A model generated the notes under the pieces. It was not told the origin of the DNA, made no database searches, and worked only from the letters and a program-made list of their open reading frames with translations. Both the position numbers and the translations under genes were made by a program. Below are positions 1-64,000 of a DNA stretch of 64,000 nucleotides, in pieces; position 1 is the stretch's first letter; every line of letters begins with the position of its first letter. The DNA is from Methanobacteriota archaeon (GTDB lineage Archaea; Thermoplasmatota; Poseidoniia; Poseidoniales; Thalassarchaeaceae), in assembly GCA_002716085.1 (NCBI GenBank), contig PAYZ01000017.1, positions 12,925-76,924 on the forward strand, written 5' to 3'.

Positions 1-2
1 AT

Positions 3-521
3 GCTGAAATTGAAGCTATTATTGTCTCGCTAATTAGTAGAATGGTGGACTCTTCCATAGTGATGCTACGTGGCAACATTGACCGTGTCGAGTACTTATT
101 CAGATTGGTAAGGGACTTAGATCTAGACGGCGCCATAGTTGAGTGCGCCACCCCGTGTGGCTCAAGATTGGCAGCCTCTCTTCCCAAGATCGGTCTGGCT
201 TCCAAGGCAATGGGCATAACAGGGGCTGGGAAATTTGTAATGCTGGAATTGCAACATGAGCCAGATGCAAAGGACCTGCTCATAGCCGTGGCTTCGGGTT
301 GTTCTGCAGTGGTTTCAAGCATCTTTGATGGCGATCCTTCATCCAAGATTAGGGCGATGAGTGGAGATCTTAGGGGATGGATGAGGGAGATTGGGATCGA
401 TAGGATGGAAAGAATCGGGAGGAGGAACCTGAGGGCAAATGATTTCGATACAGCAGCAATTTCCGGCCTAAGGTTAGTCGGTTATGGAAGGCCCCTTAAG
501 ATGTGGTTAGACTTGAGGTGA
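3..521 (+). CDS. C-terminal fragment of a larger protein, possibly glutamate-synthase (FMN domain)-like; truncated by window start
   Basis: The listed ORF starts at ATG 42, but the frame is open to the window edge (codons from 3: AEIEAIIVSLISR-MVDSS...). C-terminal segment LRGWMREIGIDRMERIGRRNLRANDFDTAAISGL loosely resembles the end of archaeal GltB-like FMN domains. Confidence 0.4.
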   Translation, partial: AEIEAIIVSLISRMVDSSIVMLRGNIDRVEYLFRLVRDLDLDGAIVECATPCGSRLAASLPKIGLASKAMGITGAGKFVMLELQHEPDAKDLLIAVASGCSAVVSSIFDGDPSSKIRAMSGDLRGWMREIGIDRMERIGRRNLRANDFDTAAISGLRLVGYGRPLKMWLDLR

Positions 522-525
522 AGGA

Positions 526-2280
526 TTGCCGACTTTAGAGCTCAAACATTCACTAATTGGATACATCCAGAACATACATGGGGTTGGACATGAGCCAGAT
601 TCATGGACAAAATGGCTCCCAGAAATTGGGTGTCCTGTAGATAGAAGCAACTCTGAAGAGATTGAAATTGAGGTTTTCCCCGACAGGCCCGACCTTCTCT
701 CACACGAGACTATAGCAAGAGCCGCGAGGTCTTTCGAATCGTCTGGAGGCATTAAAGTTGAGTTAGATGTTGTCCCAGGTGATATCGAAATGACAGTTGA
801 CTCTACTCTAGAAAATGTAAGGCCCGTGATCATGGGGGCAGTCGTCAAAGGAGTTGATACGGGCTCCAATGGGGAAGAGAAGGATGAATTCATCCAATCA
901 CTGATGGATCACCAAGAAAAGCTGCATTTGACCCTGGGTAGGAGAAGGAGATTCTCCTCAATTGGAGTTCATGACCTATCTTCCCTCCAACCCCCATTTA
1001 GGGTAACCACAGTTCCTGGAGATTTTTCTTTTGTGCCACTTGCCTGTGATGAAGAGATGAGCATTAACGAGATACTTACTGAACTCCCCAAGGGGGTGGA
1101 GTACTCCGCCCTGATGGATGGCATGGAGCTCTTTCCGGTAATTCTTGACTCTTCGGACAGAGTTCTTTCTTTTCCCCCCATTATCAATGGAAGCCACACC
1201 ACCGTAGATGTTGGAACTCAGGATTTCTTCATCGATGTTACTGGATGGGATGAAAGATCTTGTGAAGCATGTCTTCTACTGATTTGTCTTTCTTTGGCAG
1301 AAAGAGGAGGGTTAGTCGAAAGCATTGTGGTATCTGGATTTGATGGAAATAGAATTGCCATGCCTATTGGCAACCCTAGGACTCATCGAGTACCAGACAG
1401 GCTAATTAGGAAAATTCTTGGAATGGAAGTGAGCCATGAATCACTGAGAATAGCTATTGAAAAAATGGGCGGAGAAATCGTTGAAAGTAGAACTGTAACA
1501 GATGGCCCCAACAATCCAGAAAGATGGGCAGACTGTGTTGTTGGGGAATTGGAGCACATTGTTTCAATGCCAAGATGGAGAAGCGACATTATGCACCCAA
1601 TTGATATTGTTGAAGATATTGCAATAGGAATAGGCTTTGAGAATCTTCCAGAAAAATCCTCAGAGGTTCAAATCGATGCAAGCCCATTGAAGTCATCCAA
1701 CTTGAAGAGGAGGTTTGGAGAAAGCATGAGAGCTTGCGGCCTTCAAGAGGTTCAGAGCCTCACTCTTTCCAATGAGAGGGATCAGTTTGAGCTAGTTAGG
1801 TGGATGCATGAAGAAGATTTTAACACCATTTCCAACCCTATTACTTCGGAACACACCATTCTGAGACAATATATCCTTCCATCCCTACTTCGGCTACTAT
1901 CGGCAAATAGGCATCATGAGCTCCCACAGAGAGTTTACGAATTAGGAGAGGTAGTAAGAGGTTCCAGGAATAAGAATAGAGGTTCTTGGGCATGTGCGGA
2001 GGTAGGGGCTGGTTTTACTTCAGCAAAAGGAATAGCTCTAGCTATGCTTAGGGACATGGGAGCAGAAATTGATGAAGTTGAGTTAAAAGTTACAGAAGAA
2101 GGAAGTGGTCCTTGGATCCATGGTAGGGGGTGTCAAATTTTCGTTCGAGGAGAAAAACTGGGCGAGTTTGGAGAAATTGATCCCAGGGTTAGCCATTCTT
2201 TTGGACTAAAAGCTCCAATTCACGCAGGAGAAATAGATTTAGATAAGATTGGGGTCTTGATTAGGGATCCGATAAACTAA
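526..2280 (+). CDS. pheT: Phenylalanyl-tRNA synthetase beta subunit (archaeal type), TTG start
   Basis: 584 aa; PDRPDLLSHETIARAARSF, MPRWRSDIMHPIDIVEDIAIGIGFENL and C-terminal GxxxFGEIDPRV motifs typical of archaeal PheRS-beta. Confidence 0.93.
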   Translation: MPTLELKHSLIGYIQNIHGVGHEPDSWTKWLPEIGCPVDRSNSEEIEIEVFPDRPDLLSHETIARAARSFESSGGIKVELDVVPGDIEMTVDSTLENVRPVIMGAVVKGVDTGSNGEEKDEFIQSLMDHQEKLHLTLGRRRRFSSIGVHDLSSLQPPFRVTTVPGDFSFVPLACDEEMSINEILTELPKGVEYSALMDGMELFPVILDSSDRVLSFPPIINGSHTTVDVGTQDFFIDVTGWDERSCEACLLLICLSLAERGGLVESIVVSGFDGNRIAMPIGNPRTHRVPDRLIRKILGMEVSHESLRIAIEKMGGEIVESRTVTDGPNNPERWADCVVGELEHIVSMPRWRSDIMHPIDIVEDIAIGIGFENLPEKSSEVQIDASPLKSSNLKRRFGESMRACGLQEVQSLTLSNERDQFELVRWMHEEDFNTISNPITSEHTILRQYILPSLLRLLSANRHHELPQRVYELGEVVRGSRNKNRGSWACAEVGAGFTSAKGIALAMLRDMGAEIDEVELKVTEEGSGPWIHGRGCQIFVRGEKLGEFGEIDPRVSHSFGLKAPIHAGEIDLDKIGVLIRDPIN

Positions 2281-2471
2281 TCTTCATCTTCGTTCTTCTT
2301 TAGTAACTTCATTGCCTCCAAGAATTTCTTTTCCTTCAGATGTTCCTCACTTTTTCTGGTTTTGTCTTTTCCGGTTTTCCTTTCATACTCGACTACATTT
2401 TTCATGTAGCTTTTTCTAGAAATATCGGGTTTGGCGGTTTTCTTCTTCCTAAATGGCCATACCGGTCCCAT
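2277..2471 (-). CDS. Small lysine-rich protein of unknown function (64 aa)
   Basis: Complete short ORF filling the gap between pheT and rnhB; its stop overlaps the pheT stop (CTAA). Confidence 0.45.
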   Translation of the reverse strand: MGPVWPFRKKKTAKPDISRKSYMKNVVEYERKTGKDKTRKSEEHLKEKKFLEAMKLLKKNEDED

Positions 2472-2564
2472 AGCCGATGAGAGACGAATGCAGACATCAG
2501 TATTTCGTATAAATGGATCAATTCACAGGAGTTTTGATTGAGTTAGTATCCCCTAGGAGGGCCG

Positions 2565-3299
2565 ATGGGGACCGATATCGGAGTAGATGAGGCTGGGAGA
2601 GGTCCTGCAATTGGGCCTTTGGTCGTTTGTGCTTTGAGCGTGCCCATGGAAGACCGAGCAATATTGGAAGAGATTGGCGTTGATGACTCTAAAAAAATTG
2701 GTAAAATGGAGCGAGAGCGGGTTTTCAGAAAGATTAGCGGCCTTCGGGAATCAAGAGGATGGGGTTTGGGAATAGTAGTTTGCAAACCTGCAAGAATAGA
2801 TGAGTGGATGGAAAATGGGACTTTGAATTCACTAGAGGTTGAGTTATTCTCCGAGGCCATTACTCGAGCAGGTCGGCCATCTTCATCGACTAGGCTGGTT
2901 CTTGATGCATGCGATGTTGATCCCATCAGATTTGGCACCAACGTGCTTTCGGCATTGGGAAGCTCGTGGAACTGTTGCGAGATTGTATCTGAGCACAAGA
3001 TGGATTCCAGCGATATTGTCGTAGGAGCTGCAAGCATTGTTGCCAAAATAACCAGAGATCGTGAGATAAAGAAGCTATCTGAAGAGATAGGTATTGACCT
3101 AGGCTCTGGTTATCCATCTGATCGAAAAACTGTTTTGGCAATAGAGATTCTTTGCCAAACAGATGAGCCCCATGAAGCCCTAAGATGGAAATGGGCGAAT
3201 GTCCGGAATTCTTGGACAAAAACAAATAACAAGACTATGCCCAAAAGAAAATCGGAAAATGAAATCAATAAGCAAACCTACCTCAGTGATTGGGAATAG
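2565..3299 (+). CDS. rnhB: Ribonuclease HII
   Basis: N-terminus GTDIGVDEAGRGPAIGPLVV and later SSDIVVGAASIVAKITRDREI, LGSGYPSD; RNase HII signature. Confidence 0.95.
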   Translation: MGTDIGVDEAGRGPAIGPLVVCALSVPMEDRAILEEIGVDDSKKIGKMERERVFRKISGLRESRGWGLGIVVCKPARIDEWMENGTLNSLEVELFSEAITRAGRPSSSTRLVLDACDVDPIRFGTNVLSALGSSWNCCEIVSEHKMDSSDIVVGAASIVAKITRDREIKKLSEEIGIDLGSGYPSDRKTVLAIEILCQTDEPHEALRWKWANVRNSWTKTNNKTMPKRKSENEINKQTYLSDWE

Positions 3300-5053
3300 C
3301 AAGAATGGTGAAATGCAATCATTGCTTGGTGAAATCTAGGACCATGCCCGAAAGTATAGAATGGAGCTCCGAAGTTTCTCAGATTGTCAGAAAATTCGCA
3401 TTGCAGAATGCAATTGAATATCATGGAGAAGGGCAGTCTGGAAGCGTACTGGGGAGGGTACTCTCAGAGAGGGAGGACCTCAGAAGTAAGGCAAAGAGTC
3501 TGATCTCACTAGTAAATTCGGAAGTTAGTCGGGCAAACCTCATTGCAAAGGAAAAGGGAATGGAGGAAGTGCGATTTGAGCTTGAGAGCTTCGCACCTGA
3601 GGCGCTGGATAGGGAAAAACAACAAAAGACAGTGGGGCTGAAGGATCTTCCTGGCGAAACCGATGATGTAGTACTTAGGTTCGCACCAAATCCAAACGGC
3701 CCTTTGTCACTGGGTCACTCAAGAGGAGTTGTGATCAATTCGATGTATTCGGAAAGGTATGATGGAAAAATTGTACTGAGATTTGACGACACCGATACAA
3801 GAGTTAAGCCCGCGATAATAGAGGCCTATGATTGGATAGAAGAAGAATTCGAATGGCTATCTGGTAGGTCGCCCGATGTAGTTGTACGTGCTAGTGAGAG
3901 GATGCCCCTGTACATCGATATGGCGGAGAAGATGATTTCGGGCGGTTTCGGATATGTCTGCCTATGTTCTGCAGATGAGTTCCGAGAATTTAGAATTTCG
4001 AAGGAAGAGTGCCCATGCAGGGATCGAGAAGTTTCATCCAATCTTGAAGACTGGGAGAAAATGAATTCGGGTGGAATAAATGAGGGTGAAGCAGTAGTTA
4101 GAGTCAGGACTGACATGACGCTCCCCAATCCTGCTCTGAGAGACTGGCCTGCACTAAGGATTCAACACGCCCCCCACCCAATTGTTGGTGACAAGTACAA
4201 AGTCTGGCCCTTGCTAGACTTCCAGAGTGCAGTGGAAGACCATGCTCAAGGAGTCACCCATATTATCCGTGGAATAGATTTGATGGACAGTACGAGGAAG
4301 CAAACATTACTTTACGAGCACTTCGGTTGGAATTACCCAGAACCCCTGTACTGGGGAAGGGTGAAGATTCACGAATTTGGGGGATTTTCAACTTCAGGAA
4401 TTCTATCTTCGATAAAATCGGAGGATTTTTCCGGGTGGGATGATCCAAGGCTTCCGACTATTAAAGCCCTGAGAAATAGGGGCTTTTCGCCCGAGTCAAT
4501 TAGATTGCTATGGGAGGAGATTGGTCTAACTCAAAAGGATATTTCAATTTCCATGGCCACCCTTGAGTCATTCAACTCAAAAGTCATTGACTCAGACTGT
4601 GAGAGGAGAGTATTTGTCATCGACCCAATAGAGATAGAGTTCTCATCAGACAATAGACCCGATGTAGCATCAATACCTAGGCATCCAGAAGGTTCGATTC
4701 CGGGAAATAGGAATTGGGAGTTTTCCGAATCGATATTTATCCAATCTTCAGACCACAATCCTGGAAAAGTAAGGCTGAAGGATTTTGCTGATGTAGAGAT
4801 CTCAGAATTCTCTGCGAATATACAAAGTATGGATAGAACTGACGATAGGCAGATAATACATTGGTTGCCTAAGAACCTGTCTCGTGAGGCAATAATCACT
4901 GTTCCCGATGGTGAAAATTTGAATCGAATCAGGGGCTTTATTGAAGACTTCGAACTAGAGGAAGGTCGTGTTTACCAGTTTGAGAGATTTGGTTTTGCAA
5001 AGATTGAGTCGATTGACGATCAGCTAGTGAGCCTTCTATGGCTTCACAATTAG
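3290..5053 (+). CDS. gltX: Glutamyl-tRNA synthetase (archaeal type); start may be ATG near 3344
   Basis: VVLRFAPNPNGPLSLGHSRG (HIGH-like), RFDDTDTR, HIIRGIDLMDS, KIHEFGGFSTSGI; archaeal GluRS N-terminal helix LQNAIEYHGEG. Confidence 0.93.
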   Translation: MGIARMVKCNHCLVKSRTMPESIEWSSEVSQIVRKFALQNAIEYHGEGQSGSVLGRVLSEREDLRSKAKSLISLVNSEVSRANLIAKEKGMEEVRFELESFAPEALDREKQQKTVGLKDLPGETDDVVLRFAPNPNGPLSLGHSRGVVINSMYSERYDGKIVLRFDDTDTRVKPAIIEAYDWIEEEFEWLSGRSPDVVVRASERMPLYIDMAEKMISGGFGYVCLCSADEFREFRISKEECPCRDREVSSNLEDWEKMNSGGINEGEAVVRVRTDMTLPNPALRDWPALRIQHAPHPIVGDKYKVWPLLDFQSAVEDHAQGVTHIIRGIDLMDSTRKQTLLYEHFGWNYPEPLYWGRVKIHEFGGFSTSGILSSIKSEDFSGWDDPRLPTIKALRNRGFSPESIRLLWEEIGLTQKDISISMATLESFNSKVIDSDCERRVFVIDPIEIEFSSDNRPDVASIPRHPEGSIPGNRNWEFSESIFIQSSDHNPGKVRLKDFADVEISEFSANIQSMDRTDDRQIIHWLPKNLSREAIITVPDGENLNRIRGFIEDFELEEGRVYQFERFGFAKIESIDDQLVSLLWLHN

Positions 5054-5099
5054 TCGGCAAAAGGAAAACACAGAGATTCGGCCTGAAAAGGATGAATAA

Positions 5100-7142
5100 T
5101 TGCGTCGCATTGAAGTTAGTGGGTTGAATCAGAGAATCGTGAACGCAGTCCGAGCTAGACTAGTTATCGCCCTCTCGGCACTGATGATTGCAGTATTGTT
5201 CACTCCCATTCCAATTCAAGCGGAGGAAACTAATGCTTGTTGTAATTCTTCGAGTTTCGATCTTTTCTTGACTGGAGATTCGGACAGCGGTAGTCTGACT
5301 CCTTTCCAATCTGACCTTGACGATGAAAAAATGTCTGAAGTTACTTCTTCCGTTTTTGGAGAGGTAGAAATTGGTACTTGGAACATCGAATGGGGAGAAT
5401 CTGGAGATTACACTTCAGGGACCTGGGCTTTCAGAATCCCCTACGAAGTAGTGGATTCCAGTGGTGTTTCTGCTAACGCTACTGTCGTAGTCAAAGTAGG
5501 TGGGAATACGTACGAGAGCTCTGCTCAGCTTCCAGCTGTATTTCTGACTGAGTCCGGAGAGCTTCAGGTGGATGTTCAGGTTGAAGAGGGCCAAATATCC
5601 AAGGGTGAGAAAGTCGAGGTTTCTTTTTCTGTTAGGAGCTTGATTTTCTCGAATCCGGGTAGCGAATCGGGAGTCAAGTTTTTCTGGGGTTCAGAGGAAA
5701 TGGCTGCTTCGATTTCTATTTCTTTCCCATTAGTTAGCGTTGAGATCAGAGAAGCAAGCGTTAGGGGTAGTTTGGTCTTCTTTCCTGTTCGCTTGACTTC
5801 TGGTTTTGGGGATAAAATCTGGACCGGGTCAAACGGAGGTTTGGTCGTACAGAACGTCGAAATCGCAGAGAGCCCAATTGTTAACTCAAATGAAGATTGG
5901 GTTGACGTTACGTTCGTTTGGGACCCGAGTAGTTCGGAATCCGGTTCTGTGAGGACAGACTTTCGTCTGTCCCCCCAGGACACGCTAATAATTGAAGCTG
6001 ACAAAGTGCACGATATCGATCTAGGTCAGGACTCGGGAGACAATAGTTGGTATCCAGACGAGGAGCCGACGAGAACTGGGGGGTCTGAATTGGAAGTAAT
6101 CGTCGACTGTGAATATGATGGTTCTTCGATGAATAGGGACACCACCATTCGCCTTGATGGAGCCATGTCCCAATGGATGAGGTGGGGTCTCGACAACATA
6201 GGTAACAAGAGTCTGGGTTCGAATAGTTGGTGGAGAAACCTGAATTCTTTCTCCGACCAAGTAGGTTCCTCAGAAAAACAGAATGGTCGAGTTGACGATT
6301 CAGAGGAGTTAGTGCTTAAGTCTCACTTGATTGGTTCAAAGTCCGATCTGAAGTCCTTCCTGTCTAATGGACTGATGATCGATCCTGAAGCCATATTCGG
6401 GATTAATCCTGTTGAATTTGGCCCCATGGATATTTCTTTTGATTTTGGAAGTTCAAGGGCATTCAACTCAGAAGTGATTTCTATCAGAGTCGAAGCATCA
6501 CATGAAGTAAAGCAGAATTCTCGACAGATAATGATTGAGGACTTCATTAGGCCGGGAGGATATGATTATTGGGATAGAGTCGACCTTTCATTCGAAGTTA
6601 GCACTGGAATGCTTGCTGGCTTCGGTGGAGTAAATTCGGACAATGATGAAGTTGATTACACTCACAGGAGATGGATTGTAATGGAAATCCTATCTATTGA
6701 AGAAGACGATATCCAATCCGATGTTGACTTCAGGATTGAATTCGAGGCAAGCAATGCGCTATTGTTTAGTCCTCTGATTTCTGCAGTAATTTCCGTTTTC
6801 ACACTTTGTTTGGCAATAGGGTTTGGCCTGGCAATGACCAAGAAGAGAAGTAGAGTTCCGAGCATGATGGTGGTTTCAGTTCTAGGCGTTCTCTCACTCT
6901 CAATCTATTGGTTCGGGCTGCCTATGCCGATTGTACTCGGAGTTGTAGGCTCCAGTGTACTTTTGGTTTTCCCAGCCGCAATTATATCTCCGACGAACCT
7001 AACCGATGGCGGCCCTACAGATGATAGAAGAGTTGCCCGAGTAAAGTGCCCATCATGCGACAAGAGTAACAAAGTTGAGTCGAATGTTAGGCCTTTGAGA
7101 ATCGATTGCAAGGGCTGTGGAAGCACGCTAAGGCTTGAGTGA
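5100..7142 (+). CDS. Exported/membrane protein with C-terminal TM helices and terminal zinc-ribbon
   Basis: N-terminal hydrophobic signal (LVIALSALMIAVLFTPIPIQA), extracellular beta-rich region, TM helices, then CPSCDKSN...DCKGCGSTLRLE. Confidence 0.7.
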   Translation: MRRIEVSGLNQRIVNAVRARLVIALSALMIAVLFTPIPIQAEETNACCNSSSFDLFLTGDSDSGSLTPFQSDLDDEKMSEVTSSVFGEVEIGTWNIEWGESGDYTSGTWAFRIPYEVVDSSGVSANATVVVKVGGNTYESSAQLPAVFLTESGELQVDVQVEEGQISKGEKVEVSFSVRSLIFSNPGSESGVKFFWGSEEMAASISISFPLVSVEIREASVRGSLVFFPVRLTSGFGDKIWTGSNGGLVVQNVEIAESPIVNSNEDWVDVTFVWDPSSSESGSVRTDFRLSPQDTLIIEADKVHDIDLGQDSGDNSWYPDEEPTRTGGSELEVIVDCEYDGSSMNRDTTIRLDGAMSQWMRWGLDNIGNKSLGSNSWWRNLNSFSDQVGSSEKQNGRVDDSEELVLKSHLIGSKSDLKSFLSNGLMIDPEAIFGINPVEFGPMDISFDFGSSRAFNSEVISIRVEASHEVKQNSRQIMIEDFIRPGGYDYWDRVDLSFEVSTGMLAGFGGVNSDNDEVDYTHRRWIVMEILSIEEDDIQSDVDFRIEFEASNALLFSPLISAVISVFTLCLAIGFGLAMTKKRSRVPSMMVVSVLGVLSLSIYWFGLPMPIVLGVVGSSVLLVFPAAIISPTNLTDGGPTDDRRVARVKCPSCDKSNKVESNVRPLRIDCKGCGSTLRLE

Positions 7143-7994
7143 TTCCAAATGGCCGTCCGCCAATAGGGCATCAGAGACTATTGATGATGCTTCTTTCGGA
7201 GAGTAATTTTCCCATAGCAATGAAGCATGATAAATTTGTGATGCTAGGTCTGATTTCCAGTTAGTGCTAAGAATACAATGCCAAAGCAATTCTTCAATCT
7301 TTGATGTAGAGGGGGATTTTTCTTTCATAGCTGGGAATGCTAGTTCTTGCATCAAAACTTCTCTTTCTGACAGATTTCTTGAATTCCACGACTGGATGGC
7401 AAGATGGAGTTTTTCTTCATTTAGCCAAGGATAGTTTTCTATCGCCGGTTTTGGGACTTCGGTAACCGGAACAACTCTTATCGATCCCTCGGACGACAAG
7501 AAGTCCCTTAGAGAAGAAAATACAGGGTCATAAGTAGTATCCAAGGCACCTTTGATCCAGTTCCCGGCTAGAATCCAGGGCCTCATCTCTCTCAATCTGG
7601 GGCTCTTGGGAGAAATCACTTTTGCCAGTGTATGGGCCTGTGAAACAGATGTCAGAGGTCCATTTCTAGAATCCCCAGACTTGCCTTTGAGTCCCTCGAC
7701 AGTAATTGAGCGGATGCAATAACCGCCAATTGGTTTTGATAAGTCACCCTGGTCATCGCCATCGGAAATCCTGACGAAAGGTTCTGAGTCGGGTTCCTCA
7801 AATGTGAACCTCCTAAGATATGGGAGTTTTCCATCTAGAAATGCTGCCTCCAAAGCAGCGATTGATAATGCCCCGTTCAGTGTCGGATTTGCTGAAATCA
7901 ATACTTTTTTCTTGGATTGGATCAATTCCCTTGCTGCAATCATTATCTCCGAACGAACTGGTGAGAAAAAAATCTGATCAATTAGATTGCGCAC
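7128..7994 (-). CDS. Candidate degenerate RecJ/Cdc45-like (DHH-related) protein encoded next to S15
   Basis: KKVLISANPTLNGALSIAALEAAF occupies the place of the DHH motif I context (vlIsh.D.DG..saa.l); AHTLAKVISPKSPRLREMRPWILAGNWIKGAL resembles the RecJ mid-region; downstream of rps15. Confidence 0.45.
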   Translation of the reverse strand: MRNLIDQIFFSPVRSEIMIAARELIQSKKKVLISANPTLNGALSIAALEAAFLDGKLPYLRRFTFEEPDSEPFVRISDGDDQGDLSKPIGGYCIRSITVEGLKGKSGDSRNGPLTSVSQAHTLAKVISPKSPRLREMRPWILAGNWIKGALDTTYDPVFSSLRDFLSSEGSIRVVPVTEVPKPAIENYPWLNEEKLHLAIQSWNSRNLSEREVLMQELAFPAMKEKSPSTSKIEELLWHCILSTNWKSDLASQIYHASLLWENYSPKEASSIVSDALLADGHLESLKP

Positions 7995-8031
7995 CTCACT
8001 TCCAGGGGGAGGCAGTTCAAATCACTGCTGA

Positions 8032-8487
8032 TTACTCGACCATCAGCCTCAGCTGGTCTCTCTTATATGTCCAATCCTGATCAAGTCGATTATTCTCCTT
8101 GTAGTATCTCGATAGTCTCCTAATTTTTGACTCGCAGAGCTCGAGCTGCCTACGGTTATGTACATCCTTTGAGTTGTTCGTAAGGTGATCGATGATTCTC
8201 AGAGCCCTTCTCATTAGGTTCATCAAATCCTCAGGGAGTCGAGAAGATTTTCCTAGTCTGTCTAGGGTCTGAGAAATCCTTTCCCCAGTGACTAAACGGG
8301 CATCTGGAACTCCATGCTTGTCCCTCAATATTGTACCTATCGAAGCAGATGTGTGGCCTTCAGATGATAGTTGAAGTATTATCTCCTCGACGTCCTTTTT
8401 ATCCGAGTTGGACCACTCTGGTGCCTTCTTAGAAGAGGGTTTGGTCGACCCGCTCTTTCCCTTTCCTTTGCTATGCATCCTTGCCAT
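8032..8487 (-). CDS. rps15: 30S ribosomal protein S15
   Basis: MARMHSKGKGKSGSTKPSSKKAPEW...IGTILRDKHGVPDARLVTGERISQTL...MRRALRIIDHL...DVHNRRQLELCESKIRRLSRYY; classic archaeal S15. Confidence 0.96.
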   Translation of the reverse strand: MARMHSKGKGKSGSTKPSSKKAPEWSNSDKKDVEEIILQLSSEGHTSASIGTILRDKHGVPDARLVTGERISQTLDRLGKSSRLPEDLMNLMRRALRIIDHLTNNSKDVHNRRQLELCESKIRRLSRYYKENNRLDQDWTYKRDQLRLMVE

Positions 8488-8561
8488 ATTGGTTCCTCGA
8501 GCAGCCGGGCCACTTACTCCCCCTCTATAACCGCTACGCAGAGAGAAAAATTTGTAGATAT

Positions 8562-10394
8562 TCAGAGTCTGTGCCTAGACTTTGCCAACTTTCCGGGACC
8601 ATGCGGCCACTCCCAGCCTGAAGCAATGGCCCTAGCCGAGCCCAGAAGTCTTTCGTCTTGGATAATTAGTAACTCGTCTCCAATGTTTATTCGTGGATCA
8701 AAATATTGAACGAAACTGGGGAAGATATCGCCAACCCAATCCACATCACTCCGGAGTTGGACGACCTTCAGAGCATCAAGTTCCATCATCAAACCTAGGC
8801 TTGATTTCGAAAGAGAGAACCTCCCACTCCTAGGGTTCCACTTGGCGAACTGAGTTCCGTCTTTAGTAATGGTCAGTATTGGTGGCCTTCCCCTGACAGA
8901 GCATCCTTCCAACCATTCATCTGACCCTAGATGGAACCGGGATATGGACTTCATAACTTCATCCCTGAAACGATAATCGGAGGGTAATTCTTTAGTTTTT
9001 GAGATGGTTGAATCGATTGCATTTTTCAGTCTAGTAAGAGAATCCGTAGAACCTGCGGGATCCCCCATCCTCGTGTCGATAACTTCCGTACCTTTTACTG
9101 AGATCTCCACGCCTGAGTGATTTACTATGGACTTGTATCCTATCCTGTTTACCAGCTTTAGAACCATTTCTCTAATAATCTCTAATTCGTCATGGTCCCA
9201 ATCCCCAGTAACTGGAATGTCATAATGTGCAGCTGGCCATAAGTCTTCCAATTCCCTGGGAACAAGGCCAAGTGGTGCGGTTACCATGATTTCATGTGCT
9301 CTCTTATCCCGAATCACGCGCCTGAATCTTGCATGACTCTGGGATAATTTGTATGGCTTTCTAGCAGAACAAGGAAGTAGGACTAGTAACTCTTTCTGAT
9401 GTTTAGGTGGAGAGTAAGTTTCGGAAATTTTCTCTCTCCACTCGCGGATTGTAGAGTCGTTTCGGCTCTCAAACGAATGGCACCTCATCTTTTTCCCGTT
9501 TTCTGCAACGCTTTGGGAAACTCCCATTTTAGAAGAAATTTCGAAAGTTAGGGCATCGTGTCTCCTTAGATGAGCTACCGAGTTGGGGCTAGAAGTGCTC
9601 TGTCTTTCGGCCAATTCCCTCAAAGTACCATCCCTGATCGCCGATCTGGTTGCAGAAATGGCTGCAACCCAGCATCGGGCTTGAGATTCAAGTGATGAAT
9701 CCTCATTTGTAGTTGGTTCAACATTCCTAGGGCCGCTTTCCGTAAGCAGAACCCCCATGGAAGAAGCCATCCTTGACCTAGAAAAATCGAATATGTCGAC
9801 TCCCATCCATGAAAGTAAGGCACAGTTATCCGGACCAGCGATTCCGGGAGTCCAAATTAACGATCCGGGGAATGAGGTTCTAAGCGTTAGAAGTGCCTTC
9901 TCTAGCATTCCACTATTCTTCGCGAGCTGTGGCGAGTCTGTGAGAATCAATAATGAGGGCGGATATTCCAACTGGAGTAATGATTTGTCATGATGTAGGG
10001 AGTTCCAGGAGACTGGTATTGCCTCCATTCCATGGCCAAAATCCCCTGAGTCTGACTCTGCAAGGCTTGGAGGCAATACTAATCCATTGGTTACTGACCA
10101 AGTTTCCTTGGATTCAAAGGGGAAGCAGAGATTGGCCCTAGTCTTAATCTCCATGGAAGGGGGAATCTCGGAAGGGTCCTTTATGCAGAGTAGTGGTGAG
10201 ATAGACACTGGGAAGGTAGGATCTTCGTCCGAAATTATCAATCCTGGGGACCAAGAAGCGGGGTTATTTCTGTCTCCGAGGGATATCAAACGAGAGAACC
10301 TGTCTCTAAACTTGACATCCCTGCCTATCGGCCGCTCGTTCATTGGTCGTCGATTGAAGGTTTTCGCTTGAAGGATTCTAAGACCTAGATGCAC
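8562..10394 (-). CDS. arcS: Archaeosine synthase / TgtA2-like with C-terminal PUA domain; likely true start near 10343
   Basis: LLVLLPCSARKPYKLSQSHARFRRVI, VTAPLGLVPRELEDLWPAAHYDIPVTGDW; C-terminal FVQYFDPRINIGDELLIIQDERLLGSARA PUA-like. Confidence 0.87.
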   Translation of the reverse strand: MHLGLRILQAKTFNRRPMNERPIGRDVKFRDRFSRLISLGDRNNPASWSPGLIISDEDPTFPVSISPLLCIKDPSEIPPSMEIKTRANLCFPFESKETWSVTNGLVLPPSLAESDSGDFGHGMEAIPVSWNSLHHDKSLLQLEYPPSLLILTDSPQLAKNSGMLEKALLTLRTSFPGSLIWTPGIAGPDNCALLSWMGVDIFDFSRSRMASSMGVLLTESGPRNVEPTTNEDSSLESQARCWVAAISATRSAIRDGTLRELAERQSTSSPNSVAHLRRHDALTFEISSKMGVSQSVAENGKKMRCHSFESRNDSTIREWREKISETYSPPKHQKELLVLLPCSARKPYKLSQSHARFRRVIRDKRAHEIMVTAPLGLVPRELEDLWPAAHYDIPVTGDWDHDELEIIREMVLKLVNRIGYKSIVNHSGVEISVKGTEVIDTRMGDPAGSTDSLTRLKNAIDSTISKTKELPSDYRFRDEVMKSISRFHLGSDEWLEGCSVRGRPPILTITKDGTQFAKWNPRSGRFSLSKSSLGLMMELDALKVVQLRSDVDWVGDIFPSFVQYFDPRINIGDELLIIQDERLLGSARAIASGWEWPHGPGKLAKSRHRL

Positions 10395-11519
10395 TCGCGA
10401 GGGCGGATGTGGAGTCTTGGACGCTCATTTACTTGGGTATTTCTTGCGGTAGCAATCATTTCCCCACTTTCTAGTGCTGACTCGAATAGTCAAGAATTAG
10501 TCGAAGAGTCTGGAGATGCTCCAGGAGAATTATGGGGCTCTGAGGATTATTTCGGAGATTGGCAAAAGATTTCTGCAGACAATGCAACTCTTGTTGGAAT
10601 GTTGACCTCAAATGACACTGTAGATGTTTTTGCAATAGAGATTGTATCGGAAGATGGTGCAATAGTTCGATTCACTATGGAGCCAGGAAAAAACATGTCA
10701 GTAACTATTCAGAGATTGAATCAGAGCAACTGGAAAATAGAAGATTTTTCCAACATTTCTATTGGCGAGATAGGCCTTTCCCAGGGAATTCATGCAATTA
10801 GGGTTGAAAGGCTGGGAGCCATAGATGAGGAAATTGATTATTCGATAATACTGGAGAATATTGGCCTACTTTCGGATCTGGATGGTGAATTTGTTAATCT
10901 AGATTGGATGTTTACCCCATTCTACATCTTTGCAGGGGTTTTTCTCATCCTTCCATTGATGATCGTATTGTGGTGGAATAGAGATAAAAAGTGGTTTATT
11001 AGTCAAAGAATGGAGTTTTTCTCGGAGCAAGAGAGGGAGACTCTGTTTGCTCTGAGAAAGAGGTTCGCGGAAGAAGAAATGAAAATGGTAAGCGAAGAAA
11101 CTCTAGAGGAATCACTAAGCGTACTAGGTGATGAAACTTGGAGTTATTTCATCGAGAAATTCGGAGAAGCAGAGATCAGTTACCTGACGAGTCACTTAGA
11201 AGTCTCTGTTTGGAGATTAAGTGCTGATTGGGACTCTCTAGTAATTGGAATAAAAACAGGAGAATATGATTGGAAAATGGGGGCAATCAGAATATTTTCT
11301 CCAAGAGGCAAGTCAGTTTCAATTAGGGAGGTTGAGCCGCAAAATATGTTCGAGAATGATGAGGTCTACATAGGCGATATTCCAAGAAAAACAAGCAAAT
11401 TCCTCAGGGTTTCTATGTTGGAGAATGTTGGTCAAGTATCGATTCACGTTTCTGGGCTGGTAGATGGCGTTCCCGTAGCTGCTGTTCCGACCAATCTGTA
11501 TTTTGACTCAGAAGAATAG
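10389..11519 (+). CDS. Secreted/one-TM protein with pre-peptidase-C-like extracellular domain and cytoplasmic domain
   Basis: Signal-like N-terminus, GMLTSNDTVDVFAIEI...GIHAIRVERLG, TM MFTPFYIFAGVFLILPLMIVLWW, then charged C-terminal domain. Confidence 0.65.
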   Translation: MHSRGRMWSLGRSFTWVFLAVAIISPLSSADSNSQELVEESGDAPGELWGSEDYFGDWQKISADNATLVGMLTSNDTVDVFAIEIVSEDGAIVRFTMEPGKNMSVTIQRLNQSNWKIEDFSNISIGEIGLSQGIHAIRVERLGAIDEEIDYSIILENIGLLSDLDGEFVNLDWMFTPFYIFAGVFLILPLMIVLWWNRDKKWFISQRMEFFSEQERETLFALRKRFAEEEMKMVSEETLEESLSVLGDETWSYFIEKFGEAEISYLTSHLEVSVWRLSADWDSLVIGIKTGEYDWKMGAIRIFSPRGKSVSIREVEPQNMFENDEVYIGDIPRKTSKFLRVSMLENVGQVSIHVSGLVDGVPVAAVPTNLYFDSEE

Positions 11520-12662
11520 TCAGCTATTCCTACGGGAGCTTGCCTCGTCCCTGATCCTTTTCTCAATGGGGGGGAGCTCCTTTTCCATCTGATCCCTGAT
11601 TTCCTTGATTTTCTTTGTCATTGATCTTGATTGCTTTGATGGAAGCTGGAGCTTTAAGACCGCAATCACTGAACCTCTTCGAGTCTTGGACCTATTACTG
11701 GGAAGGCCCCTTCCGAGGATAGAAATAGTTTCTCCGGGGCTAGAGCCTGCTGGGATCACTATTTCCAGAGTATTGGAATCAATGTGTGGAATCTTGACTG
11801 TTGTCCCCAGTGAAAGATCTGCGAAACTTAAAGGCAGTGACATCAATAAATCTGACCCGTCCCTCTCAAACCACGGGTGTGGTTCAACTTCAATCTCAAT
11901 ATACAAGTCCCCTGGTTCCCCATTGACTAAATTTGGAGTCTCTCCCTGGCCCTTCATTCGAAGTCTAGTTCCAGAAATTATTCCAGGAAAAACTGAGAAT
12001 TTAACCCTATTTGTTTGTAATGACCTTCCCCTTCCCATGCATGACTTGCATGGGTCAGAAACTATCCTTCCCGATCCTCTGCATGGAGAGCATTCCTTCC
12101 TAACCCTCTGTCTGAAGGGACCAATCATTGAAATTTCGTCAATCCTCCCCCGGCCTCGACACGATGGGCATTCCTTTGATCCGCCTGATTTACTTGATCC
12201 GGTTCCGCTGCAAATGCTACATTCCCTTAGAGCCTCGATCTCCATTTCGTCGTCTGCACCGTCCATTGCAGCTTGAAAGGGCACCATATGGCGAACAAGT
12301 AAATCCGAACCTCTGGAGGCATTTCTCTGTGATCCGCCGAAGAACTGGCTAAAGATTGAGTCAAAGCCACCGCTAAATAGATCATCGAAGCTAATGTCTA
12401 CCCCTTGGAAACCACTTGATCCGAAGGGAGAGCCCCCTGGCCTATCATGGCCAAACATATCGTAATTCTTCCTCTCATCTGAGTTAGATAGTATTGCATA
12501 TGCTTCTTGAATCTCCTTGAACTTTGACTCTGCTTCGCCGTCTCCTGGGTTCTTGTCTGGATGGTACTTTCTGGCAAGAGATCTGAATGCGTTCTTAATT
12601 TCGGACTCTGAAGCTTTACTATCGATCCCGAGAACTTCGTAATAATCCCTCTTAGCGGCCAT
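11520..12662 (-). CDS. dnaJ: Chaperone protein DnaJ (type I)
   Basis: [36 protein letters not shown]-domain, G/F region, four CxxCxGxG motifs. Confidence 0.97.
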
Positions 12663-12710
12663 CTCTTCCCCGGCTTAGGCTCTTGAAGGAGTCATATCAA
12701 TCGTTCCCTG

Positions 12711-13589
12711 TCAATCAATGAATGAACCACAAGAGGTGCAATAGTTTGAATCGGGGTAATTGTATGTGGAGCAACTCTTGCACAATATTGCTTGTGTCCT
12801 TTTCTCTGATTGAGATGGGAGGGTCCATTGAGAGTCGCTATTGATGTTATTATAGGAAGACGATTTCTTTTTCTGGGACCTTAATTCCCTTTTCTTCATT
12901 GATGCTATTCTCCTGTTTGCAGTTCTTTCAACAAAATCCTTGAAAATCTCTGAGATTTTTTTCGACTTAGTTTCAGTTGTTTTTCTTTCAAGATCAGCGT
13001 TGGATTCCTGCTCGACTCCAATTACCATCTCAGAAAGATCAGACTGTCCTTCTGAATGCTCAACCTCCCTCGCCTCCCTGTTTAAATCTCCTATACTGCT
13101 TTGCATCTTTTTTCTGGCAATTGATGCTCGCCTACCTCTGAAGTTGGAGAATGCCCTAGCCTCAAGCCTCTGCATAGCCAATTCCCCTTTTTCCCACAAA
13201 CCTCTGTCTTCCTGTTTGTAGGTCCTAGACAAGCTTTCTATTGCCTTTGACCTTCGATATTCGTGATCTTCGACGACTCTGTACCTATACAAAATAAAAA
13301 TACCAGTCATAAATGCAACGAAGTGGATCGAAAGTTCCGAAGTAACATCGTTGGATAGTGCATCGTCAAATGCAGGAGAAAAAATCCGAAAGGCGACTAC
13401 AACGAGATTTGGTAGAATAACTAGGGCCAGTGAAATCGGAGTAGAGCGTTCTGTCACGGCATTTGCTAAATCAAGAATGGTTTGAATTGTTCGTGGGTGT
13501 TGTGAATATCGGATTAGCACTATTAGTGTCCAGCGATACCGATTCACATGGAGCCTAGAATCACCGTATCTACCAAAATTATGCCTCAC
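12711..13589 (-). CDS. Membrane protein with C-terminal zinc-ribbon; start uncertain (overlaps divergent gene)
   Basis: Two hydrophobic segments (PISLALVILPNLVVVAF, IHFVAFMTGIFILYRY), charged coiled region, CKSCSTYNYPDSNYCTSCGSF. Confidence 0.6.
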   Translation of the reverse strand: MRHNFGRYGDSRLHVNRYRWTLIVLIRYSQHPRTIQTILDLANAVTERSTPISLALVILPNLVVVAFRIFSPAFDDALSNDVTSELSIHFVAFMTGIFILYRYRVVEDHEYRRSKAIESLSRTYKQEDRGLWEKGELAMQRLEARAFSNFRGRRASIARKKMQSSIGDLNREAREVEHSEGQSDLSEMVIGVEQESNADLERKTTETKSKKISEIFKDFVERTANRRIASMKKRELRSQKKKSSSYNNINSDSQWTLPSQSEKRTQAILCKSCSTYNYPDSNYCTSCGSFID

Positions 13590-14039
13590 GAAGATTCTGA
13601 AAAAGTTGTTGATTCAGTCAATTGTATTTTTCCCGATTGGAAACCTGAATCATTACCTTCTTCGTGTCAATTTCCTAGTAATAGGGACGTTATGGAAATC
13701 TCTGGCGAAGTAGGATCTCTTGAAGAGTTATTGTCCATAGTTCGTAAAAATAGAGTCCTGGATACCGCCCTTGATGCTATGGCTATGAATTCAGAAGAGG
13801 GATTGGCATCTTTTTCCATTTCCAGACAATCTGCCTCCGTTGGCAGGGTCTCTTTCGTGTTGGACAAGTGGACCTTTGGAGGCACTATCGATGTAACTTT
13901 GACTGGCTCGGAGGTTAGATTGTGGCTAGAACAACATACTTGGCATAGGGGGAGGGATGAGATTCCTCGAACCATTGGGGATCAAAGTTCCATGACCGAG
14001 AGAGGGGATCCTTCGGAATGGTTTGACCAACTTAACTAG
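13548..14039 (+). CDS. UPF0201 / RNA-binding-domain family archaeal protein
   Basis: VSTKIMPHEDSEKVVDSVNCIFPDW...LEELLSIVRKNRVLDTALDAM resembles the UPF0201 family. Confidence 0.7.
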   Translation: MEPRITVSTKIMPHEDSEKVVDSVNCIFPDWKPESLPSSCQFPSNRDVMEISGEVGSLEELLSIVRKNRVLDTALDAMAMNSEEGLASFSISRQSASVGRVSFVLDKWTFGGTIDVTLTGSEVRLWLEQHTWHRGRDEIPRTIGDQSSMTERGDPSEWFDQLN

Positions 14040-15016
14040 AATATAGGTATTCCATTTTCGACCCATGACTCAATGATGGGAGAGTCTGCAGGGAGCCAAT
14101 CTACATCCAATAGTTCGTCTTTATCTAGCCATCTAATTTGATCATGCTCATTCGGAATGATGTCATTTCTGTCTAAGGTTCCGCAATGCCATAGATCCAT
14201 GATTATGTCCCTGTACTCGTAGCTGAATTCTATCTGGGAAATTACTCGTCCCGGTTTTACGATGACATTTAGTTCCTCTAGAAGTTCTCTAATCACTGCC
14301 TCTCTGGACGATTCTCCAACCTCGATCTTTCCTCCTGGAAATTCCCAATAGCCAGACCACTTGTCACGACGTTTTCTTCTACAAGAAAGGACTCGTCCTG
14401 AATCATCGAGAATTAGTCCTGAGGAGATTCTCAGATTCTGTCGCTTGGAAATTATTCTGCAGATTCGCTTAATGATATCCAGCTGTTGTCCTAAGGGTAA
14501 TTCTGATTCACTAGGAAGATGGGTAAAAATTACATTTGGATGACCGACTTCTCTTGCGGAAATGAGTGTCCTGTAGTATGTCTCATTGCAAACGAATCCG
14601 CCGGCATCTGTACTCCAACATATTCTATCATCTTCATGAATCATTTCGTCAAAGGCTTGTATTGGGGCAATAGCTTCAACCACAGTCTCCGAACCAGGGA
14701 TAATCTCTCCCTCATTTTTCATCCTTCCTGAGTTGTCTGGAGTTTTCATTGCGAAGCTATTTCTGGCAAACCTCTCAATTCTGACTTTTTCCGCATTTTC
14801 TGCTAGCCCCATTAGCAAGAACGCGGTAAAATCATTTTTAGTTTGGAGGATCTTTGAGATTGCTCTTGAGCCGTGCTCATCTACGGAAAGAAGTAGCGTG
14901 TCTATTTCGGTACCAGTGACCCCTTCGGAAGACAAAATTTTGATGGCTTTCTCTGATATGTTTTCTCTGTGAGAGGAGAATGGAACGAATCCCGTGACTA
15001 AGAGTTTAGATTTCAC
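14036..15016 (-). CDS. Fusion: pyroglutamyl-peptidase I (N-terminal) and NUDIX hydrolase (C-terminal)
   Basis: N-term KLLVTGFVPFSSHRENIS...RIERFARN...FVCNETYYRTL...VIFTHLP (Glu/Cys/His contexts of C15 peptidase); C-term GYWEFPGGKIEVGESSREAVIRELLEELNV NUDIX box. Confidence 0.85.
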   Translation of the reverse strand: MKSKLLVTGFVPFSSHRENISEKAIKILSSEGVTGTEIDTLLLSVDEHGSRAISKILQTKNDFTAFLLMGLAENAEKVRIERFARNSFAMKTPDNSGRMKNEGEIIPGSETVVEAIAPIQAFDEMIHEDDRICWSTDAGGFVCNETYYRTLISAREVGHPNVIFTHLPSESELPLGQQLDIIKRICRIISKRQNLRISSGLILDDSGRVLSCRRKRRDKWSGYWEFPGGKIEVGESSREAVIRELLEELNVIVKPGRVISQIEFSYEYRDIIMDLWHCGTLDRNDIIPNEHDQIRWLDKDELLDVDWLPADSPIIESWVENGIPIF

Positions 15017-15101
15017 ATAATGTCGAGTGAAAACCAGTAGTTGTCATTTTCTGTAGAGATGTATACGTCAAATTCATTCGCCCCCAATCCCTCCCAGAGG
15101 T

Positions 15102-15455
15102 ATGGAGCAGGAGTACGTAGTCCAGATCGAAGATGTCGATGAAGGGGGCTCAAGTCCCCTTGGCGTTATTTCTGCGATATGGAATGAGCTTAGTGGTGGG
15201 ATTGGCCCGTGGGGCACATTAAGGCCTCTTTTTGCACTAGCACTGTCACTGGTTCCATTTCTCTTCCTAGGTCAGCACTTCAACCGCCAGCATTCCAAGG
15301 GAATGGATTGGTTTCTTATTCAATTCCCACTAATTTTGTCGATTGTCCTCTGGCCATTACTGTATGTTTGGTCTATTGCCGATGCATGGTGGGTATCCAG
15401 TGGAATTGTAGCTTCTTCTGAGACTAGTTCGCGTCTAGAATCCGTCACTCAATGA
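15102..15455 (+). CDS. Small membrane protein (117 aa, about 2 TM)
   Basis: Complete ORF with two hydrophobic segments; possible TM2-like layout. Confidence 0.5.
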   Translation: MEQEYVVQIEDVDEGGSSPLGVISAIWNELSGGIGPWGTLRPLFALALSLVPFLFLGQHFNRQHSKGMDWFLIQFPLILSIVLWPLLYVWSIADAWWVSSGIVASSETSSRLESVTQ

Positions 15456-15956
15456 AATCGGACTGAAGAGTCCACCTGGTCCGGATACCTTGGAAAGTTG
15501 GAGTCTGATTTCATACTCCCAATCCCTTAGCTCTTGCAATGCCAAGATGAATTCGAGCTCACTCTCGTTCAATACGTTCCTGATGAGTGTGTCAAGTATG
15601 TCCATCCTGTCTTCATCCACACTTCCAATTAGACTCTCTAACGGGAAAGAGTGGATTGAGTCGGATGAGTCGGCTTTTAGATCGTCAATTGGTATTGGAT
15701 GGAGTAAGTCCGCCGGTAGTTTCTCACCACTATTCTCAGCAACTTTCTCCAATGAATCATAGACAATCCTGATGTATTTTGAAACTACCAGTGCTACTTC
15801 GATAATTGGCATACTTAATTGACTAGTGAGGTGGAACATGTTCTCCCTAAGAAAAAGCAGCTTTTCATTTGGATGATCGGTTGGTTTTGGAATTGTTCGT
15901 CGGTCTTCGTCCACGCCCATCTGAATGCAAGGTAGCAAATGAAATTGCCAGTTCAT
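15435..15956 (-). CDS. Hypothetical cytosolic protein, translationally coupled to the 1905-aa gene
   Basis: Start at 15956 overlaps the stop of the upstream giant ORF (15953) by 4 bp. Confidence 0.55.
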   Translation of the reverse strand: MNWQFHLLPCIQMGVDEDRRTIPKPTDHPNEKLLFLRENMFHLTSQLSMPIIEVALVVSKYIRIVYDSLEKVAENSGEKLPADLLHPIPIDDLKADSSDSIHSFPLESLIGSVDEDRMDILDTLIRNVLNESELEFILALQELRDWEYEIRLQLSKVSGPGGLFSPISLSDGF

Positions 15957-18900
15957 GTGGTTCTGTCATCATAACGTATTGGAGAACCGCTGTTGCCCCT
16001 TATTCCATCGAGTAAATCATCGTCAATCTCGAAAAAGTCGTTAAGCCAGTCGCCATCTGTATCCCAGTTTGCTGGGTCCGTACCATCTGCCACTAGATCT
16101 CCATCTATGTCGAGAATCCACCACCCATAGGCGTACTCGCCCAGACCGGGGTTTGGAAGGTGAAACATGTCTCCAGCTAGTCTGTTGTAATCGTCTGTCC
16201 AAGCTCCGTTAACATATACCAGATCATCGCTTGAATTCACTTCCTGATAGTCGGAGTCATTGTCATTGATGACTAGGGCGAAAAGTGAATCTTCGTCATT
16301 TATTCGATTAATCCTTAGATAATTCGTAGATACTGAATTTGATCCTGAGCAAGTGCCTAGTAGTGTTTCCCTTAGCTGCCACCATTCTTCTACATCCGCA
16401 CCGGAACAATCGAACAAAGTCGATGCTCTTACTACCGATGGGGATGACAATGTAGCGTTCACAACAGCGTAATACTCTTGGAAATTATTGTATGGGACGT
16501 ATGTGCAACCTGATCCAGAGCACTCCCATTCGCCGTCGTTATCGGGATCCAAAGCTGCATCTCCGGGATCAGTCGGATCATGGACGAACCAAGTCCAATC
16601 TAGGGAAGGTCTTGTAATCTGCCCATTTGAGATATCTATCGGCTTCCAATTTTGAGGAGAAACCTCCTGCCACTGAACCTTGATCTTCATGAATGATGAC
16701 CAATTGTCGTTTGTCTCATTCCAACCCCTATAGTACTCGTAGAAATCAGGCATCATGTCTCCGTCTGTATCATTGTCAAGAGGGTTAGTTCCGAACTTGA
16801 AAAGCTCCTTTCCGTCGAATAGGGCAGTATCTTGGACATATTCAGTTACCACGCCATTAACAAAAACTGGCCTCATGACTATTGAGTCAGAGTCTGAATC
16901 TGGATCCAGTGGCCCAGTGCCATTCTCGAATTCCATCTTGTTCGTGAAGTAAAGTGAATTGGCGGCGTTTGCAATTTGCTGATCTTCTGAATAAGGTAAG
17001 AATTCGCGTCCTTCCCACTTTCCCTGTATTGCGGGCGTATCTGAAATCTCCCTATCTAGCCAACCATCGGAATCAGGGTCATAATCGACATCCAACGGGT
17101 TGACAGGGTTTAGCGACCACCTAAATGAGTTGACGGGCAAAACCTCCGAGTATACAGAGAAGCAGAATTCCCACCCATCAGGCATTCCATCCCTATCCGA
17201 GTCTTCGTCGGTCGGATCGCTGATTCCAAGAAGGGACTTATTGAAATTTTCAGGATCGTGCTGATTGATTAGTCCTACCTTATCAGATGATTCAACGCTC
17301 TTTGTGGAGAATATCGAGTACAGTCTCCCCCAAGCAGAATCGTAGGAAATCCCTATCTCCTCAACCATTGCTGTTACGGCATCACTTCCATAGGATACAG
17401 TCGGAGTACCATTCGGAGAGTTGCCGACCTCAATTCTCTTTCCAAACCACCTTGAGTCGTGTTCAGCCAAGTTGTCAAACTTCTCTGATTCTGAAATTTC
17501 GCCATCACCATCGCAATCAAATGAGTCCTCGTCTGAGTCTATATCTACATCAGAGTCAGTTAGTGGATTCATCGTCCATCTATTCTCCTCTAGGTCCCAC
17601 TCCGAGAACCAGTACTCATATCCGTCACTCATCCCATCTCTGTCTGAGTCGGCATCCTTGGGGTCGGTTATTCCGAAAATCGACTCTAGCATGGGTTTCG
17701 GAGGTGTTCCTGATTTCCATTCCAAATATTGATCCATACCCAAATGTGCCCTTCCCTCCTTGCTGAATAGAATTCTATAGATCCTGCTTTCAAAGGCAAG
17801 TTCGTTGATTGCCCTAGATTCACTGCCAAATGTTGGAGCTCCCGGTGGGAAAGATTCTCCGTTCAGAGGGAGGTTTGAAGTGAGGTTCAATTCCGTGATA
17901 TCCCTAATACCATCCCCGTCGGAGTCGTAATTTCCATCATCAGGTACCAATGGATTTAGTGTCCAGACTTCATCGGTGGCGTTCCAAGATGTAAAAATAA
18001 GCTCGATTCCATCCAGCAAACCGTCTCCATCGGTATCGGGATTATTTGGGTCTCCTGAATTGCCGGTAATTCTTGATTGTTCTTCGGATATAAAATGACC
18101 AAAAGACAATGCAGATTCGGCTCCAATCCAAGGAGTTTCCAATAGTGCGCCTGCTGCATCTGTCAGATAAAACTGAGGGGATGAAACCGACCTGTCTGTC
18201 TCGCTTATTATGCTATCAATGGAGTTGTACTCTTCCCAATTAGACATCCCATCCAAATCTGGATCTCCAAGACCATCGAAGCCATTTACCGGATTAATTG
18301 TCCACTCACTTTCGAAAAGACCCCACCTTGCATGGAAAAACTCCCATCCATCTGGCATACCATCTTTGTCTGAGTCCGAAGATAGGGGGTCTGACGAACC
18401 AATATCATGAGTCGGTAAGCCACCCCATTGGGATTGATATTCTGAACCAATTCTAGCTCCGAAGGAGTCCTGAGCTAGGCCCTCCCAAGAACTATGTGCC
18501 AATTTAGTAGTCATATTTTCCGGATAGGGGGTCCCTGACTGAGTTGAGTTTTCCAGGATGATCTCGGATTTTATGTGGTACTCGAACCAATTTACGAAAG
18601 CCTCCTCTAGCTCTAATTCCCCATTCATATTTACATCAAAACCATCTCCATCAGGGTTATTTAGGGAATCTGAACCATTCATTGGATTGATTCCTGCACT
18701 TGAAGCGGGCCAATTACAAGAGTATCTTGCCTCCCATCCATCCGGTAGCGAGTCGGAATCTGAATCCTTAGAGTTTGGATCAGTTGGAATCCAACTCTGA
18801 AGGGCCTCAGATGACTCTCCATGAGATGGGATTCCTGTTGAGAGTGACTTTGTGAGCAATCTCTCCCATTGGTACTCGCATAGGTTCGAAAGACCATCCC

Positions 18901-21670
18901 CGTCAGCGTCTTGAGAAGCGTCATCTGGGTTGTTTGGATCCAATGTCCATTGGTTTCCACCAGTGAATGTGTCCCCTATCCACCTCCTATGCTCAATCTC
19001 CCAGCCATCTGGCATCCCATCTCCATCGGAGTCCGGGTTTGTAGGGTCAGAAGGAGTATCGCTGGCACCGCTTGAGCCGGATCCTTGCCATCCACCAAGA
19101 TATACTTCTTTCGCTGCCTTACCTACTTCGGTGTCACATAAGTATTGATCATTAAGATAATGGCAATCGAAGTTTGAGGACTCGATGAACCACCCCCAGT
19201 ACTCTTCACCGTCGCTTAGACCATCGCCGTCAGTATCAGAAACCCTAGGATCAGTGCCATTTAGGCCCTGATCCGATGGCGAGACGAACCTGAATTCATC
19301 CAAATTGCTCCAAGCCCTGTCGAATCCAAAGCCCCCTATGCTACCGATTGATACTCCATCTGAGTCATGATCCCTATATCCATCAAATGGGTCAGTGGGA
19401 TCAAGCCCATATGCAAATTCCCATCCATCATCCATGCCATCTAAATCAGAATCATTGGAATTGGGATTCATTGGAGCTATGTTCATAAAATTCCCAGGGG
19501 AAACACCGAAGAAAATCCACTCTTCACCATCTACTTCAAGTGTGTCCATTGATGTTACTAAGCCTGGAATTTCTGTCTGATTTAGGAATTCTCCGAGAAT
19601 CCCATTTGATCCACCCTCAAGGCACCAAGTACCGTCTCTAGATCCTAGTACGACCATTCCATCGAGAGGGAGGATTGAGTGAATGTCGTTTGCACCAGAT
19701 AATAATCCTTCGAGATTTAGCATCCGTTCACTGTCGAATGCCTGCTTCGGTTGGGAAATAATGAGGTCCATAGTAACTAGATGTAGGCCCCCTCCCATTC
19801 CAAACCACACATCATCTGATCCTTGTTCGGATTCCTCGACGAAAATTGTGTTCACTGATGAAGTTCTTGACCAATCGAGAATATCTTGGTTTACGAATTC
19901 TTCAGCGTTGCTCCTATCAAAAATCCACCATGGCAGACCAATTGCTTCTGTTCCATCAGTAGAATTCCATGCAATTAATCCTAAGTCAGTGCCCACAAAC
20001 AAAAGAGGTGGCCTACCGAATATTTTTGCATGTGCTGCTGATTTGACAGTTGCATTTGAGCTTGAAAGTAGTGACGAAAGTGTTTCCACATTTTCTAGGT
20101 TTAAATTCTGGAGATCGTTTTCCACCTGCAATACCGTCCTCCAAGCACTATCCCCACCAAATAAGAGTAATGGGCGAGAGTCTGACTGAGACTGAAGAGG
20201 CAACAATACCGTGATTTCCCCTATTGCCTGAGTAGAAATCTCGTCGATTAGTGGCAGACCGTTTTCCATTGGGATAGTGTGGAAACCGATATTTGACCCA
20301 AGTAGTAGGGATTCTGCATTACCTAGGGGGTTTCTAATCATGGTTTGCAACTCAATTCCATGGGGTACCTGAAATGAAGAAGTCGTCCCTCTGAATGGAT
20401 CCAATACAGTCACGGAATACTTGGTCCCAATAATTAGTCTCTCTCTGGCTTGATCAGAAATCACAGTGTGAACGGAAGGATCTATCAATCTGACTGCTGT
20501 TGAGTGATCGATTGAAATCATTTCATCGCTCTGTGATGATACCTTAACGCCTCTGAGTCCTGGAATTACACCAGTAGAATCATCGAAGTCAACCATGAAT
20601 TCTTCGTAATTACTGAATGACTCGCCCCAATGAGATGTTGCAATAGTGACATCTTGTGTAATGAATCCGTCCTTGTCTAGGTCCCACCCATCTTGGTCAT
20701 TGTCCAGAATAGCATCACTTGCGTTAAGAGGGTCCAATCCATGGTGCGATTCCCATCCATCGGGAATCCCATCCCCCCTAATGTCGAGCGGGATATGGGC
20801 GACTTGGTCCCAAACGAAAAAGTCCGAGTCTGAGAATCGTGGATCACTACCCAACCAGCCCGAAGATCCAGTTGGCCTTTCATATTGGGTCTGGCAGGAG
20901 TCTTCGGAGAGCCCTTCGATATCCCCCCAACACCAGAGTCCATCCCTCTCAGTAATCCAATCATCAGGGGTTCCATACAGATATTCCTCGGAATTCGTGA
21001 ACATTTCTCCTTCGTCAATATGTCCATCTCCGTTGAAATCAAATCCATCCCCGCATCCCCAGCTGAAGTCGGCCTCGCACCGATCGAAATCCACGATTTC
21101 GTCAATTGGGTCTAGTGGGTCAAAGAATCTACAATCCCAGAAGTTTTTCTGACTTAGTGGATCGTTTGGATTGTTTCTGTAAAGGCCCCCAACAGTGCAC
21201 ATGTGGACTTCGTATCCATCGGGAATGCCATCGCCATCAGTATCTGATGATCTCGGGTCGAGATACTCCCTAAGGCCCGATTCAGTTTCTTCAGGAGGCT
21301 TTCCTGTAAGGCCAGTCCTCTCTTCAAAGCAGAAATCTAGAGTATACGGCCAGCAATACTCCTGGAGGGCAGTGAGGCCATCTCTATCTAGATCGGAGAT
21401 GTTGTCAGTTGAGTCAGATGGATCCAAGCCACCTATTGATTTCTGGAATGTTGGTGTTTCGATTTTGAGTTCTTCTCCGAAGATTACCTCGTAAAGATCT
21501 GGGATTAAGTCCCCGTCTTGATCGGTAACTGGAGACTCCGTCCCTTCTGCTTCATTTGGATCGGTAGATGAAACTGGGGATTGTGGTCGCGTCTGAGAAA
21601 CGAATGCCAAACTGGAAATTACTAAGAGCGAGATTACTAAGGCTGTCTGCTTCCGACGCATTCGCACCAC
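15953..21670 (-). CDS. Giant exported protein (1905 aa) with about a dozen TSP3/Ca-binding DxDxDGxxDGWE repeats and a central propeller-like region
   Basis: Signal peptide MRRKQTALVISLLVISSLAFVSQTRP; repeated DSDGDGMPDGWEF...W.LNP...D.D.DG units. Confidence 0.85.
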   Translation of the reverse strand: MVRMRRKQTALVISLLVISSLAFVSQTRPQSPVSSTDPNEAEGTESPVTDQDGDLIPDLYEVIFGEELKIETPTFQKSIGGLDPSDSTDNISDLDRDGLTALQEYCWPYTLDFCFEERTGLTGKPPEETESGLREYLDPRSSDTDGDGIPDGYEVHMCTVGGLYRNNPNDPLSQKNFWDCRFFDPLDPIDEIVDFDRCEADFSWGCGDGFDFNGDGHIDEGEMFTNSEEYLYGTPDDWITERDGLWCWGDIEGLSEDSCQTQYERPTGSSGWLGSDPRFSDSDFFVWDQVAHIPLDIRGDGIPDGWESHHGLDPLNASDAILDNDQDGWDLDKDGFITQDVTIATSHWGESFSNYEEFMVDFDDSTGVIPGLRGVKVSSQSDEMISIDHSTAVRLIDPSVHTVISDQARERLIIGTKYSVTVLDPFRGTTSSFQVPHGIELQTMIRNPLGNAESLLLGSNIGFHTIPMENGLPLIDEISTQAIGEITVLLPLQSQSDSRPLLLFGGDSAWRTVLQVENDLQNLNLENVETLSSLLSSSNATVKSAAHAKIFGRPPLLFVGTDLGLIAWNSTDGTEAIGLPWWIFDRSNAEEFVNQDILDWSRTSSVNTIFVEESEQGSDDVWFGMGGGLHLVTMDLIISQPKQAFDSERMLNLEGLLSGANDIHSILPLDGMVVLGSRDGTWCLEGGSNGILGEFLNQTEIPGLVTSMDTLEVDGEEWIFFGVSPGNFMNIAPMNPNSNDSDLDGMDDGWEFAYGLDPTDPFDGYRDHDSDGVSIGSIGGFGFDRAWSNLDEFRFVSPSDQGLNGTDPRVSDTDGDGLSDGEEYWGWFIESSNFDCHYLNDQYLCDTEVGKAAKEVYLGGWQGSGSSGASDTPSDPTNPDSDGDGMPDGWEIEHRRWIGDTFTGGNQWTLDPNNPDDASQDADGDGLSNLCEYQWERLLTKSLSTGIPSHGESSEALQSWIPTDPNSKDSDSDSLPDGWEARYSCNWPASSAGINPMNGSDSLNNPDGDGFDVNMNGELELEEAFVNWFEYHIKSEIILENSTQSGTPYPENMTTKLAHSSWEGLAQDSFGARIGSEYQSQWGGLPTHDIGSSDPLSSDSDKDGMPDGWEFFHARWGLFESEWTINPVNGFDGLGDPDLDGMSNWEEYNSIDSIISETDRSVSSPQFYLTDAAGALLETPWIGAESALSFGHFISEEQSRITGNSGDPNNPDTDGDGLLDGIELIFTSWNATDEVWTLNPLVPDDGNYDSDGDGIRDITELNLTSNLPLNGESFPPGAPTFGSESRAINELAFESRIYRILFSKEGRAHLGMDQYLEWKSGTPPKPMLESIFGITDPKDADSDRDGMSDGYEYWFSEWDLEENRWTMNPLTDSDVDIDSDEDSFDCDGDGEISESEKFDNLAEHDSRWFGKRIEVGNSPNGTPTVSYGSDAVTAMVEEIGISYDSAWGRLYSIFSTKSVESSDKVGLINQHDPENFNKSLLGISDPTDEDSDRDGMPDGWEFCFSVYSEVLPVNSFRWSLNPVNPLDVDYDPDSDGWLDREISDTPAIQGKWEGREFLPYSEDQQIANAANSLYFTNKMEFENGTGPLDPDSDSDSIVMRPVFVNGVVTEYVQDTALFDGKELFKFGTNPLDNDTDGDMMPDFYEYYRGWNETNDNWSSFMKIKVQWQEVSPQNWKPIDISNGQITRPSLDWTWFVHDPTDPGDAALDPDNDGEWECSGSGCTYVPYNNFQEYYAVVNATLSSPSVVRASTLFDCSGADVEEWWQLRETLLGTCSGSNSVSTNYLRINRINDEDSLFALVINDNDSDYQEVNSSDDLVYVNGAWTDDYNRLAGDMFHLPNPGLGEYAYGWWILDIDGDLVADGTDPANWDTDGDWLNDFFEIDDDLLDGIRGNSGSPIRYDDRTT

Positions 21671-21797
21671 TGATGCGATTTTCTCGACTTGCGGTACTTA
21701 TCATGATGGTGGAGCGAAGTTCGTACAATGCTCGATAGATTGTCCCCGGAGATTATTCCGGGCTTGATAATCCCAATTATCGGAGCAAGTTTATGGA

Positions 21798-22640
21798 TTG
21801 GTTCAAAGGGTGCACATATCCGGGTTAGGGCATATGGGAATTGGCATCACACATCTTGGCTCTGGAAGTCGCGGAAATGCCACATTGCTGAGTTCAAATG
21901 ACTGCAACGTTCTAGTTGACTGCGGCTTTAGCCTAAGGCAGACAGAAAAGAGGTTGAATTTAGTAGGAATTGAGCCAGAGTCGATAGAAGCAATAGTTGT
22001 TACCCACCACCACAAGGATCATTCTAAATCCGCACTTAACGCTTCCAAGAAGTGGGGATCTTCCCTATTCTGCAACAATGGTACTGCCGCAAGAATGGGT
22101 TGGTCCCCGCTAGAAGAGTGCATCACATTTGGAAACCTAGAAAGAGTTGAGTTCTCATCCAAATTGAGCATGTTGGCAATTCCGGTTCCTCACGATGATT
22201 CTGACAACGTGGCCCTGATAGCGAGCGATCGTTCAGGAGATAGAGCTGCGATTGTTACCGACCTTGGGGAGGCTACTAATGATCTACTAGACCATCTGTC
22301 GGGCTGTAAACACATATCCATTGAGGCGAATTATGATCATTCTAGATTGATTAATGGGCCATATCCGGATTCCCTGAAGAGGAGAATCACCGGCAGGGGA
22401 GGTCACCTCTCCAATACACAGACGGCACAGATTCTAAGAAAGGTGGTGCACAGCAAACTGGAAAGTCTAGTTTTGTGCCACCTCTCTGAGAAGAATAACG
22501 CCCCACATCTTGCCGAAAGTGAAGTCCTTCATTCTATAGGGGATGAATTCGATGGGAGCGTGTCAATTGCTAGCCAGAAAGGGCCAGAATTCAGTAATTG
22601 GACAGGTCAAATAGACCCACTCAGGCTGGCTATAGCTTGA
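21798..22640 (+). CDS. Metallo-beta-lactamase fold hydrolase (YycJ/VicX-like); start probably at an internal ATG
   Basis: THLGSGSRGNATLL, LVDCGFSLRQTEKRL, VVTHHHKDHS, ATNDLLDHLSGCKHISIEANYD, CHLSEKNN. Confidence 0.85.
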   Translation: MVQRVHISGLGHMGIGITHLGSGSRGNATLLSSNDCNVLVDCGFSLRQTEKRLNLVGIEPESIEAIVVTHHHKDHSKSALNASKKWGSSLFCNNGTAARMGWSPLEECITFGNLERVEFSSKLSMLAIPVPHDDSDNVALIASDRSGDRAAIVTDLGEATNDLLDHLSGCKHISIEANYDHSRLINGPYPDSLKRRITGRGGHLSNTQTAQILRKVVHSKLESLVLCHLSEKNNAPHLAESEVLHSIGDEFDGSVSIASQKGPEFSNWTGQIDPLRLAIA

Positions 22641-25178
22641 CTACTTGCCCATAACCGCTCGGTGCACAGAGTTCTGTACTTCCCTCATCCTATCCACTGC
22701 TCCGAGTTCCCTGAACAGTGAAAGAGATCTCTGAAGGTAGCTCATCCTCTGGGACTTATCTGTTTCGACTTCTCCCAGTCTAGCTAACAATTCCCCCTGC
22801 AGCATCCTGAAGTCGTTAGATTCCGCGACAGCGAGGCCGTTTAGGTAGTGCTCTGCCGCCTCCTCCCTCCTTCCTGCGTCTAGAAGAACTTGACCAAGTA
22901 GCATCTCAACTTCAACAGTGCTTTGGGGGTCGTTTAGATCTGAGAGAGTATCCAGGGCACCAGAATAGTGTAGTAAAGCGAGTTCATTGTCAGAGATCTT
23001 GGCGTAATACCTACCAAGTACGGCCCTAGACCTGGCATGTAGGAAGTCCTGATTGGAGTCTTTCGTTTCTTCGTAAGCGGAAAGTGCGTGCTCCCTAGCT
23101 CTATCCAGCTCACCCATCTCAATGAATGCAGAAGCCAGCCTTATTCTAGCATCATTAAGCTCCGGGTCTTCCTCCTTCTCCAGAAGTTCCTCAACGTTTC
23201 CGTAAACCTCCATAGCTCTACGAGTATCTTTTCTTCTTCTGAAAATATGCCCCATGTTGTTGTAGGTTCGAGCTGCTCCAATTGCGTCTCTAATTTCAAT
23301 CTGGATCCTTAGGGCATTTCGATGTAACTCAAGAGCATCTTCCATCGCCCCCCTCTTGACTGCGATGTCAGCCCTAGCAGATAGAAGTCTAGCTAGTTCC
23401 AAGCTTGGTTCTCTGGATGAGATATGTTTTGTAGCAGCATCGTATTCCTCTTCTGCTTCATCCCACCTACCCTGAATGGTCAGAATATCGCCTCTTAATT
23501 CCCTGATTAGTCCCCAACTATTTGCATCTAAGTCTCCACTTTCTAGAGAGTTAAGAATTGAAAGTAGCTCAGTGTGGCCCGAACTTACAAGACCCCTCCC
23601 CTCAGTAAGGAGAACTTCAGTCAGGCCCTCCTCGTCCCCAGAATTCCTAAGGTGGTAAATGAATTCAATTCTGTCAGCTGCACTTTCTTTCTTCCCCCTG
23701 TACCAATTAACTGCTGCTGAATGGAGATCATACTTCATTTCATTGTCCATGGATCGCATTAGGAACTCCCTGACTAAATCGTGAACGTCGTAGTTCTCTA
23801 TGTCGGACTGTCTTGCTAGTCCTTTTTCGACTAGTTCGTCAAGTAGATCCACCTCTTCCTCGACTTGGTGTATTGCCTGAGTTGGCACTGGTTCCCTAAA
23901 TACAGCAATTGCCCCAAGGAGTCTTTTTTCTGGAGCGGAAAGGCGACTGAAGATTTCCTTCTCTACGAATGCCTCTAGAGTTGCGTGGAAAGTTTCTGCT
24001 ACGTTTCCTCTATTGATTAGTTCCAGAATAAGTGGGTGACCTCGAGAAAGCGAGTAAATGTGGGAAAACTGATCGGAGTCGATTTTTGGCATCGCTGTGA
24101 GGATTTGCCTGCTTGATTCTTCATCGAGGCCTTGCAGAGGCATCACTAGTGTGACAATTTTTCCAGATTGATCCGACTCAGGAACAACCATTCTGAATGA
24201 CCTGGAGAACATTACAAGCCCAACTTGTTTCAAAGTATGAATCCTAAGGGTCAATTCACGGAGGATCCCATAGAGAGTATCGTCCCCTACCTTATGTAAG
24301 TCATCAATTACTATCAGAGAAGGAGAGTCTGATAGGCCAGATTCGATCAGATTAACGGCTAGTGTTGCCTGTGGTACGGCGGTCGATGCCAAGTAGTCGG
24401 AAAGATCATTGTGACCTATTGCTGATAGCCACTCTGCGCATGCCTCAAGGAAAGCCCTCGATCCCTCCCAATCTTGGCACCTGTGATATAGGAGGTTTCT
24501 TCTGTGAGTGAACCTATCAAGGATCTTTGTAGAGAGGGAGGTCTTGCCTATTCCGGCAATTCCGGGCACCAGAATTGAGGCTGACTTGTCTTCAAGAAGA
24601 TCAGCCATGACGTCAAGCTCCTTCTCTCTGCCATAGAAGCGCCGAGTTCTTGGGAGGTCGTTTAATGAAGAGACGAGTTGCTTTTCTATGTGCTTTGAGA
24701 GGTCTCTCTCAATGATCTCTGGAGTAAGGCCAGATAGGTCGATTGTTCCTGAATCATCCATATATCTTAGCATATCAACGTGCCTCAATGGTAGTTCTGT
24801 AGACTCCATGGACTCTGCGATAGATGTAGTTTCAGAACGCCCATCTGGATGAATAATTCTAACGGATGCCTCTGAAACTCTATCCCATATTTCATCTGCG
24901 ACTTTTGCTCCTTCATCGGTTAAGAAGTAGGCCTTCCTCTTCCTTGAGACTCCAGTAACATGTGCCTGACGTTCGATCAAATGGCCTGCTTCCCTCATTC
25001 CTGATATTGCCCTTGGAACATTTGAGCGAGCAATTGAGACGGCATTTGCGATGCCCATCTGAGAAAGGGCAAAAGGGACTTCGACTTTGTCGCTGTGATC
25101 AACATAATCGCTGAGGTGAAGAAAAATCCTCTCCTGCACCCCGGGGCGAGTATAAGCAACGGTTGCCATGACTATCAA
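22641..25178 (-). CDS. STAND-type NTPase with N-terminal winged-HTH and C-terminal TPR array
   Basis: wHTH (NVPRAISGMREAGHLIER...), RFYGREKELDVMADLL, Walker A VPGIAGIGKTSL, Walker B PSLIVIDDLH, multiple TPR units (GAARTYNNMGHIFRRRKDTRRAMEVY). Confidence 0.85.
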   Translation of the reverse strand: MIVMATVAYTRPGVQERIFLHLSDYVDHSDKVEVPFALSQMGIANAVSIARSNVPRAISGMREAGHLIERQAHVTGVSRKRKAYFLTDEGAKVADEIWDRVSEASVRIIHPDGRSETTSIAESMESTELPLRHVDMLRYMDDSGTIDLSGLTPEIIERDLSKHIEKQLVSSLNDLPRTRRFYGREKELDVMADLLEDKSASILVPGIAGIGKTSLSTKILDRFTHRRNLLYHRCQDWEGSRAFLEACAEWLSAIGHNDLSDYLASTAVPQATLAVNLIESGLSDSPSLIVIDDLHKVGDDTLYGILRELTLRIHTLKQVGLVMFSRSFRMVVPESDQSGKIVTLVMPLQGLDEESSRQILTAMPKIDSDQFSHIYSLSRGHPLILELINRGNVAETFHATLEAFVEKEIFSRLSAPEKRLLGAIAVFREPVPTQAIHQVEEEVDLLDELVEKGLARQSDIENYDVHDLVREFLMRSMDNEMKYDLHSAAVNWYRGKKESAADRIEFIYHLRNSGDEEGLTEVLLTEGRGLVSSGHTELLSILNSLESGDLDANSWGLIRELRGDILTIQGRWDEAEEEYDAATKHISSREPSLELARLLSARADIAVKRGAMEDALELHRNALRIQIEIRDAIGAARTYNNMGHIFRRRKDTRRAMEVYGNVEELLEKEEDPELNDARIRLASAFIEMGELDRAREHALSAYEETKDSNQDFLHARSRAVLGRYYAKISDNELALLHYSGALDTLSDLNDPQSTVEVEMLLGQVLLDAGRREEAAEHYLNGLAVAESNDFRMLQGELLARLGEVETDKSQRMSYLQRSLSLFRELGAVDRMREVQNSVHRAVMGK

Positions 25179-25221
25179 CCGTACTCATCACTCAATAATG
25201 TTAGTAGGTTGTGGTTCGCAG

Positions 25222-28200
25222 TTAGTTTTCATAATCGGGGTCAGGGACCCACTCCTCGGCAACAGAATCCCAAAGCCACCCGGGCTGGTCATCATACCTC
25301 TCCAGATGGTTGGTTTCGGCCGATTCAGATTCTTCCCACCATTTCTCATCAGTTTTTGACTTATGTCCTTCTTCGCCAAAATTTTCTTCGATCTGTGCTG
25401 GTTCCTTTGTTTGTTCTGAGTCTTCTTCATTTATCTCGATACCAATGAACCCTGTGAAATATGCCAACAGGGAAAGGGCGACTATTGCAACGAAGGCTAT
25501 TGCTCCAATGGCGAACCAATCGGTCGACTGGGGCAAGGGTTGGCCCTTCGAAATTGGTTCTACAACGGTAGTCTGGCCGCTATAGTCGAATTCCGGAGTT
25601 GATGATTCTTTAATGCGGGTCCCGGGAACGCCCAGCTCCCATGTTCCGTTTTCTGAGATGATTGTTGTATTAACCGGAACTCCTCCGATTAGCACCGAGA
25701 CTTGCTTTCCGGGAAGTCCTATTCCAGAGTACAATGCAACCTCCTGTTCATCAAACCAAGACTTCTCAGGCTCATTAATTGAGAATACCAGAGGAATGAC
25801 ATCGAAGTTTATCGGGTCTGAGTTTGCCTTTGAGTCCCAAGCATCGGTTGCGATGAAAATTACATTGCTCAGTGACCAAGTTTCCATGTCGTCGTCATAG
25901 TATAGCATGTCTGCTGGATCGAAACGAGCAACCCCATCAGAACCAACCCCCACTACCAGTTCGTGCATATCATCGTTGGGGGAAGAAATGTCATTGTATA
26001 CTGAGAAGAATTCGATGTCGTTATCCTCGTCGAAGAAGAAGTCTTTGAGATCGATCTCGACGGAGGTGCACTTGTCTACAGAATTGGATTCTGAGTCGCA
26101 ATAAAGGGTGATCTCACTATCCCAGTTCGAAGAGTCGAATGCTGGTTTATTGTTGCCAGCGTTTGGTGGGTTATCTGCGATAATCGTAACTTGTGACCAG
26201 TCGCTGAAATTCAACCCGTCATATGATCTGAATCTCAGTAGATACTCTGAGTCATGCCGGAGTTGCGTTGTGTCCCAAACTATCTCCCACTCACCGTCTT
26301 CTGAGAATTCGCTAGTACTAGTCTCGAAAACCAAAATGTAGTCGTTTGTAGCGTCTTTTACCTCCATGTCGACCCTGGTGACTTCCCCATCGAAGTCTCT
26401 GGCAATTCCACTGATTTGAGTGTCCAGGGAAGAAGAAATCCTCGTTTCCGAAATTGGCTGGTTAACGCTTATTGTTGGCCTGCTATTCCTGTGATCAATG
26501 GTGAGAGTAAGAACGACTGGTTGACATTCGTCAATTTCCCCGTCGCAGAAATCTGAATCTGAGGTCCAGATCGTGAAAGTGTAAGTCTCCAGTTCTCTTG
26601 GTCTTGTGCTGAAATCCCATTCCCAGTTCCAAGTTCCATCTTCATTAGTTTGCACTGGAGTGATAGTTTGGTAATTTGGGCCGTCTATCTGGAACCACAC
26701 TAGGCCTACGTCCTTGTTACATTCAGATGGGCACCCATAGGGATCTTGGGAAGACCCCTCGAACGCAATTGACCCGTCATCATGTTGAGAAAATGAGCTA
26801 GGCGTAGATACGAAGGTGGTTGGGGGTTGGGTGTTTAGTTTAATTGTCCTAGACACTATTGGGCTGTAGTCAATTCCATCAAACGCCCGGAACTCGAAAG
26901 TATAGTCGCCTTCCACAGCTAGTCCTTCTAGATCTATGGTGTAGAACCAATCCTTGTATGGATGATTAAATCTGGTAACCTCGCCGACCAATGCTCCGCT
27001 GTTGTCCACTGCAATTTCAGAGTCCTCCCAGGAGCTAGTGAAGGGGTTCTTGACCTGGACGTAGTGGACGAAGCCTCCTTGGTCCCATTGGGCCAGCTCG
27101 TCACTTGCATAGCTATTCGCTAGTTGGCCATCGTGAGCACTTCCTGTTATGTTTACTATCCTCCTGTATGAGTGCCCGTCCTGCTCAGTGACTTGCACGG
27201 AAGGAGCGGCGTTAACGAGGTGCGCGGTTTCTTGGAGTGAGTTTTCTTCTAGTATAAATTGTCCGCTATAGTACCCGAAACCAAACCTGTATGCCGTATA
27301 TCTGTAAAGGGACATCTCCCTAGTTCCCGCCGAATAGTCGCAACTGGGATCATTGGTGTCTATGACCAAGTCTCCGTCATTATCTATGCCATCCGAGCAG
27401 GAGTCCTCGAACTGGTCGTCTGCGAAGCCATCTGGATTATCCCCTCCCTGCAGGCCTCTAAAGTCTAGGTGAAAGTTTGATGGGAGTGCTATCCATGGGG
27501 TGAAGCCGTCTTCGAGAGTCTTTACTCGGTAGAGGTCGTTTCCTACGGCATCCTCTACAATTACCATGGCATCAGAAACCTTCTCACCTTCTATCAGAGT
27601 TTGGAATCTTACTAGTTCCGCCCTACTTACCTGGACGGCGTAGTGAGTAGGTTGGGTAGCAATCTTGATGTTGCCAAGGTTTAGATTAGTCAGGTTTGCG
27701 AATGTAAAGACTGTCGAGTTGTTGTCCATGCTGAGGCCGAGGGGGAAATTTCTAGGAGTCATATTTTTGCAATTGGCGCACTCCTTGACGGGGGTAGGCA
27801 GAATCTGACCTTGAAATCCATTATCCGGCCATGCTTCCTGGTCAGGCCAGGACAATCTGACGGGATATTCCCCTGTTGGAGGGGATGGAATGTACTCTGA
27901 CTGGGCAGTAATAGAGCTCTTTGTGACATTGTATGTGGACTCGACCTGGTTCCAGTTGTTTTCTGAGAAGTAAGCAAGAGATCCATACTGCTCTCTCTCA
28001 GCGTATCCCGTATCGAAGTTCTTAATCACGGCCCCTGTCTTCTGAACATCGAAGGAGTTCCTCTGGATATCCAATAGGGACCCGATGGCCCTGATTCCAT
28101 CGGCATTCCCTCCGGCACTAATCGTGTTGTCGTACATCGTAACTCCAGTAACATATGCATGGACCACAGGACAAGGGAATTGGCCGTCCCAGTGGGTATT

Positions 28201-29535
28201 GCTATTGCAGGTCCCAGTACCGTCATAGGAGATGGTATTGTTTGCAAGGAATAGCCTCGAAGCTGCCTCTATGGCATTGGAATAGAATCCTGCCACCACA
28301 GGTGTTAGGGTGGTCTGGAAGATGGAGTTGTTTTCCGCAATTACGTCAAAGGATCCGCCGAGCCATAGCCCGAAGTACCCGTCAATGGGGCCAATTTCAT
28401 TGCCATGGATGCTAACTTCGCTATTGTAAACCTCTATCCCAGAACGTGAGCCGGCTCCTTCTATGTCATTATTCTCGAGGGTAACTAGGGCTCCAGCATA
28501 CGCAGTCACTCCAGTCCCATCTGTTGTGGTTATCTCATTATTGGAGATTTGGAAGTCGAAAGATGAGGTTCCCACTGCCTTCTTCGCGTAGACGTCTATT
28601 CCATTGCAATCCACGTTAATTACTGAGTTTGTGACTTTTCCAGCCGATGACCTCAGAGAGACCCCAAAATCCCCTGAAGGAATGTCCATGTTATCGATCT
28701 CTATGAATGACTTATCGGCCCAAATTACGTGCCTCCCATCATCATTATTCTGACAACCGTTGTTGGTGCCTGTTAGGCTAATATCAGAAATTGAGAATGG
28801 ATTTACCGACGAACCCGAGGAGAAGATTTGCAGTGCTCCGCCTACAATTCCTGTGTTTTCATCCTGCCCAACTGAGAATTGGCCCCCATTAATAGTTGGT
28901 TGAGCTAGATTTGTAGTAAGTACGCTAGAAGTATTCACCTGATTGAAAGAAAGCTCAGTTAGTGTTGGGCTGGCACCGTCTAGAACAAGTGCACCATATC
29001 GGAATTCCCCAATTGAAGAGATGTAGTAGGGAATCCCCCAAGGACCATCGAAGACAACATGCCTTAATTCGGTCTCAGCTAGATCGATAGAACTCCTCAT
29101 CAAGACTCCCTCGAAGCATGATGGATCCTCTATCCATATTTCCTGGTTTCCTGAGCTTAATCCGTAGCATTTTCCTGTTGCACTAGAGTTTTCTGGCTCC
29201 TCCCACCTAAGTGTGATTTGCATCGCTGGGTTGGAATTCGACGGGGCATTGCAATTTGTTGATCCTGCGCAGAGGCTTCCCCTAACATCCAGATGCGTGC
29301 CGTTAGGAAAAGTCACCAGAGCTCCCGGATTGATGATCAGCTTGGCACCAGGAGCGATAGTTACATTCCCAGTTAGAGTGTGTACTCCTGCCCATGTTTC
29401 GGTCTGAGTAATGACTCCAGATGTGGTTTCATTTTGGGCTGACACTGTTCCGGCTGGAATAGCTAGTGACAGCAAAACACTCAGCAAGAACAAACCGCTT
29501 AGTGAAATGGAGCTAAGCTTTCCATTCCCCACCAT
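25222..29535 (-). CDS. Giant cell-surface protein (1437 aa): beta-helix, SCSDGIDNDGD motif, Ig/PKD-like domains, C-terminal TM and acidic tail
   Basis: Signal GLFLLSVLLSLAIPAGTVSA; NDIEGAGSRSGIEVYNSEVSIHGNEI beta-helix; SCSDGIDNDGDLVIDTNDPSCDY; TM FAIGAIAFVAIVALSLLAYFTGF; tail DDQPGWLWDSVAEEWVPDPDYEN. Confidence 0.8.
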   Translation of the reverse strand: MVGNGKLSSISLSGLFLLSVLLSLAIPAGTVSAQNETTSGVITQTETWAGVHTLTGNVTIAPGAKLIINPGALVTFPNGTHLDVRGSLCAGSTNCNAPSNSNPAMQITLRWEEPENSSATGKCYGLSSGNQEIWIEDPSCFEGVLMRSSIDLAETELRHVVFDGPWGIPYYISSIGEFRYGALVLDGASPTLTELSFNQVNTSSVLTTNLAQPTINGGQFSVGQDENTGIVGGALQIFSSGSSVNPFSISDISLTGTNNGCQNNDDGRHVIWADKSFIEIDNMDIPSGDFGVSLRSSAGKVTNSVINVDCNGIDVYAKKAVGTSSFDFQISNNEITTTDGTGVTAYAGALVTLENNDIEGAGSRSGIEVYNSEVSIHGNEIGPIDGYFGLWLGGSFDVIAENNSIFQTTLTPVVAGFYSNAIEAASRLFLANNTISYDGTGTCNSNTHWDGQFPCPVVHAYVTGVTMYDNTISAGGNADGIRAIGSLLDIQRNSFDVQKTGAVIKNFDTGYAEREQYGSLAYFSENNWNQVESTYNVTKSSITAQSEYIPSPPTGEYPVRLSWPDQEAWPDNGFQGQILPTPVKECANCKNMTPRNFPLGLSMDNNSTVFTFANLTNLNLGNIKIATQPTHYAVQVSRAELVRFQTLIEGEKVSDAMVIVEDAVGNDLYRVKTLEDGFTPWIALPSNFHLDFRGLQGGDNPDGFADDQFEDSCSDGIDNDGDLVIDTNDPSCDYSAGTREMSLYRYTAYRFGFGYYSGQFILEENSLQETAHLVNAAPSVQVTEQDGHSYRRIVNITGSAHDGQLANSYASDELAQWDQGGFVHYVQVKNPFTSSWEDSEIAVDNSGALVGEVTRFNHPYKDWFYTIDLEGLAVEGDYTFEFRAFDGIDYSPIVSRTIKLNTQPPTTFVSTPSSFSQHDDGSIAFEGSSQDPYGCPSECNKDVGLVWFQIDGPNYQTITPVQTNEDGTWNWEWDFSTRPRELETYTFTIWTSDSDFCDGEIDECQPVVLTLTIDHRNSRPTISVNQPISETRISSSLDTQISGIARDFDGEVTRVDMEVKDATNDYILVFETSTSEFSEDGEWEIVWDTTQLRHDSEYLLRFRSYDGLNFSDWSQVTIIADNPPNAGNNKPAFDSSNWDSEITLYCDSESNSVDKCTSVEIDLKDFFFDEDNDIEFFSVYNDISSPNDDMHELVVGVGSDGVARFDPADMLYYDDDMETWSLSNVIFIATDAWDSKANSDPINFDVIPLVFSINEPEKSWFDEQEVALYSGIGLPGKQVSVLIGGVPVNTTIISENGTWELGVPGTRIKESSTPEFDYSGQTTVVEPISKGQPLPQSTDWFAIGAIAFVAIVALSLLAYFTGFIGIEINEEDSEQTKEPAQIEENFGEEGHKSKTDEKWWEESESAETNHLERYDDQPGWLWDSVAEEWVPDPDYEN

Positions 29536-29612
29536 GCCCCTTGGGCTTCGTCAAGTCAATTTAACCATAGGGACGAAGCGTATCACTGAATAGTCAGGGA
29601 ATCATGCAAAAT

Positions 29613-30848
29613 CTAAGCTATTCCAAACTCCAAAGCAACCTGTTCGGACCATTCAGCAGCATCTAGCAGACCATATCCAGTTTTTGTGTTGTGCTTTGAG
29701 TCTTGGTTAGGAGCTGGTCTTGCAGAATTGGCTAGCGCGACCTTTACTAGCTGCATTTCATGCTCATCGAAAAACTGGTCATCTCCTGAAATTGTGTCCC
29801 CATGTAAAGAAAGAATCAGGGAGAGTGCCCCGGCAACTAGAACTGTGGAGTCACTAGTGCCTGTTGAATAGGCATAAGGGGGTTCCTTGTCTGTGGAGAT
29901 GCATGACCATAGAAGGACTCCGGGAGCCAAAATCTCTGGCTTCTGATTGGGAAAAACTCTGTCCTGATTAGTCTCAGGATCAGTTATTGATCCTCTTGCG
30001 CTGTCGATCCATGGATCTCCTCCCCTCCCATGGGCCCCTACAGCTATCACCCCAGGAATGCTAGCTGGAGATGAAACGTCCGAATTGTTGGACTGTAGAT
30101 CGAAATTTCCTGCAGCGGCTACGACGAAAATTCCTTCCGATAGCGCCTCCCTTACTGCTTCGGAAGTTTCCGATGACGATGTGCCCCCATTTTCCGCCCC
30201 ACTTCCCAAACTCAGAGAAATAATGTCTGCTTCCTGGGAAATCCTACACCATCTTATTGCCTGCGAAACCATCTTCTCGTTTGCAGATTTGCCAGTAGGA
30301 CCTAGAGCAATTGCTACCGAAAGGGAAACTTCTGGAGCTGCACCGGTAAATGTTCCATTTCCTACGAGAAGTCCTGCCATCAGAGTGCCATGGCTATCAG
30401 AACCTATGTCTCTGATGGCCTCGCTGTTTTCGAAATAGAAGTCCCTGAATCCACTAATTTCCAAATGTGTAAAGTCTGGGTGAGAAGGGTCGATACCTGT
30501 GTCTACTATGCAGACCCGAACTCCTTCTCCGAAAGTCCCTTCTCCTTGTAAGTCGCGGATTCCGCTTTCTTGGTATGCCCACTCCGAATCGGGAAGGACC
30601 TCTCCTAGAAGAGGGGCTATGGAAGGGTACAGTAGGATGAATGAGGCCACTACAGCAGAGAAACCAATCGCCCCCCAAGGCCACAGGAACCTAACTATCG
30701 GACCCATGGGCCACCTAAGCTGTCTAGCCTCATCGTCAGAAAGTCCGTAAGCATCTCCTGGATATCCTGGAGCATCACTGTCTACAGCGGTAAGGATACT
30801 GGAATCTTCTGGTTCCGGCATTAGCTCAAGGTGCCTTATCCCACTCAT
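29613..30848 (-). CDS. Membrane-anchored subtilisin-like serine protease (S8)
   Basis: VCIVDTGIDPSHPDF (Asp), GSDSHGTLMAGLL (His), VVAAAGNFD (Asn), GTSDSTVLVAGAL (Ser); N-terminal TM. The listed ORF to 30938 overlaps the next gene, so internal ATG 30848 is preferred. Confidence 0.88.
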   Translation of the reverse strand: MSGIRHLELMPEPEDSSILTAVDSDAPGYPGDAYGLSDDEARQLRWPMGPIVRFLWPWGAIGFSAVVASFILLYPSIAPLLGEVLPDSEWAYQESGIRDLQGEGTFGEGVRVCIVDTGIDPSHPDFTHLEISGFRDFYFENSEAIRDIGSDSHGTLMAGLLVGNGTFTGAAPEVSLSVAIALGPTGKSANEKMVSQAIRWCRISQEADIISLSLGSGAENGGTSSSETSEAVREALSEGIFVVAAAGNFDLQSNNSDVSSPASIPGVIAVGAHGRGGDPWIDSARGSITDPETNQDRVFPNQKPEILAPGVLLWSCISTDKEPPYAYSTGTSDSTVLVAGALSLILSLHGDTISGDDQFFDEHEMQLVKVALANSARPAPNQDSKHNTKTGYGLLDAAEWSEQVALEFGIA

Positions 30849-30879
30849 GCTGATCGTTGCCAGCGTACTGGTGTTAGTA

Positions 30880-33800
30880 TTAGAACGGGGCGCTGACCCT
30901 TCTTCCGGGCCTCTTTGTGAAGAATAAGAGAGCGGCAATAAGAAGGATTACGAAGACATATGCCATATATTTCAGGTTTTCATTCTCCTCCGAAGCAGCC
31001 CACAACTGAGCCTCTTCGACACAAGATGGCTTGCCTTCTGCTGCTTGTGTCCCGCATGGCTCGGATCTTTCGCCTAGATCCTCACCTACGATCTGGAACA
31101 GGATAAAGAAATTCTTCGACTCTTGGAATTGTGTGTAGTCCATTTCCATGTAAAATGTGGTTTGGTTCTGACTATCGACATCAGCAGTGGCTGAGAAGTT
31201 GACACCCGCCTCAGTTTCACAGCGAATATCTTCACAAAGTGTCGCCAGGAGGGTTACATCTTTGGCGGCTACATTTCCAGAGTTTGAGACGATGACTGAA
31301 TAGGTTTCAATTTCTCCGAATTCAGCGAACTTGCCCCCTAGGAGCCTTAGACTATCGTCATCCCCAACAATTGAAAGTGAGGGTGAGTCCAAAATAAGAG
31401 TAGACTCTCCAGAGTATGAGTTGTTTGATTGGTCTGTTACATTGTATCGGATAGTCTCAGCGTATTGGCTAGGGAACTGGTGCAGGGGCTTCTTGACTAG
31501 GGTGAATGTCGCGATTCCATCCGAGAAAGGTGATGACGGTTGGGTTAGTGGCCCTGTCAAGTCCCAGCCGTCTGGAGTTTCGAATTCGAAGGAGAATATC
31601 TCGTCTGCGTTTCCGAGATTCTTGAATGGGATTTCGATAGAAACGGTGGTTTCGTCTGGTCCGAAGTATAGTGTATCTGGATTTGTCATCTCGAAATCCC
31701 TAATTGCAGGGATTTTCACCTTGACCTCAGACTGAGTAGAGTATCCCTCGTTAGTCGAGAACTTGAGTAGAATCCTGTGCCCATCAGGGAAGTGGTGAGC
31801 AAGGCTGCTATTTGCAGGAGTGACCCTAATTTTGATGCTCTTGGAGATTTCATTATCTAGGCCCATGTCAAAAGAAAGGCTCTCGTTCCAATTTCCAGTC
31901 CCATTCTCGAACTCAACCTTCCAATTCAGGCCGTCCATACCGGGAACGGTTCCTGATACTCGGTATGAGTCAAACGAGTTGTGCCCATCATAGTCAGCTC
32001 TGAGTGTGAATTCTGCGTTCTGGTAAGTGCATCCTTCTGTGCAGCTAGGATCTTGCTTGGCTACGGAGACTGTTTCTCCAGAAACGGTTGATATTACTAT
32101 GTCCTGCTTTGACTCCCTTTCTATGTTCAGGGTAACAATTGGGCTTTCCTGGCCAGACCTGATTGTGAATCCCTTCCCTCCGGAATATGTTACATTCCTG
32201 CCACTCTCAGGCAATACGAACTTGCTTGATGCTTGAACAAGTCCAGCAGGGAGGAGCATCCGGAGATGCCCTTCGGAATCCAATTCTTCCAACCATGCTA
32301 GGTTACCGATCTCGATGAAAAGATCGTAATCTGGCGGATCTGGGAGTCCATCTAGGTCTTGGAGTTCTTTCTCCACTCCTTGGAAGTCGAGCCACCTAGT
32401 GTCTAGGTCCAGGTTTCCGCCTATTGCAAATTCTGAATCAATAGTGCCGCCATCTACGCCAACGCCTATTGATTCGATGGAGACCAGGCCTTGGCATTCA
32501 GTCGAGCTCATTTCCCCCGTTGTCATTGCGTAAACTATCCAGGTTCCGGGCTCTACAGATGCGGTCCACTCCCCAGTAAATCCTGAGCTGTCCAGATTTT
32601 CTACTCTTGTCGCAGAGACCCTCTCTCTTGAGAAGTCTCTGGGAGGAATTAGGGTAACTTGCCACTCCCCTTCCGTTACGCAAGTCTGATCGAGATATGT
32701 TATTTGTCCGGAAATCTCGACTTCGCCAGCTGAAATCTCTATGTCTTTGGCAACTGATTCCATTGCAACTTCGAGTGAGCTATTTTCGGTTTCAAATCCT
32801 TCCAACTCCACGCTAACGTTCCAGATGCTTTGGGCCGGAAGGAAAGTTGACCAAGCCCCTGTAGAGCTAGAGTTTGTTGAGAAGGCAGGGGACGAAGAGT
32901 TTCCTGAGTTGTTCAAGGAGAAAGACACAGTAGCATTTGGCAGGCCCTCGAATACTCCTGCATTGCCATCATCGTTCAAATCCCAGAAAACTTTACCACT
33001 GGCCAAGACTAGGTATTCCACCATCTTTGTCACTTGGTGTTCTGATCCTGCGGAAACGCCAGAGTCAGCTAGAGGCGAGTTTTCGAGGAGGAGTCTTACC
33101 CCGTTTTCATCGGTTTGGTTCATCCGAATGTTCCAGTTTCCTGGTGTAGTCCTGATTAGGACAGGTTCGGTGAATCCTAGATGCGAGACTATGAAAGATC
33201 CTAGGCCATCTTGGGATTCTATAACTAGTTCCAGAGACTCCAGATATTCTTCTTGAATGCTTGAATTAAGAGTGACTGTGAATTCTGCTAATTGCCCGGT
33301 TCTTAGGTTGTTCCTAACTCCAGCAGTTGACTGGTTCACTGAGATCAGCGATCTTAGTCCTTCGAAAACTCCATTGTTAGTCTCAAACTCATCTACTATT
33401 ACAATCCATTCTCCTTCCTGCACATAGTCAGCGATTGTTCCATTTTCGTCGGTAGTGAAAGTCTGAATCCAGTTGTTTTCGGTGTTCTGGAGCTTGACAA
33501 TGTGGTTTACCATTCTTTGGTCACTCTCATTTCTCAGGGTGATGTTTAGAAGCCACAGTGGTTCGAAACCAATAGATCTCTCAATTGTGGATGAGTCGAG
33601 TCCGACGTCGAATATCTCATTGGTGTCATACAGGGTGTCGAAAGGATCGTCCAAAGAAGCATTTGCCCTTTCCACTACTATCCTGTACTTTCCTGGCTCA
33701 AGAGAAACTTGAGCAGAGCCGGTGGAAACCCAGGAGCTGTCCTCAAGTTCTACAGAGAGTCCGGATCCATTGGAGGTTAGTGGGATGATCTCGAATGGAT

Positions 33801-36800
33801 AGCTGACTGGAGTGCCGTTAGTTACGTTGTTATCGCCTTCATGATCTATGTAGAAATCAATTACCACAGTGCTGTTTTCATCCGGGTCTGAGATAATTAG
33901 TAACTCTACATTTGAGCTCTCGCTGGCGTTTACTGTTTTGGTCTCTGAAGATGAAGCCATCTCTCCAGCTTCAAGGGTGAATGACCAGTTTCCTAAGGGG
34001 AGAAGCATGTCGAATTTCCCTAATTCATCGACTTCCTCCCTCCAAACTGAATCGGAGCTACCATCCAAGTTGTTTGCAATCGCATGCACTGACTTCCAAT
34101 CTTTGAAAGCCTGATTGTATGCATTTCCCTCTCTGTTGAAGCTTACACTTCCGAAAACCATAGAGGATTCTATCAATTCGATTGTTATTGGCCCCATACC
34201 CTCTGAGACTACGAATCTTGTTCCGTTGGAGAGAAGTCCACCGGAGCCAACTGTGCTCTCGGAAGTGGCATTTACGTGGGCGCCTATTGGTAGTACTATG
34301 CTGAAGTCACCATTGGAGTCACTTGTTGTGGTGAGTGAAAATCCTGACCATTGGAATTCTACTTCTTTGAAGGCCGCAGGGGATCCCGATTGGCCCTCTT
34401 GGGAATCGAATCCTGGTTTGAATAGGATGCTTCCATTGACCGAGTGGCTAACTCTGAATTGGTATGATTGGCCCGTGGAGTCATCTTCTCCTACCTCTAT
34501 TCTCTCCCATAGCTGCTTATCTTCGCTTAATGTGTAGTTCATGATCCAAGTTCCAGGCAGCAATTCCACCGAGTAAGTCTTAGATTGGTTGTCAAACAGT
34601 GCTATAACCTGGGACAATGACTGGTTCTCGGGTCTGAGAATTAGTTCTAGGCCATCTACAGAATCTCCATCGTCAGAGAGGGAGAATGTTAGGTCAGAAG
34701 TCTTGGGTACTGTGGATGGGAATGATGCTAGAGAAGCTTGTTCTGGGGAGAAGATGAATTCCTGTCGTATCTCTGGGAATCCATCATCATCGATGTCAAC
34801 AGAAGCCAAGTATGAGCCTGGTATAACTGGGGACACTTCGAATGATCCATTCTCGTCAGGTAAGGCAAAGCAGGGAGGCACTATCACAAGTCCGCACTCT
34901 GTTGTAGCATTATCGGAAGACCCGTTGATGGCATAAATCTCAATCGGACTTTCAAGGGGATCTCCAGAGTGCATTGATACAGTTCCCTTTATCGATCCCC
35001 CGAATATTGACACTGGAGAAGGTGCTTCTGAGGGAGATAGCGGTATTGTGAATGTATCAGTTAGAAGGACGATATTTTCCCCGCCGAAATCGACAGAAAC
35101 GGTGTACTCGCCTGGAAGTGCGTCCACTATGTGGAAAGTCCCCGAGCTGACCATCGGCCCACTGAAAGAGCCGTTTCCGGAGAAAGTTCCAGAGCCATTG
35201 ATCGTGCCGAAATTTCCTGAGTCGGACTCTATTGAAGAGTTTGTTTCAAAGGTTCCCGAGCCGACGAATGTAGCTTGGTTGAGGTCCCGAGTGTACTCAC
35301 TAATTCCTTGAGAAGTGAATCTTCCGGATCCGTAAATTGATCCATTTAGTGCATATTCGCCCTCTTGGATCATGCATGCCTCAAATCCTGTAGGCACTTG
35401 TTGGCCATCTTGGCAAGATGTGACATCCCCAGATATTGATCCTACTAGGATCCCAATTCCAGTGAATTCTCCGTCTCCTACGATACTGTGGTTGTCGTAT
35501 ATTTTCTGCGTGTGTGTCCCAGTGAAGGCCTTGACAGACACTGCTCCATCTGAAACAACCCTCCCGTCACCGAATAGAGTAACCTCTCCATTCCCAGTGA
35601 AGTAAAGAGATTCACCAACCATTGTCCCGTTAGATGTAGGAGCCGAGTATGGGATGATTGAGACTTCATCGGAAACGGGAGTAAGGATAACCTGGGTATC
35701 AGCTACTGGTTCTCCATCGAAGTCCGGCTCGCCTGACCATGAGAGTAACCCTGTTGCAGATGACGGGAGGACTGAGATCGGAGCTTCGATTACTGATTTA
35801 CCATTGCTATGTCCGTCTTCACCGGACACGTTCACTATAGTTTCAGATAGCCAAGTCGAACCGTATACGTTGCCCAGAATTCCAGTTACTGGATTGATGT
35901 TTCTATTTGTTGATGACTCGGATAGCAACTCGTACATTGCTGATCCCATTCCAGTCATAATTGCCGACCTTCCAGATTCGATATCAGGATCCCCGGTGAA
36001 TGCTGAGATTCGGATTTTTCCTGATGGCACTATGAAACTGAATCTTCCTTCTTGATCCGATTGGGTGCTACCTATTGGGATCCAGAAGGTTCTGGAATCC
36101 CTATCCACGACATTTCCGAATTCGTCGGCATTTTCCTCTCCGCTAAATGCATCTCGCTCTATCAGAATCCTCGCATTTGGAACTGGCCCTATTCCATCCA
36201 GTGAAACGGTACCTTCAAGAGTTGCTCCACTATAGTACTTCAGGATCTTTACCAGTCTGTTTGAGTCGTATTCTGTTCCGCAGTATTTGTCCATCTGGCC
36301 GGAAATTGTAAGGACTGTTTCTTCGACTGTCGAAGATGCTGGAGAGTTCAAAGTAATTGTTTGTTCGTCTGAATCGTGATTGATCACATCCACAATGCCT
36401 GGAATTGGACCAGAGCTATCTTGTGAAGATGAAGACAAATTCCATGGCCCTCCGGATTGTATCTGTCCCCAGCCAGACAACAGGCTAGCATCCGAAGATA
36501 GTGTGACGTTTGTCAGAGTTGAGCTTCCCTGGGATGTAGAAGCGGTTCCGGAAATCTCAATTCTCTCGCATCCCGATCCATCATCTGGGTCATACCAGTT
36601 GGATAGCACGAAGTGATTCATCATTGCTCCAGGTAGTGCTAATGCGCCCTCCAAGTAGCTACCTGGTGATCCTGGAACGAAGTTTGGGGCTATCCAAGAA
36701 GATGGGGAGTCAGCATCACCTAATTGTCCTCCGGGAGATGGCAATCCCAGAGTCGATGTCCCGTATCCGACATATGTCCTAGCGACCATAGTATCGAAGA

Positions 36801-39800
36801 AAGCTGAGGTATGCTGGTAATCTATGTCAGTCATGGCAATCATGTCCTCTGCGGTAGTAGCCCCAGATGCCTGTGATCGGAGATCCTGCATATACTGGTC
36901 CTGATACTCTTGTGGGGTCATCATCCCCTGGTTGGTCTCATATGTGGTGGTGATGTATGTGTCAATGTCCAATCCGGAAAGGTGTGTTGGAGCGTGGAAG
37001 ATTCCGGTTGTTTGACCTCGGTGGTACCCTGAGTAGTCGGCATAGTATTTTCCTCCGAGAGGGAACAGCTTATTGTCCACGGCAAAGTACCTTATTTCGT
37101 GATTCCTACCTGCAGTTTCCCCATATGGTAGACCGTAATCGCTTACTTCATAGGAATCTATCGATGAAATCCCATCATATATCTGTACTAACTGGCTCAG
37201 ATTGAATGCAGTAATGAGGAACGCCCTCATTAGTCCGAAGTTTGCATTGGCTCTATGAAGTGCTGTGGAAACGTCATAGTAGTCGACAAAAAGGTCGTTA
37301 GTATACCGGTATCCAGCAAGATCGTAGTGAGTGGGGTTGTCCTCATTCAAATCATACGAAGATGAGGACCCTCTTGCCTCATCGAACAATGAAAGGGCTT
37401 CCGACCTATTCGTAGTAGCTTCTCCGAATGCATCTCCGTCTTTGATGACAACCCAGAATTCATCATCAAGCGGGATTCCTTCTTCATCCAGCATCTTCCC
37501 CTTTAGCAAGTCCGTATTTCCGTATTCCGCAACAAGAGACATGGACCTATCTCTCAAGAAGTCCAAGTCATTGTTGGTGATAATCTCTTCAAATTCAACG
37601 ACTTGTTCGGGAGACATGCTTTCGTTAATTACTGAAATGAAATCGTCTGTAAGACCGCCTCCATTGATCTTTCTGTCACCCATGGCTAGCGTAGCTATGA
37701 ATAAAGAAAGAGTATCCTCCTGGCCAGCCGATAGTAGCAAGGCACCACTGTTAGGAATTCCTGACTGGAAGTTGTCTGCCACAGTTGGATGCTGTCCCGA
37801 CGATAGGGCTTGGAATCCATAGTCCCACCAAGATACGAATGCCGGCCTTTGGCTGAATTCTATATCGCTATCTTGTTTTGAAAGCCAATCGTAGGCCTGG
37901 TTCCAACCCTGTGAGTTGAATGAGGGGCCAAAAGTGCCCATGTACCATAAACCAGATTCGGCAGGGTCGTATTTGTCACTATTCATTATTGAGAAAAGGT
38001 TGAAGAAATCCTGCCTCAAAATGTCTGGAGCAATGTTGTAGATGCTCTCATCTATCTCATATGCCGCCTCTTCCCCTCTAGGAATCCCGGAATCTATTCC
38101 ATAAGTGGTATGTTGGGAAGTAATTAGTAGGATGACGAGTATCATCGCAGGGACCCCCGGCTTAGACTTTGAAGCCGGCCAGATTGATCGGAATCGAGTC
38201 CTAGGAGTCCCAATTCCTGAGTTTCTCCATACTTTGGTGAAAGCTGGGAAATTCGCTCCCGTCCAGAGCATGGAGATTCCGATTCCCCCTGCAACTGCCA
38301 TAGCAGGTGTTGCATTGATGATGAACCTGCCAGCTGTCCAAGCCATGTAGGTTGCAATGATTGTCCATAGACCTAGTAGAGTGAGGTCGGCCTTGCTCTT
38401 TCTACTGCCCCTCCAAAGAAGAACGAACGAGCATCCTATCGCAATGAGGGCCACTATAGGCCCATATGATGCAAATAGAACCCCTCTGTCCGGAGCCTGG
38501 GCCTCACCAATGGTGCCAAAGATCTTGTTCTTGGAGAAGTAGAATCCTCCCGTGAAAAGTATGTCCCAGCCAGCGTACACTTCTGCGATCTGTAGCAGGT
38601 AGAGCAAAGCTAGGATTGAGCCGAAGAGTGTGCCTCCGCCCATCACGACAAGAAGCCATGGCTTGTCTCGGAAAGAGCTTGAAACCCATCCAACTGCGAA
38701 TGTGAAACCGATAATATACAACATTGGCTGCATTCCGCTGGGTGCGAAAAGCAGATTCATACCGGGCCATGCATAGAATGGTGCAGGGATTAATATCGAG
38801 GTAATCATCATCTGAAGGGCCGCAGAAGTGAACTGTAGACTATCCCTTCCCCTGAAGATGTTAATTACTACTTGGAAAGAGTAAGCCAAGAATAGGATAC
38901 CCGGGCCGTAAACGAATCCTTTCCAACCTAGAGCCATTACGGAGAATGCTATTCCCGACATAGTGGCATTGGCCATCAATACGGGATTGGTCTTCCACGT
39001 CTCCCTCATTCCAGCAACGATGTAAAGTGGATTTCTACTTGCAGATCCGAAAACGTTCTTGTTTTCTACATTCTCTACGGCTCTGATCCAGAAGTAGAAT
39101 GCTATTGCAAGGAATAACATCGCGAACGAGTCGTGGTCTGACATTGCGAATGTAGAACGGCTCATATGGCCGGGCATAAGTGCGATGAGCCATGCTGCAA
39201 AAATTCCGGCTGATTTGCTATGGACCCTACTGGCAATTCCTGCTACTGGGATCACGATCATAGCACCATAAATTGCCGGAAGTGCTGACATGGACCACCA
39301 AACTGCTTCTTCTGGAGCGATTTCCAAAACCCAAGAGAGAGCAAGTGCCCCTAATGCCAGAGTCCAAGAGAATAGTGGTGGTCGGGGGTTAATTCCCCCA
39401 CTTGGATATGATCTATCGTGATCGTAAATCAGGTGGCTCCTCTCAGCAATTACGAAGTCAACCACTCTCTTCATGTACCAAGGATCTGAACCTCCAGTCA
39501 TGTCCCAAAGCCCAGTCCCGCTAGCATTCATGGCCGGAATAACATTCCAAGCTGTTCTGACCACTAGGGCTACTATGAATGCAATGGAGATCATCAGAGG
39601 GTACGAGTTTAATTCCCACCAGACTCTGAATCCGCTTCTTTCACGGCTTGGAGCGATGTCACCGAATATCCCCCTAGAGGCAAAGAAAATTGCGAAGAAG
39701 TTGAGCCAGAATCCTAGGAAGAACCATGAGAACGATCCTATGAATCCATCCTCGGAGAATATTGATGGGAGCTCGTTACCAATCTCATGCAAATGTCCAA

Positions 39801-40671
39801 TGGTGTATAGGGCCCAGTTCACTGCGAGCATCGATCCTAAAACATGCCAGCCCTCTGACCTGAAGAAAGAGTGCAGTAAAACTACCAAACAAGAGAATAT
39901 GGCCCAAACTACCCCTAGATGGCTTCCTTTCGCGAATTCCTCCAGGGATTCTAATTGTCCGATCCATACCAGTGGGGCTAGGAAGCCAGCAAAGATCAAT
40001 GAAGAGTAGATTAGCACCTCTTTGTTTTCAGTGGGCAGAGGAATGGCGGAAAATAGAGGGCCGTCCCCCCTAGACTCTGTTGATCCTCTCAATGATATAG
40101 CAATTAGGGCCCCTAGAGAAATGGAAGCGAACCAGAATGAAAAGAATGAGCTGCCTATTGATGCCCTCTGGATATCGATCAGAGCAGAAGTGGAGTCTTG
40201 TGAGATTTCTAGACCGGACGAATATAGAGCTGATAGCCTAAGCCCCAATACCACAGACAGGAATACTGCAGATTCCTCGAACCTCCTGCTCTCGTTCAAT
40301 GCAGCAGAGGCAAATCCTACCAAAACGAATGTGAAAATGAACATGTGATTGAAAGGGACTGGACTGACAAGATTTGCGACAATTGAGAAAATCAACAGAG
40401 CTGTTGTGATTGAGAGCGTACGCAATGTTCCAGAATTCAGGGGAATGCTGGTGCTGGCCCTTCCTATGCAAGCAGGTGCTAACACTGAAAGCGAAATTAA
40501 TGATGCGTCCGAGAAGAATTGTGAATCCAGTGATCTTCCATCTAGAGAAGATGCTACCAACAGTAGCCCAACAAGGGCGAATGTGATGGCCGTTGGCGTG
40601 ACCATCTTGAGGGTCAATTTGCCATCTTGGGATGCTTCATTATCAGTCTCCATCCCATCCACCGGACCCAA
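30880..40671 (-). CDS. aglB: Oligosaccharyltransferase STT3/AglB with giant C-terminal extracellular extension (3263 aa)
   Basis: Multi-TM N-terminus, GGSDPWYMKRVVDF, WWDYGFQALSSGQHPTVADN (WWDYG); then carboxypeptidase-regulatory/Ig-like repeats and terminal TM YMAYVFVILLIAALLFFTKRPGRR. TTG start at 40671 or internal ATG at 40653. Confidence 0.9.
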   Translation of the reverse strand: MGPVDGMETDNEASQDGKLTLKMVTPTAITFALVGLLLVASSLDGRSLDSQFFSDASLISLSVLAPACIGRASTSIPLNSGTLRTLSITTALLIFSIVANLVSPVPFNHMFIFTFVLVGFASAALNESRRFEESAVFLSVVLGLRLSALYSSGLEISQDSTSALIDIQRASIGSSFFSFWFASISLGALIAISLRGSTESRGDGPLFSAIPLPTENKEVLIYSSLIFAGFLAPLVWIGQLESLEEFAKGSHLGVVWAIFSCLVVLLHSFFRSEGWHVLGSMLAVNWALYTIGHLHEIGNELPSIFSEDGFIGSFSWFFLGFWLNFFAIFFASRGIFGDIAPSRERSGFRVWWELNSYPLMISIAFIVALVVRTAWNVIPAMNASGTGLWDMTGGSDPWYMKRVVDFVIAERSHLIYDHDRSYPSGGINPRPPLFSWTLALGALALSWVLEIAPEEAVWWSMSALPAIYGAMIVIPVAGIASRVHSKSAGIFAAWLIALMPGHMSRSTFAMSDHDSFAMLFLAIAFYFWIRAVENVENKNVFGSASRNPLYIVAGMRETWKTNPVLMANATMSGIAFSVMALGWKGFVYGPGILFLAYSFQVVINIFRGRDSLQFTSAALQMMITSILIPAPFYAWPGMNLLFAPSGMQPMLYIIGFTFAVGWVSSSFRDKPWLLVVMGGGTLFGSILALLYLLQIAEVYAGWDILFTGGFYFSKNKIFGTIGEAQAPDRGVLFASYGPIVALIAIGCSFVLLWRGSRKSKADLTLLGLWTIIATYMAWTAGRFIINATPAMAVAGGIGISMLWTGANFPAFTKVWRNSGIGTPRTRFRSIWPASKSKPGVPAMILVILLITSQHTTYGIDSGIPRGEEAAYEIDESIYNIAPDILRQDFFNLFSIMNSDKYDPAESGLWYMGTFGPSFNSQGWNQAYDWLSKQDSDIEFSQRPAFVSWWDYGFQALSSGQHPTVADNFQSGIPNSGALLLSAGQEDTLSLFIATLAMGDRKINGGGLTDDFISVINESMSPEQVVEFEEIITNNDLDFLRDRSMSLVAEYGNTDLLKGKMLDEEGIPLDDEFWVVIKDGDAFGEATTNRSEALSLFDEARGSSSSYDLNEDNPTHYDLAGYRYTNDLFVDYYDVSTALHRANANFGLMRAFLITAFNLSQLVQIYDGISSIDSYEVSDYGLPYGETAGRNHEIRYFAVDNKLFPLGGKYYADYSGYHRGQTTGIFHAPTHLSGLDIDTYITTTYETNQGMMTPQEYQDQYMQDLRSQASGATTAEDMIAMTDIDYQHTSAFFDTMVARTYVGYGTSTLGLPSPGGQLGDADSPSSWIAPNFVPGSPGSYLEGALALPGAMMNHFVLSNWYDPDDGSGCERIEISGTASTSQGSSTLTNVTLSSDASLLSGWGQIQSGGPWNLSSSSQDSSGPIPGIVDVINHDSDEQTITLNSPASSTVEETVLTISGQMDKYCGTEYDSNRLVKILKYYSGATLEGTVSLDGIGPVPNARILIERDAFSGEENADEFGNVVDRDSRTFWIPIGSTQSDQEGRFSFIVPSGKIRISAFTGDPDIESGRSAIMTGMGSAMYELLSESSTNRNINPVTGILGNVYGSTWLSETIVNVSGEDGHSNGKSVIEAPISVLPSSATGLLSWSGEPDFDGEPVADTQVILTPVSDEVSIIPYSAPTSNGTMVGESLYFTGNGEVTLFGDGRVVSDGAVSVKAFTGTHTQKIYDNHSIVGDGEFTGIGILVGSISGDVTSCQDGQQVPTGFEACMIQEGEYALNGSIYGSGRFTSQGISEYTRDLNQATFVGSGTFETNSSIESDSGNFGTINGSGTFSGNGSFSGPMVSSGTFHIVDALPGEYTVSVDFGGENIVLLTDTFTIPLSPSEAPSPVSIFGGSIKGTVSMHSGDPLESPIEIYAINGSSDNATTECGLVIVPPCFALPDENGSFEVSPVIPGSYLASVDIDDDGFPEIRQEFIFSPEQASLASFPSTVPKTSDLTFSLSDDGDSVDGLELILRPENQSLSQVIALFDNQSKTYSVELLPGTWIMNYTLSEDKQLWERIEVGEDDSTGQSYQFRVSHSVNGSILFKPGFDSQEGQSGSPAAFKEVEFQWSGFSLTTTSDSNGDFSIVLPIGAHVNATSESTVGSGGLLSNGTRFVVSEGMGPITIELIESSMVFGSVSFNREGNAYNQAFKDWKSVHAIANNLDGSSDSVWREEVDELGKFDMLLPLGNWSFTLEAGEMASSSETKTVNASESSNVELLIISDPDENSTVVIDFYIDHEGDNNVTNGTPVSYPFEIIPLTSNGSGLSVELEDSSWVSTGSAQVSLEPGKYRIVVERANASLDDPFDTLYDTNEIFDVGLDSSTIERSIGFEPLWLLNITLRNESDQRMVNHIVKLQNTENNWIQTFTTDENGTIADYVQEGEWIVIVDEFETNNGVFEGLRSLISVNQSTAGVRNNLRTGQLAEFTVTLNSSIQEEYLESLELVIESQDGLGSFIVSHLGFTEPVLIRTTPGNWNIRMNQTDENGVRLLLENSPLADSGVSAGSEHQVTKMVEYLVLASGKVFWDLNDDGNAGVFEGLPNATVSFSLNNSGNSSSPAFSTNSSSTGAWSTFLPAQSIWNVSVELEGFETENSSLEVAMESVAKDIEISAGEVEISGQITYLDQTCVTEGEWQVTLIPPRDFSRERVSATRVENLDSSGFTGEWTASVEPGTWIVYAMTTGEMSSTECQGLVSIESIGVGVDGGTIDSEFAIGGNLDLDTRWLDFQGVEKELQDLDGLPDPPDYDLFIEIGNLAWLEELDSEGHLRMLLPAGLVQASSKFVLPESGRNVTYSGGKGFTIRSGQESPIVTLNIERESKQDIVISTVSGETVSVAKQDPSCTEGCTYQNAEFTLRADYDGHNSFDSYRVSGTVPGMDGLNWKVEFENGTGNWNESLSFDMGLDNEISKSIKIRVTPANSSLAHHFPDGHRILLKFSTNEGYSTQSEVKVKIPAIRDFEMTNPDTLYFGPDETTVSIEIPFKNLGNADEIFSFEFETPDGWDLTGPLTQPSSPFSDGIATFTLVKKPLHQFPSQYAETIRYNVTDQSNNSYSGESTLILDSPSLSIVGDDDSLRLLGGKFAEFGEIETYSVIVSNSGNVAAKDVTLLATLCEDIRCETEAGVNFSATADVDSQNQTTFYMEMDYTQFQESKNFFILFQIVGEDLGERSEPCGTQAAEGKPSCVEEAQLWAASEENENLKYMAYVFVILLIAALLFFTKRPGRRVSAPF

Positions 40672-40713
40672 TAGCCATTGATATAGCAGCGCGCCGACCT
40701 GAACGCTTGTTTT

Positions 40714-40732
40714 AACCGTTCGTAGAACGGTT
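40714..40732. promoter_or_regulatory. Perfect inverted repeat AACCGTTC-GTA-GAACGGTT upstream of aglB
   Basis: 8-bp perfect arms with 3-nt spacer, in the only noncoding gap between purD and aglB; no strong T-tract on the exit side of either strand. Confidence 0.55.
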
Positions 40733-40764
40733 GGAAAAAATTGCTCCAGAGAATAGTGAAAAAT

Positions 40765-42039
40765 CTATGCCGAAAGGGCTCGAAATCCTATGTCCTTTCT
40801 ATAGTGGGATCCTTCTAGCTGGATTCCTTCAATAATCTGGTAGGAGGCATCTAAGGCATCTCGCAGACTAGTTGCAATCCCAGTTGCAGAGAGCACCCTT
40901 CCTCCTGTGGATACCAATTTTCCCTCATTGGAGATTTTTGCTCCTGCAAGGTGTGTGAATCCAATAACCTGTCCTTCTTCGATTCGTGATTCCCAGCCAA
41001 TTACTTCGCGTCCGGATAATACGTCCCCCGGGTATCCCTCTGAAGCAAGGACCACCGTTGATGCGTGCATTTCGCTGAAATCTACTTCCATTTCTGAAAT
41101 TCTACCTTTCGCTACTGAAAGAAGGACTGTGCCCAAGTCTGATTCAAACAGGGGTATAGTGACTTGTGCCTCTGGATCTCCTAACCTAACATTGAATTCT
41201 ATTACATTAGGTGACCCCTCGTTGTCTATCATCAATCCAACGTAAAGGCAGCCCCTGTAGGGCGATTCTAAGTTCCTAAGATAGTGGTGCATTGGCTCGA
41301 CAATCTCTTCCCTAGTCCTAGAAAGGACGGATGGGGTAGCTACGGGGGCTGGGGCATATGCTCCCATTCCACCGGTGTTGGGGCCCTTGTCACCCTCTCC
41401 AACTCTCTTGTGATCCTGACTCGCTGGAAGCATGACGTATCCTGATTCATCAATGAAAACCAGTACTGAAGCCTCTTCTCCGGAGAGATTTTCCTCGATA
41501 AGAACGAAGCCGTCAGATTCTACGGCTCTAGTAAGTGCATCCCTAGCCTCAATTCTGGAAGAGGTTACTGTAACTCCTTTTCCTCCTGCTAATATGTCCC
41601 TCTTTATCACCCATGGAGGTTCGAATGAGTCAAGATGTTTTTCGATATTGGATAAATCGTCCACAATTTCGAATCTACCTGTGGGAACACCAATAGACTC
41701 CATCACCTTCTTTGCATGAAGCTTTGATCCCTCCAGCATCGCTCCATCTTTTTGGGGGCCGAAGCAAGGAATAGATTCGTTCCTGAGCAAATCTGCTAGA
41801 CCCATGACAAGGGGCATTTCTGGGCCAACTACCACCAATGAAGCCCCAATCTCTTTGGCTAACTCCACTATTCCTTCTGCGTCTGTAAAATTGACTTCGT
41901 GATTTGATGCGATCAACGAGGTGCCTGCATTTCCGGGTGCACAATGCAAATCTGTGAAAGTCTCGCCTTCCAAAAGTCCCAATGCAATAGCATGCTCCCT
42001 TCCACCACTCCCAACGATCAGGACCGTGCCGCTTTCCAT
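40765..42039 (-). CDS. purD: Phosphoribosylamine-glycine ligase
   Basis: VLIVGSGGREHAIALGL, GPEMPLVMGLADLL, QDHKRVGEGDKGPNTGGMGAYAPAP, EFNVRLGDPEAQ. Confidence 0.97.
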   Translation of the reverse strand: MESGTVLIVGSGGREHAIALGLLEGETFTDLHCAPGNAGTSLIASNHEVNFTDAEGIVELAKEIGASLVVVGPEMPLVMGLADLLRNESIPCFGPQKDGAMLEGSKLHAKKVMESIGVPTGRFEIVDDLSNIEKHLDSFEPPWVIKRDILAGGKGVTVTSSRIEARDALTRAVESDGFVLIEENLSGEEASVLVFIDESGYVMLPASQDHKRVGEGDKGPNTGGMGAYAPAPVATPSVLSRTREEIVEPMHHYLRNLESPYRGCLYVGLMIDNEGSPNVIEFNVRLGDPEAQVTIPLFESDLGTVLLSVAKGRISEMEVDFSEMHASTVVLASEGYPGDVLSGREVIGWESRIEEGQVIGFTHLAGAKISNEGKLVSTGGRVLSATGIATSLRDALDASYQIIEGIQLEGSHYRKDIGFRALSA

Positions 42040-42090
42040 GAGTCTCGCTCTGAATAATTGGGTGATAATTAATTCCTCGGCAGAATCTGT

Positions 42091-42795
42091 CTAGTATGGT
42101 ACTGACTTGAGTCCTAGTTTGTATCCCAGTATGTTGAATCCCCTATGCATTATTGGAGTCAAGACTAGCAATATTGCCATACCCAATAGTAAATCGGAGC
42201 TTCCAACTATTGATGGGCTTAGCAGTAACTGCCCGAAGAAAAACGTTGACACAGCGAATGGAAGGGTGTCAAGCAAGGGAGATTCTGAGCTTACGCTACC
42301 CTCCCTCTTATGCCCGATCCTGCGCTTCACGAAAGATCCTGCGGAGTCACCAAGCATGCATCCAAATCCTAGAATGCATCCCATTGAGAAAGCAGTGATC
42401 GCTCCTTCTCCCATGTAGAACCAAGCATCAGAGAGCTGCGCTGAATTGGTCCCATAACTTGAAAGTGGATCCAAGAAAGGAGCTGATTCGAGTCGGTTGC
42501 CATTAGAGAAATAATACAACACGGCCCCTATTATCCCGCCTCCCAAAGTCCCTCCGATCAACCCATTCCAGGTCTTTCCGTCTCCAAGGATCCTGTTTCC
42601 GTCCCTCAACTCGCCCCCTCCGTCAATTCTGTAAACAGGCATCCCAGTAAGGTCGGGAATCCACTTCCCACCTAGCATAGCAGCAGTATTGGACAAATAT
42701 CCCGGGAGATATAGCCATAGAACCAGAAGAGGAGCCATGAATGGGTCTTCCCATGGGAGGTTTTCTGACGTCATTGCACGAGGGAAGAAAATCAA
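42091..42795 (-). CDS. carS: CDP-archaeol synthase
   Basis: MPVYRIDGGGELRDGNRILGDGKTWNGLIGGTLGG, GCMLGDSAGSFVKRRIGHKREG, SPLLDTLPF; CarS/DUF46 family. Confidence 0.92.
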   Translation of the reverse strand: MIFFPRAMTSENLPWEDPFMAPLLVLWLYLPGYLSNTAAMLGGKWIPDLTGMPVYRIDGGGELRDGNRILGDGKTWNGLIGGTLGGGIIGAVLYYFSNGNRLESAPFLDPLSSYGTNSAQLSDAWFYMGEGAITAFSMGCILGFGCMLGDSAGSFVKRRIGHKREGSVSSESPLLDTLPFAVSTFFFGQLLLSPSIVGSSDLLLGMAILLVLTPIMHRGFNILGYKLGLKSVPY

Positions 42796-42892
42796 GAGGA
42801 TGAACCTTCGTACTTCAAAAATTATTGATAATCAAGAAGAAACTTGATCTGGCAGGGGTGATGTTCATGTCCCTGTTAATCGGCGGGCTGCT

Positions 42893-44581
42893 ATGGAAAG
42901 AAGTAAATCAATTATGATCAGCATCATTCTATTGGCCTCATTGGTTGCAAGTACGACTAATTCTTCTGCCGATGGTGAGGACATTATCGTAGAGTCAAAT
43001 ATGACGTGGTCTGGCGAGATGACTCTGTCTCAGAATGTCAGGATCTTGAATGGTGGGTCCCTCAGTTTCGTTGATTCCAAAGTAAACATTAGCAGTGGCG
43101 TAGGAATCTACGTTGACGCCTCTTCATCATTGAGTCTGGAGAGTTCCGAATTATCCTCAACTCACCCCCCTTCTGGGTTGGCTGGATTCGGTTACTGCGA
43201 TGAAGACAACAGATCATCGGTAAGGGTCTTCTCTCAATCTGAACAAAATATTAGGGCCTATTTGAGGCCAATTCAGGGATTCTCCCTTGACGGTGTTGTC
43301 GCATATTTCGGTAACGAAACCAAGGATCTCAGTGGTGAAGAGGATTTCATACCATTGGGAAGTGGCTCTGTCGACATCTGGATTGGTTTGACTGGGCCAT
43401 TATGCCATCCAGTTTCCCTAAGTGAGATTAGTATCGAAAGAGCAGGGCAAGAGAGAGTTTGGTTGGATGCTGCAGATTATGAGCATCGCAATTTTATGGT
43501 ACATGGAGATCCGGGGTTCTCTATCGATATAGATGGCTCGATGCAATCAAACGGATCTTCAATCTTCGGTGGAAGGATTTCATCCTACGGATACCTCAAC
43601 ATTAGTGATTCATCACTAGATAGAGTTGGGCCCATTCTACTTGCCAATGATGATGCTTCTCTTGTGCTTGGGGGAAATACCAAAATCACAAACAGCACTG
43701 ATGACCACGATGTTAGAGCAAGGGCGTGGTCACCTATAGAATGGGGTGACGGCGTTAGTGGTTCTGGCGGCCTGACCGATAAGTGGGAAAGGAGGTTGTC
43801 TGGACAGAAGCTTTCATTTGATGCAATTTATGTTACATTTGAGATCAGGGGCATGCACAAGTTCCCAAGTTACTCAAACTTCAGCAATGAGCTGGGGATC
43901 TCATTCGTGGATGGGGGGAAGGAAAGGGTCGTTGAGATTGCATGGTCAGAAGATAACACTTGGGAAGAGGCTCCCATCTGGACCGAGAATGCTACCGTAG
44001 TGATTACCGAATATAGGACTGCTTGGAATCCGGAGGCTTCAGGAATTTTGGACTACGGTGGCGGGCAATTCGATCTACCGTGGGAGCAAGAAGTCTGGGT
44101 TAGGACTGGGACGCCGATGATAGAGTGGGTTTCATTGACCCCCATGGGCGAAGATGGAATATTGGGCGAGGCATCAATTGGGGATTCAGTAAATGTGGAA
44201 GCCGTGATCTCTAATTCTGGAACTGCCGCAGCATCCTTGGCGATCGGATGTAAAGACTCCAGTGGTGTTGAGGCTCAGGTTTCACCCCAATTCCCAAACG
44301 CAATTATTGAGCCAGGGACAGAAAGAACAATTTCATTCAGTTGGAGATCTTCAAGCACTGGAGAAGACTATCTAAATTGTAGGGTTCTTACACCTACACA
44401 ACTAGTGGAAGAGTCTGCTTTCGGAGGCGGGGAGATGGAAACTAGTAACCTAAGTTGGATTGATTCTTCGGATGATAATGGAGGCGAAAGAAGCATACTT
44501 CCTGCTCTAATTGTTGTTCTAATTTCGGCAGCAATAGGTGGCCACTTTCTTTTCAGGATATACCGAGAAGACGAAATATGA
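42893..44581 (+). CDS. Exported membrane-anchored protein with CARDB-like domain
   Basis: Signal SIMISIILLASLVASTTNSSA, beta-rich body, NVEAVISNSGTAAASLAIGCKDSSG CARDB-like, C-terminal TM ILPALIVVLISAAIGGHFLF. Confidence 0.7.
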   Translation: MERSKSIMISIILLASLVASTTNSSADGEDIIVESNMTWSGEMTLSQNVRILNGGSLSFVDSKVNISSGVGIYVDASSSLSLESSELSSTHPPSGLAGFGYCDEDNRSSVRVFSQSEQNIRAYLRPIQGFSLDGVVAYFGNETKDLSGEEDFIPLGSGSVDIWIGLTGPLCHPVSLSEISIERAGQERVWLDAADYEHRNFMVHGDPGFSIDIDGSMQSNGSSIFGGRISSYGYLNISDSSLDRVGPILLANDDASLVLGGNTKITNSTDDHDVRARAWSPIEWGDGVSGSGGLTDKWERRLSGQKLSFDAIYVTFEIRGMHKFPSYSNFSNELGISFVDGGKERVVEIAWSEDNTWEEAPIWTENATVVITEYRTAWNPEASGILDYGGGQFDLPWEQEVWVRTGTPMIEWVSLTPMGEDGILGEASIGDSVNVEAVISNSGTAAASLAIGCKDSSGVEAQVSPQFPNAIIEPGTERTISFSWRSSSTGEDYLNCRVLTPTQLVEESAFGGGEMETSNLSWIDSSDDNGGERSILPALIVVLISAAIGGHFLFRIYREDEI

Positions 44582-44584
44582 CTC

Positions 44585-47352
<2,768 letters not shown>

Positions 47353-47432
47353 AATTTCACCAAACCTCCGCAGAGGTCCATCTGACTTGAATAGCTCGTT
47401 TCACCGATTATGGGGTTTAAGAAACAATATCT

Positions 47433-47467
47433 TTGTATTTCAATTGTATTTCAATTGCAATACAATT
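47433..47467. promoter_or_regulatory. Operator-like array: TTGTATTTCAA x2 plus inverted third copy TTGCAATACAA; near-perfect 26-bp palindrome
   Basis: Direct copies at 47433-47443 and 47444-47454, then 47455-47465 whose reverse complement TTGTATTGCAA matches 10/11; palindrome AATTGTATT-TCAATTGC-AATACAATT at 47442-47467. Confidence 0.7.
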
Positions 47468-47509
47468 ATATGCCGATCACTACTCTCGCAGACTCAGGAG
47501 GGGCAACAG

Positions 47510-47875
47510 GTGCCAGGCAACAGTCCAATGGTCACACTCAGAATTCCAGAGGATCACTTACTAGAGCTTGAGAGGCTAGTGGGATTCGATGGAATGAGGA
47601 ACAGATCTGACGTAATCAGAGAAGCTATTCGTAGAATGCTTTCCTCGCCACTTCCTGGCAAAGGAGAAAGGATCGAGGTAGATCTTGGCCCTGATCTAAC
47701 AATCAGGCTTAGGGACTATTGCAAGATAGTAGGTGAGACGGCTGATGTTGTTCTCAGACAATCGGCCAGGGAAATGATTCGCAAAGAAATGATCGAGGGA
47801 GCCACAGTGGTTGAGCTCCTAAGTAGGCGCATGGATGAATTGCGCTCCAGGCATGATGAAGATTCAAACATTTGA
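47510..47875 (+). CDS. Ribbon-helix-helix regulator, apparently two tandem RHH-like domains (GTG start)
   Basis: MVTLRIPEDHLLELERLVGFDGMRNRSDVIREAIRRML (RHH1); IEVDLGPDLTIRLRDYCKIVGETADVVLRQSAREMIRKEM (RHH2-like). RBS-like caggagggg before the GTG. Confidence 0.75.
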   Translation: MPGNSPMVTLRIPEDHLLELERLVGFDGMRNRSDVIREAIRRMLSSPLPGKGERIEVDLGPDLTIRLRDYCKIVGETADVVLRQSAREMIRKEMIEGATVVELLSRRMDELRSRHDEDSNI

Positions 47876-47885
47876 GGTGAGAGAG

Positions 47886-48080
47886 ATGAGCGATGTTGGG
47901 ATGCACGCGGGAAATTCGGGGGAGCGGCTTGACCGCTCCCCCAACCAAAATTCGATACAAGCCAAGGAATTTGGGACTGGTCTAAGGAAAATCAGAGGAA
48001 GGGCAAGGGCACTTAGCAATGCTGTTGGTTACGACTCCAAAGATGCACCCAGAAATCTGAGGAAATCAGAACAAGTTTAG
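47886..48080 (+). CDS. Small basic protein (64 aa) of unknown function
   Basis: ATG at 47886 preceded by gaggtgagag; ORF ends at 48080. Confidence 0.4.
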   Translation: MSDVGMHAGNSGERLDRSPNQNSIQAKEFGTGLRKIRGRARALSNAVGYDSKDAPRNLRKSEQV

Positions 48081-48099
48081 ACGCTAAAACACACACCGT

Positions 48100-48116
48100 C
48101 CCGCACCCAGTGCGGG
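48100..48116 (+). promoter_or_regulatory. Stem-loop CCCGCAC-CCA-GTGCGGG in the leader of the 969-aa gene
   Basis: Perfect 7-bp GC-rich arms with 3-nt loop; a second inverted repeat CTACTG...CAGTAG lies at 48130-48151. Confidence 0.5.
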
Positions 48117-48168
48117 GCAACCTTCCGTTCTACTGAAATGTAATACAGTAGGCCGGGATTACAACCAC

Positions 48169-51078
48169 ATGGACGGGAGCCTCGATGAGTGGAGTCGTTT
48201 CGAGAGGTTAACCCCATTCAGAGTAAGAGAGGTGCTATTGATCGCAAGTCAGTTTGATAGGTATTTGTTGGAAGAGTCTGGCCATCTAGCTGAGATTCTT
48301 CAAGAAGAGTATTCCGTTCTGAATCTTTCACAAGCCCCTAGGATAATTCATAGCCCAAATGCAGAAGATGCCATAGATCTTGTTTCTAGTAGAAGATTCG
48401 ATCTGGTAATCACAATGTCCAAGGTGGGGAGGATGGATGTTTACGAACTTGCTCGCCAGCTAAAGGAAATTAGCGGAAATATTCCAGTTGTGATGCTTAG
48501 TCAGAACACCAGAGAGCTTGCGACTCTGAGAACAGGAGAAGGGATTGACAGGATTTTTGTCTGGAGCGGAGATAGCAGAATTCTGCTTTCAATCTGCAAG
48601 CTAATCGAAGATGAGAAGAATGTTGAGAATGACGTGGAAGAAGGAGACGTCCAAGTTATTCTTCTAGTCGAGGATAGCAGGAGGTTCTACTCGGCATATC
48701 TGCCATTATTGTACACTCAGCTGGTTAATCAAACAAGTAGGCTTTCAGGAGAGGCGGGTAATCTTCATGAGAATCTTCTGAGGCTTAGGGCAAGAGCGAA
48801 GATTCTTCTAGCGACCGATATGGATGAGGCAAAAGGTATCATTGACAAGTATTCTAGGAATATCATTGGAGTTTTCACCGATGGAAGATTTCCAAACCAA
48901 GGAGGGGAAAGGGAAACTGCAGGATTGGAACTTGTGAAGTATGCTCAGAGTGGTCACAGGTATTTGCCAATACTCCTGCAGTCGAAGAATATTGAGCTTA
49001 AAGAAGACGCTGAATCGATAGGAGTTCCATTTCTTCACAAGGAAGACCCGAAGCTGTACCAGAGAATCGAGGAGTTCATGCAGGAAGAGATGAGTTTTGG
49101 GGATTTCATTTTCAGAACACCTAATGGTGATGAAATTGGTAGGGCATCGAATCTTGAGGATCTTGCAGAAATGATTGAAGGGGCCCCGGTGGAGTCAATA
49201 GAGTTCCATGCAAAGAGGAATGAGTTCTCCCATTGGCTCAGAGGTAGGACTGAATTCTCACTTGCTGGTTTACTGAGGCCAATGACATTGGATGATTTCG
49301 AAGACTCTGAGGGAGTAAGGAATCACATTTCTGAAACAATAAAGTCCCATATTGACAAGATTAGGAAGAGTACAATTCGTGACCATGATTCAAAGTCTGA
49401 GAATGCAGGTTTCCAAAGAATAGGGAGAGGTAGCCTTGGTGGAAAGGGAAGGGGTTTGGCATTCTTCTACACCAGGATGGATCAACTTGGGCTTGGGGAT
49501 TCATATCCTGAAATCGAATTCGTAGTTCCAAATTCTGTAGTCATTGCAACTGGAGTATTTGGCGATTTCATTCGGAGGAATAATCTATCTAAATTCGCCT
49601 ACGATGAATTCAGTGACCAAGAAATCAATGAGGCATTTCTAGCTGGAGATTTCGGAGATGAAGTAGATGAAATAAAGGACATGTTAGGAAATACTCCTTG
49701 GCCAGTGGCCGTTCGCTCCTCTAGTCTACTTGAAGATTCGAGTCATCAACCCTTCGCAGGAGTCTATGCCACATACATGCTGGCAAACGATCACCCTGAT
49801 CTGGAGGTCCGTCTGGATCGTCTTTTACAGGCGATCAAACTAGTTTATGCTTCTATATTCCACAAGAATGCAAAGAGCTACATCACTGCCACTGCGAACA
49901 AAATTGAGGATGAGAGGATGGCAGTTGTAATCCAGGAAGTTATCGGCAGGGAAACTGCAGGAAGGTTTTACCCAGACATCTCTGGAGCGGCTAGGAGCAG
50001 AAACCACTACCCAGTTGATCCTCTGAGGATGGAGGATGGGTTAGCTGCAGTTTGCATAGGACTAGGAAGGCAGGTCTCATCGGGTGGTAAGTGCCTTAGA
50101 TTCAGCCCCGGTCAGCCGAAGAGAATTCACCAGTTCTATAGCACAAATTCAATCATCGAGACTTCCCAAAGCAGATTTTTCGCAATTCCGATATGTGAAG
50201 AAAGTGGCGATGTGCAACACTCGGAAGAGGGCAATCTCTTGCACTTGGGTTTGGACGATGCAGAGCAAGACAATAGGTTGGCCCTAGTAGGCTCAACATA
50301 TGTCTCATCTGACGATAGGATTGTTGATTCAATTAGGGCCGAAGGTGGCTCTAGGTTGGTTACCTTCGCTCCAGTACTAAAACACAACAAGTTCCCTCTG
50401 GCTCAGATTCTGGACCATGTACTGAAGACCTGCGAGCAGTTTCTAGCCACACCAGTTGAAATGGAGTTTGCAATCAACGTAGACAGGGGGGGCGGGAATA
50501 GGAAGTTTGCCATTCTGCAAGTAAGGCAACTAATGGATGAGTCGGTTGACATAGACATTGACCTAGATGAAGTCGACAGTGAAAAGGCGGTCTGCATAAG
50601 TAGCAAGTCCCTTGGAAATGGAGTCATAGATGGAATTAGGGACGTAGTATACGTAAATCCAGAACATATGGATAGAATGAGGACTGCTGATCTTGTGCCT
50701 CAAATCGAGGAGATCGATGCAGACCTAAGGAAGCGGGGCAGGCCATACTTGCTAATAGGGCCTGGAAGGTGGGGGACATCTGATCCATCATTGGGAATAC
50801 CTGTTCAGTGGAACCAGATTATGGGTGCAAAGGCGATTGTTGAGGCGCAGATGACAGACATTCACGTCGACCCGTCCCAAGGAACTCACTTCTTCCAGAA
50901 CATTGTAACTTTCAACATAGGCTACCTAACAATCGTAGAAGGGGACTTTGTTGACTGGGGATGGCTCGATTCACATAACTGCAAGTTTGATGAACAGGGT
51001 TTGAAGCACATCTCACTAGAAGAGCCACTGAAGGTGGTTCTCGACAGCCGGGACTCAGAGGCAATCGTAGTTAGGTAA
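48169..51078 (+). CDS. Two receiver-like domains fused to PEP/pyruvate-binding (PPDK_N-like) domain and C-terminal region
   Basis: REC1 VREVLLIASQFDRYLL...FDLVITMSKVGRMDVYELA; REC2 VILLVEDSRRFYSAYL...GVFTDGRFPNQG...LPILLQSKN...PFLHKEDP; then GRGSLGGKGRGLAFFYTRM, PWPVAVRSSSLLEDSSHQPFAGVYATYM. Confidence 0.8.
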   Translation: MDGSLDEWSRFERLTPFRVREVLLIASQFDRYLLEESGHLAEILQEEYSVLNLSQAPRIIHSPNAEDAIDLVSSRRFDLVITMSKVGRMDVYELARQLKEISGNIPVVMLSQNTRELATLRTGEGIDRIFVWSGDSRILLSICKLIEDEKNVENDVEEGDVQVILLVEDSRRFYSAYLPLLYTQLVNQTSRLSGEAGNLHENLLRLRARAKILLATDMDEAKGIIDKYSRNIIGVFTDGRFPNQGGERETAGLELVKYAQSGHRYLPILLQSKNIELKEDAESIGVPFLHKEDPKLYQRIEEFMQEEMSFGDFIFRTPNGDEIGRASNLEDLAEMIEGAPVESIEFHAKRNEFSHWLRGRTEFSLAGLLRPMTLDDFEDSEGVRNHISETIKSHIDKIRKSTIRDHDSKSENAGFQRIGRGSLGGKGRGLAFFYTRMDQLGLGDSYPEIEFVVPNSVVIATGVFGDFIRRNNLSKFAYDEFSDQEINEAFLAGDFGDEVDEIKDMLGNTPWPVAVRSSSLLEDSSHQPFAGVYATYMLANDHPDLEVRLDRLLQAIKLVYASIFHKNAKSYITATANKIEDERMAVVIQEVIGRETAGRFYPDISGAARSRNHYPVDPLRMEDGLAAVCIGLGRQVSSGGKCLRFSPGQPKRIHQFYSTNSIIETSQSRFFAIPICEESGDVQHSEEGNLLHLGLDDAEQDNRLALVGSTYVSSDDRIVDSIRAEGGSRLVTFAPVLKHNKFPLAQILDHVLKTCEQFLATPVEMEFAINVDRGGGNRKFAILQVRQLMDESVDIDIDLDEVDSEKAVCISSKSLGNGVIDGIRDVVYVNPEHMDRMRTADLVPQIEEIDADLRKRGRPYLLIGPGRWGTSDPSLGIPVQWNQIMGAKAIVEAQMTDIHVDPSQGTHFFQNIVTFNIGYLTIVEGDFVDWGWLDSHNCKFDEQGLKHISLEEPLKVVLDSRDSEAIVVR

Positions 51079-51116
51079 GGCCAATCTTCTTGGTCGTTCT
51101 ATTTTTGAAATGAATT

Positions 51117-53123
51117 GTGTCGAGCGAGGATCGTTTCGAAGCGGGCTTGTTCTTCGCCCATGATTCTCCTCGGGAGTCGCAAATTGGGATGATCTCAGAC
51201 GGGATCGAGGCATTAAATGAGGGTGGTTTTCTACTAGCAGCAGCACCTACTGGTATTGGGAAGACTGCTGCGGCACTGGCTTCTGCACTGAGTGTAGCAA
51301 ATCTTGATGCTACTAAACATGGAAAGACGAAAATCATGTTCTTGACAGGGAGGCAATCGCAGCATCGAATAGTGGTCGAGACTATTCGTGAGATTAACAG
51401 AAGGCTACCTGCAGGATTTTCCAGAGTCAAATTGGTTGATATTATTGGAAGGGAGGGGATGTGCAAAGTAATCGACAGGTCCACAGGAAAATGTAACTGC
51501 GAAGAAGGAGTATCGGAGTCGGAAAGAAGATTCCTCAGATCTGAACTAGAAGATTTCATACACTCAGATCCCAGACACGTGGATCAAATAATTGAGCGAG
51601 CCGAGAAGACAAAAGTTTGCGCATGGGCGACTGCGAGAGAATCCTCCAAATCTGTAAATCTGATAGTTTGCGACTACAATCATGTGTTCGTAGATGGAGT
51701 AAGAGAAGCATCATTGCCAGTAATGGGTATCGAGTTGGAGAATTCCATCCTAATAGTGGATGAGGCGCATAATCTTCCTGACCGAATTAGGAGCGGTCTT
51801 GAAAGGAGGATTACAGGACAAGTATTCCAAAGGGCACTATCGGATGCTCAAGAGTACAAGGAAAAGCTAGAGAAAACAGAAACTGACCTAGATATTCCAG
51901 AATCGAACGCTCATAGGGAAGCAAAATTATTAGAGAAGCAAATCAAGGCACTAAGGGACGACTCTGGAATAAGGAAATGGTTCGAAGAGAAGAAGTCAGA
52001 GAATGAAAGGACGAAACACGATGATCTCAGGATTTCGACCCAAGACTTCCTAGATATTATTGCTGGAGCCATTGAGGGAGTAATTGATGAGGAATCTGAT
52101 GATGGAATGGAAAGAATCAGAATGATGATTTCTAGACTCTTGAAAGTCGAGGTTGAAGAAGACGAGGATCTCGATGATGAGGAGCAAAATGAATGCACAA
52201 GATTGGCGGAGATTCTAGAGATATGTATCAGATACAGGAGTAGTTCTTCTCTAGCATTGGTCTTTGATGAGGTATTAGACCAACCGAGAATAACAAGCCA
52301 CCTTCTGGATCCTAGTGTTGTTGGTAGTCCTATTTTCGAACACTGCTCAGGATCGATATTGATGTCAGGGACCCTATTTCCCCCCGAGATGTACTCTGAA
52401 ATTCTAGGCATACCTAGTAATCGTTCGATTTGCAAGGAGTATTCGTCGGGATTTCCTTTGGATAATAGACCTGTTCTAATAGCTAGTGATGTGACCACCA
52501 AATTTACTGAAAGAGAATCTAGTATTCCAGTCATTAACGAGCATATCAGATCCGTAATAGACAATACGAAGGGAAATGTGGCTGTCTTTGCTCCAAGCTA
52601 TGCAATGCTTGATCTGATTCATGGAGACTTCGCCTCGGTTGGCTGGAGTAGAAAGAAAATCATCAAAGAAGAGCAGAGGATGAGTAAAGCCAGGGTCGAA
52701 GAATTGGTCTCGACGCTTTACGAGCAAAGGGATATGGGTGGAGCCGTTCTTTTCGGGGTTCTCAGTGGTAAATTATCAGAGGGTGTTGATTACTCTGGCA
52801 ATATCCTGAATTCTCTAGTATGTGTTGGCCTTCCTTTGCCTCCTCCAAGCTCAAGACAGGAGGCTTTGATTGACTATTATACGAAGAAGTTTGACCGTGG
52901 ACGTGCATGGAAGTATGCTAGCCTGCAACCTGCAGTGAACAGTGTACTTCAGGCACTTGGTAGACCAATAAGGAAAAAGGAAGATAGGGCTATTGTTGTT
53001 TTACTTGAAAACAGAATGTTGGAAGGGAGAGTGAGGAATTGTATGCCAATTATGCATAAGATTCAGTCCTCAAACCCTCAAAGGACCGGAGAGAGAGTAA
53101 AGTCGTTCTTTGAGATGTCATGA
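51117..53123 (+). CDS. XPD/Rad3-family DEAH helicase with Fe-S-type cysteines (GTG start)
   Basis: AAAPTGIGKTAAALASAL, C-x10-C-x-C...C pattern (MCKVIDRSTGKCNCEEG...VCAWA), NSILIVDEAHNLPDRIR, SGKLSEGVDYSGN, QALGRPIRKKEDR. Confidence 0.9.
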   Translation: MSSEDRFEAGLFFAHDSPRESQIGMISDGIEALNEGGFLLAAAPTGIGKTAAALASALSVANLDATKHGKTKIMFLTGRQSQHRIVVETIREINRRLPAGFSRVKLVDIIGREGMCKVIDRSTGKCNCEEGVSESERRFLRSELEDFIHSDPRHVDQIIERAEKTKVCAWATARESSKSVNLIVCDYNHVFVDGVREASLPVMGIELENSILIVDEAHNLPDRIRSGLERRITGQVFQRALSDAQEYKEKLEKTETDLDIPESNAHREAKLLEKQIKALRDDSGIRKWFEEKKSENERTKHDDLRISTQDFLDIIAGAIEGVIDEESDDGMERIRMMISRLLKVEVEEDEDLDDEEQNECTRLAEILEICIRYRSSSSLALVFDEVLDQPRITSHLLDPSVVGSPIFEHCSGSILMSGTLFPPEMYSEILGIPSNRSICKEYSSGFPLDNRPVLIASDVTTKFTERESSIPVINEHIRSVIDNTKGNVAVFAPSYAMLDLIHGDFASVGWSRKKIIKEEQRMSKARVEELVSTLYEQRDMGGAVLFGVLSGKLSEGVDYSGNILNSLVCVGLPLPPPSSRQEALIDYYTKKFDRGRAWKYASLQPAVNSVLQALGRPIRKKEDRAIVVLLENRMLEGRVRNCMPIMHKIQSSNPQRTGERVKSFFEMS

Positions 53124-53126
53124 GCA

Positions 53127-53618
53127 ATGGGTTCATTCGGGTCCAGTGACCGGACGTATCCAATGGAGTGGACTAGAGTCCATATCAAAACTGATGATGA
53201 TTCGACTAAAGGACATCTTGGCCTGGATGCTAGGAAATTGGATCTTGATACCGATGCAGCGTCAATGCACCAAGAGTTTCTGAGGAGTTTGCATCACCTC
53301 TCAGAGGTTCAGGAAATGCACAAAGGGGTAGTTTCGGATGTATCTTCTAAACCGCTAGAAGCCACAGTATCAACTCTTGGCGAGTTCCTCTCAGAGTTTG
53401 GTGGGGAATGGGAGGGATCGGAGGTTAGGGTCCCATTACCGCCTTCGTTGAGAGACGAGGTAATGGTGCATACAAAGAATGAAGGTGGGAGGCAGCTAGT
53501 GCGGTTAATATCACCAGAGAGGTTCGGCGGGAGTCTAAAGACGTTTGACCTCCCTGTAGGGAAAGCCTTAGTTGAGGCCTTCTGGGAAGGCGACTATCTT
53601 TCTATGACTTTAGGGTAA
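53127..53618 (+). CDS. Hypothetical protein (163 aa), likely co-transcribed with the helicase
   Basis: Starts 3 bp after the helicase stop; complete ORF. Confidence 0.55.
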   Translation: MGSFGSSDRTYPMEWTRVHIKTDDDSTKGHLGLDARKLDLDTDAASMHQEFLRSLHHLSEVQEMHKGVVSDVSSKPLEATVSTLGEFLSEFGGEWEGSEVRVPLPPSLRDEVMVHTKNEGGRQLVRLISPERFGGSLKTFDLPVGKALVEAFWEGDYLSMTLG

Positions 53619-56600
53619 TCACTCTTCGGGCTCTAATTGTAGATGCCCTCTAGTTGGAATCTCCTCTATAGCCTCAATCTCCTGAGTAACAGAAGATAGT
53701 GCGAGTTGGGCATTGTCCCTGTGTGAGTCTCCAAGTAAGTGGCTGGAGTATCTGGCTTCCTCGAAAATCCTGTCTAGGGACACTAGGGATGCCTCACTTA
53801 TAGGTAGGGCCTTCCTGATTGCCGATTCGAACTCCCTAACTGTCTCGAAGTTTCTTCTGAGGAATCCCCTGCGCGTCAAAACCGCGCATAGATTCTGGTA
53901 GCAAAGGAAGATTGCCTTCCTGTACTCGTCGCCCGACGCAAGCATCTCAGCTGTCTGATTGAAAACACTAGCTAGCTCTTTAATTGCTGACTTCCTCCTC
54001 ACATTTAGGAGCATTGATCCGAGGGCTAAAGCTACTGCTGCAGCCAGTATAGCTCCAATGGCAATGGTAGTTACTCCCAAGGAGTCAGAATTCTGCTGTT
54101 CATACTCAATCTGTACCCCCGAGGCGGGAAGTAGTGCCAAGCTAGCCGGATCCAAGAAATCGGAGTCGGAAGAGATCATGACGCTGAGATCGCCCCACGC
54201 GGAACGGTCCGAAAGTGGGGGCATTGGTGAAATTGACTTGAACTCGTAATTGAAAACGCCTTCTTCATCGGTCAGCTTCGACATGGAGAAGTGATTGATG
54301 CTGCCATTGAGAAGGATTGCAGTTAGCGAGAGTCCTTCCAGTGGTGCACCCGTGTCTCTTGCAGTTGCGTTTACTGTCCCCCTGATGACCCTCTGGCCAT
54401 TTGAAAGCTCGATACCTGAAAGCAGGAAATCGACCTCAACCATAACCATGACTTCAATATCCCTCGACCCACCATTCAGGAATCTGCTCTGATCTGATTC
54501 TACCTCCAATGTCAAGGAGTTCTTACCGGGATCCAAGAATTCCTGTGCCTTTGCGATAATCTGGAAATTCATTGTCGCCTGATTGTCCCACGGCCCTGAT
54601 GTTAATGGGAGGTCAGATTCGCCCCATAGTAGGGAAATTGTGAGGTTGGAAATTATCGCGGAGTCTCCACCAACTTCGCGAACAAGGCCCTGGACCATAA
54701 TTGAGCTAGAAGGAGAGGAATCTCCCCTGATTATGGTATTTGAAGAGGGTTGAATCTCGATGGTTACATCGGAAAGTACGAAAACTTCGAAAGTTGATTT
54801 GGAAGGAAGGTAAAGGAACTCCCCGCCGTAGGAGAAAGTGAAGTTGTGAGAACCTCTTGCCAATGAGTAATCCACATACTCTGAGAAGGTGAAAATACCT
54901 CCTACTTCAGTAATGACAGTTCCCACTTGGTCGCCATCCATCAAGATGGAAATCTCCCTTCCATCCATTCCCTGCTCGAAGCCGGTATCGGACTCGAAGA
55001 GTCGTCCTGAGAGGTTCCATTGTCCGCCTCTTGTGGAATACAATTCGTCCACTTGGAAGGAAATTGAAGTGTGGTAAGAAACTGTGAATGATGATTCTGT
55101 GGTTCCAATCCTGTAGAAGCCCTGCTCTGGAGCGATTGCTGAAACTGAGTGATTTCCGATTTCCAGAGATTCGGGGATTGTCCACTGTAAAGACCAAGTT
55201 CCATTTTCCATTGTGTTTGTAATCCCAACTAGAGACCCGTCTACGAATATCTCCACGGTATGACTCCCCAACCAACCATCTTCCAAGTTATCCTTCGCTG
55301 TTCCAGAAATTACCACTTGGTCCCCGACAGCGGATGGAGGAACTTCGTCTATTGATACAAATACGGGGGAGAAGACGGTGAACACAATTGACGAGTTGGA
55401 AGGTAGAATGAACTCCTCTCCGTCGAAATTTACTCCCACTAGCAATGGTCCTAGCTCCATATCTGGGGCTATCGGTATGAATCCGGAGAATGTGCCGTTA
55501 CTGCTCACTGATAGGTTGGTTAGAACCTGCCCGTTTACCGTGATGGATATCTCCCTGTCTGGGAGCGATCGTCCGACCCCATCAGTAAGAGCTCCTTCAA
55601 CTAAAGCTACTCCATTCCTGTCAACTTCTCCTGGTGGGGAAGATATTACCACCTGTGAGGTCTGAGTGACGTTGAATCCGATGGATGAGGAGGCGGATAG
55701 GTAGTACTCCGGATTTAGCGAGTCACCCTGGCCCATTGGGTCGACCCAGGAGAATCCGCCCAAGAAGTCGAATTCGGCTTGGTGTGGACCGAAGTCCATG
55801 TCCGAAGGGATCTGGTATGTAATCTCCCATAGTCCTGTTGTGGAGTTGGAAATTGTTGCGAATAATGGGCCCATGTCTACACCATTAACGGACAAGTGGA
55901 TCACGCCTCCCGAGACAATGCCATCATCCTTCAGTGGCTTGCCCCTCTCATCTAGGAGTGAACCGGTAAATGTGACGGTTTCACCCGCGAGTGAAGGAGA
56001 GGAGGTTTGATTGAGGGAAATCACAGTCGGTGCAAGGACGATTACCCTAGTCCAGGACTCGTCCCCCTCTATCCCTGTTGAGCCGTTTATTCCAGAGAAT
56101 GTTGCTGTGATCTGCATTGGTCCTGGATCCCTGTCCCCCCTTGCCAGTATAGAGGCCGAAGCAAGGCCATCGGGATCTGTAAGCCCGCCCCAAACTGTAC
56201 TGTTGTCGACTGTCACAACAATTGTTGCAGATGAGATTGGGGATCCTGAATTGTCTATCAAGGAGATGTTGAGGTCGATGGTTGATCCCCGAACTGTCCT
56301 GCTTTCAGGGTCCAAGTCGGTCGGGCTTAGAATTGAAAGCAACGAGTAACCCCTGCTTTCAAACGTCGCAAATGCTGAAGCGGAAGAGAAGTATGTTACC
56401 TGGGGGTTGAATTCCACGTCGACACCATGTGGACCCCGCGGGAAAGATAGGTCGAGTCTGATTTCTGCAGACCAAGTCCCATTTTCATAGAATGAGGTCT
56501 GTGAAACAATGAACGAGTCTGATTGCCCATCGATAGTGAAAATCAGAGTTGGGTTTAGGGGGTTGCCGGACCTGTCGGTCAATGAAGATCCGTTGCTCGA

Positions 56601-59600
56601 AGTAAGTGTCCCTGATATGTTGAAAAACTCGCCCGGTAGGGGGTTTGCAGAAATTGTATCAATGGCCATATTGGTTGTTGAGCGGACTGTAATGGTGTTG
56701 AGAATATGCATTGCGGGATGAAGGTCCGAAGAGCCGTTGAACCATAGGGTGACATTTACCATTCCGAGTGGGTGATCATGCGGAATCTCGAATTCAAAGG
56801 ATGCAGTTCCATCTAATGAAGAGGATTGCGGGATTAGCCATGTATCGTGGAATCTTGCTTGCACCGAGAAGCCGGGAAGTTGCTGATTGTTGTTACTGAA
56901 TTCCACTAGTCTTGTAGTTAGGGTGACGTTATCGCCTCTGTTCACGATTGTGTTGACAAATGGGGTAGAGTCTATGAATTGAGAAACCCCCATCACAAGA
57001 ATCGGTGAGATCCCTGTTCCAGTGAGATAGAATGGTGTGGAGCCGTTGATCACACTAACAACTACTGTCCTGTCCCCCCTCAAGACACCATTCCCCAGGG
57101 TATCTGTGGGCACTGATATGTTGAAGGAGCCATTACTGGAAGTGGTGAAGTTTTCGATCAGGATCTCTTCTGGTTCATCTAGGAAGAAGACAGTGAGTCC
57201 AACTGGTCCCTGAACTGTCCTGTTTGAATCTGAAGAGTCGGTTACATTGCCTTGTACTGAGAAGTACTGGAGAGCAGTAACTTGGGAAGGTATTGAAGTG
57301 ATTTCTACTGAGCTCTGGACCTGTACAGTTAGATTGACGAAGCTTTCGTTAGCAAGCCACCTTCCTGCATTTGCATCCGAAAGAGAATCGGTAATGTCGT
57401 CTGGAGCGTGTATCCTGACTTCGTAGAATCCTGGAGCCACTGATGATGGTATTACTGGATCGAATGAAGCGATTCCATCTTGATTTGTGGAAGCGCTCTG
57501 TAGCAGCTGCTGTTGGGGTCCGCCCCAGTCAAAATACAATTCTAGGTTAGCGTCGGAAATTTGTCTGGAGTTGTCCTCCACATCCGTGACTGTTGACTGG
57601 ACGATTAGTTGGTCCCCTGCTACGACTATAGCCGAGGTTGGCTCCGACTCCAAGACGAACTCTGTCTGAACTCCAATCTTGATTATGGTGTGATCTGCTG
57701 GATTGTAGTAACTCCCCCCTACTGGTGGATTAGCAAGGAAATTAAGGGAGATTTCTAGCTCATAAACTCCAGAGGGGATTCCAGAAGGTATTTCGAATGA
57801 GAGGTTGTAAATTCCGGTCGTGTTGTTCGTCCATCCTGAAGCCAGAGTGTACGTAGTAGGCGCAGAGGGCAATCCCCCAGGAGTGTCGGGGAGGGACGAT
57901 GGTACCTTCAGTTTCAGGATTACAGAAGTGTTGTTTCCTGAAACTTGACTCTGGAGGGCCAAGTCTTCCGCGAACCCTGAGACTGAATTTGTGAATCCCC
58001 GTACACTCCATTCATTGGCCAGAGTAGCAGTTGCATTTGCCAAGCCCCTAACCCTAACTTGCTCAGAAGTAGAATTGGGTCTGAGCCATGTAGATCCACC
58101 ATAGGAAAGTTCCCACGAATAGTCGCCAGGAACTAGGGCGGAATCAGTAGTGAAGCTTACCTCGAGCCTTCCCGAATTTGTTTCTGACTGGTTCCAAACC
58201 TCTATTCCATCGAAGTTGAGCGAGTAGTTGCCATCGAAGGTTGCGAAGGATGTCCCGGTGTGGTCGCTAAGGAAGACGTCGACTTCGTAAGGGCGCCCCC
58301 TAATTGCTGGATCTAGAGAGTAGTTGAAAACGACATAGCTTCTGATTCCAAAGGTGTCAATAAATTGCTCTTGATCGTCGGCATTTAGGTCGTCGGAGTC
58401 GAATTTCAGTCTCACGTCAATCGGACCTGCCACTATTGGAACCTGTGATGATTCGAGGGACCAGGAGATGGAAAAGTTACCCGGTGAAGGAGTCCATGAA
58501 GAGGAGTTAAGGTACCAACTGGAGATCTCGATGAAGGGGCCAGAAGCCTCAGCGCGCCTCATTTCAAGGATCAGTGTCCCATTTAGAGAAGTGGGCGATG
58601 GGCCCCTACTGAGTACCGTTCCATTCAGGAAGATATTGCTGTCAATCTCAAGTATTGAGTTGTTGAGGCCCTGTGACTCCAGAGTTACTGTGAGGTTTGG
58701 TGACAGAGTGATGTTAAACTCCAAGGAAAGAGTCTCTGGCCTTGCATGGTATTGGGGTGGGGTCTGATTGTTGAGATCATTGAAATGCCATCCTAGGAAT
58801 GAAATTGTGGCATTCATCGGGCCCAATGGTTCCAACTCGTCTATAGGCACTATGAACTCAAAGTAGCCCCCTCCTGAGACATTAGAAACTATAGAGACAA
58901 ATCCGTCTACGGATGATGAGTAGTTCAGCAGGACCTGGAGATCATCCACCAAAGAGGGATCCAAATTAGGGGAGCTGGCCCAAGACAATTCTCCGGTAAG
59001 TGTTGAGTTGACCCCTATGCCAAGCATGGGTGAGGAAAGTGGTAGGGGCTCGATTATTGAAATTGACACGTTGTCTGTTACGTTCAACTGCCAAGGCATT
59101 GTGATTCCTTGGTCCCCCACATATCCAGTCTCTGAAGTAAGAATTACCAATGACCCGAACCCGGGTTGGATTACTTCGCTAGGGAGGCCGGAGAGGTTGA
59201 ACGAGCCATCGACCTCTGTGACTGCGCTAGCTACTAGGTGCTCTGGAAGAGCGGCGCTTCCGGGTACTTGCGCAGAGAGACCTGGATCTACAAGGTACAT
59301 GGAAATCGGTATGTTTCCTGCAGCAGTCTGATTTTCCGAGAATTCCAATGTGCCATCAACCCAAATCTGTTCAGAAGAAGAAGTGTCTCTTTCAACCTGG
59401 GTCGGCCCCCAGGATGAGACTTCTACAGAAACTAGTGACATCTCTGGACATGCTTGGAATGGAATCCAGCCCAAATCAAGCTCGCCCTGGTTCTGATTAG
59501 TCTGGAGGTGTACCTCGGCCCACCTTGAGAAGTCCTTTCCGAATACCTCGATTCCCTCGCCATTCCATAACCCGCCCGAAAATCCTGTGACTTTCCTAGT

Positions 59601-62600
59601 GGGTATTCCTGCAATCCTAAGCATTGTAACGAAGACAGTGGTGAATTCGTCACAACTGCCCTCATGTGATGAGTTTAGAATCCAATGGCTGATGTCGCTA
59701 TCATTTCCCAATCCGTCTGCCCTACCAGACCCCTCGTGATTCCTCAGGAAGGTAATGGTGTCATTTCCGTTGATCAGGAAGTCCTGTATTGCAGTAACTT
59801 TATCCCAAGCAGAGATAGCTCCAGAATCGTTCAGAATTTCTTGTGTAAGGATCTTTACGTAATCTCCGTTATCGTGGAAATGCTGTGGCAAATCCTTGCC
59901 ATATTCAGAACCTGCGAAAGCAGTGGTATTCTCCCTAATTTCCGTTGAGAAGATTACTTCGGGGGCATTTACGTACAATTCGCCCACTATAGCGCTATCA
60001 ACCAGTACGTCTCTAGTGAAATTGGAAAAATTTAGTCCGGCAGAGATATCTGACCAAGTGGTGTAGTTGACTGTATTGTATGGCTGAATTAGCTCCTGAC
60101 CTGGGAAAATATAACCGGCTTCTTCAAAAATAATCTCCCAAGATAGGGGGGATGAGTGATTCCAGAAAGAAGGATCAGCAACTCCCTGTTCAGTAGAGAA
60201 GTCCGACAACATAGGAGTATTCCCAATTAAACTAGAGTTCACCCCCCAAGATACCCCTGTGTAGTAGTCATATGTGTGCCACCTCCAGTAGTGGGTTATT
60301 CCGGGGTCCATTCCCTGCGATGTGTTTGATGCGGTGAAAATAAGTGAGTTTTCGAGTATGTCGTCATCCGGATCAAAAGGATCGCCCGGAGAACCCAGAC
60401 AATCCAAATCCCAGAATTCGGGAGTGCATTCTTCTCCGTCTGGGACTCCTCCGCCATCAGAATCGGGGTCCCTCCAGTCGGTTCCCAACAACTCCTCGAT
60501 TGAATCTGGAATACCGTCTCCATCGGTGTCTAGTGGATTGATATCATCATCTGGATTGTCTTGGGGGTTTGTTCCATCTATGTACTCCTGGCCATCATCC
60601 ACACCCCCATTGTCTGTATCAGCGACATTCCAGAGTGTGAACCATACATCGGTGGTGAAGTTTCCTCCAATGCCGATTTCCCCCAAGCCGAAAATAATGT
60701 CGCATCCAGTTGTATTCTCGTAGTAGTTATTCAGACCGTCTTCATCCGTGTCCAAGATATTGTGGCATGGTTCCCTAGGATCCGTAAGGTTGAGGATTTC
60801 TGAGAGGTCGTCCACCCCGTCTCCGTCCGTGTCATATAGGGTTGGATCCGAGAGGTAGCCCCAAGCTGCGGTTAGCTCCTCCCAGTCTGCTAGGCCATCA
60901 CCATCTGAATCCTCGTAATCATCATCACACCATGGGTCGTTCACAGCTCCAACTGTTGCATTCCAACACCAAGAGCCATTATTGAAAACAATAAAATCGG
61001 AGTTCTCTGGACGTGCGGGGTCTACATCCCTAAGAGAGTCAGATTGCAAGAATGAGTATCGAAATGGCGTTCTAGAGCCATTTTCTGAGACATAGTAGCC
61101 ATGTGGGGGGTTCCCCCTCCAGTCCTCTGGATTTGGATTAATTCCTTCGGAAGAGTTCAGGGACAGAACTTGGGAAATTGGGTCCCAGTCTATGATCGAA
61201 AATTGGAGCTCAAATATCGAAGTGCAAGGGTCCGTGTTTCCAGGGAATCCCTCATTCCCATCATTGATTCCTCCTCCATCGGAGTCAGAAACGTTCCAAA
61301 GAGTGCAAGAGTTGTTTTCCTGATAGTTCTGAATTCCATCCGAGTCGAAATCTCCCTCATCGTTAATCCTTGTTGGATCGGTCTCCCCAGGGTCTATGAT
61401 ACCATTCCCATTAAGATCCTCTTCGCCATCGTCTAGGTGGTCTCCATCGGTATTGTTGCTTCTGGGATCTGAGCCTTGTGCGGGATCCCCATATGTTCCA
61501 TTGTACTCTATGCCATCTTCGATCCCATCCGAGTCCGTATCAACTGAAGTGGGGTCGGTAAGAATTACCAAGCTTTCTAGAGAATCATTCAGGCCATCCC
61601 CATCCGTGTCATTGTTGAAAGGATCGGTTTGAGTAATGCCATCAACTTCGGCAGTGAAAATCTCGCATCCACCGGGACCTAGGCCCAATATTGGGTTGCA
61701 TGGGGATTCTGTGGCTGTCATATTTATTGGGCCAGTTCTAAAGTACGGGGTAGGGGGGAATGTTGATCCGTTCCTTGTGCCCCAGGTTGGGTTGACGTAC
61801 TCGTAGATATTGGCAAGTCCATCAGAGTCGGGGTCCCCATATGTTCCATCCTGATTGGAATTTGAAGTTGGGTCCAAACCATTTGCAGCTTCCCAACCAT
61901 CTGGCATCCCATCGCCATCGGTGTCCCATCCGTTCGGATCTTCGTCCTCCATCCCATCACCGTCATCGTCATTTGAATTGCAATCGGCGTCTCCGTCGAA
62001 GTCATCATCGTTCAAGTCTACCATTCCGTCGTGATCATTGTCGAAAGTGTCAGCACAAATATTGCCGCGGGGGTCTTCATCGAACCCATCTGAACCAGAA
62101 CCCTGTAGAACTTGCATTGCACTCTCCTCGTCCCAATCGGAAACTGGGACCGTGCCATTCCACCAGACTCCATTTTCAAGAACGTTAGTTGTGGCTGGAT
62201 CGTCCCAAGCTACAGGGATCCCATAGCGATACTCGTTTAGGTTAGAAAGTCCGTCCATGTCCGGATCTCCGGAAGAGCCGTTTTCACCTGATGACGAAAG
62301 AGGGTCTAGTCCGTACTGCCATTCCCAACCATCTGGCAGACCGTCGTTGTCAGAATCCCAGTCTTGGGGTTGGGTATTGATGAGGAACTCTATACCATAA
62401 GGTAGACCATCTGCATCTTGATCGGTGGTAGCGGATACTTCGAAAGCTCCAATCTGAATGCCCGCAGAACTGGACAAAACTAAGATCATTGAGAACAAGG
62501 CTGCCGACCTTTTCTTGGGATGATATGAGGTTGGCTCGCAAATGCCGATTTCTAATCTCATTGCTACATTCCCAATCCCATGGTGATATCCACGGGTCTT

Positions 62601-62627
62601 AAGAAGAATGGAGCGAAGTTCGGACAT
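53619..62627 (-). CDS. Giant exported protein (3002 aa): TSP3-like repeats, transglutaminase-like core, Ig-like array, TM, DUF4129-like C-terminus; start likely ATG 62561
   Basis: DSDNDGLPDGWEWQYGLDPL repeats; HEGSCDEFTTVFVTMLRIAGIPTRKVTGF...WAEVHL...LGWIPFQACPE; serial Ig-like domains; TM TTIAIGAILAAAVALALGSMLL; YRKAIFLCYQNLCAVLTRRGF...VREFESAIRKALP. Confidence 0.88.
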   Translation of the reverse strand: MSELRSILLKTRGYHHGIGNVAMRLEIGICEPTSYHPKKRSAALFSMILVLSSSAGIQIGAFEVSATTDQDADGLPYGIEFLINTQPQDWDSDNDGLPDGWEWQYGLDPLSSSGENGSSGDPDMDGLSNLNEYRYGIPVAWDDPATTNVLENGVWWNGTVPVSDWDEESAMQVLQGSGSDGFDEDPRGNICADTFDNDHDGMVDLNDDDFDGDADCNSNDDDGDGMEDEDPNGWDTDGDGMPDGWEAANGLDPTSNSNQDGTYGDPDSDGLANIYEYVNPTWGTRNGSTFPPTPYFRTGPINMTATESPCNPILGLGPGGCEIFTAEVDGITQTDPFNNDTDGDGLNDSLESLVILTDPTSVDTDSDGIEDGIEYNGTYGDPAQGSDPRSNNTDGDHLDDGEEDLNGNGIIDPGETDPTRINDEGDFDSDGIQNYQENNSCTLWNVSDSDGGGINDGNEGFPGNTDPCTSIFELQFSIIDWDPISQVLSLNSSEGINPNPEDWRGNPPHGYYVSENGSRTPFRYSFLQSDSLRDVDPARPENSDFIVFNNGSWCWNATVGAVNDPWCDDDYEDSDGDGLADWEELTAAWGYLSDPTLYDTDGDGVDDLSEILNLTDPREPCHNILDTDEDGLNNYYENTTGCDIIFGLGEIGIGGNFTTDVWFTLWNVADTDNGGVDDGQEYIDGTNPQDNPDDDINPLDTDGDGIPDSIEELLGTDWRDPDSDGGGVPDGEECTPEFWDLDCLGSPGDPFDPDDDILENSLIFTASNTSQGMDPGITHYWRWHTYDYYTGVSWGVNSSLIGNTPMLSDFSTEQGVADPSFWNHSSPLSWEIIFEEAGYIFPGQELIQPYNTVNYTTWSDISAGLNFSNFTRDVLVDSAIVGELYVNAPEVIFSTEIRENTTAFAGSEYGKDLPQHFHDNGDYVKILTQEILNDSGAISAWDKVTAIQDFLINGNDTITFLRNHEGSGRADGLGNDSDISHWILNSSHEGSCDEFTTVFVTMLRIAGIPTRKVTGFSGGLWNGEGIEVFGKDFSRWAEVHLQTNQNQGELDLGWIPFQACPEMSLVSVEVSSWGPTQVERDTSSSEQIWVDGTLEFSENQTAAGNIPISMYLVDPGLSAQVPGSAALPEHLVASAVTEVDGSFNLSGLPSEVIQPGFGSLVILTSETGYVGDQGITMPWQLNVTDNVSISIIEPLPLSSPMLGIGVNSTLTGELSWASSPNLDPSLVDDLQVLLNYSSSVDGFVSIVSNVSGGGYFEFIVPIDELEPLGPMNATISFLGWHFNDLNNQTPPQYHARPETLSLEFNITLSPNLTVTLESQGLNNSILEIDSNIFLNGTVLSRGPSPTSLNGTLILEMRRAEASGPFIEISSWYLNSSSWTPSPGNFSISWSLESSQVPIVAGPIDVRLKFDSDDLNADDQEQFIDTFGIRSYVVFNYSLDPAIRGRPYEVDVFLSDHTGTSFATFDGNYSLNFDGIEVWNQSETNSGRLEVSFTTDSALVPGDYSWELSYGGSTWLRPNSTSEQVRVRGLANATATLANEWSVRGFTNSVSGFAEDLALQSQVSGNNTSVILKLKVPSSLPDTPGGLPSAPTTYTLASGWTNNTTGIYNLSFEIPSGIPSGVYELEISLNFLANPPVGGSYYNPADHTIIKIGVQTEFVLESEPTSAIVVAGDQLIVQSTVTDVEDNSRQISDANLELYFDWGGPQQQLLQSASTNQDGIASFDPVIPSSVAPGFYEVRIHAPDDITDSLSDANAGRWLANESFVNLTVQVQSSVEITSIPSQVTALQYFSVQGNVTDSSDSNRTVQGPVGLTVFFLDEPEEILIENFTTSSNGSFNISVPTDTLGNGVLRGDRTVVVSVINGSTPFYLTGTGISPILVMGVSQFIDSTPFVNTIVNRGDNVTLTTRLVEFSNNNQQLPGFSVQARFHDTWLIPQSSSLDGTASFEFEIPHDHPLGMVNVTLWFNGSSDLHPAMHILNTITVRSTTNMAIDTISANPLPGEFFNISGTLTSSNGSSLTDRSGNPLNPTLIFTIDGQSDSFIVSQTSFYENGTWSAEIRLDLSFPRGPHGVDVEFNPQVTYFSSASAFATFESRGYSLLSILSPTDLDPESRTVRGSTIDLNISLIDNSGSPISSATIVVTVDNSTVWGGLTDPDGLASASILARGDRDPGPMQITATFSGINGSTGIEGDESWTRVIVLAPTVISLNQTSSPSLAGETVTFTGSLLDERGKPLKDDGIVSGGVIHLSVNGVDMGPLFATISNSTTGLWEITYQIPSDMDFGPHQAEFDFLGGFSWVDPMGQGDSLNPEYYLSASSSIGFNVTQTSQVVISSPPGEVDRNGVALVEGALTDGVGRSLPDREISITVNGQVLTNLSVSSNGTFSGFIPIAPDMELGPLLVGVNFDGEEFILPSNSSIVFTVFSPVFVSIDEVPPSAVGDQVVISGTAKDNLEDGWLGSHTVEIFVDGSLVGITNTMENGTWSLQWTIPESLEIGNHSVSAIAPEQGFYRIGTTESSFTVSYHTSISFQVDELYSTRGGQWNLSGRLFESDTGFEQGMDGREISILMDGDQVGTVITEVGGIFTFSEYVDYSLARGSHNFTFSYGGEFLYLPSKSTFEVFVLSDVTIEIQPSSNTIIRGDSSPSSSIMVQGLVREVGGDSAIISNLTISLLWGESDLPLTSGPWDNQATMNFQIIAKAQEFLDPGKNSLTLEVESDQSRFLNGGSRDIEVMVMVEVDFLLSGIELSNGQRVIRGTVNATARDTGAPLEGLSLTAILLNGSINHFSMSKLTDEEGVFNYEFKSISPMPPLSDRSAWGDLSVMISSDSDFLDPASLALLPASGVQIEYEQQNSDSLGVTTIAIGAILAAAVALALGSMLLNVRRKSAIKELASVFNQTAEMLASGDEYRKAIFLCYQNLCAVLTRRGFLRRNFETVREFESAIRKALPISEASLVSLDRIFEEARYSSHLLGDSHRDNAQLALSSVTQEIEAIEEIPTRGHLQLEPEE

Positions 62628-62635
62628 TGGTGGAC

Positions 62636-64000
62636 TCAGACTAGTTCTACATCATCATCGTCATAGTTCTCTGTGGAGGTAACTTCCTCCTGAGCCACTA
62701 CTGGAGCGGGGATTTCTTCAAATTGATCTGAGCTAGCAGATTCTTCTACGGATAGTGATTCTATAAGTTGCATTTGTTTGGCCCATCTGCCCCTGTTAAT
62801 CCTGCTCTGGATGCCTGCAAAAAGCATCAGGACGCTAACTGCAGCTAGAACCAAAGATATTGGCCTAGGATGAGTAATCTCGTTCATTATTATCTTTGAG
62901 AAAGATCCTATCTCAACTACTGCATTCAGAGTAAAATAGGCGGTCGATCTCTGAGAGAAGCTCTGCTCCGTGTCGAGGGGTGTGGCAGTGATGGTAATTG
63001 GAACATTATCACCGTTGTTTGCAGAATCTGAGACTGAAATCTCGACGGTGAAGGCCTCTTCGTCAAAGGCTTCTACTACTATCAGAGGAGAGCCCGAGAG
63101 CCCTCCAATCCCAACTTCCCAACCACTAGCATCGACATCGGCCTCAAGCAAGACCGTAATCGGACTATTCCCATCGTTCTTCACCTTCATTTGGATGGAG
63201 TAATCGTTTCCCGGGGATAGCTTGGCATTCTGCGACACCTGGAGAATCTCAATAGTTGGCTCGTCTGCTTCGATCTCGAAGGTCATTGGAAGGTCGAAGT
63301 ATCTGGGCTCATCTTCTTCGGAATCCTCAATGATCCTAAGGAATATCGTATGATTCCCCACCTCAACCTGATCTGTCATTGTTACTGCTATCTGGACCTC
63401 AGTGAAATCTCCGGGCCCTAGGGAAATCCTGGGAACTGTTTCCCCATCCGCATTAGTAATCTCATACTTCCACTGACCGTATGTAGGGTCCCTTTCTGTA
63501 TTCTCATCGAGAGCTGCTGGGTTCTGCAGAATCCACCACGATGCTGAGTCCAACTCTGTTTGACTGTTAGTTATTCTAGCTCTGAACTCCAAGTAAGGGC
63601 TTTCGGAATCGGGGCCATCCCAACAACGTGAGACCTTCATGTGCCCTAGTGGGGTTCCATCACAGTCTTGGGAAATTTCTCCCCTAATCCCATATGTCCT
63701 TTGAACGGTGAATGAAACGATTGTGCTTACGTTGGCTTTATTTCCGCTAATAACCTCAATCTCTATCTCTCCAATATCCTCGTCATCCCTGTCGAGGCTA
63801 GGCTTAACCCCGAGAATAAGGACCAATGTGTTGTGCCTAGCCATTAGAGACGTATGGAACGTCCCATCCCCCTCGTCCTCAAGTATGCGTTGACCGGATA
63901 AGTTGTCATGAAGCTGAAAAATTGATTTTGATCTCTTCAGTATGTCTATTCTGAAATAGTCGGAGTCGAAACCTGTGTTGAAAATCTCTAGTATGAATGG
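62636..64000 (-). CDS. C-terminal portion of an exported beta-domain (NEW3/CARDB-like) protein with C-terminal TM; truncated by window end
   Basis: The listed ORF starts at 63844, but codons upstream to 64000 contain no stop (PFILEIFNTGFDSDYFRIDILKRSKSIFQLHDNLSG...); TM ISLVLAAVSVLMLFAGIQSR near the C-terminus. Confidence 0.7.
   Translation of the reverse strand, partial: PFILEIFNTGFDSDYFRIDILKRSKSIFQLHDNLSGQRILEDEGDGTFHTSLMARHNTLVLILGVKPSLDRDDEDIGEIEIEVISGNKANVSTIVSFTVQRTYGIRGEISQDCDGTPLGHMKVSRCWDGPDSESPYLEFRARITNSQTELDSASWWILQNPAALDENTERDPTYGQWKYEITNADGETVPRISLGPGDFTEVQIAVTMTDQVEVGNHTIFLRIIEDSEEDEPRYFDLPMTFEIEADEPTIEILQVSQNAKLSPGNDYSIQMKVKNDGNSPITVLLEADVDASGWEVGIGGLSGSPLIVVEAFDEEAFTVEISVSDSANNGDNVPITITATPLDTEQSFSQRSTAYFTLNAVVEIGSFSKIIMNEITHPRPISLVLAAVSVLMLFAGIQSRINRGRWAKQMQLIESLSVEESASSDQFEEIPAPVVAQEEVTSTENYDDDDVELV

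Follow-up and report, generated by a model that had tools for sequence, protein, structure and literature searches.

A gene on the minus strand of the window, as we call the whole 64-kb stretch of DNA analysed here, raises the question of why an archaeal oligosaccharyltransferase should be so large. The DNA belongs to a Candidatus Poseidoniales genome (MGIIb, Thalassarchaeaceae-like); members of this order are not known in culture and are among the commonest archaea of the surface ocean. A sequence-only reading had recognised the gene product as an oligosaccharyltransferase of the AglB type, with STT3 at the N-terminus of an uninterrupted frame of 3,263 aa and with a tail of about 1,800 aa. 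Is the protein an AglB, is the frame a single gene, and what might the additional sequence do? In open-access literature text we found nothing on the AglB of Poseidoniales or the oligosaccharyltransferase of Thermoplasmatota, and nothing usable on the surface structure of Poseidoniales; the three-part architecture set out below is apparently undescribed.

Enzyme identity and extent of the giant AglB

Profile and structure comparisons supported the recognition of an archaeal oligosaccharyltransferase, and the suspicion that STT3 might find no support there was dispelled. The Pfam STT3 model (PF02516) spans residues 394–792 with an E-value of 2.6e-11, above its cut-off, and the NCBIfam model TIGR04154 (archaeo_STT3) spans residues 360–982 with an E-value of 1.3e-43, a score below that model's strict 450-bit cut-off. 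The nearest solved structure is that of Archaeoglobus fulgidus AglB (AfAglB; profile against 3waj, E 3e-16), and the profile of the C-terminal globular domain also matches the AglB C-domains 3vgp and 3vu0. A search of the window's genome with PF02516 found aglB as its sole STT3 gene.

We observed the motifs of the family, whose roles are described in PMC8342417, in nearly all of 56 non-redundant relatives. The first DXD pattern, GG[SN]DPW, occurs in 56/56 and aligns with GGNDPWY of AfAglB; the second occurs in 51/56, with Asp-His-Asp invariant in 24, and aligns with the DHH region of AfAglB. TIXE and WWDYG patterns are each found in 56/56, the latter at residue 948 exactly as first read, and the catalytic columns are invariant. 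The sequence D...FF(D/E)TM.AR, conserved in 48 of the 56, is a candidate DK/MI motif. By these sequence tests the protein is a bona fide AglB, with activity predicted from homology and motifs. Its core would transfer a lipid-linked glycan to Asn-X-Ser/Thr of proteins outside the cytoplasmic membrane. A sequon, NAT at Asn786 (38314–38316, minus strand), lies within the STT3 membrane part and is kept in 50/56 relatives; it may be structural instead of glycosylated.

The reading frame is open without interruption, as had been claimed, but its start had to be corrected. A single open frame covers 30883–40764 (minus strand; 3,294 codons between consecutive stops), and the ORF beginning at TTG covers 30880–40671, corresponding to 3,263 aa. 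Because a Met at residue 7 is present without exception across 40 relatives, we place the start at ATG 40653, giving a protein of 3,257 aa. Base composition is constant along the gene. Published examples of AglB range from 754 to 1,054 aa (PMC5131992, Table 3). The A. fulgidus enzyme (3WAJ, 5GMY, 7E9S) shares with the window's protein the STT3 core, the DXD, TIXE and WWDYG motifs, the C-domain and the single-subunit form; however, the 3WAJ protein has 875 aa, compared with 3,257 aa here, and only the Poseidoniales protein has a ten-helix N-terminal domain, a beta tail and a C-terminal transmembrane anchor. An extra N-terminal membrane domain and a long C-terminal beta tail bring Poseidoniales AglB to about three times the size of a typical AglB (Table 1).

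Table 1. Positions in the window of the parts of aglB and of the adjoining subtilase gene; residue numbers here and throughout the text are those of the TTG frame of 3,263 aa
Feature	Coordinates	Strand	Basis
N-terminal membrane domain, residues 7–345, ten TM helices	39637..40653	-	Met7 invariance, AlphaFold2 model
STT3/AglB transmembrane catalytic part, residues ~346–869	38065..39636	-	PF02516, TIGR04154, AfAglB 3waj profile
First DXD-type motif, Asp396 in GGSDPWY	39484..39486	-	Pattern and AfAglB alignment
Second DXD motif, Asp512-His-Asp514	39130..39138	-	Pattern and AfAglB alignment
TIXE motif (TIGE, residues 720–723), external loop 5	38503..38514	-	56/56 pattern
Catalytic C-terminal globular domain, residues ~870–1360, includes WWDYG	36592..38064	-	AglB C-domain profiles
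WWDYG motif, residues 948–952	37816..37830	-	56/56 pattern
Variable insert, residues ~1361–1470	36262..36591	-	Gap-rich in order-wide alignment
First beta domain of the tail, residues 1471–1560 (conserved AglB C-terminal beta domain)	35992..36261	-	
Gly-rich long-strand beta region, residues ~1675–1845	35137..35649	-	Model strands, invariant glycines
Distal tail, residues ~1871–3230, beta-domain string, sequon-rich	30982..35061	-	Pfam, Foldseek, sequon counts
C-terminal TM anchor, residues 3233–3251, then basic end	30919..30975	-	Hydropathy, charge
Membrane-anchored S8 subtilase, first ATG 30848 (ORF listed 29613–30938)	29613..30848	-	Peptidase_S8

STT3 does lie in the N-terminal part of the protein, but not at the very N-terminus, since a ten-helix domain of about 340 residues precedes it. 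An AlphaFold2 model of residues 7–345 from 42 sequences (pLDDT 87.8, pTM 0.86) consists of ten long helices; with this even number, the N-terminus of STT3 is predicted to stay on its usual cytoplasmic side. The domain had no match in Pfam, among PDB sequences or among PDB folds, and on that basis we rejected its reading as a known transporter or glycosyltransferase. Of 293 Thermoplasmatota genomes, 81 carry it; every one of the 81 is Poseidoniales, and the match always lies inside the AglB frame or where a contig is cut off. It is a gain of Poseidoniales, as far as its distribution among these sequences tells. AglBs of two other families (f20 and f13; L093, L094) have a multi-TM N-terminal extension of their own, about 250 aa long and with no detectable relation to the Poseidoniales domain; these extensions do not align with it, so that the domain is not one shared with other long AglBs. 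The Poseidoniales domain is probably a fused accessory subunit that would pack on STT3, and it might dock the enzyme to Sec or to the supply of lipid-linked sugar.

Recurrence of the frame and probable growth of the tail

With the genome that contains the window being a 27-contig draft, an assembly or binning artefact could in principle have joined aglB to a separate surface-protein gene. We checked this, and a frameshift between the two parts, against other genomes. The full architecture recurs in 55 non-redundant relatives at 31–65% identity, and for that reason the ORF is not due to chance. We surveyed 195 genomes of the class together with 60 close relatives, and uncut copies are nearly all 3,100–3,335 aa long in both Poseidoniales families; in 80 named Poseidoniales/Thalassarchaeaceae loci the median is 3,195 aa for frames not cut by a contig end. 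The same single frame is found in dozens of independent assemblies; genomes from single cells (L106, L109) are represented, as is contig L147 of 363 kb, whose isolate name (PACB-20200310-m80) suggests PacBio long-read data. Most short copies end at contig ends or at Ns, and a few (L125, L150) stop early; in a one-contig genome (G037) the frame of the short copy is broken by assembly Ns and the tail resumes beyond them. This recurrence across independent and single-cell assemblies refutes a join or frameshift in practice and leaves the artefact scarcely credible. The ORF is neither a chance frame nor an assembly join.

Taken by itself the protein had looked like a lone oddity, a view that did not survive comparison with other genomes: AglBs of 2,000–2,744 aa are present in some 20 further Thermoplasmatota families, and the AglBs of the phylum as a whole span about 1,170 to 3,335 aa. 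In a tree built from the core, several deep forks of which are open, the giant state (at least 2,000 aa) requires 2 changes, compared with 8.4 when labels are shuffled, and there is one short exception. Giant AglBs thus appear to make up what is essentially a single branch of the tree. The long AglBs of other families have a homologous core, and profile comparison aligned the Poseidoniales tail colinearly with theirs, in several families up to the final transmembrane helix; unlike the Poseidoniales protein, they lack the N-terminal domain and are 600–1,100 aa shorter.

Across the phylum we detected the first domain of the tail inside AglB frames, in short members (~1,170 aa) as well as long ones. 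A search of 293 genomes with the conserved first 400 aa of the tail revealed no separate gene for this part in Poseidoniales, where full-length matches are AglB frames or cut contigs, and outside Poseidoniales the first tail domain matches mostly AglB frames. In view of the matches within AglB frames and the presence of the domain in short AglBs, we rejected the idea that a surface-protein gene was recently fused to aglB. Because the first domain is already present in short AglBs, and because the giants form nearly a single branch, AglB itself seems to have acquired the tail, once and long ago, as its own C-terminal beta domain was extended, with Poseidoniales as the extreme.

Composition, sequons and genomic setting of the tail

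The tail (residues ~1471–3230) measures about 1,750–1,790 aa, in line with the roughly 1,800 aa first estimated. It follows a variable insert that has about 75% gaps in the order-wide alignment, ranges from 11 to 111 aa across relatives and is long in just some members of the family to which the window belongs; in the window the insert is about 110 aa and contains two Cys. Regulatory and Ig-like domains ending in a transmembrane helix had been read from the sequence, and both were borne out. CarboxypepD_reg was detected in 21/21 tails, and NPCBM_assoc, SdrD_B, SpaA and CARDB in 6–8 of the 21, with beta domains of the CarboxypepD_reg/SpaA type coming first and Ig-like domains of the CARDB/NPCBM/DUF11 type near the C-terminus. 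The model of the Gly-rich region has strands of up to 42 residues, with pLDDT mostly about 90, and its glycines are invariant. Around the final helix, mean charge in 56 relatives is -1.6 before and +3.4 after; the basic residues behind the helix would place the tail outside the cell.

Conservation differs along the tail. Residues 1471–1589 are 47% identical between the two Poseidoniales families. The distal tail has a length of 1353 ± 26 aa (CV 1.9%), yet its between-family identity is only 25%; for comparison, a secreted neighbour (42893–44581) varies by ~12% in length, with some copies being cut. This pairing of fixed length with sequence drift suits a spacer or scaffold more than a conserved binding surface, although a small number of indel events could partly account for the constancy of length. 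Beta-domain strings expand readily, as the range of AglB lengths in the phylum illustrates, and the tail could have accumulated by neutral drift of the lineage with a role no greater than mild stability. We consider this quite improbable, given that the tail is colinear across Poseidoniales, keeps a near-constant length and has invariant residues throughout, and that giant forms cluster in what is nearly a single branch, a short AglB being the one exception. Since the extra parts are conserved, they are probably functional.

Sequons are enriched along the tail. We found 2.06, 2.54 and 1.80 times the expected number in the tail, and 0.38 times in the catalytic domain; a reversed sequon motif was near expectation. 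The best-conserved sequons of the tail lie near residues 1614, 1825, 2285, 2518 and 2923. Among the ORFs of the window, taken as controls, two TM-anchored secreted proteins are enriched like the tail and the cytosolic ones mostly are not; the tails of most other giant AglBs are enriched too. Such enrichment points to a place outside the cell and to probable glycosylation, but not to any particular function; the tail is most likely an extracellular substrate of its own enzyme.

In profile searches of the PDB, the tail matches NOMO2 best (9c7v, E 3.5e-6). NOMO, a component of the BOS complex of the ER, has 12 Ig-like lumenal domains that form a rod of ~27 nm, and one C-terminal TM helix (PMC12262048). 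The AglB tail follows the same plan, a string of extracellular beta domains with a single C-terminal TM helix, and the likeness is one of plan; NOMO is a separate protein, whereas the tail is fused to the STT3 enzyme. Homology was rejected, as the NOMO model PF22902 reached at best 21.4 bits in 26 genomes, compared with a cut-off of 27 bits, and also matched a bacterium. The match to NOMO2 is best explained by a shared domain type. The model of Ribophorin_I, an accessory subunit of the eukaryotic oligosaccharyltransferase, gave no match in 26 genomes, and the control genomes were equally without one.

A Foldseek search with residues 870–2069, the tail being modelled up to residue 2069, matched shafts of Gram-positive pilins and archaeal S-layer proteins (for example Sulfolobus acidocaldarius 8qox_B), with E-values down to 7e-9. 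TM-scores over the query are 0.05–0.13, and the tail lacks a pilus context; with scores this low the likeness is one of domain type and stringing, not that of a full homologue. AfAglB was absent from the best 50 matches of this search; the likely reason is that a truncated catalytic domain lacking the STT3 helices gives a poor model.

Poseidoniales have a fixed gene order, purD–aglB–subtilase. Every one of 82 loci has purD upstream, and in 75 of 76 the next gene downstream, on the same strand, encodes an S8 subtilase. The subtilase (Peptidase_S8, E 1.5e-37) has one TM helix before the protease domain and retains its catalytic motifs in 82–85 of 85 copies. It may process AglB or AglB clients, or merely share the operon. 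One consequence could be that the tail is a surface glycoprotein released or remodelled by the subtilase, a single gene providing both an oligosaccharyltransferase and a coat or adhesin ectodomain. The constant adjacency, the mostly intact protease motifs, and a tail that is rich in sequons and folds like surface and pilus proteins are consistent with release. However, the tail retains its C-terminal TM anchor, no subtilase adjoins the giant AglBs that were checked outside Poseidoniales, and the protease may act on other proteins or simply belong to the operon; we regard release as unlikely.

Two large surface proteins are encoded nearby. The product of 25222–29535 (minus strand; 1,437 aa) is a beta-helix/Ig surface protein with a signal peptide and a late TM helix, and in most Poseidoniales loci its gene is the second one after aglB. 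The product of 53619–62627 (minus strand; 3,002 aa) is a surface protein with 85 sequons, 2.6 times the expected number, in which we detected Transglut_core, MG2, Big_3_5 and CarboxypepD_reg domains and a C-terminal DUF4129.

Very large, sequon-rich neighbours such as the 3,002-aa protein would be natural clients for a capture arm, in which the tail binds or chaperones nascent multi-domain surface proteins and so makes glycosylation of very large targets more processive. Oligosaccharyltransferases elsewhere have accessory subunits with lumenal domains, which also speaks for such an arm. A client-binding surface should nonetheless be conserved, whereas the distal domains are only 25% identical between families and the first part of the tail is the only one that is well conserved. 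We doubt that capture is the tail's main role.

A proposed scaffold role and its implications

Based on sequon enrichment and conservation of length, which favour a glycosylated scaffold, we infer a scaffold role as the best-supported reading. We propose that Poseidoniales AglB is an active-type oligosaccharyltransferase with a built-in, self-glycosylated, doubly anchored scaffold and a fused N-terminal accessory domain, and we give this proposal about even odds (a probability of roughly 0.5). The predicted extracellular rod of beta domains carries sequons for its own enzyme and is probably self-glycosylated. The C-terminal helix would anchor the rod a second time, producing a loop of near-fixed length held at two points. 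Such a rod would most likely act as a scaffold or spacer that fixes the position of AglB in the space separating the membrane from the cell coat and that keeps nascent surface glycoproteins close to the active site.

A more ambitious form of the scaffold proposal, which we offer tentatively and think possible but not probable, is that of an oligosaccharyltransferase holoenzyme in one chain, combining the ten-helix domain with a self-glycosylated, doubly anchored, NOMO-like rod that bridges membrane and coat, is possibly trimmed by the subtilase, and exists in shorter form in the Thermoplasmatota branch. If this were true, the glycosylating enzyme would itself be a structural part of the cell surface.

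How Poseidoniales build their surface is little known, and the giant AglB bears on that. The N-terminal domain represents an unclassified membrane fold. An oligosaccharyltransferase that has seemingly absorbed its accessory parts offers a natural test of why the eukaryotic enzyme needs separate subunits. The giant form spans a broad branch of Thermoplasmatota, some members of which may grow more easily, making the function of the giant AglB testable.
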